In this document: positions 1-64,000 of the stretch, piece by piece | Numbering within the stretch: the stretch's first letter is position 1 | Layout: each line of letters begins with the position of its first letter | Assembly (NCBI GenBank): GCA_964036195.1 | Contig: OZ038450.1 | Coordinates: forward strand, 28,026,794 to 28,090,793 | Direction of reading: 5' to 3' | Origin: Sphaerolaimus hirsutus | Taxonomy: Eukaryota; Nematoda; Chromadorea; Monhysterida; Sphaerolaimidae | DNA: 64,000 nt | Notes under the pieces: generated by a model | Database searches by the model: none | Seen by the model: the letters and a program-made list of their open reading frames with translations, nothing else | What the model was told of the DNA's origin: nothing | Position numbers and translations under genes: made by a program

Positions 1-1190
1 AAAACCGGTTCTATCAAAGCTTTCAACATTTCAGGAGTACTACATCTTCAGAGAGCAGGAACTGTTGGGTGTCTTTGATAATTAGAAAACTGACGAATAG
101 TTGTTTCAAATTTTGTTGATTTTTCGCCACTGAATTTAATTAGTCCACGGCTAGGTATCAATCGGGTTTCGGTATTTTTTGCATTTTGTATTTTTCTCGT
201 TTTGTTGCGTCACGATTGCTCAGTTTTTTTAAAATAGAATTTTGAGAGTTGCTGGATTTTGTCTAGAAAATCTGTGAAGCTTTAGGATGTTTGATTAGGT
301 TGCAAATTTTCATTCCGAATAAACTATGTGTGCGAAATATGCGAAACTATAAATGCGCGAAATCAGAAAAATGGAGTTTGACGCGAATTAAGAAAAAAAT
401 GGCTTCATTCAGATGGAATGGCCCCACACACCCTAGTTGACATCGACACCAAATGTCAACTGGTTCCGTTCCCAATTCAAAGCTTGCGTTTGAACGTCGT
501 TCGTCGGCTCGTCAGCAAGCTTTGTATCGGGAACGACACCAGTTGACATTTGGTGTCGATGTCAATTAGCGTGTGTGGGCCCAATATGGTAGACACTTCA
601 TTGTAGTTTGCCGTCGGTTGACTGCGCATGCCGAACTGAATTAAGCGGAAAAATTGTTAATGTGACCGCAACATCAAAACTTCAGTGTACGGAGCAGACT
701 GAGTAAAATTTGAGTGGGCTAATTTTCATTTTACGTAATTACGTAAGATAAAAAATCAGCGAAAACTGCGGCTACCCTCGCACGAGCATGGTGACTCGAC
801 AATTTCAAATTCACGCTAAACGTTCCGTTTTACAAGACTTTCGAAACGCGTTCATTGCATAATTACGCAGTGCGTCTGCACACATTGAAGTTTGCGCACA
901 GACATTTTAAACAGACATGACCTTTCCCGCGTGCGCCACCGCGATAAAGCCAAAATGGCCCTACGCACAGTACACACCAGTTGACGACGACCAAATGTCA
1001 ACTGGTTCTCATCCCAATTCGAAGCTTGGAGACGAACGACGTTCAAATGCAAAGGTGTTGAATCGTGTTGTGTTGAAAACATTACAGTACGTGCGTAGTG
1101 TTACTCTGCAGCAAGCTTCGAATTGGGATGGGAACCAGTCGACATTCAGTGCCGTTGTCAACTGGTGTGTGCGGGACCAATAGATCACAA
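1..1190. repeat. Region downstream of loqs with two long-inverted-repeat MITEs
   Basis: No coding exon is supported here. The stretch holds two palindromic MITEs, about 420-581 and 958-1178. Each begins and ends near GGCCC..CACAC and carries arms around TTGACATCGACACCAAATG and its complement. The second lies just past the loqs stop codon and may be transcribed in its 3' UTR. The rest is AT-rich sequence in which I see nothing. Further copies of the same family lie near 45962-46134 and 47216-47385. Confidence 0.6.
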
Positions 1191-4100
1191 TCACCCATCC
1201 GCTGACTCGCCCATCGCAATAACATCGCCACTATCCTTGCGATTTTTCGTAGCGGCAAACTTTTGCTGCCGCTGCGAAATATTTTGCGCCGCGCCACCGT
1301 CGATTTTGTGCATCAACTTCAGATAAATTATTGCGTTTTTTGCCGCCTCGTATTTGGCGCCCAGGGAAGAGATTTTATTAGCCCGACACGTTTTTTTGTC
1401 GAGCGGCCCGATTGCAAAAATTGTAAATGACCTGGTGAATAACTAACGTGCCTGAGTAAACACTAGTTTACAGAAATTTCAAAAGTTTCGGAAACAGATT
1501 ATCCAGCTTTGAGTTTATGGAGTACCTATGTCATGACTAGGGTTGGAAAAAACGTTTTTTACGCCACGTTTTTTTTAAAGCTCCCATATATGTTCCTGGG
1601 TCAACATATATAGGTATATCAGACAAGTGACAATACTCTGTGATGTTATACATGACCATATAATGGCTGTGGAGCCATGGGATAGCATAATAAGTGGTGA
1701 TTTGTGTCAAAAATGTCCATGTTTTGTCGACATGTTCATATATCGCCTTATAGTCGAATGTTCGTGACTTCAAGTGGAGTTTGGCACGGAATAGTGATCA
1801 AACAAAGTTATAATAGGAGGTCGTTACTTTGGGAGTGAAGTTACACACTGTGGAGGTACATGGAAGCACATTACCTCAATATTATCTACTACAGCAACAT
1901 GGACGGCTTATTCACCCATGGTAGCACATAGACATGGATGCTTTGATACTAAAAATGCAAAAACGGCAAAAACGTTTCGGACCTCGTGTTTAAAAAAAAC
2001 GTTTAAAAAAAAATCGGCCAACCCTAGTCATGACTGTAGTTGACTGACACTCATTCTGGTAAATTGATATACGTTCAAAGCTGATTTCAGAGTTCTCGCA
2101 AAAAATTAAATTTCGATAACCACTAGTGTAAAGGTGTAGAGCCTTTTATAAACATTTATGAAATATTTGAGAAACCTCATTTTAATCGCTATTGTCGCTA
2201 TTTTAATCGCTTTAACATCATTGTCTGAACCTCATTTTAATTAATAGATATTTTCAGAAACAGTAAAAATGAAATGACGTCCCCACTTCTACATTTATGA
2301 TATAGGTATAAAAGTTGAGTAAAGTGTCATCCAAAAACCTCGCCTGATTTGGAAAATTTGACAGTGTGCTCGAATTGAGTACCACTGTGAGCGAATAAAA
2401 AAAAATTACAGCCCAGGCCTTCATAACAAGCCAATACTGTATCCAAAACTATCGCTGCCCTTTTCAACTTACCTAAATAGTTCATCAAACACAACATTCA
2501 ACATCTCAAATCGGGTCGCCCGACAAAAAAAATATCGGGCAAATTAAATCGCCCACCAGTTCATTGTAGCCCGTGCCGAAACTGACAGCCACGGGGGACG
2601 AGGGCAACTGCACCAGACACTGGTATTTGCCTGCGGATTGAGGGCACTTTGAGATGTTATCAGAGATAACAGAGTTGTTAAAAGTACTGAACTTTTTTCA
2701 AAGTAAACGGAAAGCGGAAAATGGAAAGGGTAAAAAATGCGCTGCCGGAAAACGGAAAATGGAAAGGGTAAAAAATGCGCTGACGGAAAATGGAAAGGGT
2801 AAAACATTTATCGGCCGGAAAACGGAAACGGAAAGGGTAAAAATTTTAATCTGCCAGAAAACAAAAACGGAAAGGGTAAAAAAAATTTATCGGGCAGAAA
2901 ACGGTAAAATGAAACACCGGAAAACGGTAAGCGAAATTTGCACGGAAACATAAAAAGTTAACAAAATTGTGCTAGAAATGGAAAAATTAACATCTGCACA
3001 GACACGTATCCAGCATTTTTGAGCAGGGGGCTGTTTGTTTCCGGAGGCCGGCGAGCGGGGGGGGGGGAGCCTCCCCCCCCCCAAATTTTAAGTATACAGT
3101 GGCGGAATGGCCCCATGACGCTGGCGCCATTAGTAGGCGCAACGCCATGGCGCCATTGGCGTTGGCGCCAGCGCCTTGAAACGCTGTATATGTATGTAAA
3201 TATACATACAAATACAGCAAACAGCACACAATTGAGTATGTTCGTAACGATTTCGGCCACAGGGTGCAAATCTGTAGATAATATTTACATCACGTCTGGT
3301 GAAAAATGCGCGCTAGCGCGCAAAAATTTTTTACGCTGACGTTGAAAAAGTGCCATTTTCCGGTCACTTTTTTGTCTCAGCCTGGGAGGGGGGGGGGGGG
3401 GCTGCCCCTGGATACGGCCCTGCACCTGCATGCAGGTTTGCCTGTTTAGCTATGATTGTGGTAGCTGTATAGTTTTGAATTTTTGATTGTACCAGTGTAC
3501 CTTTACTTGTACTGAGCATCTGAACTGAACCAGAAAAAAACCATTAATGGTCCGTAAAAATGGAAATGGATCTAACCGGAAAACGGGAAAATGGACCGGA
3601 AAAAACAGAAATGGATCTAGCCGGAAAACGGAAAAATGGTCCGGAAAAATGGAAACTGTAACAAATTTTAGCCCACGTAAAAAGGGAAGAGTAAAAAATT
3701 TTCAGCTGCCGGAAAACGGAAAGGGTATAAGTTTTCAGCAGCCAGAAAACGGAAAGGGTAAATTATTCGAAATTATTCATATCACTCGAAATCAGTGACG
3801 CCAAGCACCAATGACGCCATGGCGTGGCGACTACTAATCGCGCCAGCGCCATGGCGCCATTCCGCCACTGTATACGTAAAATTTTAGGGGGGGCTGAGCC
3901 CCCCCCCCCGCTCGCCGGCCTACGTAAACAAACAGCCCCCCCCCCGCTCGAAAATCCTGGATACGTCCCTGCTCGAAATCGATAGCTATCGAAATCTTCG
4001 TTTCCCTTCGCAGTTATATATTTTCTGATCTCCAAAATTACGATCGTTCAAGTGAAAACCCCCCAGTTGAAGGGGAAAGTAGCCAAATAATTTGCCTCGG

Positions 4101-7100
4101 TGTCAACCCCCCACCCTCAATTAGGTTCTCGCCCACAAACCATCTCTGGATATCTGCGGCTCGCCGGGCACATTCTGTATAGGAAAATACTCTGGTTCCC
4201 CGGCGTAGCGCGCGTCGGTCCTGCAAAAATCCAGTAGCAACTGCACACCCCTTGGGCCGGGCTCGCTGGACTCGTTGAAGGTGTGCAGCATGTCGGATAT
4301 ATTTTGGGGGTCCCTTTCGGAATCGTTGACGCGTTTCGTGGATTCTCCAACGATGTCGTTTCTGTGTATTTGGTTTATTGGGGGTTTCGGATGAATAGTT
4401 ATCGGGGACAGTATTTTTTGGGGGAATTTTTTGACATCGAACGTTTTGAAAACGTATTGATTGGCGCAAACAGCCAACCGAATTTGCTCACATAATTCTA
4501 TCGGAGAATTAATTTCGCGCCTGACTTTTTGAGGGGGGGGGGCTATTCAAGAAAGTTAATCATTTAAGGGGCAATTATTGTTCGTCGAAGCATGTTTATA
4601 ACAACTCATTTCATGAACTATGCTTTATAAAAAAATAAATATGCCATTTTTATCCAAATTGGACACAACAAATTTATCAAATGCCTAACGGGGGAATTAT
4701 TCAGGGGGATATTATTTTTACCTCACGGGAGCAAGGGAGCATTTTTTCAAGGGGGAAAATAGTTCGCGGGAATCAAACGATGTCAAATTGACAATGTCTT
4801 TTCAGAAGTAGCGTTGGAGCGATTACGCCGCCCGAAATTGCTCCAAAAAACCATTGCAATTCCAACAGAGAAAATTTACAGTCCCATACAGTTTACCAAC
4901 CCCGTTTTCAGCACCGGGTTTAACGGTGTAAAAAAGCGCATAATCAACAACCCCCAAACCCTAACCCCAGCACAGTGCTATTTTCAACAGCGGCTGCAAG
5001 TTGTTCGTGTCGCTGCTGCGCGGCTGCGGCAAGCTGTTCGTCCAGTTCGGTGTCCACCACGTTGTCGCCGATTTCCGCCTGTAAAATGAGAGGGCGAGGA
5101 CTCCGTGCGCATGTAAACTCGGTGCCCATGTAGACCCGGTGCCCATCTAGCGCTAACCCGGTGCCCACGTAGACTCGGTGCGCATGTAGAGCCCTGGACA
5201 TTACCTGGATACCATAATACCTGGACATTCGGGTATTTATACTTACGTTTACATTTATGTTTCCAAAAATACCATTAGTTTTTTCCTGGCACAACTACCC
5301 GGGTACCAGAGAAAACGTGATCAATAAGTTATTTATGGTCAATATGTAAAAAACGTGTTAACCCACCCTTGGCAAAAATTACTTAAATTTTTCAAAGCAC
5401 TTCTCGAAATTTTTACGTTTACGTTTTCCAAAAATACCAGTATCTTAACGACACTGTATTGTACTCATATGGGTATGGTTGCGCATGTAGACCCAATGCA
5501 TATGAACCCGGTCCCCATGTAGACCTGTGCGCATGTACGCTTGAACAACATGCGCACCGGGTCTACATGGGCACTGGGTAGAAATACATGGGCACCGAGC
5601 CTACATGCGCACCGAGTTTACATGCACACCGGCACAGACCCAATGAGAGTTGGGGGGGGGGGGGTTCAGGGAGTAGTGACTAAACATTTTCATTTAAGCT
5701 AAGCCTCAGAAAAGACAAATAGGTGAATTTTTAGATCTGGACTAGACCCCAGCTTATTAGTGATAATTATGAGTGATAACATTTTTTTGAGGAATTTTCT
5801 TTCATTTATAAGTCCACCGGTTCCTCCGTTTCTTCCCACAATTTCCCTACACTTTTTCTGTCACTTATCAAATTTTAAAACTGTATCCGAAAACTCACTC
5901 TAATCTCAGGATCCATACTTTCCGAGGGGCCAGCGATGAAAGTTTGCCATTCCGCATCTTGCCCAGCCTCCATTTTCGCCTGGGTACTTTCAATGTGAGA
6001 AAGCATGCATTCGGCTGCCAACTTTTTGGCTTGTTTTTTGGTTCGACCCTCGCCTGTTTTTTAAAAAAAGAGTGTTGTTTTAAAAAAATACTTTTTGAGC
6101 AGGTTAAAATCTTGAGGGAAAGGGAATGATTGTGTGGGGAAATGCGGCTGTTTAACGAAACTCATTATCAGGTCAAAGTTATGAACCTTGTCAAGCGATA
6201 AAAAGTGACAAGCGACAAGTGAGGAGTTTTTGTATGAGGAGTTTTTGTATGGGGATTTAGCCATTTCCCTATAAATTTATAACGAGTTTCGGATGGTTAG
6301 TTTTTTCAGTGGAGACATCAAGTTATACGTGAAAAATATGATAGATATTTATGGAGTTATCGAGTTTCGAGTGAAAATTCACCATTTTGATGGTGGAGAT
6401 ATCGAGTTTCGGATGAAATTTTACATTTTTTTTCAAAAATCGGTGTCTCTGTATCTCGGGAATGAGATATTTATGTAAAAAAAATTTTTGAAGAAAAAAG
6501 TATATATATATTTATAAATCAGATATGCACTTAACTCAATTTTTGTCACTTTGGTCGTAATCGAGTTACGGAACCAAACGCCTCAAGTGACAAAGTAATT
6601 GTCACACATAACCTTGTCACCCATCACCAAATCACTTTTCACAGAATCACTTTCCTATTACATAAGTACAACTTTTCTTCTGTCTTCAGAAGTTACTTAC
6701 CAACTTAACTAAGTAACAAACTTCACCTGGCTAACCCCATGTGAAAAATGAAGTTCAGCAAGAATAACAAAATTGATCAAAAATGTGCAAACCTTGTCGC
6801 GTTTGTCTCGTGCCCACGGCTACAGTAACCACGAATACCTTCTCACTTGGCACTCGGCCAGGTTTTTCCTCACAATTATAAGTTGGCGCTGGCAGTCTCA
6901 ATTTTTGACACCTGCGAAGTCAAAACGCGTTTGTACTTTGTATAGATATTACTGTATTTTCGAAAAAGTCGCCGGGGGGGTTATTTTTTCGTCAGAACAT
7001 TTCAAAGGTGGAGTTAATCGATGGGGGGGGGGGGGTAATTCAAGGAGGTAGGGTTGGGAAAAAAACGTTTTTTTTAACTCGATGTTGTTGTTTTTTTAAA

Positions 7101-9531
7101 CGTTTTTTTTTTTTTTAAACGTTGTTTTTTTTTAAAAAAAACGTTTTTTTTAAAAGCTCCCAGATATGACCTAGTGTCAACATATATAGGTATATCAGAC
7201 ACTGGCAATACTCTGTGATGTTAAATATGACCATATAATGGCTGTGGAGCCATGGGATAGCATTATAAGTGGTGATTTGTGTCAAAAATATCCATTTTTC
7301 GTCAACATATCGTTCGTATATCGCCTTATCGTCGAATGTTCAAGACTTCAGGTAAAGTTTGGCACGAAATGGTGATCAAACAAGGTTATAAAAGGAGGTT
7401 GTTACTTTGGGAGTGAAGTTACACACTGTGGAGGTACATGGAAGCACATTACCTCAATATTATATATTACAGCAACATATGTCGGCTTATTCACCCATGG
7501 TAGCACATAGAAATGGATGTTTTGATACTAAAAATGCAACAAAACCAATGAAAACAACCACCAATGTCAATTTGTGTGTGAAATTGCGCGCTTGCGTGCA
7601 AAAATTTTGCAAAATACCCAGTGCTTAGTACTAAAAATTTCGGCCGATGTTTTTTTTTTAAAAAAAACATTTCGGACGTCATGTTTTTTTAAAAAAAAAC
7701 GTTTTTTTTATTTAAAAAAAACGTTTAAAAAAAAACATCGGCCAACCCTAGGAGGGGGAGTTGTTTTTTTAGTAGAATATTCAGTACATAAGTACGTACG
7801 TCGCCGCTGTAGGTAAAGCATTCTTTTGTGTTTACGTTGCACACGCTGCACTGCATTTGCATTAGATGAATCAGAGACCATGGCTTTTGGGGTCTGCCTG
7901 GCTTCATCGAAATGTTTTTTTTAATGTGACATGACTTGTTTGCATCGAGGATAGTGGGGTTTTTCGAGGGGGAGTGGTATTTTCTCCTCACGCTAGCAAG
8001 AAGGGGGGAGTTATTACAGGGGGACTTATTCGAGGATTTACGGCAGTTACATTTCTACTCAACTAATTAACCGTGTGTATTTCTTGGTGGGTACCATTTC
8101 ATTCGAATGCACACTAAATCACACATTAATTCAATATTTGAAAAAATAATTAAAAACCCACTTCAAATTCAGTTTGCTGACAGGTTCATTTCCGCCACCC
8201 GCAGATGTTGATGCATCGTTATCTCCCTGATTTATAGAAACACTTGCGAGCGCCTCAGATAATTCGGGCATATTTTCCACCAATTGCTGTCTGTGTAAAA
8301 TCATAGATGCGTAGATGTTTGTGTGGAGATTCGAAGAGGGGAGTAGATGACATTTTTCGCAGAATTTTTTGTAGATGTTGAGATGAAATTTTTTGGATAG
8401 ACAGTAAAAAATCAAATCATCGAAACCAAAATCTTTACGCCGCCGACAAAAGTGCATTAGAACAAATTGTCATTTGTCAATATTGTTGCGAATGAATTTG
8501 ATCAATGGTGTGTACGGCACAAACAGAGCATACGTTTTTATCCCAAACGGACTTTATACATTGTAAATTCCATCGATTTTACGACCCTAAATATTATCAC
8601 CCCAAAAACAGTCCAAACACACCCCACCGATTTTTTAGCCCTTCACATAATCATCCCCAAAACACCCCCCCCCCCCAACCCACAACCAAACCACCGCGCC
8701 CTCCCTATCCTCCACGGGCATGCGCCACTCCCCCCACTCGCCCCTGTCCACGACCTTCTGCATGACTCTGTAGGCGGCGATGTGCTTTGCGAGCTTCTTG
8801 TTGCGGCCGTGGCCGAGCGTCTCGTACACGCCGTTGTTCGAACCGTACACGGTGCACCGGTAGGCGAATTGCATCCGGGCTAGCTGGGGGGGGGGGGGTG
8901 TTTTTTATAACTTTTTATTGGGGGTGGTTGAAAAAAGGTTGTTTTTATGGGAGGGAGGAATTGAAGCGTGAGAATAAGAGTCACAGTTGATTATAGGAAG
9001 TATATTTTCTTTAACATTTATGTGTGTAATATTTTTATTTTTAAAATAACTTTTTTAAAGTATTTATTCTATACTTGTCACTCTCTATGGTTAAAAAATC
9101 AATTTTCTAGTTGCTTAAAATCAAATCCAGAGAAAACTAAATTTTCAAATCAATGATTTACCTATTATGAGTGGTGATTTAAACCCAAAAATTATATCGC
9201 CTCATTTCTATATCCACCTTCAACAAACGTTCTTGCCCTCAACAAGTTCAATTAGAAGTAGAATGCTGCTTTAAAAAGACTTAAAGTAAACGTTCACTTA
9301 ATCACAGTCATGTTTCGTGCTTCAGAAGCATGTTTCTTTAAAACTCTAAAAACATTTTGGCACAATTCCAAAACTCACTGTGCTCGCATCGGAACGAATT
9401 AATTGGTAGTCGGGCTGCGGCAATCCAAGTCGAGTGCATGATTCACTTAAAAATTGTATTGGCGTTTTTACTGGGACCAATGAGGGGTCAGATTCGGAAG
9501 CTGACGCCTGCGCTGGCGCACTTTCCGGCAT
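1191..9531 (-). CDS. loqs: Loquacious/TARBP2/PRKRA-type triple dsRNA-binding protein (9 exons)
   Basis: Probable Dicer-partner protein of small-RNA biogenesis, cytoplasmic. Exons (5' to 3'): 9379-9531, 8755-8883, 8162-8286, 6793-6911, 5899-6053, 4952-5078, 4141-4344, 2557-2630, 1191-1361; phases agree and give about 418 residues. dsRBD1 spans exons 1-2 (TPIQFLSESCTRLGLPQP, then FAYRCTVYG and NKKLAKHIAAYRVM). dsRBD2 spans exons 3-5 (EPVSKLNLK, TKKQAKKLAAECML). dsRBD3 spans exons 7-9 (LLLDFCRTDARYAGEPEY, KYQCLVQLPSSPVAVS, then YEAAKNAIIYLKLM), the non-canonical protein-binding type of Loqs and TARBP2. The exon 6/7 junction is the least certain: a donor at 4951 or 4973 is possible. Intron 8 has a GT donor but no AG acceptor, and its ends are transposon inverted repeats. 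Loqs, TARBP2 and PRKRA cannot be told apart without a tree. Confidence 0.87.
1362..2556 (-). mobile_element. Transposon-derived intron (introner-like) = loqs intron 8
   Basis: On the minus strand the intron opens GTGGGCGATTTAATTTGCCC and its other end, reverse-complemented, reads GGGAAGAGATTTTATTAGCCC. The match continues into a GTCGGGC..GCCCGA block, giving inverted ends of about 50 bp. The ends lie at the coding junction, with a 4-bp direct repeat CTGG on both sides. Removing it joins TGYNEL to GAKYEAAK in frame, restoring dsRBD3. No AG exists between an in-frame TAA and the coding restart, so the 3' splice site cannot be canonical. A 489-bp hAT-like element (1538-2026) is nested inside. 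ATPAF2 intron 2 carries the same family. Confidence 0.75.
1538..2026. mobile_element. hAT-like element, AACGTTTT-armed family (copy 1)
   Basis: Starts TAGGGTTGG and ends CCAACCCTA, flanked by a perfect 8-bp duplication GTCATGAC (1530-1537 and 2027-2034). Both arms are poly-T or poly-A runs broken by AACGTT. The interior is about 300 bp, non-coding, and nearly identical to that of the copy at 7049-7750. Non-autonomous. Confidence 0.88.
2690..3770. mobile_element. TTTCCG-armed element remnant, split by a hAT-like copy
   Basis: Two blocks of GGAAAACGGAAAGGGTAAAA-type repeats (about 2700-2960 and 3540-3770) surround an interior shared with the intact copy at 49566-50009 (GCAGGTTTGCCTG, then a GTAGCTGTA stretch). 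The left side begins near 2664 with AGAGTTGTTAAAAGTAC, the terminus of a different family (compare 10013), not with TAGGGTGTC. The right end is not recognisable. Interrupted by 2999-3422. Confidence 0.65.
2999..3422. mobile_element. hAT-like MITE, CAGGGACGTATCCAGG family
   Basis: Begins CAGACACGTATCCAG and ends CTGGATACGGCCCTG. Flanked by the near-identical 8-mers CATCTGCA and CACCTGCA (7/8). It contains G-rich and C-rich blocks next to the ends, a GGCGCC-rich segment and the palindrome TGCGCGCTAGCGCGCA at 3307-3322. Non-coding. Confidence 0.8.
3793..3971. mobile_element. Short CAGGGACGTATCCAGG-family deletion copy
   Basis: A 179-bp copy starting CAGTGACG and ending GGATACGTCCCTG, with a perfect 8-bp duplication CTCGAAAT on both sides (3785-3792, 3972-3979). 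The left arm was lost by internal deletion, but the right G/C-rich arm and the GGCGCC block remain. Confidence 0.8.
5097..5645. repeat. Inverted array of GGTGCCCATGTAGACCC-type units
   Basis: About four units of GGTGCCCATGTAGACCC run in one direction at 5097-5200. Their complements run back at about 5465-5640. Between them is an AT-rich stretch with ACGTTTACATTTATG-like repeats. Related units occur at 50655-50725 and 60960-61025. The ends look like those of a non-autonomous DNA element but I cannot fix a target duplication. It lies in loqs intron 5, upstream of exon 6 on the minus strand. Confidence 0.5.
6962..8035. mobile_element. CCGTAAATCCTCGAA-family MITE split by a hAT-like copy
   Basis: The left part (about 6962-7048) is a degenerate end with GGGGGGTTATTTTTTCGTC. 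The right part (7751-8035) ends GGGACTTATTCGAGGATTTACGG. The family resembles the TA-flanked MITEs at 15664 and 37905 but with AAATCC in place of ATTTCC. Split by the element at 7049-7750. Confidence 0.55.
7049..7750. mobile_element. hAT-like element, AACGTTTT-armed family (copy 2)
   Basis: Starts TAGGGTTGGG, ends CCAACCCTA, with long T/A arms interrupted by AACGTT. It is longer than copy 1 and keeps a segment with the palindrome TTGCGCGCTTGCGTGCAA (7584-7601). The target duplication is obscured because it landed in a G-rich stretch of another MITE. Confidence 0.75.
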
Positions 9532-9756
9532 TTTTATATTTTTGTTTTTAATTGTGAAATATTAAGGAAGGTTTGGATACGGACGAGTTGAATTGAGGAA
9601 AATCCTGAAAATGATTATTTTTCGCTATTTACATTAAATGCAGCTCAAATTTTGTACGATTTGTCTATAATTCGCAAAAAGGAAAACTGTAATAGCTGAG
9701 TTATTTTTGGGTTTTTTGTTTGTCATATGCTGGAACTGGGGCACTGAGCTTAGGAG

Positions 9757-10004
9757 CAGTGATGTAAAATCGCAATGGCGCTAGCGCCAAAGCAAAAAGC
9801 GCCATGGCGTTTTTGGCGCTTGGCGCTATCACGCTGTGGCGCCATTGGCGCTCGGCCCCGTGCCTATGAAAGGCGCCATGGCGCTTGGCGCTATATTTGC
9901 CGGGGGCCAGCAACAAAGTGCCTGACGCTGGCGCTGGGGGCTGAAGTCCGGAAAAGCGCCATGGCGCGCTTGGCACCAAAGTTCTGTCGCTTCTTACATA
10001 ACCA
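9757..10004. mobile_element. hAT-like element, GGCGCC-armed family
   Basis: Starts CAGTGATGTAAAATCGC and is filled with GGCGCC/CATGGCGC units. The right end is eroded (TTACATAACCA). The 8-mer CTTAGGAG flanks both sides (9749-9756, 10005-10012). The same 8-mer also flanks the next element, so two elements used one target site. Confidence 0.75.
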
Positions 10005-10130
10005 CTTAGGAGCAGAGTTGTTAAAAGTACCGAACATTTTTGAAAGTATACGTAAACGTAGAGTAATTATTTTTTACTCACCCCGTGGGTACAGAAAACT
10101 CAAAGTAAAGTTTTTACTTTTACTCATGAG

Positions 10131-13100
10131 TAGTGATGGGATTTCCGCCAAAGTTCCGTGATGAGTGTTTATGTTATTTCGTATCCAAGTGCCTTATCTG
10201 CTGAATCAATGATGTGATTGTGTACAAGGACGTATCCAGGGGCGGGCGGGGGGTGGGGGGCTGCAGCCCCCCCCCCCCCCGTTCCCGGGGTGAGACCTAA
10301 AAAATGCCCGGAAATGCAAGTTTTCCTCTACATTTTTCATGGTATGTATAAAAAATTTTGCGCGCAAGCGCGCATTCCTTACCACGTACACATAATTATC
10401 AGCGGATCTGTTGGAGTCCGCGTCACTTTTCATGATGGCCACTTATCATGAAGTGTTAAAGTGCCACTTTTCATGCCACAAGGGCGACAGTTTATATACC
10501 CAAGTTAAGTTCTCTCATGCCAGGTAAATGCGCCACTTTATATGCCTACACACATTATGCTCTCTCATGCCAGGTAAATACGCCACTTTCAATACTCCTA
10601 TTAAGTTCTCTCATGCCAGTAATTGGTGCGACACAACAACACATAACATTCAATGATGTGCCACGGGTGTTGCGTTATTGTGATGACTAAATATAATGAT
10701 AATTACTGCCTGGCATGCGGTGAACTTTGTTGGGGTATTATCGTTCTGTGCGGCAATCAAAAAAGAGAACTTCAAACCAAATGGAAAGTGCCGCACCTGC
10801 TAGCTAATCTTTGGTGCTCTTAAAAAATGCTTGCGATGGGAACAAAGGCGGTCTATCAAAGCATGCACAAATGCAAAACAGATGGTGAGCAAAACTTAGG
10901 AAAAATATTGGCATCGTCCAAATTTTCACTCAGTTCCATAGTTGGAAATCATGACAGCACCTTTCGGGTCAATTCATGATCATTTATCAGGACTGTCAAC
11001 AAAAAATGGTGAAACTATCTTTTTTGTTCAACGTCAAGTGCACCGTGAACATTATTTCAAGCTTGTATTCAGCCAGCATAAATCCGGAAGTGATTATTAT
11101 CACTGTGCATCATGTTCCAGCATAGACGCATCACATGTGCCGACTATTCGCATTCTTTTGGTATCAACTTCTCGTTTACATTCAAGCCATTTTCAGTTGA
11201 CATTTTAAAATGCAAAATAGCACCAGGGGTGGTAAGCACTTTACATCACTATCCATCACAAAGCTGTGAAACCTGCAGCTGGTTTCACAAGCTGGCTGTG
11301 ATTTGTCTACTTCCGGTGGACATGCAACTGGCCGAGGCCAATCGTTTGTTGCACCCAAACAACGTGCCTGCAGTCACTGCAAACTTAGATGCATCTTTAA
11401 ATGAGTGGATGTCTTACTACAGGCGGATTTGGCTATCGTTGGTTTTACTTGAAATGTTTAATTACTTGGTTGTTTGAAAATTAAGTATTGTTTGAATTAC
11501 TGAACTACAAAGTTTATGTATATGTTAAATACTTTCAACATGCATTTTCCGAGTAAACGTAAATACATTTTAGCAACTGTGGTTCAGAATCATTAGAGTT
11601 AATGCATAAGTGCTTTACCATTTTCAGTAACGCACACATGGCCCTATACAACCACTTCGCATCGAATGGGCCACGAACTACAAATAACGCCGAGTCACTC
11701 CATGCACAGTTCAAGCACATTTTCAACGACAGGGTCGGCATGAGCACTGGCGCGTGGTTGGACGCCAGGCAGAGATATCACAACCATGTAAGCATTTTGA
11801 ATGTATTGTAAGCTATAGATTCATTTTCGCTTTTGGTGGGAATAGCAGTTGATGAACTCCCCACTCTGTTGAAACTCAAATGCTACTGAAAATACCGTAT
11901 TTTTCTAATAGAACAGCGCCGTTCTATTTTTTCATCAACCTTTTTACCTGCCATTCTATTGGAGGTGCCATTCTATTGGATAGCTATTTCGTACAAAGCA
12001 AAAGAATCTCTCTGCAAAAATTTCAGGAGCGTGACAGTGTGGCGAGCCTTCTGGGTGGGCGGCCAGCAAAATCTTGTGATGCACGCGATGCTGCGACGGA
12101 CCGGCGCATCGACCATGCAAAGCAGCAACTGCTCCATGGCACCTACAACAACAACATTGATGGCTACCTGGAGCACCAGGCGTACAATGTTGGGTGCCGC
12201 AACGTGATTGAACAGGTGCGCGGCCATCATGGCGTTATACTGAGGGGTGTCCCTGGGCATTTGTAGAGAAATGTTTAGTCATTGAAACCATTTCCATAAA
12301 TTCAATTTTCATATATTAGAGAAATTAGTGCAATTGAAAGTGAAATAAAAGCACTGAAAACATGTCGGCTGAGAATGGCTAAGAATAATTGCATTTGAAA
12401 TATTAATAATTATTCTGCAGGCCATCCATGGTCTGCGGAAGTTGCGGCGGCTTGCGCCAGCGCCAGCGCCCCCGCCCCCGCCAACGCCCCCGCCCCTGCC
12501 AGCGCCAACGCCTCCGCCAGCGCCAGTGCCAATGCCAACACCCGAGCCAGCGCCAGTGCCAACGCCGACACCGGAGCCAGCGCCCGCGTCAATGGTGTAT
12601 TTTGCATTTTATTGTTGGGTTGTTTTTTTTGTTATTATTTTGCTGCATCATTTTTACTGCAACTTATCATGAATAGTTGATGGAGAAATGAAAAACGTAG
12701 TGAAAAACATTACAAAATTCAGTAAAAACTAGTGTGCGCAGCACCAATGTCAGAGGGAATATATATTGTTTAAAATGCAAATATTGGCAATATTTTTACA
12801 GGGACAGCTGTCCGCCCCAGTGGTTGCTGTTCCAGAGACAACATCGCCACCAGTACCACCACTGAGAAAAAAGCGCAGAAAGCAGCTCACGCAAGTTCAA
12901 TCTGAAGAGGTTCATAATTTGTCAATTGAAATTGGTAGGGCTTTGGAGATGGTAGCATAGTATTTATGTCATTTTTATTTTATCTTTGATATTTGCTGAA
13001 ATTATGTAATATTTTGATGTATAAATCATGTTCTATTTTGATAAAATTATTATCATTTGGGGGCATATGGATCGTGGAAAACATTTATTACCTTACTTTT

Positions 13101-13799
13101 TCTATTCACATATTTGTTTCAAATATTTATCATATTTATTTTATGCATTATATTGATAACAATGCTGGGGCTTAAATGAAATGGCGGGTCAAATGTTCAC
13201 AAATGAGGAAAAAAGCTGAATGTAAATAAATGCCAAGTAAATAAATACATAGGCACGGATCGTATGGAGTCATCACAATGTAATTAATCACATCGCAGCG
13301 TTAAACTATCCCATTATCCCCCAGTATCGAAAGTGTCACACTAGCGCAGTATCAAAAGTGTTGCACTAGCACAGTATCAAAAGTGTTGCACTAGCACAGT
13401 ATTAAAAGTGTCGCATTCATGCAGTATCAGAAGTGTCGCGTTTGAGCAGCATGAGGGAAAAAAATCCTAGTATATAAACAGTCGCTCTTTTGTCACATTT
13501 TGTCATGAAAAGTGGCGTTTGTTACAGTATATAAAGTGGCCAGTATCAGAAGTGTCCTGGCCTCGATCTGTTGGGTTTTTTTCGAAGGGGTTAATTCAAA
13601 GAGCATTTGGAGAAAATACGGTAACATATTGCGCTTCTAAAAACACTTCTGTTATGATATACACACATACTAAAATAGTGACTTTTATCTCTAGCGCCAT
13701 TTTTTCTGGCGCCCTTTGGCGCCCGGCGCCATTATTTTGAATGGCGCCATGGCGCCATTGGCGCCTGGCGCCATTTTTCCTGGCGCTTTTCCATCACTA
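10131..13799. mobile_element. TAGTGATGG (GGCGCC-armed) element inside 10013-14183
   Basis: Starts TAGTGATGG and ends CCATCACTA, with a perfect 8-bp duplication CTCATGAG (10123-10130, 13800-13807). The right arm (13694-13790) is a dense GGCGCC array; the left arm has mostly lost it. It contains the left part of a CAAGGACGTATCCAGG element (10218-10400, with palindrome TGCGCGCAAGCGCGCA at 10359-10374) and the MULE. Confidence 0.8.
10414..13564 (+). mobile_element. Mutator-like (MULE) DNA transposon with 9-bp target duplication
   Basis: A 9-bp direct repeat GATCTGTTG lies at 10405-10413 and 13565-13573. The element begins GAGTCCGCGTCAC and ends GTGTCCTGGCCTC, inverted relatives. Subterminal repeats follow: left CACTTTTCATG and CTCATGCCAG units (10421-10620), right CAGTATCAAAAGTG units (13320-13560). 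A second inverted pair, GTATATAAAC..GTCGC, is at 10437-10499 and 13470-13541. Plus-strand coding remnants: about 10992-11205, a FLYWCH-like Cys/His segment (DYYHCASCSSIDASH); 11227-11440, QLAEANRLLHPNN and EWMSYYRRIW; 11620-11788, ASNGPRTTNNAESLHAQF, the conserved RTNN.(V/A)E..H region after a MULE catalytic core; then a Pro-Ala tract (12448-12590) and a basic tail ending at 12960. The DDE core itself is not visible, so it is probably internally deleted. Confidence 0.82.
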
Positions 13800-14839
13800 C
13801 TCATGAGTAAACGTAGTAAAATTGTTTCCCCTAGAAAACGTAAAAATTTTTAAATAATTTTGCCCCAATTTTCACTCAAAATCACTAATTTTCGTACCTT
13901 TTTAACAATTTTCACCTTCAAATTCACTAGTTCGTGTGTTTTGTGTCTATTTTCAGCACGTTTTTCCCTATTTTTCGCTTTTTTCTCCTTTCTTCCCCAT
14001 ATATGCCTTGAACAAGCCTATAACAAAGCCTATCTGAAACACGTTTTCTGTACTCGAGTACTTTTAAAAAGTATACGTAAAAGCGAGTACAGGTACTTTT
14101 TCCAAAGTATACGTAAACGTATTTACTCAGTTCTCGACTATACGTACTTTTAGAGTAAACGTAAATACGTTTTAACAAGTATGCTTAGGAGTAGTTAAAA
14201 GCACCAACACTTTGGTGCAAATGACCAAAAGCAGTATGGTGATGTTTTTCAAGTATACATCATCAAGCGCCACATCAAAATGGCTTCAAGTGCTGAAGAC
14301 ATCGTGGTGTTTAGGTTATCGAAGAATGATGCATCAAGCTCAAACTGATGTTAGGCAGGAAGTAGTGATGTAAAAAGCGCCAAGCTTTAGATGCCAGGCA
14401 CTAAAAGCGCCATGGCGCCTTTACATCACTAGGCAGAAGTTGAAATTTGTTTGCAAATTTATGGCATTTTAATTGCGCTTAAGCAGCTCACATCAGCATG
14501 GGCATAGTTTCCTAGTAACAAGCAGCACTAAAGGGTACAGAACTAATTATTTACCAATGATTTCACTGGGCTATCTATTGCACCCAGACATCAAATACTC
14601 ATTGTATTTGACAACTGTCAACAGAAATCCCACATCATTAGTTAATTGTAAAACACCAAATTTGCAGTAAATTTAGAAACTGGGCAAGTGACAAAAAGAG
14701 TGGTTTACTTATGAACTGGACAATTGTATGAAAGAACTTGTCACTTTTAGCCTGTAGGTTTACTCATTACTTGACTTATACCATTTGCCACTTCACTCAT
14801 AACTTATGCTTAGCTCATCTGCAGAATTCATCACTGATA

Positions 14840-17800
14840 ATGCCACCATCACTGTACAGAAGGAAGGCCTTTACTGACACATTTATCACCATGTTGGCAT
14901 TATGCCAAATGTCCTCCAGAGTTTTCTGCAGAGGGGGTAGAGGGGGTTTTAGGGGTTCAGCTGGGGGTTCTGGTTTAAGTAGACCCTCTGGTATACTGAG
15001 GAGTACAGGTAAGATGTTATTGTGCTTTGTTGTTTCTTTTTGTTCCAAGGACCATTAAGCTATTTAATACTGGGATGTTTACTATTTGCTATTTAATACT
15101 GGGATTTAAAGGGAGTAGCCAAAAAATAATTGTTCAAAGTGTTATAAAACAATTGTTTTTATTGCTAAAAAATCAGTATTCGTCTCAAATATTGAGATAG
15201 TGTTATCACGAATCTTGACCAAAATAGATACATTTTAACATCTATAACAGTTTCAGCATTTTTTGCAAAGACAAATTCAAGTCGATGAAGGCTTGAAGTT
15301 TAATTTTTTTTTACATATTGATTACACTGAATAAGTTAACTATTTTCAGCAAAAAAACCCCCAAAGAATCTAAATTCAGGCGGCGGTAGAAGCACAGGGA
15401 TGTTCAGTTTTTGGGCCAGATCATCATCAGCAACCTCAGTAAAAGGTTCAAATGCATTTGAAGCTTTTGCTGCAGGGGCACTTGTGGGATCAATTAGTGG
15501 AAGAACAAGGAACTACTACCATTCAGATTTGAGGAGGACACAGATTGAGGTTCAAATATTTGATATAAATATTACCTATTTTAGCCCATTTGGGCTGGTT
15601 TTCGATAAAATTCACGGATTTAATTGGACAATATTTGCTGTGCTTGAGCTATTTATCAATTTACCGTATTTCCTCGAAATACCCCCCGGCGGGTGATTGT
15701 TTCATAGCGGTCCCGAGAGGGGGGGGGGGGGTTAAACGAGGGGGGTTATTATTTCGCCAGAAATTTTTTGAAATCCTAGTACAAATTCGTTGTTTGTAAT
15801 GTACGCTGAGGTAGAAAAAGCAACTATAATTGACATATATAAGGTTCTGTAGACTAATATTAGTATGTAGATGGTATAAACATTGTTCTAACGTGACTCC
15901 GCCATTGTTTTAGCGTGAGTTCTGCATTACACAGAACACAAACTACAGTTTTTGTCATGTACGTTCCCTTTACACTCAATTTGGGGGGGGGGGTATTTCG
16001 AGGGGGGGGCGATTGTTTCATAGTGGTCTCGAGAGGGGGTGGGGGTTAAACGAGGGGGGTATTTCGAGGAAATACGGTATGTGGATTTACCTCCAAAGAT
16101 GGAGTCCACTTCAACCCCTCGTAAAAGGCCCCCTACAGCCCCTATGTCAAGCGCCAATGGCGCCATGGCGCGGAGCCGTTTGGCGCCCTTAAATGGCGCC
16201 ATTCCATCACTAGTCCTAGGTCACAATTCCACAAGTGGAAAATAACAAGGAAAGCGGTGTGGTAAATCATTGGTCGTGATAAGCGAAGTGACAACTCATG
16301 TGGCCGCTAAAATTGCTAGAAAAATGTCTCTCCATCAACTTTACACTTGGCTAACAAGCACCAGAAAAAATAATTTGCGATTAAATCGATTCAAACCCTC
16401 CAATGTTTAATCCAAATCCTGATTCTACTAAATTTCCAGGAAGAACCCAATATCTGCTGGTTTCAAGGGGACGAATCATTGAAAATCTCACACAGCTTCG
16501 TTGGCGTTTCAAATTCCGCAAACTTTACGGGATCGAATTCAGATTCTACAAATTACTACTACTTTATGTATGTTTTTCAGATTTGATTTTCAGACACAAA
16601 AATTATGATTTCGATATATGCGCAGGTGTGATGGAAGTTGCTGCGATGTGGATTGTTGCTATTTTGACTGGACAACAATTCTTTTTTAGTGAGTCGGGTT
16701 TACACGATAGGTACCGTATTTCCTCCAAATACCCCCCTCAAAATGGGCACTCTGAACTTATAACCCCCCTCGAAATACCCCCCCCCAATTTACTGTATAC
16801 GGTTACTGTTACTGTAACGTGATACGCTTTGTGATCCGAGAAACGCAGAACACATGTTAAAAACAATGACTGTTTTGTTAGAACCGGTTATATTTATACT
16901 GTCTACATACATATATGTAAGTCCATAGAGTGTTCTAAATGGCGGTTTTTGTTGCATTTTTCGATGTTTGTGTACGTTTCAAACAACAATTTACTGGGAT
17001 TTCGAAAAATTTCTGGCTAAATAATAAACCCTCCTCGAAAAAACCCCCTTCAAATTTCAACTCTGAAAAAATAAACACCCCGGGGGGTAATTAGAGGAAA
17101 TACGATAATTTACTGCATGTCCACGAAATACCACCCGGGGGTTTATTTCGTCAGCAAATTTTGGGGGTGGTTTTTCGGGGGGGGGGGTATTCGAGGATGG
17201 GTTTATTATATAGTCAGAAACTTTGGTGAGGGATCATAGTAAGAAATTGGGTTTTACATACCGGAACGGGGGTACTTCGGGGAGATATGGTATGCTGGGC
17301 TCAAATACCCAAGTGGACAGGCTACGGCCCATTCCGCATGTAGACCCATCATGCCTGCAGGGGTAAGAAAGGGGGTGGGTAACACCACCCCAAACCGCCC
17401 AGCTATCTACATATCTATCCCTGGCGCAATTTTTTTTGGCTACATTCCCCTGAACACCCCCCCCCCCCACCAGCAAATTGCCTAGCTATCCAGCTATCTG
17501 GAGCGCTTTTGAGCAATTCTACCCTAATTTTCACTAAAATTCCCTAATTTTCATACTTCATTTAGATTTTCACCTTCAAAATAACGATGTGTTTTATTAC
17601 CTATTTTCAACATGCCAGGTATAATTAAATGTATTCCGGGTCAACATGCGGGATGGGTTTACATGCGGAATAGTGCACTGCCAGTGGACAGGTAACAACA
17701 GAAGTTATAAATGACAAGTAAAATTATGCGGTAATTTACTGTCAAATAAAATATTCAAGCAATATACTTGTCATTTGAATTTTTTGTACGATTTTCCTCA

Positions 17801-18182
17801 TCACTTACAATCTTTCTTGTCACTTGTTCACTTGCATAATTGATACATGAAAAATTGTGCACCAAATTCACTGATAATGGGGGAACGTAATGTGACGAGA
17901 AAAATAAAAGCTTAGGTTTTATATTCGGATGAGATATGATAGAATATACTGTGGACAGAGTATACTAAATAAATCGATCATCCAACCATAACCTACTTTA
18001 AAAGAAACCAAACAGCTCATTCAAATTCCAGTATTATGGTAGCTGGTGTGGTCATCGTGATCATAGTTTGCACATGTGCAATTACCAAACGTTTGTGCAA
18101 AAATTGTAAAAAAGACAGTGACATTGATTATAACTTGAGTTCTCCAACTGAAGTGTATGATGTGAAATCGACTGAAATGTGA
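14840..18182 (+). CDS. Small Gly-rich, Cys-rich single-pass membrane protein (5 exons), family unassigned
   Basis: Exons 14840-15008, 15350-15549, 16440-16567, 16626-16688 and 18032-18182. Phases 1, 0, 2, 2 match throughout and give 236 residues. Order: a possible signal peptide from the first or second Met (14840 or 14891), ending around MSSRVFC; an Arg-Gly-Gly/Ser segment; MFSFWARSSSATS; a hydrophobic AFAAGALVGSISG; a Cys/Trp segment (NICWFQGDES) with an NFT glycosylation site; a tight cysteine cluster CDGSCCDVDCC encoded by the 63-bp fourth exon; a membrane helix MVAGVVIVIIVCTCAI; and a basic then acidic cytoplasmic tail ending VKSTEM. The arrangement (secreted Cys cluster, one helix, short tail) recalls Shisa/CYYR-type proteins, but I do not recognise the family. 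The only host gene on the plus strand. An upstream non-coding exon is possible. Confidence 0.7.
15664..16077. mobile_element. TA-flanked MITE (CCGTATTTCCTCGAAATACCCC ends)
   Basis: Inverted ends CCGTATTTCCTCGAAA and TTTCGAGGAAATACGG, each next to TA, as expected for Tc1/mariner-type insertion. G-run and C-run blocks follow the ends. Inside is a short sequence with a CAGAACACA motif shared with the other copies. It lies in intron 2 of the membrane-protein gene. Confidence 0.8.
16714..17105. mobile_element. TA-flanked MITE, CCGTATTTCC family
   Basis: Begins TA-CCGTATTTCCTCCAAATAC and ends GAGGAAATACGA-TA. Same interior as the copies at 15664 and 23188 (GCAGAACACATGTTAAAAAC). It lies only 25 bp past the donor of exon 4 in the membrane-protein gene. 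Confidence 0.78.
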
Positions 18183-18314
18183 TTGTTTGTTGTGTATTTA
18201 ATATATTTTATGTTCAAGTAACACTTAATTAGCGATGTGAAAGGCGCCAAGCGCCAGGCAGTTTTTTTACCTGGCGCCATGGTAAAATAGCGCCAAGCGC
18301 CTAAAGCGCTCGGC

Positions 18315-18415
18315 TAGTGATGGAAAAAGCGCCAGGACTTTGGCGCCAAGCGTCAAAGGCGCCACAGCAAAATGGCGCCAAGCGCCAAAAGCGTCATGGC
18401 GCTTTTCCATCACTA
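18315..18415. mobile_element. 101-bp TAGTGATGG/GGCGCC element
   Basis: A compact complete copy: TAGTGATGGAAAAAGCGCC at one end and GGCGCTTTTCCATCACTA at the other, with only GGCGCC-type units between. The flanking 8-mers CGCTCGGC and CCCACGGC match at 6 of 8. It sits inside an older GGCGCC-rich stretch (18233-18450) just downstream of the membrane-protein stop codon. Confidence 0.75.
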
Positions 18416-18850
18416 CCCACGGCGATATTCATGCATGGCGCCAAGCGCCAATAGTTCATACGCTCTTTGCTTGAAGTATTTATACACCATTACTCTCGAT
18501 AATAAACGAATATTCGGCAGCAAAAATTGTAATAACCAGTGGAAGCACAAAGCGTTTCAAATCTTTTAATGAGCGTTGTTTGTGAACTGACGTAAAAATG
18601 TGATCTTTGATAATTTCAAGGCATTGTAAATGCCACCACTCCCTTTTCCATCAGTGAAATGCATTCATTTTACTTTCAGTGAAAATTGGTTGCGTCAAAA
18701 ATGGAATGAAACTTGAAAATTAAATTTACCGAACAACAAACAAGGTAAATACAAAAAAAGCCCATCAGTAAAAATCTCTAGTTAACACAGAACAATCAAC
18801 AATCGAATACTCCGCAAAACTCTCCGATCAAAAAAGTCAGCACTGACAAT

Positions 18851-21800
18851 CTACGAAACTTTGTCCGCGGCAAGCACGTGAATGACGCTGGCGCCTTTTG
18901 CGAGCATTTGTTGGCACCTTTCCAAACCCACGGCCGCAGCTAGCCGCGATGCATCCAATTCGCTGCGAGTGTTCGGATTTTGCGGATTTCGAATTGCGGA
19001 AAAACTTTTTGGAATGGCGTGGAGTGGAGTCAGATTTTTGAGCAAAATGCGTTCTTGGTTAAAAATTAATTTGTGCATATTTTAATAAACTTCTACCGCT
19101 TTTGCATGCAACTTTTTTGCGTGCACTTTATGGCCGATAACTCAAAATATTCAAACATATACCCAAAATGTTTTAGCCCCCACTATAAATAAAATACCAC
19201 AGGTTCCGATGCAGGCATATCCCCTCAAAAATACCAACAATACTCAAATACCCGCAAATAATACTCAAATACCCAACCAATAAAGCACATCCACATGCAC
19301 TATGGGCTCTTTGTAAGTGTCACACGCGGCAGCCATGTTGCAAATTTCGGAATAAAAATTTGGCGTTATTGGCAGTTGGTAAAATAGAACCCTGTGCACG
19401 CCCCGAATGAAGTAACTGCAAATTTTTTTGGTAAATTTGAATGATGAAAAAATCGGTCCGGTTTAAGTTATTGATGTCCTTGTTATTTACCCTAAATCCT
19501 CGAATAAGTCCCCAGGGAAGTCCCAGGGATCTTTTCGTCAGAAGTTTTTGAGGAGGGAGTTATTCAAGGGGGTTATTCGAGGGGGGGAGGTCTTTTTCCT
19601 CAGAAAACTTGACTTGATTAATTGTATGGATGCGGCCCGTTAACTCATGTAATTCAGGTATATAACTGTCCAACAACAATAAAACAATGTGTATACAATG
19701 CATACACATCATGTATCAGCTGTCGCTATGCATTCTTTTGTATTTTTGTATCGTATCCTTTTCATCAAGATGGGAGAGTTATTCAAGAGGGGGAGTTATT
19801 CAAGGGAGAGTTATTTTTACCTCACCTCGCCAACAGGGGGAGTTATTCAAGGGGGGTTATTCGAGGGTGGGACTTATTCAAGGATTTGCGGTATACTCCA
19901 TTTTGCCATCCAATTAAGATACATCGAACTGTCCATAATAAATACAGACAGGACTGCGTGATTTACAGATGCTATCGTACTTTTATGATTAAAGTAAAAT
20001 GAAAACTTATGTACCAAATAATGAAAAAAATGAGACAAAGGAAAATGTTCCATCCTGTTTTCAGACGGCAATAAAAATAGTCAATTTAGTACACAAATGA
20101 GTTTCTAAAAAATTATAAAACAAAACCCACCGTTTATAAAAGTGGAATCTCTCAGTCATCGCGAGCATATATTTATCTCCATGAAAGAACATATCTCTGC
20201 CCTTTGCCACCTTTTTATTGCTGGAATATTCGCAGCAAAGTGCCACACTGATTTGTTCCTTTTTGCAGTGATTTCGAATGCGCACGAAATCGAAATAGGA
20301 TGGAATGAACTGAATATTTGGGGTGCTAATTATGATTTTAGATTATTGAGGTTGGATAAGTGGAACGCATATTCACATATTCAAATTCGTGATAGAAATT
20401 AAAAGAAAGAAGGAAAAAAACAAAAAAATATTCACTTTCGACTTTTCAATCTTTTTATATATAGTTATTTATTTTTATCGAGTTTCATGAATTTTGAACA
20501 AATAAAACAAGATCAGATTTTTTTCGTATAAACACATGATTTCTTTTAGACGAAAGATAAAAATTACGAGAATTCAAAACAAAAAAAATCATACAATAGA
20601 CATCTAGTGTTCAAAAAGTTACAGAACATGTAACATAAAAAAGCGTAAAATAATCGAGAAGTAGAAAGTAAGAAAAAAACAAAACAATTGAAACAAACCA
20701 GCAAAGTGTGAGCCTTGTCCGCACCCACAAAATCGGGCAAAAGTTGGCGGGTAAAATAGTCAAATCGGGCAGACGCGCCTCCATCGCTACAATTTTCAGC
20801 GGAGACGGAAAATCGTCTCAACGTGTGCGTGACGCGGGCACTAACCTGGATGCAAAAATAAATATACACTTAGTTTTACAAAAAAAATGACAAAATTTAG
20901 AAAGTGAGTCAGAAAAATAGTGGCGCTTGAGACCAAATTTACATCAATAGTCACTAACATTTTAAAATAAATGACGATACAACCCTCATAACGCCTCTAG
21001 CTACCCTAAATATGCAGTCCTTCGTGGATCCAAAATCGAATATGCCTCATTAACAGTACCGAAAAAGCGCTTTTTGAAAAAATTGTATCTTTGCTTTTTT
21101 GAAAAAGGTGCATTTTGTCAGCGTTCCTTAAAAAAAAATTTAAGAGGGTCAAAAAGCGCTGGCCATCCTTAATCCATACTCACCGTTGGCACAACGCCAA
21201 GTTTCGGTATATCGGGTGAAACCGCAACCATTCCGGTATGATTCCGACAGAAATTTGAAAACAACGCGCGAAATTCCGGTGCGGCGCAGGACGAAAATAC
21301 CAACGTTTGTCTGCAAGAGACAATTGGAAATTGAAAAGGCATTGCAAAGTTTGCAAAATATCACTTGGAATGTCGTCCATCCACTAGGGCTCAAACGATA
21401 TATGTATCGTATCGAATATCGACTATTTTTCAATATCGAACATCGAATATCGATTTAAATTTTTTTTTTAATATCGAATGTCGATATCGAAAAGTCATAT
21501 CATTTGAACCCTACCACCCACCATCAAAAACATGAAAAAATCCCCAGACCGCAAAAAAATAAAACTATAAACGTACCTATAAAACTTGGACAATTCTTCC
21601 AAAGCCCACAGTCTAACCCTGCCAACGTCAGTTTCCTGTCTCAACTGTTTCGGGACAGAATGCATATGCTCAAAAATGTGCAAAACATGCATCCAATTTT
21701 GCATCAGCAGAATGTCCGTTTGGTCGATAATTAAGATTTCGATACTTGACAGAAAGTCTGGATTGAAGTGATGTTCACCTGGTGAAAAGGGGCGGAGTTT

Positions 21801-24800
21801 ATTATTTAGGTGACCAATCAGTGATTGTTGAATGATATACTCGGCGGACTGCAAAGTATGCGTCCAAAATTATTAGGTTGGAAAGGAAGTTCTGTCAGTT
21901 TTTGGATTGTTGGATTTGCTGGAAACTGACAGAACTTTCTTTCCAACCTAATACATACCGTATTTCTTCGCAATACCCCCAGGGGGTTTATTTTTCGGAG
22001 TGAGAATTTTGAGGAGGCGATTTCGCCAGGATACTTATGCGCGAACTTTCACAATAAAGTATAAAATTTAAAAAAAGGCTAAGTCGCGTTACCGCGTACG
22101 AGCGACCAATTGTTTCCTTCTTTTGGAACAATTTTGATTTTATTAACGGTGACGTCATGATAGTGTTTCCCTCAGGAAAATGCATAGAGTGCGGTCCGCA
22201 GACATGACATTACGCCGTACATTTTCCCAGAGGAAACACTCCAGCATGACGTGATCACTTTCGTCCCAATTATCATCTCTCGCCATCACGTCGTCTTCAT
22301 CACGTCTTCCATAAGTTCTCGGCTGGCCGTCTGCCAGCCGAAGATATAACTCCTATCTGTTTGTAGAGTATCGTGTCTGCCGAGTATACACTAAAATCGA
22401 TTTTTTTAATGAAAAGTGTTGTCAAGAAACCAACCAGGAGTGCCAATAACAGTCCTCAAGCCGAGTGGAGACGCGACCAAAATATCAGCCTCAAAAAAGT
22501 CCACATACAATTTGACGGCTTTTTTGGCTACAGAAATGCCAATTCGAAAACAATCGTCGATATTCCCCTCAAATGTTTTCTTGTAATCAGCGGGTAAATC
22601 TGGTCGCAACGATTCAGTTTGATCAGTGGAACCGAATTCCCGTTTGAAACGTTTTCTGTGCGTTACTGTCTGTTTATTGCCTGAAATTCAAGGAAATATA
22701 CTAGAATATAAAATGATTGGTAGTAAGTTTCTGGAAATGAATTCCAATATTAAGTATAAAAGTGCTTGATACACCATTACAATTAGGGTGGCAGAATTTA
22801 CCGTACCGTACCGCATTTTTGGGAAATTTACCATACCGTTTACCGCACTTTTAGAAATTTACCGTACCGTACCGCGTACCGCATTTTCCAAAATTTACCG
22901 TACCGTACCACGTACCGCACTCATTTACCGCCGAAAATGCGGTAAATTTTTCTCAGATTGACCTTAAATATGGCAATTTATTGATGCAAATGAATGTGGT
23001 TTTTTGAAAAAAATTTGCGCGCGAGCGCGCAAGATTCACAACATTGTTTTCCTGTTTGAAGCCCTTCCATTTCTGCATGCATAATTGCTATAATTCATGA
23101 TTAACATTAGTATAATGTGCTTTATTAAATCAAGCCATGCGCTTCAAGACGCTCTCAAGGTGTGAAACATCACCCTCAATGTATTTACCGTATTTCCTCG
23201 AAATACCCCCCCTCGAAATACCCCCCCTCAAAATGGACACTATGAACTTATAAACCCCCCCCTCGAAATACCCCCCCCCCAAATTTAGTATATAGAGAAC
23301 GTAAATGACAAAGGCTGCGGTTTGTCATCTGGGCAATGCAGAACACACGTTAAAAACGATGACTCTGCTATGTGAGAGCAGTGTATATACGTCTACGCAC
23401 TTATACAAGTCATTTGGGTCTTATAAATGGCGATTTTTGTTGCATTTTTCCGCGTCTGCGTACGTTTCAGACGACAATTTAGTACTGGGATTTCAAAAAA
23501 TTTCTGGCGAAATAATAGACCCCCCCTCGAAATACCCCCCCCCCCTCGTTTAACCCCCCCTCAAAAATCTCACTCTGAAAAAATAAACCCCCCGGGGGTA
23601 TTTCGAGGAAATACGGTACTTTCTATTCTGAGCTTTTTTGTTGCAGTGATAGGTTTGATGTATGGTCTATTTTCAGCTACTTTTAGCAATTTTTCACCCA
23701 CTTTTAGTAACTTTTTCTCCATTTCTTCCTTCTACACAATAAATAAGCCCCTACATAGTTCCGCATTGATACATTTCTGACATTGGAAATTTACCGTACC
23801 GTACCGCGTACCACACTTTTCAGATTTACCGTACCGTACCGTTTACCGCAAAATTGAAGATTTACCGTACCGTACCGTTTACCACAAAATGGGAAATTTA
23901 CCGTACCGTACGGTTTACCGCAGGGCCGTACCGTCTGCCACCCTAATTACAATACACTATATAGTGTAGTTATCAAAAAGCTGAAGAAAAAGTGCAAAAA
24001 TTGCACTGTCACTGGCGGGAATCGAACCGGAATCATCCTGGCTACCCGCAGCTAGGCGCCATTAACTATTTATCTAGCTATCCATTTTAGCTCTATAGCT
24101 GTTTGTTGATCTACAAAAGCACGACAGTGCATTCCAAATCACTAGCATTTCCCGAACTATTCAATGAATGTTCACCGTTCAACAAAATTTTTTGTTGTTC
24201 TTTAAATCAAACCAACCCTTTCCAAAGTTCATCTCGATCAAATTATTGACAATTTTCTGGGCGGAGTTTCTGAACGGAACCAAAATCAAGACTTTGGGTC
24301 TGACCAGACCCCTGTCCCTCATTGAATCATCAATTTCATCAGCGAGTAAAGTGTCATTTTTGTGCTCAGATTTTGAACTCTGCTCAGCCAACTCCTTTAT
24401 GGCTGCGTTGTGTGCCAAAACTGTTGCACGCGAGCGCCGCGCGTGGTTCAATGCGTGCAGGCAGTACAAGCTGAGTAGTGTGATTGTGTGACAACAGATA
24501 CAGGAACTATGAGGCTACATGTGAAAAAACCATTCCCCCAATAACACCCCCTCCCCCAAAAAAACAATCTAAAAAACCCCCTGGGGTTATTTCGAGGAAA
24601 TACGGTAAATATGCAGAATCATGACCACGCAGCAAACAGTTCCCACCCAAAACTTTTATTCACGGTCTACACTCTGCCGTCGAGACGTAACATAAAAAGA
24701 AAATTGGAAAAGTCTTAACATCGAAAATGTGGCAAATGTGACCTCCCATTTAGAAGTTACGAATTTGCATACACCGCAAATCCTTGAATCGATAACCCCC

Positions 24801-26761
24801 CCCCCCCTGTTTGCGAGGTGAGGAAAAAATAACTCCCCCCTCGAAAAACTCCCCCTATAAAACATCTGAGGAAAAAATAACTCCCCTGGGGTTTTATTCG
24901 AGGATTTGGGGTACACAGGCGGATTGCAACAAACCTTCTCAATTGATCCATATTCACTGGAGAACTTCTACAGTAGTATAGATCCACATAACTGAAAACT
25001 ACTCTGGCCAAATTTCTTTGTTCATCACTCCATTTTTTCTCTTTAGCCCAATCCGTTAAATTTTGGTGCAGGCAAATTTGGTCCCAAAATTCCGTAATTT
25101 GCAAATCTTTTTGCAAAAATTCGGTCACATTTTGAACGGCCGGAGCGTAAACCGCATTATATTGTTTAAAACTATCCAATTTTATTTGAGCACTATTACT
25201 GGGGCGATTTTCATTGAAAACCGCCTTCAAATCCGATTTGGAAACGTGCAAATTGAAGTGTCGGTCGAAAAAATCGCTTGATGTGGGTGCGTCATCGGAA
25301 TTTGTGTTGGCTTCACCGTTAGAAGGGTCGGGCTGTAAAAATTGATCAAAATTAGGTGTGAATAAAAGCTGGGAACGAGTGACCCATACGAATTTACGGG
25401 GAATTTACGCTACATATAATTTACAGACAAGGCGCCAGACCGGACTCCAGAATCGAAAATGATGCAAAAATAACCCTTGCAATGCAAAAATTAAACTAAA
25501 CGACAACTACCCTCAATTTGAGACCCCCAACCAGTGTAAAAGTAATGATGGCACATACTAACTTATTTATATTTTGGTGATCAGAAAATATATAAACTCG
25601 GTGAAAAAAGCACCGGGTGATCGGAACTTCTTTTCATCTAGAGATAGAAAACAACAACAAATTAGAAAAGGCGGACGATTTTTCAAAGCAAGTATTTTCA
25701 AAGCGGTTTTTTTTTAAAAAACGGCGGCAAATTTTTTTAGTATACTCAGCGGACATCACACTTAGTATGGAAACCTACCATAACCCATCTGAATAATGAA
25801 CCAAAATTTATACAGATTTTCATCATAATATTTCGTATTTACCATGGAAAAATCAATTACGAAAATTTTATTCATTAAAATATGGTAGGATTCTGCGCAT
25901 ACTTTACGGTCCGCCGAGTATACCTACATACGTTTTGCACACAATTGAGTTTACCACAACGAGGAGTCTGTCAACTACTGTGGCCACACAAGCTAGTTTT
26001 CAACCGTTTTCGATTTTGAAAACTCGTAAATCAGCATTGAACGCATTTAACTTTCCCAGAATGGGTCATTTTTACTCTCCGTCAACTGTAAAATGCCGGG
26101 TACATCATTCTAGAAAACTCAAATGCGTTCAATGCTGATTTAAGAGTTTTCAAAGTTTCGGTTGAAAACTAGCTGTTGGTCACACTGTTGAAGATGAAAA
26201 ACAAAAATTCATGTAGTAAACTCAGATGTGTTCAAAACAGATTTGAGTTTCCCAACTTTTGGCGGTGTACTGGTGTCACCCAGTCAACTTGTATTTACGG
26301 CTGGCATAAAGCGACAGAAAGAAATGCATATTGGTGCACCGCACACTGAAATTTTGCGTTCAGCGTTCGAACGTTTTTGCACGCTGAAATCAAAATCGAA
26401 AGAACACACGTTTTTGAAGCGTAAAAAATCGGCTCGCGTGCAAAATGCGTGAAATATTAGAAATTCCGAATTATTTACGCTTCAAAAACGTTGTGTTCTT
26501 TAGATTTTGATTTCAGCATCTGTAGTTCAGTGTGCAAAAACGTTCGAGCGCTGAACGCAAAATTTCAGTGTGCGGTGCGCCAACAAATCATTAACAAACA
26601 TTACTTTCGATACTCAGATTCGACACTGGATTAAAAATCGAACTTTTGCCGCAGTCTCAAGCAACCACAAAATACACAAAATTGTGCGCCAAACTAACCT
26701 CAACACTGAGCTTTCTTTTTTTCGAGCGGGCAGTTTTTTGACCATCCGGCAGTCGCTTCAT
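18851..26761 (-). CDS. UTP25: UTP25/DEF small-subunit processome protein (10 exons)
   Basis: Nucleolar protein of 18S rRNA processing with a degenerate DEAD-box helicase fold. Exons: 26699-26761, 24935-25332, 24184-24470, 22435-22665, 21577-21778, 21184-21310, 20699-20845, 20131-20309, 19278-19415, 18851-18962. All introns are GT-AG with matching phases; total 627 residues against about 750 in vertebrates, the difference being a short N-terminus. Recognised blocks in order: VFSYVDLYY; YCLHALNHARRSRATVL; RPKVLILVPFRNSAQKIV; FEGNIDDCFRIGI and DILVASPLGLRTVIG; DFLSSIEILIIDQTDILLMQ and NWMHVLHI; RQTLVFSS; FIPSYFDFVRIRN; MTERFHFYKR; FYQLPITPNFYSEICNM; ELDASRLAAAVGLERCQQML. The first exon encodes only a basic 21-residue start (MKRLPDGQKTARSKKRK). 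Introns hold several MITEs but none disturbs an exon. Confidence 0.92.
19490..19891. mobile_element. TA-flanked MITE, CCNTAAATCCTCGAA subfamily
   Basis: Begins TA-CCCTAAATCCTCGAATAAG and ends TTATTCAAGGATTTGCGG-TA, with G-rich blocks and ACTTATTC/GAGTTATTC repeats near the ends. It lies in UTP25 intron 8. Confidence 0.65.
21385..21513. mobile_element. 129-bp hAT-like element armed with TCGATATCGAATA
   Basis: Starts TAGGGCTCAAACGATA and ends TATCATTTGAACCCTA. The body is almost only ATATCGAATATCGA repeats. Flanking 8-mers CCATCCAC and CCACCCAC match at 7 of 8. The termini closely resemble those of the GGGATC family at 54880. It lies in UTP25 intron 5. Confidence 0.72.
21874..21950. mobile_element. 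77-bp hairpin MITE, mariner-like
   Basis: TAGGTTGGAAAGGAAGTTCT on the left and its near-perfect complement on the right (AGAACTTTCTTTCCAACCTA), with a 25-bp loop. Ends next to TA resemble mariner termini. It lies in UTP25 intron 4. Confidence 0.7.
22784..23945. mobile_element. hAT-like element, GTACCGTACC-armed family (copy 1)
   Basis: Starts TAGGGTGGCAGAATTTACCG and ends GTCTGCCACCCTA, with a perfect 8-bp duplication ATTACAAT (22776-22783, 23946-23953). The arms consist of TTTACCGTACCGTACCGC units. The interior has the palindrome TGCGCGCGAGCGCGCA (23016-23031) and a nested TA-flanked MITE (23188-23616). It lies in UTP25 intron 3. Confidence 0.9.
23188..23616. mobile_element. TA-flanked MITE nested in the GTACCG element
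   Basis: TA-CCGTATTTCCTCGAAATACC at the left and GGTATTTCGAGGAAATACGG-TA at the right; about 20 of 20 end bases are inverted copies. The interior contains GCAGAACACACGTTAAAAAC. Confidence 0.85.
24008..24070 (-). repeat. tRNA-like promoter fragment (possible SINE head)
   Basis: On the minus strand GGTTCGATTCC fits an RNA polymerase III B box. TGGCGCCTAGCTGCGGG, about 30 bases upstream, is a weak A box. No full cloverleaf can be drawn, so a SINE relic is likelier than a tRNA gene. It lies in UTP25 intron 3. Confidence 0.35.
24774..24911. mobile_element. Short MITE, CCGCAAATCCTTGAA subfamily
   Basis: Begins CCGCAAATCCTTGAATCG and ends TTATTCGAGGATTTGGGG. C-runs and AACTCCCC repeats lie between. 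A deletion copy of the 19490 family. It ends 24 bp from the donor of UTP25 exon 2 (24935). Confidence 0.6.
25738..25925. mobile_element. Palindromic MITE with AGTATACTCNGCGGAC ends
   Basis: AGTATACTCAGCGGACATC on the left faces GTCCGCCGAGTATACC on the right, and ATGGTAGG/CCTACCAT inner blocks also pair. A copy with GGTATACTCCGG and CGCCGAGTATA ends lies at 28305-28556. It lies in UTP25 intron 1. Confidence 0.65.
25978..26580. repeat. Two long-inverted-repeat MITEs (25978-26196 and 26325-26580)
   Basis: The first opens GGCCACACAAGCTAGTTTTC and closes GAAAACTAGCTGTTGGTC, with arms carrying AAATCAGCATTGAACGC. The second pairs GCACCGCACACTGAAATTTT with AAATTTCAGTGTGCGGTGC and has internal ACGTTTTTGAAGCG arms. 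Both are non-coding and lie in UTP25 intron 1. Confidence 0.65.
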
Positions 26762-29400
26762 TGTAAAATTGTGTCGAAACTGCTCAGGTGCAAATATTTG
26801 TAAACGAGTTGTTGTTTTTTGTCGCGAACATCATTTTTCTGTCAATTCTTGTAAGAGATACCGACGGAATTTAACCATGGTTTTCGCTGGAGCTTATTCC
26901 AAACCTGTCAACTGAGGAGTTGACTGATGCGAACTGCGATAACAAAGTGACAGCCGAATCTGAGTGATAAAAAGTGAGAAAACTTGCGTGTGATCATATT
27001 CAAGAACAAGAAAATTGCGCTTCTGTCGAAAATCGAAAAATTTTGATCGTCAGCAATTTTAACTCCACCTGTCACTTTTCATATCACTCACATTTCTCAT
27101 CACTCAAGGACGTAGCCAGGGGGGGCGGGGGGGGGGGGGGGACAAAAAAATATACCCGAAATGGTGCTTCCGTAAAGCGATTTTGTTGCCAGTCCGGAAA
27201 AATTTTGCGCGCAAGCGCGCATTTCGGCGCCGCACAGTAAGTATATTTTAGTTTTACCTGTGGTTTAGGACCAAAAAAGCACTGAAAATTAGCCCCCGTC
27301 GCTGTATATGTATGTAAAATACATACAAGTACAGCACTATGTGGCGCCAATGCCAACGCCAATGGCACCATGGCGTCGCGCCTAGGAATGGCGCCGGCGC
27401 CAAGGCGCCATTCCTTTACCACAGGGGTCAAATTTAGGGGGCCCCCGTTCGCCGAGCTCCGTATACAATCCGCCCCCCCGCTCAAAAATCCTGGCTACGT
27501 CCCTGTCATCACTTATCACCTTTCTTATCAATTGCCGACGTAGGAATTCTGCATCCGTTTAAGTCACATTTAAAACCACTAAACATCTTCATTCTTTCAT
27601 CGGGACAAAATGATTAAAAATAAATAAATCATTATTGAGGCGAGTTATAAATACACAAAAAATTTAAAATAACTATCCAATTGAAAAAAAATTATGTAGA
27701 GCTCAAATTTCCCAAGGGTCGATTGCAGCTTAAGTAAAACTTATCAGGACAAAAATGACTCAAATTTTTTAAGAATAGCGAATTAAAGAGTCATGTGAAT
27801 AGAATAATCAGATTTATTAATAATTTTAAGAAAAAAAAGAAAAAAATTCGGGGAGCGACTCACAGTAATGTATACAAAAATATTTAAATTTTCAGTGCGT
27901 AAAACTGTACTTGATATATTTGATCATTTAATTAGCTTCTGAATTTACATCAATGCATACAAAAAAAACCTACGAAGCCAAACCTCAATTAAAAAAAGTT
28001 ATCATTCATAAATACAAGAAATCGACCATAAGCCACATTTTACGTTGTAAAGAGAACGAAAACTTTATTTTAGAAAAAAAATTATCCGTCGTTCCAAAAT
28101 CAGTAAAAGTGAGGAGAAAACGGGATAAAATGCTTTACTGAACCAATAAACCACGAAATACTTGTTGCAAAAATAGAGGCAAAAAAATTGCAGATTGTTA
28201 TTAAGCATTCAGAACATTTATAAACATATCAAACCGCAGTTCGCATATATCGTCACTATGACTTTCTCTATTTAAAGAAAGCCCGTTGAAAAAAAACTGA
28301 TAGGTATACTCCGGTTACTTTACACCCTGCACGTGTGGTTCCCGCTGGAAGTGTGCCAACGATGGTTAACGCGTCCGAGTTTCATAAAAAGATGAAAAAA
28401 TTGATTGTTGTTATAATGGTATTCATTAACATATTCACATCGATGAATTGTTTTCATATTTTTACAGAAATCGCATGATTTGATGATCATTGGCACCGAT
28501 CCAACACGAGACATAAATCAGTGCGAGGGCAGAGTATCACGTACGCCGAGTATATAATGAAATTTTCGTTGTAAATACCTATGAATTTTTGCCAAAGTTT
28601 TGAAAATTGTTGAAAAATAAATGCATTTTTGAAACATTTCGCGAGCCATATTTTGAACTGCAGTTTAAACGAATCGCATAATCATTTAAAAACTCACAAA
28701 CAGGTAAAAAAATTATTTGGGGTCGAGTGTTTGACATGATGACTGCATAAATAATACTACTAAAAAACTCGAGTTATCTTAAAACTTGCATTTTTATCAA
28801 AACAAACATGAATGCACATCACTAAACACACATTTTCAAATCCACTATGGATTCAATTATCATTTACATCCATTATGGAAAGTCATATTGATTTCCCATC
28901 AGTCAACTTATTTTTCTTTATTCATTTGTCTTCCTTGTTGAAAATACATGTCAACCAGACGATGCAAAAATAATTGCATATATTTGCAAGTTTTTCAGAA
29001 TGCTTTCAAGAAACACTTTCCAAATAATAATAACAAATTTTCAAAAAAGATTCAAAATATGCGTGCATTGGCCCTACACACACTAGTTTTCACCGTGACT
29101 TCTGTGAAAACTGAAATGGCCACATCCAGCCTACACTTATTGTATGCTATATGTGTTTTAGTTGTCAAATTTTGAAATTTAAAGGTTCATTTATTTAAAT
29201 TCACATTAAAATATAATAAAATCATTCATCCGTGTTGACAAATCTGCATTTGAAAAAAATTCAGTTTCCCCACGAAATCACGGTGAAAACTAGTGTGTGT
29301 AGGCACATTGAACCACAGCAAATTTCCTTCCAGTCAAACAAAAATACTCATAAATTAACTTTCCAAAATGGATATCAAAACCCCCCAAACCCCCGAAAAT
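26762..29400. other. Intergenic region between UTP25 and ELOB
   Basis: No coding exon is supported. It holds the hAT-like element 27105-27505, a palindromic MITE near 28305-28556 and a MITE at 29067-29312 with CCTACACACACTAGTTTTCAC ends. The remainder (27520-28300, 28560-29060) is AT-rich, and I see nothing in it. It should include the UTP25 promoter and the ELOB 3' UTR. Confidence 0.6.
27105..27505. mobile_element. hAT-like MITE, CAGGGACGTAGCCAGG family
   Basis: Starts CAAGGACGTAGCCAGG and ends CCTGGCTACGTCCCTG. Perfect 8-bp duplication TCATCACT (27097-27104, 27506-27513). Palindrome TGCGCGCAAGCGCGCA at 27206-27221. GGCGCC units near the right arm. Confidence 0.9.
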
Positions 29401-32400
29401 TTAATTCTGCTGGGCAGCTTGATCTTTCTCCGCCCCCGATGCGGAATCTGCCTGTCGCATGACATCGGGCAGGGGGGGCGGAGCCGAGAGCGCCTCGATG
29501 CTGATTGGCTCCCAGTCGCCCGTGGATTCTGTTTGAGAGGGGGGGTGTTTGAGGGTGAGGGGTTGAGAAACTTGATGTTGAACAGAATATTTCATATTTG
29601 ATCGAAATCAATGAAATTTGGGTGGAAATCGATCGTCGTTTACAGTTGGTGGGCGTGTCTACCTTCCTAATAGAATGTGGGACCAATTCGGCATGTGGAG
29701 CAGTGAAAATTTAGAAGTGGGAATTCAAATTTAATAGAAAAGTAAACTTCTAGTAAAGCGGCGTTTACACTGCATTTTGTGCCGACAAAAAAAAGAAGAC
29801 AAAAAGTTTCATAATTCCACAATAAAGTTCCATATCCGCAAGACAAAGCAGTGAAGTATACTCACTAGTTGAGTGTACACACATGCCAATTTGCAGATAA
29901 TTCGGGCATGTCGTTCACGACTTAAAAACAAATTACATTTGTCGGTTCGGTTTTCGTTTTGAAACCGAACCGACAAGTGTAATTTGCTTTTAACTCTTGA
30001 ACGACACACGCAAATTATCTGCAAATTGGCATGTGTGTACACTTAACTAGTGAGTATACTTCAGTGCCTTACCTTGCATATATGGAACTTTATTCCGGAA
30101 TTATGGAACTTTTTCACTCGTTTTTTTTTTGTCAGCACACGAAACCGTGTAAACGCCGCTTAAAGAAACGTAAGTTCTTATTTCACACTTCTAAAATTTA
30201 CATTTATTTTAAGCTGTCACTTCTCATTTCACTTCTAAATTTTCGTCTCTATCAGACTTTTTAGTTCTCAGCTTGCAGAATTGACCCGAGATAAGCGGGT
30301 CAGACATTCCCAAAAAATTCCCCAAACCGGATCGGGTAGCGTATGAGAACTTGTCGTTCAGTCCAAGCTACCCAAGCGATTTGACACACGTCCAAGTCCA
30401 AGCGATGTTTCTTCAATTTTGTGCTCTGAATCGTTCAAATGTGCTCCATTTTGCCAATTTTCACGTTTATAATCGCTATTTTCGATGTATACGTGGTTAT
30501 GTACCTATTTTACTCTGGTATTTTACACCAAATTCAAATTCTATGTTTATGTATTTAGGTATTTAATGTCAAAAAGTTGGCAAGCTGCCAAGTTCCATAC
30601 GGGGACTCTTCCCCCAAACCTACCATCCCTGAACCTCAAGGCGATCATTTGAGGCGTCTGCGCTTTCGCATTCTGCGCACCGAATCCAGCCTCAGTCAAT
30701 GTCTTATCATCATCCAAAGGCTCCCAATTTTGATTGCCAGGGCCGGATTTCTGAGCGGCAGTCTCATTTGTTCCCGAAGGGGCGGAGCGTTGCACGCACA
30801 GCTGCTGATTGGGTGGAGGCACCTGGGGGGTTGGGGGGTGGGGGTGGGGTTGGTAACTATTGAAAGGGGGTAAATGACGGGATATGGTCGTTAACTGTTG
30901 GGATTGTGGATGGAAAGGTGTTTTTGGCGGTTTTTGAGAGAAAAAAACAAACAACGTTTTTAAATAAAACTGTTTGAAAGCTCCCTAAAAAGCCGGAATT
31001 ACAGGTCAGCGGCGTTTGACGTGAAATGATGACGTCGTAAAATTGATTACATCAAAATAGACATAGGTACAGCGTTGAAATTTCAGAATTTGATAGTTCT
31101 AGTAATTGTGTGTGATGTCCTAAAAAAAAGAAAATAATTATTACGTCAAAATTTACACATTCTACGTCAACATTTCACGTCAAACATTATACGTCACCAA
31201 AAAATTTTGACGTTAAATTAATAACTACTTGAATAATGATTATTTGATAAAAATTTTTGGGACATTACACACAATTAGTAGAACTATCTAATTCTGAAAT
31301 TTCAATGCTGTACCTTTGTCTATTTTGATGTAATCAATTTTACGACGTCATCATTTCACGTCAAACGCCGCTGAGCTGTAATTCCGGCTTTATGGTTACG
31401 AATTGACACATGCAGGTAGGGTGGCAGACGGTACGGGCTTGCGGTAAACCGTACGGTACGGTAAATTTTCCATTTTGCGGTAAACGGTACGGTACGGTAA
31501 ATCTTCAATTTTGCAGTAAACGGTACGGTACGGTAAATCTGAAAAGTGCGGTACGCGGTACGGTACGGTAAATTCCCGATGTCCGAAATTGCAAAAAGTA
31601 GGTGGTATTTTGGTAACTTGTAGGGTGTCAAATTTCCGTTTCCATTTTCCGTTTCCGCCTTTCCGCAGGAAAATTTTTTACCTTTCCGTTTTCCGGCAGC
31701 CGAAAAAATTTTACCTTTCCGTTTTCCGTTTTCCGGCAGCTGAAAATTTTTTACCTTTCCGTTTTCCGTTTTCCGGCAGCTGAAAATTTTTTACCTTTCC
31801 GTTTCCGTTTTTCCGGCCCATTTTTCCGTTTTCCGGCTGAAAAATTTTTACCTTTCCGTTTCCGTTTTACCAGGCCATTTTTCCATTTTCTGGCTCGATT
31901 TTCAGTTTTCTGGCATTTTTCCATTGTTTTTCCAATCTGTATTTATCTTCAATTGGCTCATCCCATTGTGTTGTTTTTGTCTCTTGGAGCAGCATTGACA
32001 ACTGGGATTTCAGGGTCAGTGAAACAGGTGCTGTGAACCCAATTGGGTCATATGCTGACACCAATAATTTATTCAAGTTTCATCTGGTTGGTGTTGTGAT
32101 GCTGTCAATTTGCAATTTTGGTGTTGATATTGCCAGCATGTCCGTTCGGTGATTTTATTTCATGCCCATTACTGCGACAATTTTATTCACCTTTGGACTC
32201 CTGTCATTTTCTGCTATTTCATTCATGACTGATCTGGAGTTTGACAGCCATTCCCTCATGTTCATAGAACATTGGTTAAATAAAGCTTTGACTTTGTAAT
32301 ATAGTTCTAAAGCTTCAACTTCATTCGTGACACTCATGATGAAGTTATCGATGTAAATGTTGTTTATTATCATCGCCAACTGGTTTCGTTCCCCTTCATT

Positions 32401-34391
32401 TTCTTCATATTCATTCATGTTGTTTATTGTCACATTTAAATGGTATTTTATGACTGCTCCCAAAATTGCTGGGCTGCAGACAAGTCCAAACAGTACGCGT
32501 TTAAAATGAAGTACTATTAAGTTTTTTTCAGTTACTGGTTTTGAGGCATCTTTCAGCCAAAAAAATCGTGTGTAGTCTCTAGCTTGGTCATGCAATCCTA
32601 TTTGCAAAAATGCCTTTTCAATATCGGCAATTAATGCTAGATTGCCTGCCCTGAACCTCAGGAGTAGGCCCAGTGCTAATGGTGTTTTAATTGGTCCTCT
32701 AAAAAGGCACTCGTTGAAACTGGGCTTACCTGCCGACCCATCGTACACGATTCTGCATGATGTCGATTTGCCTGGCGTGATTACTGGCTGGTGTGGCAGG
32801 TAATGAATCCCCTTGTTGTCTGTTTTGTTGTCACAGATCTCAATTATTCACTTTTCTAGTTGGTCGTCCAAAACTTTCCGGTATTGTTCGAATAAGTTTG
32901 GATCTTTGTTGAATCTTTTGATCAGTGATTTAAACTGCACCAAGGCTTCTGCTTTTCCCGTGGGCAGGTCACTGATACTCTCTTTATACGACCAGTCAAT
33001 AAAGTATCGTTTGTTGTTGTTGTTGAATTTTATGCTATTTATTATCATCTCCTCTGCAATGTTGTCATCAATTGCATAGGGGTCATCAGTGATTCCCACT
33101 GCTTCTAGACTGTGAAATTGTCATAGTGTTTCCTTTCATATGGCCACTATGGCTACTTTTTGATGATTTTTTGTTGGTTCACTTAAGCTTGAACTACAAG
33201 TGAAGTTACAGGCATGATCCATAGTTGCAGAATGTACAGCTACCACAATCAAAGCCAAACAGGCAAACCTGCATCAGGTTTTCCTTCTGCAAATTTGTCT
33301 ATTACCGTGCTAATTTCACTTTATTTTTTTCCGTTTCCGTGAAAATTTTGCTTTCAGTTTTCCGTTTTCCGGCATTTTATTTTTCCGTTTTCCGTTTTCC
33401 GGCTAACAATTTTTTTTTACCTTTCCGTTTTCCGTTTTCCGCTGAGTGAAATTTTTTTACCTTTCCGTTTTCCGTTTTCCGGCAGAAATTTTTTTTTTAC
33501 CTTTCCGTTTTCCGTTTTCCGTAAAGTGAAAAAATTTTACCTTTCCGTTTTCCGTAAAAAATTTTTTTTGACACCCTAGTAACTTGCGAGTCGGTTTAGT
33601 AAACTGGCAACTCCCACTGAAAAATTGCTAAAAGTAGGTGAAAACAGTTTAAAATGAGTATATAACCATACATAAAACATATCACTGCAACAAATAAGCT
33701 CAAAATAAAAAGTAAATACATTGAGTCTAATGTTTCATATGTTTAGAGTATCTAGGAAAACAATGTTGTGAAATTTGCGCGCTTGCGCGCAAAAAAAATT
33801 TCAGAACACCACATTAATTATCATCAATAAAGAGCCATATTTAAGGATAATCTTAGTAAAATTTACCGCATTTTCTGCGGTTAATGAGTGCGGTACGCGG
33901 TACGGTACGGTAAATTTTGTAAAATGCGGTACGCGGTACGGTACGGTAAATTTTTAAAAGTGCGGTAAACGGTACGGTACGGTACGGTAAATTTCCCAAA
34001 AATGCGGTACGGTACGGTACGGTAAATTCTGCCACCCTACATGCAGGTATACCACACAAGTAACAGTACTTTGTGATGTTACATGTAGGTATAGAACGGC
34101 ATGCAGCCACTGTAGATTTCATAAATACAATTACACTTTTTGCAACATCGCCCAATTTCGAAGAAGCGCACGATCTAATCGCGTCAAAGTTTTATCAGAA
34201 ATATATACAAAAACAACCTTCAAAATAGCGGCCAGAACTTTCTTCATTTCCTGCACATTCGACGAGTCATCCAAGTCGATAAAAACGTGCGTTTTCTTGC
34301 GCAGCACTTCGAAAAACAGCTGCACCTGCAAAAAAGTGCCAATTTTTAACAGAGAAAAATGAAACTTTAATCTCAAAAAGTGACTAACCAT
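29401..34391 (-). CDS. ELOB: Elongin B (4 exons)
   Basis: Ubiquitin-like adaptor that pairs with Elongin C in Elongin and Cullin2/5 ubiquitin ligases. Coding exons 34389-34391 (the ATG alone), 34218-34325, 30624-30822 and 29401-29528 have consistent phases and give 145 residues against 118 in human. Exon 2 has the first beta-hairpin and helix (VQLFFEVLRKKTHVFIDLDD, EMKKVLAAILK). Exon 3 has PPPNQQL, then an extra Ser/Gly/Asn-rich stretch of roughly 25 residues, then WEPLDDDKTLTEAGFGAQNA and IALRFRDG. Exon 4 has the acidic/proline tail with APPPLPDVMRQADSASGAEK, matching the ELPDVMKPQDSG end of other Elongin B proteins. Intron 2 (30823-34217) holds a nested transposon stack. Exon 1 upstream of the ATG would be 5' UTR. 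Confidence 0.9.
29755..30165. mobile_element. MITE within a MITE (GGCGTTTACAC outer, AGTATACTCACTAG inner)
   Basis: The outer ends GCGGCGTTTACACTG and GTGTAAACGCCGC pair; a copy lies at 48720-49062. The inner element, about 29852-30066, has GTGAAGTATACTCACTAG on one side and CTAGTGAGTATACTTCA on the other, with long arms (ACATGCCAATTTGCAGATAA and complement). It lies in ELOB intron 3. Confidence 0.65.
30990..31392. mobile_element. 400-bp palindromic MITE (AAAGCCGGAATTACAG ends)
   Basis: Arms of about 130 bp are near-perfect complements: AAGCCGGAATTACAGGTCAG and GACGTGAAATGATGACGTCG at the left are mirrored at the right. The middle is AT-rich with ACGTCA motifs. It lies in ELOB intron 2, just outside the GTACCG element. 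Confidence 0.75.
31621..33578. mobile_element. hAT-like element, TTTCCG-armed family, carrying a BEL/Pao fragment
   Basis: Starts TAGGGTGTCAAATTTCCG and ends TTGACACCCTA, with a perfect 8-bp duplication GTAACTTG (31613-31620, 33579-33586). The arms are TTTTTTACCTTTCCGTTTTCC repeats. The interior at 33170-33290 is the complement of the interior of the intact copy 49566-50009. Between left arm and interior lies about 1.25 kb of BEL/Pao pol. Confidence 0.88.
31867..33110 (-). pseudogene. BEL/Pao LTR-retrotransposon pol fragment (reverse transcriptase region)
   Basis: Minus-strand reading at 32155-32748 shows a Pao-type reverse transcriptase (SFNECLFRGP, IADIEKAFLQIGLH, RVLFGLVCSPAILGA, a remnant of the catalytic loop near YIDNFIMS). 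The upstream part at 32848-33099 and downstream part at 31867-32076 (SAYDPIGFTAPVSLTLKSQL) are in other frames, so it is broken by frameshifts and a gap. No LTR, gag or integrase is present. It lies wholly between arm and core of a non-autonomous hAT-like element. Confidence 0.85.
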
Positions 34392-36335
34392 TTTGGCGAG
34401 CCGGCCGCGCGGCACGGCCGCCGATTTGACGTAGATTTTTTCGTAGATAAACGGTCTATTTCGAGCTGAAATTTGCGTCCAGACGATGAACACCTGCCGC
34501 ACGAGTCATAAGTTTCCTTTTTATTGTAAATTGGAGGTTTGCCAAACAATGCAGTCGTTTTTGGATACACCGTTAAATAAAGTTAGCCGCCTCAAACAGG
34601 ATAACCGACCTCAAAAACGCGACGCCAAAGGTATAAAAAACGCATCCTACACGTTAAAACTTGTTACTGTGTTCTTAAGTCCATTATTAAATTGTATAAT
34701 TGAATTTGGTGCCAATTTATGAAGTAAAAGTTGTCTTTAGGTGGCATTGATGCATTGCTGAGTCGGAAATTTGCCGTACCGTACCGTACCGCATATCACA
34801 TTTATCATATTTACCGTACCGTACAGTTCACCGCAAAATTGAAGATTTACCGTACCGTTTACCGCAAAATAGAAAATATACCGTACCGTACCGTTTACCG
34901 CAAAGCCGTACCGTCTGCCACCTTACTGCCGGCTGGGCTCTAGTCATATAAAGGGGCTTACATGCTGCGATAACAATGCCTTTCAACCGCCCGATAAATA
35001 AGCCAAACTTCACCCAGAAAGTCACCAATCTTTCCACTTTACACACAGACAGGGCTGATTCACTGATGGACATTTATTGTAACATTTGAGCAGAAACAAA
35101 GTGACATTATTTAAAAAGGCGCCATTTTAAGATACACGATTTGGTTATCATTTACTTGAACACCGTAACCTGATTATATACCTATTTAGTTTAAAAAATG
35201 AATATGAGACCTATGGAATTTTGGTCGACACGACACGAAACAGAAAAATTGCCAGAATGTAAATAAATATAATCACACATCAAAATTTCAAAACCAAAGA
35301 TTAAAAAATGACCTCAAAACAATGATAGCGCCATAAAATGGCGCGACGCCTAGTGGTGTAAAATCGTCATGGCGCTTATTTCTTGGCGCTAATGGCGCTT
35401 TGCGTTGCAATCCTAGCAAGCGCCAGATCTTTTTTGGCGCCATTCTCTGCTGGCGCCATTGCAAGCTGGCGCCACTTGCGATGTAAAGACCGATGGGCAC
35501 CAGCACCGGTGCTGGTGCGGTGCCATTGCAATATTCAGAGGTGCCATGCCGGTGCCGGTGCAATTTTTTTAGAATAGCACCGGTGCCGGTGCGGTGCGGT
35601 GCCATTTTTCCCGGTGCCTTCAACATCACTACTGGTGATGTGAAAAGTTCCAAGCGCATGACGCTTTTAGGACCCCATCGCCAAGCGCCAGTGGCGCCAT
35701 AAAAAATGGCGCCAAGCGTCAAAAGCGCTATGGCGTTTACATGTACATTTATTTACCCACAACCAAACCAGATCACTAAAATAATGCAATGTGAAGAAAT
35801 CCAAGAAATTGGACAACCAGTAATGGAATTTCATAGCTGACAAAACGTAAAAAGTGCTACCTATTTGATATTGGCGATATGAACACTTTATTCAGTTGAC
35901 ATTTGCATAAAGGAAGTATTTTCGTTGAAGCAAACAGAAAAGTAAGTTTTCGGGATTTAATTGAATTTAATTTGAAATTTATACAGTTTGAATTGATGTT
36001 TCGATTTTTAAAAGTTTTGCAACAACTGAATGGGACTTTCTATTAGAATGAAAATTATCTAGCATCAGTTTACAGTCGAAAATTCAATTTCCTAACTGAG
36101 TTCACTTAAATGCGCACTGCAAAGGCAAATGGCAACTGAACGGCAGTGTTCTATCTTTTACGATTTGAATGCTTCAAAAACTAAACCACAAATCTTTAAA
36201 AACCTAAAAAAACTTCTTTTTTTTCTCAGAAAAAAAACGAATTTTCAGGAAAATAAAAGACGCCAGCCCTATTGCAACGACATATTTGATAAAAAAAATT
36301 TGGTCACAAAAAAGTTGCACTTAACATCCTAAAAA
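34392..36335. other. Intergenic region between ELOB and PDIA4
   Basis: No coding exon. It holds a truncated GTACCG-armed copy (34763-34925, only the GTCTGCCACC end intact) and a composite GGCGCC/GGTGCC block (35340-35735). The rest (34930-35330, 35740-36330) is AT-rich, and I see nothing in it. It should contain the ELOB 5' UTR and promoter and the PDIA4 3' UTR. Confidence 0.55.
35340..35735. mobile_element. GGCGCC-armed element with an embedded GGTGCC/ACCGGT-armed element
   Basis: The outer part starts near TAGTGGTGTAAAATCG and has GGCGCC units on both sides. Inside, 35495-35632 consists of CACCGGTGC and GGTGCCGGTGC units and ends GGTGCCTTCAACATCACTA, the same TAGTGATG terminus joined to a different repeat unit. 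I cannot define both target duplications. Confidence 0.6.
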
Positions 36336-39300
36336 TCACAATTCCTCTTTCTCAGAACCCTTGAAAGACAAAACACCATGTTCCTTCATAAATTTCAACA
36401 AATCATTCTTGTCTCTATTGCCATTATATTGCACTGGTTTTTGTTTGCGTCCTTTAGGGGCGAAATACAACGTGGGGAATCCCTGAAAATTAGGGATTAA
36501 TTATCTATAAAAACATATTGGAACCATTGTGCCTACACACACTAGTTTTCACCGTGACTTCGTGTGAAAACTGAAATTTTTTCGAATGCAAATTAATGAA
36601 CACGGTTGAATGATTTTATTTAAGTTAATTTGAATTAAAATCAATGAAAGCTTAAAATTTGAAAACTAAAACACATATAGCATACAATAAGAGTAGGCTG
36701 GATGTCGCCATTTCAGTTTTCACATAGGTCACGGTGAAGACTAGTGTGTGTAGGGCCATTGTTGTAATAGACGCACACCGCAAATAATGTGCTCGTGAAG
36801 TGCACTGAAGTGGTCTGAAGTGCCGCTTGTGATCACACTAAGCCTGATCACGCCTGATCATCAAAGGAATGCACTTCACCGACACTTCACGAATTTTATT
36901 ACTAGTCTGCGTGAAGACACTTCACCGCAGATCACGGCAGATACCCAGCACTGTTTTTGCTGTGACACAAGTTGACAGACAAAATTGCCTCGACAAAACT
37001 GCGTTTTAGAACACATTAGAGTTCGCCAGTAGGAGGAGTCTATCAACTGTTGTTGACGGGAAAAAAATTATTCATTCTGGTAAATTCAAATGGCTTTAGC
37101 AGGTTTATCAGCTTTGGAAATTTCGGCTGTCAACTAAAAAGTGTGTAGCATCAATGTGGCATTTTTTTGACGATGTCGCTTTTTAGAATGAAATGGATAA
37201 AATACAGAGAATAATTAAAAAATACCTGGACGCCGTAATTATCCTGTGGATCATTGGCCGTGGCATCCATTTTAGCCAAAACCAAATTAGGTTCCGTGCT
37301 CTGCAGTTCCGCCGCCATTTTCACATATTCGGGTTCAAATTTCTGCAAATTGCAAATTTTTGCATTTTTATTTTTTCCAAAAATTAATAAAAGTTGATCA
37401 ACCTTGCAATGGCCGCACCACGGCGCGTAAAATTCAATTAAAACATCTTTGGTTTCATCCAGAACAATTTGATTGAAATTTTTGGCCACAACAACTTTTA
37501 CTGGACCTTTGTCATCTTTTGGTGCCGGTTGTGACTTGATGAACGGTTTGATACGGTCTGTAAAATAAAATTAGGAAGAATAAATAAAATCTTAGGTTAA
37601 AAAGGTTTCCAGCAGCTAAGATGTCAACCTATTTTGATTTCTACTCCCAAACCCCCACCGTAAGTTTGCCAACTGTCAACACAGATAAAATGCTTAAAAA
37701 GCAATTTTTTCAGATTTCAATCGACATTATCTAATTTTGGGACAATTTACTCAATTTTTGCGCTTTATGCTCTGATGTTACGGTAACGTTTTACGCCGTA
37801 GTGATATTGTCTATTTTTTAGATTTTTTGTTGTGAGTTTGTTTGTTATTTTCTCAAATTTTGTTGCCTACAAGCAATTTCAAATATAACACTGAATATTA
37901 AATACCGTATTACCTCGAAATACCCCCATGGGGGTTTATTATTTCGCCAGCAAAATTTGAGGGGGTTTATTCGAGGGGGGGTTTATTCGAGGGTTTTTTT
38001 AAATTATTTCGCCAGAAAATTTCGTGGAATTCGTAGTAAAGAATACGCTATTTCTTACACAAAAACGGTAATAAATGTGAGAATATAGGTTATATTGGGG
38101 CTATAAATGTACATCTGTACACAAATGAGCGTACAAGAGTAACTGCGATGCAAATAAGTAGTAATAAATACATCATGTACATTGCATACATGATGTGCAT
38201 CATTCCGGAGGGGGGTATTTCGAGGGGGGGGTTATTATTTCCCCAGCCCATTTTGAGGGGGGGTTAATTCGAGGGGGGGGGTTAATTCAAGGGGATAATT
38301 CGAGGTAATACGGTAAAAAGAGCACATATGGTGAAAGTCCCAAACCCCTAAATTATTTCCCAGCCGTACACCCCCAGATTTTCCATCAAAAATATGATGA
38401 ACGCCCAGAGGTAAAAAATCTTACAGAACCCTCGCTGAACCCATAAATACCCACTAGTTTTGAGCATATCCATAAACTTTTCAAAGTTTTCCACTGTGAA
38501 CTCATCCTCATCCACGATTTCGGGATCCCATGGGTACCTTTTCCCGTCTTTTCCATACGCGATCACATTTATTTCCATGCCTGAATCGCCCAGACCCGCC
38601 TGAAAATTTGTTGTTGTTTTTTATTGGGGGGGGGGGAAGGGGAGGGGGTGATTTGAATCTTAAATTTTAGGAGCTATAAATATTTGATTTGAATAATTTA
38701 ATTTAAATAATTATTAGACCGCATGTGCATGAATTGTTTTTCAAAATTTCTGAATTAACAATTTTACATCTGAAGCTGAGGCTGATGAAAAAAATTCTGT
38801 AACCCCTTGCATTTGCACATGCAAAAACGGCTGTGCAAGGAAATGATTGCATTAAATTTTTACAAAGTTACACGCAAAATTTAAACACGAAAGTTATGTT
38901 ACCCTCCAGAAACTCCACAAATGCCGATAAACTTGATGACTAAAAACGAAACGAACAAAACCCTCGACAATGTCAACTCGCTTTTGCATATGCAAATTAC
39001 AGCATACATATGAAAAAATAAACAGAAATGCTGAAATAAACCGACATTTATTAACTCATCCTGAAACTCATCCTCATTACTGACAGCAAATCTATAAGGT
39101 GTATTTTTGTATTTGTTTGCCACCTCCAAAACACGTTTTCTCCAAAATTGAGTGCCTGCAAAAAAGTTTCGATGAAAATTTATCGGCAATGAAAAAACTT
39201 CTAAAAAACCTCTATTCCGTACCTTCATTATATTCGATGCTGAAATCAACTGTATAATATACAACCACCAATGGTTTGTGTTCGAAACGTTTAAGCCAAG

Positions 39301-42300
39301 TTTTTGTTCTGTGCCCCACCATAGGTACACATTCATTTTCTATGAATGCTACAATATCTTCCTTTTTGAAATCATCCTGGAAAAAAATGTAGATTGTGGT
39401 TGTGTGGTGGATTCAAACTGACGCAAAAAGACATCAATGGAACATAAATAGTGTGGACTACACGCTTTGCACTGAAGTCTACCATTACCTATCTGAGATA
39501 TGATCTAAAAATAGTTTTATAGTTTTGTAATTTTTGTCATTGTTTTCACTATGAGGTAATGAAACACAGAATTTATCAATAAACTAATTCATCAAATTAT
39601 GGCAACATTCCGTGTAAAGCATGCAATACAGACAATATATAGAATTTGATTTACCCGGGTTTTTCGGGTATTTTAATCTTTTTTAATTTTGAGGATTTTT
39701 TATAACATGAGGCAAAGTGAGTTGAAAACAAAACAAACCTTGCTAAAATCTCTGAAAGTCGGCTCGAATTTCGACTGCCAAATATCCGGATAATAAATCC
39801 TGACCGTATCTGGTTCAGATTTCATGTCACGCATAACTCCAGGTTCTGTCACATATAAAACAGTCTTAAAATCGTCGCGCAAATTTTCTGCAGCTTCAGT
39901 GAAAGCCTCAAAATTGGCACTTTGCCCATCGGCGAAAAAGCCAACAACGGTGACATCGGTTTTGGAAAATGCCCTGAAATTTTGAAAGGTTTTTTTTGGA
40001 GTTGATGTCAGCTAGAGCAAGGTGAAATTCCGCACGTGGAGAAGTGACAAGAAAAGTGATTTCCGGAGCTAACGTCAAAAGTTCTGCTGCATTAATGTGA
40101 TTATTCACGTGCACACAAAGATAAGTTTTCATAAATATACCGTATTTCTTCGAAATACAATCCCTCAAAATGAACACTATGAATTTATAACCCCCCCCCC
40201 CCCTCGAAATGCCCCAGTATTCAGTGTATAGAGAACGTATATGACAAAAGCTGTTGTTTGTGATCCGGCCAATGCAGAACACACGTTAGAAACAATGACT
40301 GTGTTACGTTAGATAGAACAGGGATGAGAGTACCGTCTTCTTACTTATTGAAGTCCATAGAGTCGGTTTTTGCACGGCGGTTTTTGTTGCATTTTTCTAC
40401 GTCTGCGTACGTTACAGTTGACAATTTAGTACTGGGATTCAAACAAATTTCTGGCGAAATAATAACCCCCCTCGTTTAACCCCTCTCAAAATGTCCACTC
40501 TGAAAAAATAACCACCCCGGGCGTAATTAGAGGAAATACGGTAAGTATTAAAACAATTTCACACTAAAAATTGACACACTTGAGAAGTGACTTTGTCTTG
40601 TCGAAGTGCTTGGCGGCGGGGGCGGCCTGCTCGCGCATGTAGTCGGTGATGCCTGAATGGTACAGTAGTTTGCATACAAACGTATGTGCTCTGCTCGAAT
40701 AAGCCCCCCTCCCTACTGTGAAACTTAGCAGTGAGGGAAAATTTCGCCTGCAAAAACTCCCCAGCGTGATGTGGACAGGATGCTTAGCGTATGAAAAAAA
40801 CTCGGATGATAATCAAATGCTAATGGAGCGTATGAGAGCGATTATTTTACATACAGTCATTTATCACACTGTTTTCTTACAGCATTACACTGCGTGTGCA
40901 AAAATTGCGAATTTAGATTTGAATTCTGAAATTACAATTATGTACAATTCCAACTCATTACAAATACAAGTTTTTTGAAAACTGTTTGAACCCTTAAATC
41001 AACTTTCTCTGATACAAAAAAACAACCTTCAGCGGTCCTGGGTCCATTATAATCGAACGATCGACCATTTCGCATTATTTTCAAGGTTGGATAGCCGCTG
41101 ACTCCGTAACGTTTACCTAAATCTTTTTCAACTGTCGCATCGACTTTGGCTAGATGTACTGGCGGGTCTGGAAAAAAGAAATGCAAAAAAATTTAAGAAG
41201 CGATAAGGACGAAAAAACGGCTACGATTTTTGACACCGTATATTCCTGAATAAGCCCAAGAGTTTTTTTTTCATTATCCTTTTTGACGGGAGAATTACTC
41301 GAGGGGGATTTATTCAATAATATGCCCTAAATTGTTTTTCAATTTTTCTGACACCAATGTCGGCAACATTTTAAAAATGCGCTGGATGTGGACGCGATCT
41401 AAAAAATTGTTCCTGGTGCCAGACAAAATTGGCACCACTCCAATACCCTGGCGCCATTCCAGGAAAACTGGTGCACTACCGGACACGACGTGCACAAGGC
41501 CGCAAAGCACTACAAATCTACCTAGTTGTAATCCCCAACAAAATGCCCAAGTTTTATAAAAAATATATATACTCAAATGGCATGACATAGTCAGCTAACC
41601 AAGTGAGTGCACATCAATTTCCGGTAGTAAATTTTGGTAATTAAATCGCCAAAATGAAAAAATAAAACACACACCATTCGCAGCTAAACTCCTGGCAGCT
41701 TTCTCATATTCCGGTTCCAACTTTTTGCAGTGGCCGCACCACGGAGCGTAAAATTCGACTAGCGCGATAGATTTTCCCGCAACCCATTTATCGAAATTTT
41801 CTTCTGTTAAAACAGTTACCTGAGTGTCAAGGTCACTTTTTCATTTTTATTGTTGAGTTGTTAAATTTTCCGTTTTCTGCCTTTAATTCAATCTGCACAC
41901 TAATGAACGAAAATAAACAACTGAGACGTGTCTACAGTATTCACCTAATTTTCTACATATACCTTCAATCAAATTTTGAAAATGTTTATGTGAAGTGAAT
42001 ACAAACCATGGCACACTGGGGATTGAAATCACTCTAAAAATCGCTTCGAAGTGCCATCATTTAGGTTTTCACAGCAATTCTTTTGTTATTGTTGATTTTT
42101 TTGTTATTGTTGATACCGAAGTTGATTTTCAGTTAACGTTGGATCGCTGCCAAAATACAAGTACATATAGAGTATTGAGTCACTGCAGTTTACCCCCAAC
42201 AAACCGGACTAGGGGGTGGCTTATAATTGGGGTCAATTTTTTCCCTCAGCCAAGTGACAATTCCCGCGTGATCTCTGGGCCCATCGTAGTCAACTGGCGA

Positions 42301-44147
42301 CCTTTTTCCCGCCCCGGGAAACCATTTCAAAGTCGGGTAGCCCTGCACTTCGAAGCGCTTGCCGAGTTCGGATTCTTCAGTTGCGTCCACCTGAAATTTG
42401 TTGGGGCGTGAAATTTAGTTTCGGTTTTATAAACGGTTTTTCGGGATCGGGACCGGTTATGGAAAAGCGTCATGGCACTTTTGGCGCTAGGTGTTATTTT
42501 TCATGGCCCCAGGAGCAATATGCTCGGCGCAAGCGTTAGTGCAAAAGCAAAGTACCATGGCGCTTGGCGTCATTTTCTTCTGGCCCTATTGGCGCTTGGC
42601 GCTGAGTTTCAGAAAAGCGCCACGTCCTGGCGCTTTTCCATCAGTAATAGGTACTGAGTAATCCCGACATTTGTCGGGATTCGGGATCCATTTTGAAACC
42701 CTAACTCGGGCCCTGTAAAATGGCATGTGAACACAAAACATACTAGATAATATTTGTCATGTAAAATTGACGGTGTGATGTAAATACCTAATGGGATAAA
42801 TTCTACCGGTGACATTACTTTTTAACTGACACCTAATGTTTTATTCTGATATTTGACACAGTGTGGCGTTTTACATGGCACAAAACCGAACTTCAGAATC
42901 TAAAAGGAGGCGAGTATTACCATCAAACAGAGCCCCCCCACTCAAGAGTAAAAGTGATGAATACAAACTTAGATTTTGGTGATCAGAAAATATACAAACT
43001 TTGTAGAAACTGCACTGGGTGATAACGACCATTTTTCATCTGAAAAAAGAAAAAGAAAAAACTAATGCACTACATTAAAGATGGCGGAAGTTTTATTTAA
43101 AGCAAGCATCAAAGCCTGTTTTTTTTAAACGGCAGCCAAATTTTTTTGTACTTATGCACCACCAGGTATTTTTGCAAAAAATTAGCGCACAACTTCACAT
43201 GGAAATTGGCATTGATGGTCAAGTTTCATATGTTTTGTATAAATTTCAACTCAACAGTCAACACATGTTATTTCTACATGACAGCATAAATGGTGTCAAG
43301 TGGCCATTTTGGCATGCTGCCATGTTATAAAATTCTATGCTATGTTATACTGGGATGGGAGGTTTTTAATATAAAAGCCATGTTCACGTCATCTAACTTA
43401 TCACTCACAACTTAAAACTCATAACGTTCACTCATTTGCCCACTTAAGAAAATACGACCGGCTACAACCAACACTTTACCCCACTTTTCCCTCGAAATAT
43501 CCCCCCACCAAAAAAATATCAAACCTTAGCGAGCGCAACATTCTGCTTGTGTTCCTTCATAGTCCTGGCGGCTGCGCCATATTCAGGGGCCAAATTTTTG
43601 CAATGTCCACACCAAGGCGCGTAAAATTCCACCAGCACGTTTTCCTGGGGGCACTCCCAGACCCTGCAAAATGCCCTGTAAAGTGTCAAGTGCCATGCAA
43701 ATGTCTAAAGTCATGTAAAATGCCCTGGAAATTGGCTAATGTCAGGCAGTGTCAAAAGTCGTGTGTTTAAAATGCCCTGCAAAATGACAACGGATTTGCC
43801 ATTTTGCTGGGTATTTCAAATACCTACATGACTTTTGACACTGCCTGACATTGGGAATTTTCCACAGAATTTTACATGACTTTTGACACTTTGCATGACA
43901 GTTAACATTTTACAGGACATTCAACAGGGTCTGGGAATGGCACCTGCTTCTCCAAGAAATCGTCAAAATCATTCTCGTGGAGAATGTAGACGCCGTCGGA
44001 GTCTGTTGACACCTCATTCGTTCCGGAATTTCCGGAATCTGGTTTTTCAGATGCTCCTGAACACTGATTGGACAGGAGAAGTGATAGAAGGGGGAATAAT
44101 ACGAGGTAGGGTGACATTTTTGATAGGCTTTTTAAGGTAGATAGCAA
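36336..44147 (-). CDS. PDIA4: Protein disulfide-isomerase A4 (ERp72), 13 exons
   Basis: ER-lumen oxidoreductase and chaperone. Exons: 43944-44147, 43525-43644, 42205-42390, 41675-41819, 41027-41167, 40580-40652, 39739-39973, 39223-39376, 39046-39155, 38455-38599, 37403-37557, 37226-37342, 36336-36482; phases match throughout and give 643 residues. A signal peptide ([15 protein letters not shown] from the second Met at 44117) is followed by an acidic linker. There are three active thioredoxin domains, each with [10 protein letters not shown] (exons 2, 4, 11), as in ERp72. The inactive b and b' domains are in exons 6-10 ([33 protein letters not shown]). The C-terminus is KEEL, an ER-retrieval signal. 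Intron 1 (43645-43943) is exactly one transposon. Introns 6 and 10 contain TA-flanked MITEs. Confidence 0.96.
36531..36762. mobile_element. Long-inverted-repeat MITE, CCTACACACACTAGTTTTCAC family
   Basis: TGCCTACACACACTAGTTTT at the left faces GACTAGTGTGTGTAGGGC at the right, both next to CATTG. A copy with the same orientation of CATTG lies at 29067-29312. It lies in PDIA4 intron 12. Confidence 0.72.
37905..38313. mobile_element. TA-flanked MITE, CCGTATTACCTCGAA subfamily
   Basis: TA-CCGTATTACCTCGAAATACC and AATTCGAGGTAATACGG-TA ends; interior with TACATGATGTGCATCATT. A copy in opposite orientation lies at 62907-63325. It lies in PDIA4 intron 10. Confidence 0.85.
40140..40541. mobile_element. 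TA-flanked MITE, CCGTATTTCTTCGAA subfamily
   Basis: TA-CCGTATTTCTTCGAAATAC and TTAGAGGAAATACGG-TA ends, interior with GCAGAACACACGTTAGAAAC. It lies in PDIA4 intron 6. Confidence 0.82.
42455..42652. mobile_element. GGCGCC-armed element, eroded
   Basis: Left GGAAAAGCGTCATGGC and right TGGCGCTTTTCCATCAGTA with GGCGC-type units between. Both terminal TAGTGATGs are damaged. It lies in PDIA4 intron 2, upstream of exon 3. Confidence 0.6.
43645..43943 (-). mobile_element. Transposon-derived intron (introner-like) = PDIA4 intron 1
   Basis: On the minus strand the intron runs from GTGCCATTCCCAGACCCTG to GGTCTGGGAGTGCCCCCAG. These are inverted repeats (CATTCCCAGACCCTG against CACTCCCAGACCCTG), so the GT and AG splice sites lie at the transposon ends. 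A direct CAGG occurs at both junctions. Removing the 299 bp joins DFLEKQ to [10 protein letters not shown] in frame. Interior repeats of TGTCAAAAGTCATGTAAAAT also pair across the middle. Related copies: 47905-48117 and 53663-53829. Confidence 0.82.
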
Positions 44148-44827
44148 GACAACGGTTGAACTGCTGGGCGTTTGGTGGGCGGATTTAAGAGAGTGAGTTC
44201 AGTCAGTAACCTCAAGCATTTGCGTATGTAAAATCGTAACTGGATAGCTTACCATTTTGTGCAAGATCGTACGCATGCATGCAAGCAACCTGATGGGTTG
44301 CACTTTTACTGCAGTTGTGATTTTGCATAGCTTGTTTTACATGTACAAATTTAAACAAGAGTAATATGACAAGCGAGATGGCATGATAAATGCCATCCTA
44401 AAGAGAAATTGAGCCAAAAAAACAACAACAGTGAAAAACACATTTATTTTATCTCCATATGAACAAAAACTCGACCTAAAATATTTAGAATCAAAATCGA
44501 CCCACAAACAAATAAATACCTCCGTAAATTCGAATATTTCAATTCGGTGTGTGGCAGTGCCAGCTAGCACACTTTCACAATTACTACCTACTTTCACCAG
44601 GCACATATTTACGTACCGATTTACCTACATGAATACACATCTTTAATGCATAAATACATCAATACACCACAAAGTGCACAATTACACGTACACGTTTGAA
44701 GACAAACAATGGGATATTGACTGTTTATGCCTGTGCGGATTTCCGATCACACTGAAGGGATGCATTCATGTATGGTTGGTAAATATAAATGTATTTATGG
44801 TTGGTGATGTGAAAGTACCCTGGCGCC

Positions 44828-46134
44828 ATTGTGCCTGCTCACACTAGTTTTCACACGAAATTTCGAAAACTCACAAATCAGTTTAGAACGCATTTGAGTT
44901 TTCTACGATGAGGTGGCCGTCAACTGCAGTTGACGGAGATAAAAAATGACAGATTGTGGAAAACTCAAACACGTTCAAAGCTCATTTATGAGTTTTCGAA
45001 ATTTCGTGTGAAAACTAGTGTGCGCAGGGCCACTGGGACCTGAACATTTCATCCATAAGTTTAGTGCGCCAATTATTCATTTTTCAATCAGATTAGAATT
45101 TTTGAATTGCCAGAAATCTCTTGATGAATCAGAAAGAATCCCTTAGATGTTTTAACTACTACACTTCGCATCGATTAACAAAAATTTTTTAAAAAATGTC
45201 CCCGATAGTTTTGAGAACTTAAATTTCGTGAAAACAGTGAACAGGTGCACTTGCATACGATTGTGGTACTAAAGTGCCTGCGCACACTAGTTTTCACACG
45301 AAATTTCGAAAACTCACGAATCAGCATAGAACGCATTTGAGTTTTCTACAATGAGGTGGCCGTCAACTACAGTTGACGGAGATTAAAAATGACTCTTGTG
45401 GAAAACTCACACACGTTCTAAACTCATTTATGAGTTTCCGAAATTTCGTGTGAAAACTAGTGTGCGCAGGGCCATTTGTGCCACACACACTAGTTTACCG
45501 GCTCAGTAAACTCGGATTTAGTAAACACATAAATGGACATTGAATGCATTTGAGTTTACCAGAATGACGTATCTGTCAACTACAGTTCACAAAGATATAA
45601 AATCATTCATTCTGGTAAACTCAGATGCATTCAACGTCGATTTGTGAGTTTTCCAAATCAGAGTTTACCGAGCCGGTATGGCCCTGCGCACACTAGTTTT
45701 CACACGAAATTTCAAAAACACATAAATGAGATTTGGACGTGTTTGAGTTTTTCACAATGAGTCATTTTTGATCTCCGTCAACTGTAGTTGACGGCCACCT
45801 TATCGTGGCAAAACTCAAATGCCTTCAAAGCCGATTTATGAGTTTTCGAAATTTCATGTGAAAACGATTGTGGGCGGGCACAATACATCACTATCGCATT
45901 CATGGCGCCACAGCCATGAAAACCGTCACTGTACCGGCGCCATTAAAATCACTACATATATGGGCCCACACACGCTAGTTGACATCGAACACCAAATGTC
46001 AACTGGTGCCGATCCCGATTCAAAGCTTGCTGACGAGTGGACGAATGACTTTCAAATGCAATCTTTGAATTAAGAACGGAACCAGTTGACATTTGGTGTC
46101 GATGTCAACTAGCGTGTGTGGGTCTATATGGCAA
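44828..46134. repeat. Run of five long-inverted-repeat MITEs with shared CACACNCTAGTT ends
   Basis: Elements at about 44828-45032, 45281-45473, 45476-45690, 45686-45886 and 45962-46134. Nos. 1, 2 and 4 share arms with CACACGAAATTTCGAAAAC and a GTCAACTNNAGTTGAC centre. No. 3 has arms with TTTACCGGCTCAGTAAACTC. No. 5 has TTGACATCGACACCAAATG arms. All begin or end with GGCC(C)..CACAC(A/G)CTAGTT. No. 5 has TATATG on both sides; the other duplications are unclear. Confidence 0.75.
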
Positions 46135-46226
46135 AGTATAGAAACTGCTGTCCGCAAAGACAAAATTCAGCTCCGCACTTCGCGTAGGCGCGAATCCAGT
46201 GAAGCAAAGAATATTCAGTATGTTAC

Positions 46227-46583
46227 CATATAACCTCGAATAACCCCCCATGGTAGTATTTTCCGTCAAATGTTTAACTGGACTGCTTTACAATGGAAAG
46301 ATCGTTTTCGCCGGAATTCTAAGGAAAATTGCAAAGGATCAAAATTTCAGCGTGAAATTATTTGCGTGAAAATTTTGAGAGAAAAACGTGAAAAATGCAA
46401 CAATAACCACCATTTATAAGTTTTTACAGCCTTATATAAGGATGCAGATGGTATAAACGATGTTCTAATGTAACACAGTAAGTGTTTTGAACGTCTGTTA
46501 TGCATTTCCCGGACCACAAATTCATAGTGCCCATTTTGAGGGGGGTATTTCGAGGGGGGGGGGTATTTCGAGGAAATACGCTA
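46227..46583. mobile_element. TA-type MITE, eroded ends
   Basis: Left CCATATAACCTCGAATAACC, right GGTATTTCGAGGAAATACGC. The interior includes GTATAAACGATGTTCTAATG, which is the intact form of the site disrupted by a LINE at 55602. Confidence 0.7.
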
Positions 46584-47409
46584 TGTTATTTGCACGCGAC
46601 TCAAGAATATGTCGTTGTACGGCTTGCAGACTAAAAATAGCAAGTTGCCAAGTGAGATTTATTTTCACCTGCCTGTCAGTGGGGAGTTATTCAAGGATGG
46701 GGACTTTTCGGGGAATTACGGTATGTACATATTAGCACGCCATATTTTACGCATATATTATGAAGAAAAAAAACATTTAAAAAGCATGGTAGAAAAAAGT
46801 TATCATGAATGGGAAAAGCACTAAGGCAAAAAGAACTTACAAACATACCAAATTATGAACTCCCCACTCGCCCCTCTTTTGCTAAATATTACAAAACTCC
46901 CTACTCCAAATCGACCAAAATGCCAACAATTTTGCAACACTACCGATTCACTCCCACCCCACAAGAATAAAAAAGTTAAATGGTAAACGGAAAAGCGAGT
47001 TCTAAACACCCAAACAATTATTTAAGCTCGCTTGCGAAACATTTTTTCGCTCCAGGATTGACGTGTCGATATCGCCTTGAAATTCAGGGTTCGAAGTTTA
47101 TTTTGAGTCGCCATTTTTTCTTGCGCAATATTTCCATCGCAGTTCAAGGCTAATCATAACTTTTTACGGTACTAATCACTCACAAATCAAACAAAAATGT
47201 GTTCAAAAAAATGTCACAATGGGCCCCCACACGCTAGTTGACATCGACACCAAATGTCAACTGGTGCCGATCTCGATTCAAAGCTTGCTGACGATCCGAC
47301 GATCGACGTTCAAACGCATGCTTTGAATTAGGAATGGAACCAGTTGACATTTGGTGTCGATGTCAACTAGCGTGTGAGGAGCCATTATCAAAGAAATCTA
47401 CAATCACTT

Positions 47410-48627
47410 TCAATATTGCCCTGGATACGGATCGGGTCGATTTTTCCGCATGATAAATTTGATTTTTCGATTCATATCTTCATCATAAATCGCCTTGCAA
47501 GTTTCATAATTGCGTCTGGTTCTTTGCGCGTGCGGCTTCTCGAACCGCTGCATTCTTCTGAAAAGTTGCAAAAAAATGAAACTTTAAGCTGAACTGCACT
47601 TGGGTGGGTCGGTGTGCAAATCGATTCGCGTGTGCAAGTTTGTTTGCCTGCGTACAGTAGTTTTCACACGAAATTTCGAAAACTCACAAATCAGCTTAGA
47701 ACGCATTTGAGTTTTCTACAATGAGGTGGCCGTCAACTGCAGTTGACAGAGATTAAAAATGACCAATTGTGGAAACTTCAAACACGTTCAAAGCTGATTT
47801 ATGAGTTTTCGAAATTTCGTGTGAAAACTAGTGTGCGCAGGGCCAACGCTACATTGGAAATTGTACGCATTCAACTGCGACTATGGACTATTCAACGATT
47901 TATGGGGGCAGTCCCAAGCCCTGTAAAGTGTAAAGTAAAGTGTAAAGTAAAGTGTCAAATGTAAAGTCAAATGCAAAGTAAAGTGTCAATCAAAACACAA
48001 AGAAAAGATTTTATTACTGAACTTTGCATGACAATTGACAGTTTACTTTGCATTTGACTTTACATTTGACACTTTACTTTACACTTTACAGGGCTTGGGA
48101 TTGCCACCTGAATGAAACTATTCATTGTAATGGGTGACCAGTGCAGGGGCAAGTCAAGTAAAATGTCACATTTTATTTTGTTTACTGGACATTTGATATT
48201 TAACATGACATTTTCAGATGATTTCATTTTCATTTCACTTTTGATACTTTGCATGACATTTGACATTTTACAGGGTCTGCGAACGGTACCAGGTGAACAA
48301 GTCTATTAATGCTACCCGAGCACTATCGCAGAGGTTTTCAACATCTTCCATATGCAAGCGAAAAACAATAGCGAAAGCCAGGGCGCCCGAAAATCGCGAC
48401 AAGTAAATAGTTCACATCTTCGATTCACCATTTTCACCCCCAACCAACTTTACAATATCCAGGACTCCTTCCCTGGCCAGGAGCTGATTCATTACCCTGA
48501 ATCCCTGTTCCACATCATTATTTTTCACCAGCACAGTTTTTGTCAAGAATATATTTTGAGCTTTGTGAATACCAGGGTACAATTTGAAGGTGCCCCAGGG
48601 CTGCAGACCTCTCCGGGTAAGGGACAT
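47410..48627 (-). CDS. MRPS21: Mitochondrial ribosomal protein bS21m (2 exons)
   Basis: Small-subunit mitoribosome protein. Exons 48449-48627 and 47410-47557, phase 2, give 108 residues. The core matches bS21: TKTVLVKNNDVEQGFRVMNQ and LLAREGVLDIVK, then the basic helix RRNYETCKAIYDEDMNRKIK and FIMRKNRPDPYPG at the end. The N-terminus (MSLTRRGLQPWGTFKLYPG, then IHKAQNIFL) is about 20 residues longer than in vertebrates and may serve as targeting sequence. The ATG at 48627 is preceded by AAAAAT. The 891-bp intron holds a palindromic MITE (47648-47846) and an introner-family copy (47905-48117). The gene ends 25 bp from a MITE and starts about 680 bp from the ATPAF2 stop. Confidence 0.9.
47648..47846. 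mobile_element. Long-inverted-repeat MITE in MRPS21 intron
   Basis: TGCCTGCGTACAGTAGTTTT at the left faces GAAAACTAGTGTGCGCAGGGC at the right. The same CACACGAAATTTCGAAAAC arms occur as in the run at 44828-45886. Confidence 0.75.
47905..48117. mobile_element. GGCAGTCCC-family element (introner relative) in MRPS21 intron
   Basis: Left GGGGGCAGTCCCAAGCCCTG, right CAGGGCTTGGGATTGCCACC. Between them GTAAAGTGTCAAATGTAAAG repeats pair as a long hairpin. The termini match PDIA4 intron 1, but here the copy lies inside a larger intron. A partial neighbour runs to about 48290. Confidence 0.75.
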
Positions 48628-48719
48628 ATTTTTAAGGTACTTGGCGCCTTTTTGGCGCCTTGCACCAGGTATTGTGGAGCTTTGTCACTTAAAATATGTG
48701 GTTGTATTGGCTGGAAAGT

Positions 48720-49062
48720 TAGGCGGCGTTTACACGGTTTTTCAGTGACGACAAAAAAATGTGATTTTTCAATCGTTCTTGTGGAATGGGTGTGAAATAT
48801 TTTACATGTGCAATTCCTCGATCGATCATGATTGTGCCAGCTTCACTGCCTGGGGCAAACATCAGATCCCAACGATTCTGTTATCACGCACACTTTATCA
48901 TCAATAGAAAAGTTAATTATTTTTTCCATGCAGTGACGTTGATCAAATCATGATCATTTTGAGGCGTCCCATCTATCTACTAATTGATTTTCATCCCAAA
49001 ATAAAGTTGACAAAATCGAAATTTTTGTGGTCACAAAATAACCGTGTAAACGGCGCCTTAGG
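48720..49062. mobile_element. MITE with GGCGTTTACACGG ends
   Basis: GGCGGCGTTTACACGGTTTT at the left faces AACCGTGTAAACGGCGCC at the right. GTGACGACAAAAAA/GTCACAAAA inner blocks also pair. A copy is at 29755-30165. Between MRPS21 and ATPAF2, so it may affect the MRPS21 promoter. Confidence 0.68.
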
Positions 49063-49311
49063 TTGACAACAAAATGGTAATAAATGATGTTTGTCAATAT
49101 GGATGTAAATCATATTGGAATTTGTGCATCAATCATACACATCTCGAATCGAAAAAACTAAACAGAGCAAATGCGAAATTCATTGTTCTCGAAAACATTC
49201 AAATCACAATTAAATGCGATAAAACATTCCACAAAAAAATCAGCCACACAAGGAGACACACAAGTCACACAAAAGAAAAGAACATCATCCATAAAAAATT
49301 TGAAAAAAAAA

Positions 49312-52300
49312 TCACCCACCCCTTTTACCCCCCTTAAGGGTAACAACCCTACCCCTAAACCCCACTTTTTCCATGCTCAACTTTGCAAAAAGTACCCCCG
49401 CAGCCAGTCTGACCGCACTATCGGCATCTGAAACTTTATGAGCCCATTCGACGGTACCCCAAATTCGGCGCTGGTACCTTTGTTCTAGGGTTGCCAGGGC
49501 CACTGCTTGCTGTGGAAATGGGGGGGGGGGGGGGTTGGAGAAAGTTTTTTGTTTGTGATCGGGACTAGGGTGTCAAAAAAATTTTTTTACGGAAAACGGA
49601 ACGGTAAAAAAAAATTTCTGCCGGAAAACGGAAAACGGAAAGGTAAAAAAATTTCACTCAGCGGAAAACGGAAAGGTAAAAAAAATTTATCAGCCGGAAA
49701 ACGGAAAAATGAAATACCGGAAAACGGAAAACGGAAAGCAAAATTTTCACGGAAATGGAAAAAATAAAGTGAAATTTGCACGGAAATGGACAAATTTGCA
49801 TGCAGGTTTGCCTGTGGTAGCTGTACATTCTGCAACTATGGATCATGCCAGTAACTTCACTTGTAGTTCAAGCTTAACTGAACCAACAAAATTTTCAGCT
49901 GCCGGAAAACGGAAAGGTAAAAAAATTTCAGCTGCCGGAAAACGGAAAACGGAAAGGTAAAAAAGTTTCCTGCGGAAACGGAAAACGGAAACGGAAATTT
50001 GACACCCTAATCGGGACTTAAATGCGCAAGTAAATGCGGCAAGAGAAAATCAGTTAATGGAGTTTAACTACATTTAAATGCACACGAAACTATCTTAGAT
50101 GCAAACGATATTACAAACAAATAACTACAAATAGTACAAAATTGCATGTATGAACAATTGTTGTAAATAGGCAAACACAAAAAAACACATTTAAAAAAAT
50201 TCCCAAATCTCGAACTGGACATGAGCAACCAGTACCAGGGTGATCTGCACACTTTTTTTTACGCCAAAAAAAATAAAATAAATCACACCACGCCCCCAAA
50301 AAACCCACCTCCACCGTAGTTTCCGCATACAAAGTCGACAAACCCAAAAGTGTGCTATTCACCGCCTCTGCAGCATATTTGATCCCGTTCACAGGCCACC
50401 AGCCCAGTGAACGCAAACGTCTTTTCAGACTGGCTATTCCAGGCTCGTTGAACTGGGGTGCTGAAAAGTAGTTTTTTGATTTTTTTCGGGGGAGGGGGTT
50501 AAAGAAACATTATTGGTTGGTGGTCTTTTGGCCCCTTAATGGGCTGATAAGATTGTGTGCAAATCCGGTTAGCAAGTGCAACATTAACAAAAAAAATCAT
50601 TGGTTTTTCAATTATTTGACGACTTACTTAAGGCCTTTAGAAGGACAATGTGCCTGTGACGCATGTAAACCCATCACGCATGTAGGTATGTAATGTTACT
50701 CATCACGCATGTAGACCCATCACACAGGGGCGTATCCAGGAGGGGCGGGGTGCCTGAAACCCGAACAATCCCCGTAAATGCAATTTTTCCGTGATTTTTT
50801 TCAAGGTATGTGGAAAAATTTCCACCATGCACTCGGTATTGTCAGCAGATTGGCCTCCATAGACACAAATATTTGAAAATTCACTCTATCATGTTCATGT
50901 CGTTGTATTTTATGTATATTTAAATACATCAACAGCGGTTCCTGGCGCAAGTGCCAACGCCAATGACGCCATGGCGAGGCGCCTACCAGGGACGTACGCA
51001 GGATTTTTGAGCGGGGGGGGGGGGCGGATTGTATACGGAGCCCTGCGAACGGGGGGGGGGCGGCCCCCCCCTAAAATTTTGCCCTATAGTAAAGGAATAG
51101 AGCCATGGCGCTGGCGCCATTTGTAGGCGCCAGCGCCATGGCAGTTTTGGCGTTGGCGTTGGCGCCAACGTCTACCATATAGGTATCTATTTATACCTAC
51201 CTATATATGGTACTAGGTCCGCTTTTGGCACTGTTGGACACTTTTCTAGTGCAAGTTGACGCTTGAAAAGACATATTAAAGAATGGGGTGGGGATTTGCG
51301 CGCTTGCGCGCAAAAAATTTTTAAAGTGCCTACAAGTTCGCCTCAGAAAAGTGCCATTTCTGGTAAATTTTTCTGGGCGTGCACTGATACGCACACGTGC
51401 CCGATACGCACATATGCCCGTTTTTTTCACTTGACACTTTTTCAAGTGATTTTCAGATATGAGTAAAGTGAAAAAAAGTTGCGCAATGACATTAGTGAAC
51501 TTTTTTCACTTCACTCATATCTGAAAATCACTTGAAAATGTGTCAAGTGAAAAAAACAGTGAAAAATAGCCATTTTCCACTGTTTTTCACTTGACACATT
51601 TTCAAGTGATTTTCAGATATGAGTAAAGTGAAAAAAGTTCACTAATGTCATTGCGCAACTTTTTTTCACTTTACTCATATCTGAAAATCACTTGAAAAAG
51701 TGTCAAGTGAAAAAAACGGGCATATGTGCGTATCGGGCACGTGTGCGTATCAGGCCTGCCCCAATTTTTCTGTCCGGCCCGGGAACGGGGGGGGGGGGCG
51801 GCCGCCCCCCCCGCCCCCCCCCCTGCGTACGTCCTTGGCGCCTACGAATGGCGCCTACATGCGTGATCAAGGACGTATCCAGGGGGGGCGGGGGGGGGGG
51901 TGCAGCCCCCCCTCTTCCCGGGGTGAGATCTAAAAAGTCCCGGAAAATGCAACTTTTCCTGCATATTTTTCCATGGTTCTCAAAAATTTTGCGCGCAAGC
52001 GCGCAATTTCTTCCCCATTCATTGTATTTTCAGCGGACCGGTCCCTGTAAACCAATATCCTTCGAAATGAACACATTTTTAGCACTTTCGCTGTATATGC
52101 ATATTGTGTATTTACATACATAAAAAGCGGTTCCTGGTGCTGACCCCAACGCCAATAGCGCTATGGCGTGGCGCCTTTGTATGGCGCTTGTGCCAAAACG
52201 CCTTTCCGTCCCTATATAGTGAAACATTTTAGGGGGGGGGCTGAGAACCCCCCGTTCGCCGGCCCCCGTAAACAAGCAGCCCCCCGCTCAAAGATCCTGG

Positions 52301-54592
52301 ATACGTCCCTGTGCGTGATGGGTTTACATGCGTAATCAGGGACGTAGCCAGGATTTTTGAGCGGGGGGGCGGATTGTATACGGAGCCAGGCGAACGGGGG
52401 GGGGGCGGCGCCCCCCCCCCCTCAAATTTTACCCCTGTAGTAGAGGAATGGCGCCATGGCGCTGGCGCCATTCGTAGGCGCCACGCCATGGCGCCACTGG
52501 CGTTGGCATTGGCGCCAAAGCAGCAGTATACGTCTGTATTTTACAGGCATATAGTGCGACATGGATTGTAATTGAGTCCATTTTCACTGGCTTTGAGGCC
52601 GCGGAGAACGGTCAGCCAAAAATATATGTTGTGAAGTGAACATGCGCGCTCGCGCGCAAATTTTTTTCAAACTGTCGACAAAATCGTCCTCTGAAAGTGC
52701 CATTTCTGGCACATTTTTTGGTCCGGCCGGGGAAGGGGGGGGGCGGCTGCCCCCCCCGCTCCCCCCCTGGCTACGTCCTTGTGCGTAATAGACCTGATTC
52801 CTTTAGAAGGCCATGTAAAATTCGTCCAAATTTTACGCTATTTTCAGATACTTTACATGTAACAGAGTGCGGGAATGGCGCCCTCAAAAACACATGCCCA
52901 CCCCAAACAAACGCAAAACCAATTGATCAGTGGGCACGCATTCTAGCCTCAATTCATCCTCAGCCCAAGCCAAAATCCTGCCCCAATGGAGCTGCTGTTC
53001 CAATCGGAGCGCTTCCAGATCGCTCGGAGATTGCGCAGTTGACGGAGAGTTCTCCACCGAGTTCGCGGAGTAACCATTGCTGCGGTAGTAGAGTATGGTG
53101 TCCCCCTATGGGGGGTGTAGATTTATTTTTTGTGGAACCCCTGTGAGGTTCAATTGATGGGAATACTCAGAAGCAACCCACTAGAATAGACAGAGGAGTC
53201 TAAATCAAGGAAAATCAAAGGAAAATAAAAATACATAAAAAATCTACAAATGTTCTATTTTCTTTTAAATATCCTTTGTATTAATTAATATTGTTTTGTT
53301 TGAATATGAAATTTGGAATATTTAACTGTTTCATCATTCTACAGTGTGCGGAAGTTGTTGTAGCTTGCGGAACCGCTAAAACTTTCCCAAATTCAAAGTT
53401 CACCCGATCTCACCACCAATAATTCATCGACAATCACGTCAACCATTTTGGCAACGTTACTTTTCAGTGGATTATCCGTCGAAGTCATAGCCAAACCGCT
53501 CAAATGCATCCTGCTTGCATCAATCGGGGACGAAATTTAAATAGCCCGATGCATTTTTCGGGCAGCCCGACAAATTGTTTTGTATCCGAGATTTTGCGTT
53601 CCCGATATTTTGTCGAATTGGGGACTTTAGCACGGGGATTCATTCTACTTCACTTGTCCACTCGCTAGGTGGCAGTCCCGCACCCTGTAAGGAGTCTTGT
53701 CGTGTAAAGTGTTCATGCAAAGAATCAATCGAAAATAAAACGACTTTGTTACTTAACATTTCACATTTTTAATGACACTTGACACGTTACTTTGCACTTT
53801 ACACGGTGCGGGACTGCCCCCAGATATCCTCAATCGAAGTACTCAGATGTCTCAATTTCACAAAACCTCTCTCTCAATCAATCAAATTGATAAAAAGTGT
53901 CGGGCAGCCCGAAAAAAATGTGCCCGCCTATTTAAATTTAGCACCTGGTCACTTTTTAATTGCGCACGCCACTCTTCAGCAACTGCCAGGGCCAAAGTTC
54001 GATTTGGGAGGTGTAGAACGTTTTTTCCGGGCGTGCGCAGCGTCCGACCGTCCAAAGTGATCGTGTAGGCGGAGTTTGACTGAAAAGTTTCCAGTTTCCG
54101 GGAAAAAAAAGTTCCTGTAAATTTAAACGAAGGCAAAATGAAAATTTGGGAAACTGAATGTTGTTCCAGGATGTTTAACACAGTTACAGACTTGCACTAG
54201 TGCGAAAAAGGAATAAAGTATTCAGAATATCCTTCATGCCGCGTACGGTGCTGTCATATCAACTTGTCAAATGTTGTTCAGTCACATTGAGCAATTGACA
54301 AATTACAGGCTGTGCGACTGGCTCCAGGGTCAAAGTACGCTACAAACTGTCAATAAAACTTATTTTCAAAACATTTGACAATTGACAAATCGCAGGACGC
54401 CCCCGACAAGACGATAAAGCCAAACAATGCATCACGACAACTTTGTACAGCACTAATCAAGACACTTAACCCAACCTGGACCACATCAACTTGTTCATAA
54501 AATCTCCTGGCGCCCTTTGGCGCTGCCATGGCGCTCGCCCATCGCTTGCCCACAGTAAATGGCGCGGAAATGACCAAACGCAGCCGACCCAT
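49312..54592 (-). CDS. ATPAF2: ATP synthase assembly factor 2 (ATP12; 6 exons)
   Basis: Mitochondrial chaperone for the F1 alpha subunit. Exons 54476-54592, 53945-54079, 53414-53524, 52913-53105, 50309-50460 and 49312-49509 give 301 residues (human 289). Recognised: a basic presequence then ARRFYEQVDVV; YTITLDGRTLRTPGKNVLHL; LALAVAEEWRAQLKS; MHLSGLAMTSTDNP; DTILYYRSNGY; LHWGRILAWAEDE; LGWWPVNGIKYAAEAVNS; WGTVEWAHKVSDADSAVRLA. The last exon may instead splice after LSMEK; the stop used here is the first in frame. Intron 2 has a GT donor but no usable AG acceptor: the start of exon 3 at 53524 (IDASRMHL) is placed by family homology. Intron 4 (50461-52912) holds three intact hAT-like elements. 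Confidence 0.88.
49566..50009. mobile_element. hAT-like element, TTTCCG-armed family, intact copy
   Basis: Starts TAGGGTGTCAAAAAAATTT and ends AATTTGACACCCTA, with a perfect 8-bp duplication ATCGGGAC (49558-49565, 50010-50017). The arms are GGAAAACGGAAAGGTAAAAA units. The short core has GCAGGTTTGCCTG, GTAGCTGTACATTCTGCAAC and TTCACTTGTAGTTC. 444 bp, non-coding. It lies in ATPAF2 intron 5. Confidence 0.92.
50655..50986. repeat. CATGTAGACCCATCACG repeats and the left half of a hAT-like element
   Basis: Three units of CATGTAGACCCATCACG-type sequence (50655-50725) are followed by CAGGGGCGTATCCAGG (50727). This is the left end of a CAGGGACGTATCCAGG element whose body ends at GAGGCGCCTAC, where the next element landed. 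Its right half beyond 51845 is reduced to GAATGGCGCC. Confidence 0.6.
50987..51837. mobile_element. hAT-like element, CAGGGACGTACGCAGG variant, with a 370-bp palindrome
   Basis: Starts CAGGGACGTACGCAGG and ends CCTGCGTACGTCCTTG. Perfect 8-bp duplication GCGCCTAC (50979-50986, 51838-51845). Palindrome TGCGCGCTTGCGCGCA at 51297-51312. At 851 bp it is twice the length of its relatives, because it contains the large palindrome 51384-51753. Confidence 0.92.
51384..51753. repeat. 370-bp near-perfect palindrome
   Basis: Two arms of about 185 bp are complements around a centre near 51568. The outer end CTGATACGCACACGTGCCCG faces CGGGCACGTGTGCGTATCAG. Within each arm, CAAGTGATTTTCAGATATGA occurs with its complement, so the unit is repeated four times in alternating orientation. 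Confidence 0.85.
51868..52311. mobile_element. hAT-like MITE, CAAGGACGTATCCAGG family
   Basis: Starts CAAGGACGTATCCAGG and ends CCTGGATACGTCCCTG. Perfect 8-bp duplication TGCGTGAT (51860-51867, 52312-52319). Palindrome TGCGCGCAAGCGCGCA at 51990-52005. 444 bp. Confidence 0.93.
52337..52781. mobile_element. hAT-like MITE, CAGGGACGTAGCCAGG family
   Basis: Starts CAGGGACGTAGCCAGG and ends CCTGGCTACGTCCTTG. Perfect 8-bp duplication TGCGTAAT (52329-52336, 52782-52789). Palindrome TGCGCGCTCGCGCGCA at 52643-52658. Opposite in orientation to the preceding copy. Confidence 0.93.
53525..53944 (-). mobile_element. Transposon-derived intron (introner-like) = ATPAF2 intron 2
   Basis: On the minus strand it starts GTGCTAAATTTAAATAGGCG and its other end reverse-complements to CGGGGACGAAATTTAAATAG. 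The inverted match runs on through TTTTTCGGGC(T/A)GCCCGAC, about 45 bp in all. These are the same ends as loqs intron 8. Removing it joins LKSDQ to IDASRMHL in frame, as in other ATP12 proteins. The 3' end is ..CCCCG, not AG, and a TAA lies in frame just upstream. A GGCAGTCCC-family element (53663-53829) is nested inside. Confidence 0.72.
53663..53829. mobile_element. GGCAGTCCC-family element nested in ATPAF2 intron 2
   Basis: Left GGTGGCAGTCCCGCACCCTG, right GGTGCGGGACTGCCCCCAG. Inside are GTAAAGTG and CACTTTAC inverted units. The same family forms PDIA4 intron 1. Confidence 0.78.
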
Positions 54593-54879
54593 TTTCGTTC
54601 TTCAATCTGATTTTTGAAAGTTTTTGAAGATAGATTTGGTTTCAAGGAAGTGATATTTGAACAGTTTTCACATGCACTGTCCACATGCGGATGTGAGTGT
54701 AAATACAAAATCAGTTTTGCATAAAGAAATGCATACAAATACAGGCAATTTGAAAAGTCACCAATTTAGCGACTGTGCTAAAAAGTACGAGAGCACACTT
54801 TTTCATCACGACATTTCATTTTACATTCGACAAAATCTCGCAGTTTTGTTATGGTTCATTCGGTTCACGATGCCACAAT

Positions 54880-55437
54880 TAGGGTTCAAACGGGATTGAC
54901 TTTTCGGGATCGGGATCGGGATTCACTTTTTGAGATTTCGGGATCGGGATCGGGATTGGGGTTTCGGGATCGGGATTGGTTTTTTGAGATTTCGGGATCG
55001 GGATCGGGATTGGCCGGGATTGGGGTCACGGGATCGGGATTGGGATTGGCATTTTTCCGGGATCGGGATTGGGTTCTAGGGATAGAGATTTTGGCCATTT
55101 TTCTGGCATTCACAGTTGTTCATAAAGGTCTCAAAACACTGTTGGATGCCAGAAAAGTGGCATAAAATTGACACTGGGGGTTTGCATCCACTTTTTTGCA
55201 TGCAAAAACGTCATTATTTCACTTTTTTTTATTCCACAAAATTTTCCGGGATCGGGATCCCGGAGTTTCTCGGGATCGGGATTTGAAAATTTTCGGGATC
55301 GGGATCGGGATTGGTATTTATGGATTTCGGGATCGGGATCGGGATCGGGATTGGGGTTTCGGGATCGGGATCGGGACTGGTAAATCCCGGAATTTCACGG
55401 GATCCGGGATCGGGATCGGGATCCCGTTTGAACCCTA
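54880..55437. mobile_element. hAT-like element, GGGATC-armed family
   Basis: Starts TAGGGTTCAAACGGGAT and ends ATCCCGTTTGAACCCTA, with a perfect 8-bp duplication GCCACAAT (54872-54879, 55438-55445). The arms are runs of GGGATCGGGATC and TTTCGGGATCGGGATTGG. The small core (55085-55240) is non-coding. It lies upstream of ATPAF2. Confidence 0.92.
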
Positions 55438-55459
55438 GCCACAATAGACAAAAAATTTA

Positions 55460-57373
55460 CCGTATTTCCTCGAATTACCCCCCGGGGTTTTATTTTTTCA
55501 AAGTGAAAATTTTGAGAGAAAAACCTGAAAAATGCAACAATAACCACTATTAATATGTTTTTACAGCCTTATATAAGGATGTAGATGGTATAAACGATGT
55601 TTTTTCAATTCAATTCAACTTTATTACCGCTCTGCCGGCGCGCGTCAAAAAGGTAATACCAAAAAAGAGTAAGCCACTAACGCGTAGAACGAAGTAACTT
55701 AGCACCAAAAAAGTCAAGCGTCGAAATGCGAAGCGTATCGGAAAAATATAACAAATATGTTTCAACATGAATTGCGATGGGGACAATAGCTCACGTTTTA
55801 ATAAGTGACCCCTTAATCCCCCTAATAAAATCACATAACATGTACTCATAACGATACAAAGGCCATAACATTGTTTACTCAGAGAAATTCACATTTGTCA
55901 TACACATATTATCATTGAGATCGCAAGTAGAATCAGTGTATCAAGTGCTGCGAGAAAGTGTCTCTATGCCCCTCTTTCATTCAAACTCTGCACGCTCAGT
56001 GCCTTAATGGGGTTATGAATTTTGTTAGTAATTTTGTCATATAAAAATTTACTTACATTAGGTTAAAACTTCCTTAGCAACCCCTAAGCTATTGTCGGAG
56101 ACGGCGTATGTGGATGCTGCTGTTTCGCAAAGTCGTCTAGGTATTCCTTGAATTCACACAGCGATTTGCTCACTGTCGCTCGAGTAAACTGACAGACAGA
56201 TGATGATAGAGTTGAGCTTAAGTTTTCTCTAGCGTGATCTCTACACTTGTTTTCACAGCAATCCGCCTTAAGTGAGCCTAATAACCGCTGTCTCCAAATC
56301 AAAGTCGAGTCGTGTGGGCAATTTTCGAGGATGTGTTTGTTTGTTAGCCAAAGGTCCACACCTCTGCTGTTGCAGAGGGGGCATGACATCCAACACATAG
56401 CACCCCGTTTTAGAGCAATTTGATCCAGTTTTGACAGAACGCCGTGTCGGAATAGAAACCATTCGATTTCTTTCACTGACAGTGTGTCCGGGCAGATCGG
56501 TGAGATGTGGTCGTAACACTCTCTCTCGTGCTGCCGTGAGCTTTTCCCGCTTGTCGCTCGACTAGATAGACATTCCCACGCTGCATATTTTGCTGTATCC
56601 TTAATTATGTTTTTTGTTACGATCGTTTCCGCCGATTTGTCCTTGAAAAGCCAGTTCTGCGCCTCATGCGCCCGTCCGGAGATGCTGTTTTTCCGATTTT
56701 GACCATTTCTTGTTTTACCCCAAACTTGTGCCACTAACCTCGTTGTAGATGAGATTTTTCCGCTTCTTACATATCTATCCATTTCCATTACTTTTACTGC
56801 AAACCAACCTCGCATTGTTATCATGTCTGCTTCTATGGCTAGCATTCTGTTTGTCAGACCTCTTGGAGCCCCGATCATTATCCGATATATCGAGAGCTCA
56901 ACGGACACTAGCTTATCCTGTGCAGATTTGTTCAGCCCTACAATCTCCACGCCGTAATATACCTTTGAAACTGCATAGAGAGTCCACATGCGTTTTACCG
57001 CCCATAGTGGTCGCATGCTGTGGCAGGCAATTTCGTTGATCAATATGCGCGCCCCATAAGCCCATTCTATATAGAGTCGTTTCTGTTTGTCGAAAGGGTC
57101 TTTGGAGCTGGTAAGAGTTAGTCCTAGATATTTTGTCTCGTCCACCTCTATGACTCTTTGTAAGTTCTTGTGCATATCATATCCTAATTCCCAAATGTTT
57201 TCCTTGTCAGCTTTTTGTCTGAAGTGTAAAACATGACTTTTTGATCTAACGTAACACAGTGTTTTGAACGTCTGTTATGCATTTCCCGGACCACAAATTC
57301 ATAGTGCCCATTTTGAGGGGGGGTATTTCGAGGGGGGTATTTCGAGGGAGGGGGGTATTTCAAGGAAATACGG
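55460..57373. mobile_element. TA-flanked MITE split by a LINE fragment
   Basis: Left TA-CCGTATTTCCTCGAATTACC, right GGTATTTCAAGGAAATACGG-TA. The MITE interior GTATAAACGATGTT is cut and resumes near 57250 with CTAACGTAACACAGTG; the uncut version is seen at 46460-46490. Confidence 0.8.
55602..57249 (-). mobile_element. 5'-truncated non-LTR retrotransposon (LINE) fragment
   Basis: The minus-strand reading frame 56084-57175 encodes 363 residues. It starts after the reverse-transcriptase catalytic core, with the post-RT motif ETKYLGLTLTSSKDPFD and the thumb-like region VKRMWTLYAVSKVYYGVEI. It ends with a CX2C..H..C knuckle (CPLCNSRGVDLW, HILENC). No intact RT or endonuclease is present, as expected for 5' truncation. 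The 3' end carries AATAAAGTTGAATTGAATTG, a short tandem tail typical of some LINE clades. The target duplication is not clear. The clade was not determined. Confidence 0.8.
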
Positions 57374-57604
57374 TAATTTAATATAATGAAACAGCAATGG
57401 GGTATTCTAACCTGCGTTCACGATAAAAAAATCTCAGTTTAAACAATAGGTAATGATGATAGTCGATTAAATTGAGCATGGCAATTTTTATCTGGCTACA
57501 ACTTGAAGACCTCTAAAAATATACATCCAAATATAGCACGCGACTAGGTATCTCAAATAAAATAACAATACCAGTAATTCAATAACAGTACTTATACTTC
57601 AGTG

Positions 57605-57712
57605 ATGGAAATGTGCCAGAAAAAATAGCGCCAAGCGCCATTCTATCTTTAAGAAGATTATACAGAATGCAAAAACGCCAAGATTTTGGCGCATCGGCAC
57701 TTCCCATCACTA
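57605..57712. mobile_element. Short TAGTGATGG/GGCGCC element
   Basis: Left CAGTGATGGAAATGTGCC, right GGCACTTCCCATCACTA, with GCGCCAAGCGCC-type units between. About 108 bp. It lies just downstream of NDUFAF2. Confidence 0.65.
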
Positions 57713-57965
57713 TTTTTTACATAATAAATAAGCTAGCAATTCAATGAGCAATGTATCAGTACAGTGGCAAATTTCGCAGGATTTTTTGCATCGATAAAAA
57801 GGCGAAGAAAAGAGACAAGTAAACATTTTTTCAAGTGACAAGTAAATCTCAATAAATACAATACAAGTTTACCTGGCATTTGACTTGTACCACTGACAAG
57901 TTCACATATTTATCACTTGACTTTTCCTTTTACTTGTCTACCTGAGGAATTTACACCACAAGACA

Positions 57966-60900
57966 TCATCTTTTCGATTTATTTGATTTATCATCACCAC
58001 CTTTAGAATCAGGATCTTTTTTCTGTCTGTAATCCACTCCAGGTAAAACTTCATATTCCCCATAAGTGGGATAATTCCCATCCGCAGTTCCGCTCGAACC
58101 CATTGCCTGTTTTTCGAATGGGAAAATAATTTTTATTTGAAAAAAGTGATTTGAAAAAAATTAATGGAAATTGAAATATAAAATAATTCACCTTCGAATC
58201 TTGTTTGGCGCTGATTTTTGGCAGGGGTGCATCCTTTGTCCGCGCTTCCCACGCGGAACTGAAAGTGGAAAAATGACAGGATCATCAACGATTTAACAAC
58301 ATTTACATTCACATAAAATGGTCGAAATTTATGAACAGTATGGAAAGCCTGAAACGCAATAATTGTGGCGCCATAAAAGAAAGCGTCATGGCGTGAATCC
58401 GGCAAATCCGCAAGTATACAAATTTTTAAGTAAATGTAAATAATCGTGACGTATGTAATATCAGTGATTTATCACCACTCCACTTACTGTCACTGTCAAG
58501 TTGCGGAATTGGCACGCTTCCAAAATTGTTAAAATTATAAGGCTCGCTGGCTTGTGATGAGCTTTTCATCTGAATATTCAATACGGAAGTTCTCGATTTT
58601 CGACACGATATAAAATACGGCCCTGTGCTGGTGCACAAGTTTACCCGGTGCCAAAGTAGCAAAAGGGCGCCATGGTCAACGATGGGTAAGTTCTCCAGAA
58701 AAAAACACTTTCTGTGTTTTGAGTTTTTTCAAAAATGAATACCTGTGTTTTCAGGGAGGTTCTCACGAAAAAACTCGAGTAACTCTGTTCTTATTTCTGT
58801 GTTTTCTGTAAAAACTCAAGTTTTTTTTTCATAAAATGCAAGTTTTTAACCAAATACAGTGGTTCAATGCAAAAACCGTGGTTTTCTTATTACAAATTTG
58901 TTTATGCATGTCCAGGGACACTGTAAGATGTGCTGAAAAATAAACAGTCATGCAAAATGTCAAATTAAAGTTTATACATTTGGCATTTTTGATGACATTT
59001 TATTTTACTGGTTTCACTTGACTAGCTCATCTTTTGACCCATCAGTGTTGTGAATAATACCTTACAAGTTACCAGGTTATACGTTTGGCAGCTTTTGGGT
59101 GAGCCCTCAACTCTGTCGAGTGAGCTGGTGGGTTGCCCAAGCTCAAATCCAATGAAAAAACTCAAAAAACTTTTATGTGTTTCCGTGTTTCTGTGTTTCC
59201 GTGTTCTCCAATAAAAAACTCATTTGAGTTTTGAGTTTTTCAAATTTTTTGAGTTTCCGTGTTTCTGTGTAAAACAAAAACACAGAAACTCGATGAGTTC
59301 TGTGTTCAATTTCTGTGTTTTTTCCATCGTTGGCCATGGTGCGTCGTACTTTGCGGCGCAAGCGTGTCGAAGGGACAGCGCTTATATCATGGTGCGTGGC
59401 ACCGCCCATTTACTTTTTCAGCATTTTTGGAGGTCGGCCAAACCACAACTATGTGGCCGCGGGGGCAAAGGTCCCCCACCCTTCAATTCACTTTTAATAA
59501 CACACTACGTTGTGTATAACCTTTTAATTTGGCGCTCTCAAATGGCGCCATTCCATCACTAATCAGGTAATCACTAATACTTGTTGTTTTTGGAGGGGGG
59601 TTCGCAGGGGCTCAACATATAGGGATTTACAGGCTTTAGAAGGAAAAAAGGGAGAAATGTCGCTAGATACATATGTAGATAGCTGGAGCATTTGATAGGT
59701 AACCCAACCCCCATACGGAACCCCTGCAGTGCCCATGAAGACCCAGTGCTCAGTTATGTGGCTGTACCTGAGCGCCAGGGGCCAGATTTAATTCTCGAGT
59801 AATGTGCCCTACCCGAAAGTTATGCGCCCGAAATCGGGCAGCCGGCCTACAAATTGTTTACGGATGCCCTACCCTACACGTCAGTCTACCGACACGACAA
59901 AACGCAATTCAATTGCGTGTCGGGAAACACGTGTCGGGTGTAGGGCATATTTATTTGTTTTGTTTAGTGTTTCACAAAAAAAGAAAATGTGTAAATTGTG
60001 TAAACGATGCCAATGCAAGCAAAAGAACGTTGCATTTGGGCCAACCTGTATTTAGGGTGGAGCACTTTGTGTGCTGAGAATGTGTTCATATTTGAGGAAA
60101 GAAACCCGAAATCCACTGTGGATACATTGTGAAGTGTGCGTAAACTCGGCGGACATTATGGGAGTCAATGGTCTAAGGAAGTTTTGTACGAGTGCGGTAT
60201 AAACCAACGATAGGGTCACATGTGAATTTGGCCCACGTCCAAGTCGCTCTGCGTTTCAGACAAATGAGAGCGAAAAATGCAGGTTTCATGTTCACGTCAC
60301 TGATTATCGCTGCAATAAATCGACCAGAAATGATCACAAGTACACTAGTTGACACATTTGTGATCATTTCCAGTCGCTTGATTGTGTTCCACAGACGTAA
60401 TGAGTAATGCAAACGTAAATCCTGCGTCTTTCACCCCATTCGTAAAATACGTAACCCGACGCGTGCCAAGTTAACATACCGGATATCTATCACATTTGTC
60501 CTTTTAGGAATTTGTTAGAACTGTTTGAGCGAGATATCAAGCTTTCCGACTCTGTATTTTTATATCCGAGCTTTATCCATTTATTTTTCACATTTGAAAG
60601 TTCAATCGGTTTAAATAAACTGTGAATCGAACGGAATCCTTCAGTTCGAATTCGAATTTGAGACATCTTACTCGTACATAAAAGAAAGAAAGCTGACTCG
60701 TTTCATGTCTGCCGAGTTTACCTATTCCGTCGGTCATTTTGACCTAACTTTCACCGCTCCCAACAGCATTTTGCTGGAGGGCGGATTTTTATTTTTATTT
60801 TTATTTTGTCGGCCACGCGCCCGACAAAACCTGAGAATTGAATTGGAAATTGGTTCATAGGGCGCCTTACGCGCATAACTTAACTATGCTTTGTACACGG

Positions 60901-61954
60901 GAGGGAGACGCGTGTAGGGTGTAGTGCATAACTTAAGAATATTTGTAGGGCATATTAAATCTGGCCCCAGGTCTACATTGGCACCGGACATTGTTACTTG
61001 TGCACCGGGTTTACTTGTGCACAGGTCCTGCGCCAAAAAATACCACCCCCTAAAAAAAAACTCACCTCCCCTCCCCCACAGCCCTCTGTTCCCTAACCCT
61101 CTGGGCATCTTCGCTCACCCCAATAACCCTTTTTCTCTGCTCATACTCCTCATCGTGTGCCAATTGCTCCGCCTCGCTCGGTGCTGATTGGCGCCTGCCT
61201 CTGAGCCACTCCTCCCAGAGGGGGTGCACTTGTTCCCAATCCGTGGCGCCCGTGGGGGAGATGTAGCCTCTGGGGGGTTTGAGGGGGTTTTGGGGGGTGT
61301 TGGGGGTTTTTATGATGTAAAAATAAAGTATATTTTATTTGAGCGCGTGAAATTGTAGAAAGTATTTACATCGGGGTATGTGCACGGCGTGACTATAGTT
61401 GACACTCACAGGAGTTGACATCACAAATGTCAAATTAAAACAAAAAATTGAAAGCATCATACTTAGAAACAATGAAAATTAATTGTCATGATACACTGAT
61501 AACTATGCCCTATCACATAGGGAAGTTGAAATCACATAAATTAACCAAAAATTTACCGAATTCAGGGATGTAAACTAGTGTGTGGGACCTTCATCGAAAA
61601 ATCATAAAGAAAGCATACCGTAAATACTCTTTTCCGATTGGAGTTTTATTTGAGGATTTACGGTATTTTCAATTAATTTTCGTTTTTGATTCGAATTTTG
61701 ACCGACCAATACCTTACCTTACCAATATAGGAGAAATCAAACAAACATCAGTAAAAAAAATCCCCAAAAACTGTTAGCAAAACACACCTGCCCACCTTAT
61801 CCCTATCAGTCTGGGCTCTTTGTTGCTCGTAGTAAAGATTGCCAAATTTGTCCTTGCCCGTGATAATTCGCGGTTGAGAGCCCCGCAATCTATGCACGCT
61901 TTCCACGAAATTGCTCCAAATCGTTTGTAAAACGCCCGGTCGCATGCGAGACAT
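57966..61954 (-). CDS. NDUFAF2: NADH:ubiquinone oxidoreductase complex assembly factor 2 (4 exons)
   Basis: Mitochondrial complex I assembly factor (mimitin, NDUFA12-related). Exons 61788-61954, 61066-61269, 58192-58258 and 57966-58106, phases 2, 2, 0, give 192 residues. Exon 1 has LQTIWSNFVESVHRLRG and the hallmark GKDKFGNLYYEQQ. Exon 2 has TDWEQVHPLWEEWLRGRR, QSAPSEAEQLAHDEEYEQRK, matching the IPTEWEAWIRRTRKTPPTMEE region of the family. Exons 3-4 give a low-complexity Lys/Asp-rich tail (PTYGEYEVLPGVDYRQKK), poorly conserved in the family, so they rest on phase and splice signals. The Met at 61954 or the one three codons later could be used. Intron 2 (2.8 kb) holds two transposons. Confidence 0.85.
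58677..59332. mobile_element. hAT-like element, CTGTGTTTT-armed family
   Basis: Starts CAACGATGGGTAAG and ends TTTTCCATCGTTG, with a perfect 8-bp duplication GCCATGGT (58669-58676, 59333-59340). The arms contain TTCTGTGTTTTGAGTTTTT units. The target itself lies in a GGCGCC-type element. It lies in NDUFAF2 intron 2. Confidence 0.88.
59774..60972. mobile_element. 1.2-kb element with CNGGGGCCAGATTTA inverted ends
   Basis: CAGGGGCCAGATTTAA on the left faces TTAAATCTGGCCCCAG on the right. Next to the ends are TGCCCTACCCG and GTAGGGCAT blocks and CCCGACA/TGTCGGG units near 59880-59930 and 60810-60830. A palindromic segment near 60200-60400 may be a nested MITE. Non-coding. Target duplication not resolved. 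Confidence 0.6.
61619..61663. mobile_element. 45-bp minimal CCGTAAATNCTC element
   Basis: TA-CCGTAAATACTCTTTTCCG followed at once by TTTTATTTGAGGATTTACGG-TA: both inverted ends of the TA-flanked family with almost nothing between them. It lies in NDUFAF2 intron 1. Confidence 0.6.
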
Positions 61955-64000
61955 TCTGGGGGGATTTTTTTAAGATGATTGGTGAATTTTTATTTTTATT
62001 TGTGAATTTTAAGCGCCGCGAGCATGATTCAACGCAGAATACCGGATTTTGCTAGAAAAATTTCCATGGGAATAAATAATTGTTTCGTCACACATTTTTG
62101 AGTGGGGGGGGGGCTATTCAAAGGATTTAAGTGAAGGGAATTATTATTTCGTCAAAGGTTACAAGCATGTTTCGAGAAAATCATTTCACGAGATATTTAT
62201 TGACAAAATAGGAACATTTTCGTTCAAAAAGGAAAGAACAATTTTATCATTGAAAGGGGGAATTATTAGAAGTTCGATTTTTTCCTCACTCGTCTAAACG
62301 GGGGAATTATTCAAGGCGGGGAGGGGGGGGGGGGGTTCTAGCAAATGCCGTATCTGGCGACTGAAAATTGATATTAGCACAAAAATGAGAGGTATAAAAC
62401 TGTGTTCTGGTTATCCCTGACGGAAATTATTAGATTACCCCTAATGCAGAAGTGACAAAAGAAGTGACAAATAGACTCTACCAATCACAGACCATTTTTG
62501 CACTTTTCTGATTGAGAAATTGGCAAAAGCGCGTCACTTTTGGATCAATGCAAATGTTGTGACTTGTCAATGCTGATTAAAAGTCAGTCGGTTGATATTT
62601 ATCCCCAAAATGGCGCCATACTATCAATAATTTGGCAATTGTCCAAAATGTAGAGATACCACATTCCTATTTACCAATGAATTTATCAATTTGGTGAGCA
62701 ATATTCTTTGGTTCATTATGCGGACAAAAGATTGTCAAAGGCAACAATGCCAAGCGACGAAAAACAACAACACAAAAAAACGCAAAAATGAAAAATTGAC
62801 AGATAAATCTTCGATTATCTCCAGAACTCATAAAAAAATTCAAAATCAAAAGCAAAAACGAATCGACTTGAAAACAGTAGTAGAGATGACTTTTAACGCC
62901 TAATTACCGTATTACCTCGAATTATCCCCCCCCCCTTGAATTAACCCCCCCCCCCTCAAATAAACCCCCCCTCAAAATGGGCTGGGGAAATAATAAACCC
63001 CCCCCTCGAAATACCCCCCCTTCGGAATGATGTACGTCATGTACATAATAAATACGTCATGTACGCAATGTACATGATGTATATTACTGTTAATTTGCAT
63101 CGCAGCTACACATAGAGTAGTTTGTGTAGCTATCTACGTTTTTATGTCCAAATATATCCTGTTTGGACACATTCATTACCTATTTTGGGTACGCAAATGC
63201 CTATTTATTACGATCCTTACAAAAATTTCTGACGAAATAATAACCCCCCCCCCTCGAATTAACCCCCCCTCAAATTTTGCTGGCGAAATAAGAAACCCCC
63301 ATGGGGGTAGTTCGAGGTAATACGGTATGCTAAAACTGTCAACTAATTAATTCTGATTAAAAGCCCGACAAACATGATAGTAAAGTTTATTCCGGCTGTG
63401 CAAAATCTTACAAAATGACCGTAAAAGTAAAACACACAGTAGGTAGTTGACAAATTTACAAAGTTGACAAATCTGTTGTAAACTTAGTTGAGTTCACCGA
63501 AATGAATAATTTTTGATCTCCGTCAACAGTTGCCAATGCCATGTTGTAAGCTTACAATGTCAACTGGTGTCAACTGAAAACACCAAAGTGTCAACTGAAA
63601 ATTCATCCGGGTGACTGTGCGGCACGCTGAAAATGTCACGTAAAATGCCAAACAATTTTGTAAAAATTCAATTTCAGTAAAGTCGATCAGCTTTTTAACG
63701 TATTTGAGTTTGCTTTTCAATCTCCAGTTGACGGTGCACATTATACGATTTCAATTTCCAGTGCACATTTCACATGGCATTTGACAAACTTTCTGACATT
63801 TTTCAAATTCAACTTTTACGCGAGATAAAGCGTGTGGGACAAGACCTTGACGCAAATTCTACTTGACAACTATTTTGTTAGCTGTTTTCTTTCCTGTCAC
63901 GATTTGTCAATTGACCAATGATTATGCAAGCAAAACTTGTAATCTTAAAATATGACGGGGGCTTTTAATCAACAAATTTTTTTAACAATAAAAAGTGTAA
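61955..64000. other. Region upstream of NDUFAF2
   Basis: No coding exon is supported. 62100-62350 has degenerate G-rich MITE ends (GGGGGGGCTATTCAAAGG). 62907-63325 is an intact TA-flanked MITE. 63440-63780 has inverted GTTGACAAATTT and GTCAACT units resembling the long-palindrome MITEs. I see nothing else. Confidence 0.55.
62907..63325. mobile_element. TA-flanked MITE, CCGTATTACCTCGAA subfamily
   Basis: TA-CCGTATTACCTCGAATTATC and GTTCGAGGTAATACGG-TA ends. C-run and G-run subterminal blocks; interior with TACGTCATGTACATAAT. Sister copy of 37905-38313. Confidence 0.85.

What the first reader, a model, noticed from the sequence alone, without database searches (positions are those of the whole stretch)
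1362..2556. A host intron (loqs intron 8) that is a transposon and lacks an AG acceptor
The coding sequence stops at GAACTG and resumes at GGCGCC, with inverted repeats of about 50 bp at both junctions and a CTGG direct repeat. The donor is GT inside the element end. Upstream of the resumed frame there is an in-frame TAA about 20 bases away and no AG in between, so the 3' splice site must be non-canonical (TG by placement, with 4-base ambiguity). The joined protein is a textbook third dsRBD, so the gene appears functional.
Basis: partly seen in the sequence, partly recalled or inferred. Interest (0 to 1): 0.9.

Follow-up and report, generated by a model that had tools for sequence, protein, structure and literature searches.

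The report
Transposon introns breaking the splice-signal rule
In what appears to be an animal genome, a family of small mobile DNA elements sits inside protein-coding genes and appears to be cut out of the messenger RNA as introns exactly at the element's ends, even where the usual GT or AG splice letters are missing.

Summary
In detail: intron 8 of a loqs/TARBP2-like gene (window 1362-2556, minus strand) is a terminal-inverted-repeat element that starts GT and ends TG, with no AG in its last 40 bases. One stated detail is wrong: no in-frame TAA lies about 20 bases upstream; the frame is open for 27 codons. An in-frame AG 15 bases downstream was missed; using it deletes five residues of the third dsRBD.

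The case is not isolated. The same family interrupts ATPAF2 in the window (GT..CG). A genome search gave 18 more copies; 11 were analysed, four with tool-supported homology. With loqs and ATPAF2, five of six break GT-AG: loqs and an S1-domain gene GT..TG, ATPAF2 GT..CG, AHCYL and a receptor guanylyl cyclase GG..AG; SLC4 is GT..AG. Excision at the element edges keeps conserved domains continuous, and AHCYL has no in-frame, stop-free GT-AG pair in the range scanned.

The duplicated target is a CNG triplet, resembling NuwaI transposons. I read it as an introner family: the element supplies the donor, the triplet the acceptor, removed by a tolerant spliceosome, perhaps with hairpin help. No RNA was seen.

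The parts
1362..2556 (-). loqs/TARBP2-like intron 8: family-1 TIR element plus one copy of its target triplet; GT..TG
2557..2630 (-). loqs exon 8 (KYQCLVQL..GTGYNEL), ends with target triplet CTG at 2557-2559
1191..1361 (-). loqs exon 9 (GAKYEAAKNAIIYLKLM.. to stop)
2509..2550 (-). 5' terminal inverted repeat of the loqs element
1371..1413 (-). 3' terminal inverted repeat of the loqs element
1362..1364 (-). second copy of target triplet (CTG on gene strand) that forms the non-AG acceptor
1347..1361 (-). the 15 nt that a canonical GAG acceptor would remove (GAKYE)
1530..2034 (.). unrelated MITE (..CTAGGGTTGG/CCAACCCTAG..) nested in the loqs element; 39 other genome places among the 40 scored, up to 95% identical
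53525..53944 (-). second family-1 element, in ATPAF2/ATP12 gene: CAG|GTGCTA..GTCCCCG|ATT, GT..CG
53945..54079 (-). ATPAF2 exon before the element (ends ..EWRAQLKSDQ)
53417..53524 (-). ATPAF2 exon after the element (IDASRMHLSGLAMTSTDNP..)
53661..53831 (.). family-2 element nested inside the ATPAF2 element
43645..43943 (-). intron 1 of a PDIA4-like gene: family-2 TIR element, CAG triplet on both sides, canonical GT..CAG

Best explanation
A non-autonomous cut-and-paste element (TIRs, 3-bp CNG target duplication, NuwaI/PHIS-like) inserted into the last dsRBD coding region of loqs and became intron 8. Its 5' end supplies the donor GT directly after the duplicated triplet, and the second triplet copy serves as acceptor. 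A CAG target gives a canonical intron; a CTG target, as here, gives GT..TG. The transcript is cut at the element's edges and the dsRBD is restored. Most likely the ordinary (U2) spliceosome does this, tolerating a non-AG 3' end (or, in sister copies, a GG donor), helped by the TIR hairpin that brings both ends together and by a fairly conserved AT-rich then pyrimidine-rich 3' terminus. SHOWN by sequence: the element, TIRs, triplet duplication, frame, domain continuity and recurrence in other genes. INFERRED: that the RNA is spliced, where exactly, and by which machinery.
For: TIRs above null; 12 arms from 6 pairs in 264 kb align, each flanked by a CNG triplet. Joins: loqs gap-free; ATPAF2, a four-exon model scores 90.3 bits over the whole ATP12 profile, against 49.6 for the exon before the element alone (the gain is not from the join only); AHCYL 79 of 79 residues gap-free with 3gvp, 110.7 bits; guanylyl cyclase KLWTAPELLR unbroken across the join (Pfam kinase below its cut-off); S1 domain 24.8 bits, cut-off 22; SLC4 87.9 bits. 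Of these six copies five are not GT-AG (three of the four found by the genome search). AHCYL has 0 of 26 in-frame GT/AG pairs free of stops in the range scanned. The other 29 of 31 introns that I modelled in five window genes have a GT-AG solution. A family-2 element with the same kind of target shows intron gain: two paralogues carry it, a third has the empty site with one CAG. For the spliceosome: among query-matched arms GT occurs in 4 of 4 gene-5' ends and 0 of 7 gene-3' ends, p=0.003 (but six of the eleven strands rest on open frames that I judged after seeing the ends, L035 on recall). The loqs exons are intact although the element holds another MITE and its arms are only 84% alike.
Against: No RNA evidence. 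loqs and the S1 gene each have a GT-AG alternative 15 nt further on, in frame (the shorter S1 version was not scored). The ATPAF2 join leaves two residues more than bacterial ATP12. Open-frame length alone does not separate these joins from random joins (12 to 31% of random joins are as open for the six supported copies). Restricted to the four homology-supported query-arm copies, the GT asymmetry is only 2 of 2 against 0 of 2. Borders of ordinary introns were placed by eye looking for GT-AG. Strong pairing of intron ends is not unique to TIR introns: loqs intron 2, with C/G-rich ends, reaches -40.6 kcal/mol.
Confidence: 0.6

Rival explanations
1. Hairpin-guided, spliceosome-independent removal like SOS splicing: the TIRs pair in the RNA, an endonuclease cuts at the base of the hairpin and RTCB joins the ends, so terminal letters do not matter.
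For: In the 31 window introns that I modelled, the only two without a GT-AG solution are TIR elements (Fisher p=0.002); both donor and acceptor letters vary while the cut tracks the TIR edge; predicted pairing of intron ends is -51.7 and -61.9 kcal/mol for the two family-1 introns of the window. A review describes SOS splicing as excision of transposable elements followed by RTCB ligation (passages).
Against: GT is enriched at gene-5' ends (with the caveats given), which SOS would not need. SOS splicing as I recall it is imprecise, whereas a host gene needs an exact join. The primary paper was not held.
Confidence: 0.2
2. Ordinary GT-AG splicing of loqs: donor at 2556, acceptor GAG at 1347, making a dsRBD3 five residues shorter (GAKYE lost).
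For: It is in frame with no stop, and the first AG downstream of the likely branch region is the textbook choice. The S1-domain copy has the same option at +15.
Against: Loqs alignment falls from 28.7 to 20.0 bits and the TARBP2 rows vanish; the two weak Pfam matches disappear. No comparable option in AHCYL, and only options changing 13 or more residues in ATPAF2 and guanylyl cyclase.
Confidence: 0.13
3. The element is a disabling insertion (or one allele) and the gene is not functional.
For: No transcript seen; the unspliced reading stops after 16 codons of element.
Against: Element with diverged arms and a nested MITE, yet intact exons on both sides; the same pattern in ATPAF2, AHCYL, S1-domain gene, guanylyl cyclase and SLC4.
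Confidence: 0.04
4. The elements are removed from DNA in some cells (programmed elimination), not from RNA.
For: Exact excision at a duplicated triplet would also fit a domesticated transposase (inference only).
Against: The assembly, presumably mostly somatic DNA, contains them; GT bias at gene-5' ends.
Confidence: 0.03

Closest known systems
Introners (DNA-transposon-derived introns; Gozashti et al. 2022, PMC9860276, passages read)
   Same: Non-autonomous elements, many with TIRs and target duplications, that become introns; reported from copepods to protists
   Different: From recall, introner introns are mostly canonical; here 5 of 6 homology-supported family-1 copies are not GT-AG
Amoebophrya introner elements (PMC7789003, passages read)
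   Same: Introns with inverted repeats near both ends, direct repeats of 3-5 nt over the borders, variable terminal letters, proposed hairpin
   Different: A dinoflagellate with more than 60% non-canonical introns; here apparently an animal whose other modelled introns fit GT-AG, target restricted to CNG
Fritillaria non-canonical U2 introns (PMC13326754, abstract, sections 4 and 21 and passages read)
   Same: Animal, non-AG 3' ends; [quoted passage not shown]
   Different: There only 5% of mapped introns are canonical, with AG..AC and AG..AT commonest and YAY triplets; here CTG/CCG acceptors and GG donors seen only in one element family
SOS splicing (review PMC13247085, passages read; primary paper not held)
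   Same: DNA transposon excised from animal mRNA
   Different: Described as a defence against transposons; here diverged insertions sit in conserved genes as apparent fixed introns
NuwaI group of PHIS transposons (PMC4482050, passages read)
   Same: CWG target duplications, mainly in animals
   Different: No transposase was sought here, so the likeness is by target triplet only

Membership tests
Introner | Multiple related copies occupying introns of unrelated genes | tested here: met
   loqs, ATPAF2, AHCYL, guanylyl cyclase, S1-domain gene, SLC4
Introner | Intron borders coincide with element borders and target duplication | tested here: met
   with borders inferred from protein homology; empty paralogous site shown only for family 2
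Introner | Spliced from mature RNA | not testable with these tools
   no RNA data
NuwaI (PHIS) | 3-bp CWG target duplication | tested here: inconclusive
   Family 1 in 264 kb: 3 of 6 pairs match exactly (all CWG), 3 differ at the middle base
NuwaI (PHIS) | PHIS DDE transposase in an autonomous relative | not tested
   no transposase search was made
SOS-splicing substrate | Inverted repeats able to pair in RNA | tested here: met
   (loqs 0 of 600, ATPAF2 2 of 600 mixed pairs as strong)
SOS-splicing substrate | RTCB-dependent, spliceosome-independent joining | not testable with these tools
   needs experiment
Canonical U2 GT-AG intron | GT donor and AG acceptor at the domain-preserving join | tested here: not met
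   loqs GT..TG; next AG costs five residues of the dsRBD

The most novel reading that the evidence does not exclude
An animal genome carries fixed introns whose boundaries are set by a transposon's paired terminal repeats and target triplet rather than by GT and AG: a hairpin-defined intron class inside conserved genes, possibly made by a domesticated SOS-type pathway, with later mutations turning some copies into ordinary GT-AG introns.
Probability: 0.22. Interest if true: 0.93.

Novelty: new variant of a known kind. Interest (0 to 1): 0.74.

Why it matters
It would give a natural series of transposon-born introns, from GT..TG, GT..CG and GG..AG to GT..AG, in an apparent animal whose other introns look ordinary. 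That makes two open questions testable: how a fresh DNA insertion is tolerated before splice sites mature, and whether animal cells can remove inverted-repeat inserts from mRNA without standard splice signals.

Tried and rejected
Rejected: an in-frame TAA near the acceptor (one search shows none). Rejected as proof: long open frames across the joins; random joined flanks of this genome are often as open, so copies without tool-supported homology (L035, L037, L039, L042, L044, L045, L046 and the vault-protein copy) are not counted in the five of six. Led nowhere: first genome search with the whole element matched, besides itself, only the region of the nested MITE; search with the ATPAF2 element matched, besides itself, only its nested family-2 piece; the AHCYL arm gave one further copy, not fetched. 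The protein search with the loqs model gave one hit without an organism. The organism was not identified; a COX1 search did not complete. A pattern census of 3' ends did not complete. Rows dropped before counts: of 18 fetched copies, L032, L033, L034 and L048 had no convincing second arm, L036 has an eroded end, L041 has no CNG triplet at its right end, L043 is a near-identical second copy of the L037 locus. Four ordinary introns (pdi_i2, i3, i9, utp_i2) were not placed by script and were read by eye; the ends of several gene models were left out.

Full report
WHAT IS THERE. The window lies in a 348-Mb assembly (G000, C1:28026794-28090793); gene content suggests an animal, but the organism was not identified. 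On its minus strand a gene with nine exons (9531 to 1191) encodes a loqs/TARBP2-like protein; introns 1-7 have GT-AG solutions. Intron 8 (2556-1362, 1195 bp) has inverted arms of about 43 nt (36 identities), scoring 49 when the best of 702 mixed pairings of intron ends scores 36. It begins GT, ends TG, and has no AG in its last 40 bases. Joined, the protein aligns without a gap to Drosophila Loqs dsRBD3 (28.7 bits).

The frame upstream of the resumed exon is open for 27 codons; no in-frame TAA lies 20 bases away. GT-AG alternatives keep the frame: an AG at +15, which deletes GAKYE, and one at -81, which adds 27 residues; others lose 15 or more. The five-residue-shorter version scores 20.0 bits against Loqs and loses the TARBP2 rows and two weak Pfam matches that were below their cut-offs anyway. 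It is therefore less likely, not impossible.

A FAMILY, NOT A SINGLE CASE. Arm comparison and then a profile of four arms gave a second pair in the ATPAF2 gene of the window (53525-53944; Pfam ATP12). A four-exon model scores 90.3 bits against ATP12, the exon before the element alone 49.6; the join leaves two more residues than bacterial ATP12. Its borders are CAG|GT..CCCCG|ATT. In the next 200 kb four more pairs appear, plus a degenerate one in the window. Twelve arms of six pairs align and each abuts a CNG triplet; read on one strand, the two triplets are CAG/CAG in three pairs and differ only in the middle base in three. One copy (101.2-101.7 kb) interrupts what I recognise from recall as the major vault protein gene, in a stretch that I do not recall from other species; its edges would be GA..TG.

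GENOME COPIES. The loqs 5' arm found 18 other copies (19 candidates, all scored). I fetched 2 kb around each and analysed 11 of 18. Four of the 11 have tool-supported homology across the join: L047 AHCYL (79 of 79 residues gap-free with 3gvp, 110.7 bits), L040 receptor guanylyl cyclase (KLWTAPELLR, natriuretic peptide receptor, E 0.00019; Pfam kinase below cut-off), L031 S1 domain (24.8 bits, cut-off 22), L038 SLC4 (87.9 bits). L035 resembles a two-pore potassium channel from recall only; of the ten joined peptides scanned, five had no Pfam match at E 0.1 and one a weak one. Borders on the gene strand: AHCYL CAG|GGATGG..CAG|, GG..AG; guanylyl cyclase CCG|GGACGG..CAG|, GG..AG; S1 GT..TG; SLC4 GT..AG; L035 GT..AG. 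With loqs and ATPAF2 that makes five of six tool-supported copies non-canonical, three of four if only the search-found copies are counted.

ALTERNATIVES SCANNED. For the five non-canonical copies I listed every in-frame GT/AG pair with GT from -36 to +120 and AG from -120 to +36. AHCYL: 26 pairs, none free of stops. ATPAF2: 11 pairs, 3 free of stops, the best deleting 13 residues including EW. Guanylyl cyclase: 16 pairs, 6 free of stops, the best deleting 13 residues. loqs: 25 pairs, 7 free of stops; S1: 18 pairs, 10 free of stops; in both the best deletes five residues. So at least AHCYL cannot be explained by a nearby canonical pair.

CONTRAST WITH ORDINARY INTRONS. Of 31 introns modelled in five genes of the window (loqs, ATPAF2, PDIA4-like, UTP25, MRPS21) 29 have a GT-AG solution; the two exceptions are the two family-1 elements. 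I placed these borders by eye looking for GT-AG, so this shows that such a solution exists, not that it is used.

A SECOND FAMILY SHOWS HOW IT STARTS. Intron 1 of the PDIA4-like gene is a different TIR element with CAG on both sides (arm score 56) and the join is gap-free with PDIA4 (3idv). Family 2 is more common. At 155 and 200 kb two paralogous genes carry it between ..RCCTDP and STHI..; the paralogue near 138.8 kb reads through with a single CAG, over some 23 bases of shared upstream sequence. That is an empty site: insertion duplicates CAG, and removal of element plus one triplet restores the frame. Two other paralogues (119 and 127 kb) have the same type of insert with a CTG edge; their upstream exon differs by five bases, four of them silent by my reading of the alignment, but an in-frame AG nine bases upstream leaves their acceptor open.

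MECHANISM. In family 1 the element start is GT in 9 of 14 placed copies, GG in 4 and GA in 1, so triplet plus element start often makes a donor such as CTG|GTG or CAG|GTG, and the second triplet is the acceptor: CAG gives AG, CTG gives TG. The 3' termini resemble GGGCAAATTAAATYYC..CC before the triplet, with room for a branch point (inference). Arms pair strongly in RNA (loqs 0 of 600, ATPAF2 2 of 600 mixed pairs as strong; loqs intron 2, without TIRs, 10 of 600). Query-matched arms at gene-5' ends are GT in 4 of 4 and at gene-3' ends in 0 of 7 (p=0.003); that points to U1-type recognition, but six of the eleven strands rest on open frames judged by me after seeing the ends, which one search shows to be weak evidence (other frames are open too), and L035 on recall; in the four supported copies it is 2 of 2 against 0 of 2. 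Five of the 14 copies have CTG at the 5' and CAG at the 3' triplet (L035, L037, L038, L039, L045), as expected if acceptors mature to AG, but the overall excess of CAG at 3' triplets (9 of 14 against 5 of 14) is not significant, and two copies go the other way (ATPAF2 CAG to CCG, vault-protein copy CAG to CTG).

COMPARISON. This works like an introner; family, borders and duplication are met as far as sequence can tell, RNA removal is not testable here. The target triplet resembles NuwaI (passages of PMC4482050), but no transposase was sought. Amoebophrya introners have inverted and direct repeats and variable ends (passages of PMC7789003); in Fritillaria only 5% of mapped introns are canonical (abstract, sections 4 and 21 and passages of PMC13326754). 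Introners in general: passages of PMC9860276. SOS splicing is known to me from a review's passages and recall. On print: of 234 papers holding two of the terms introner, Nuwa, PIF-Harbinger, Harbinger, CWG, none of the ten listed holds introner at all; one search listed 12 of 317, among them the Fritillaria paper as the only animal case of this sort that I recognised; searches listed no such case by title and abstract. These are limited searches of one library.

VERDICT. Real and more general than the finding states; not yet proven at RNA level.

Noticed in passing
window 419-1179: Nested fold-back repeat (ACACACCAGTTGAC.. arms) just downstream of the loqs stop codon; similar-looking arms at 29.1, 36.5 and 44.8-47.8 kb.
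   Followed up: no
window 5100-5629: Inverted pair of repeated short units (GCCCATGTAGAC-like) inside loqs intron 5.
   Followed up: no
window 7047-7750: Second window copy of the MITE nested in the loqs element, inside loqs intron 3; 39 places besides the window's loqs copy matched among the 40 candidates scored of 3547.
   Followed up: partly
window 32155-32847 and 56084-57274: BEL/Pao-like reverse transcriptase and peptidase fragment (weak Pfam matches), and a long open frame that looks LINE-like by eye.
   Followed up: no
101840-102060 in window coordinates continued to the right (L013): Directly after the family-1 copy in the vault-protein-like gene, another GTGCCAATTCCCC.. insert with an inverted end separates two arginine/serine-rich coding-like stretches.
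   Followed up: partly
family-1 pairs at 53.5, 101.2 and 104.9 kb: The two target triplets of one insertion differ only in the middle base in three of six pairs; whether that exceeds ordinary decay was not tested.
   Followed up: partly
loqs 1347-1361 and L031 exon after the element: Two GT..TG introns are followed by GGCGCC and an in-frame GAG ending at exactly +15.
   Followed up: partly
window 2715-2930 and 9780-9980: Arrays of GGAAAACGGAAAGGGTAAAA-like and GGCGCCATGGCGCC-like repeats.
   Followed up: no
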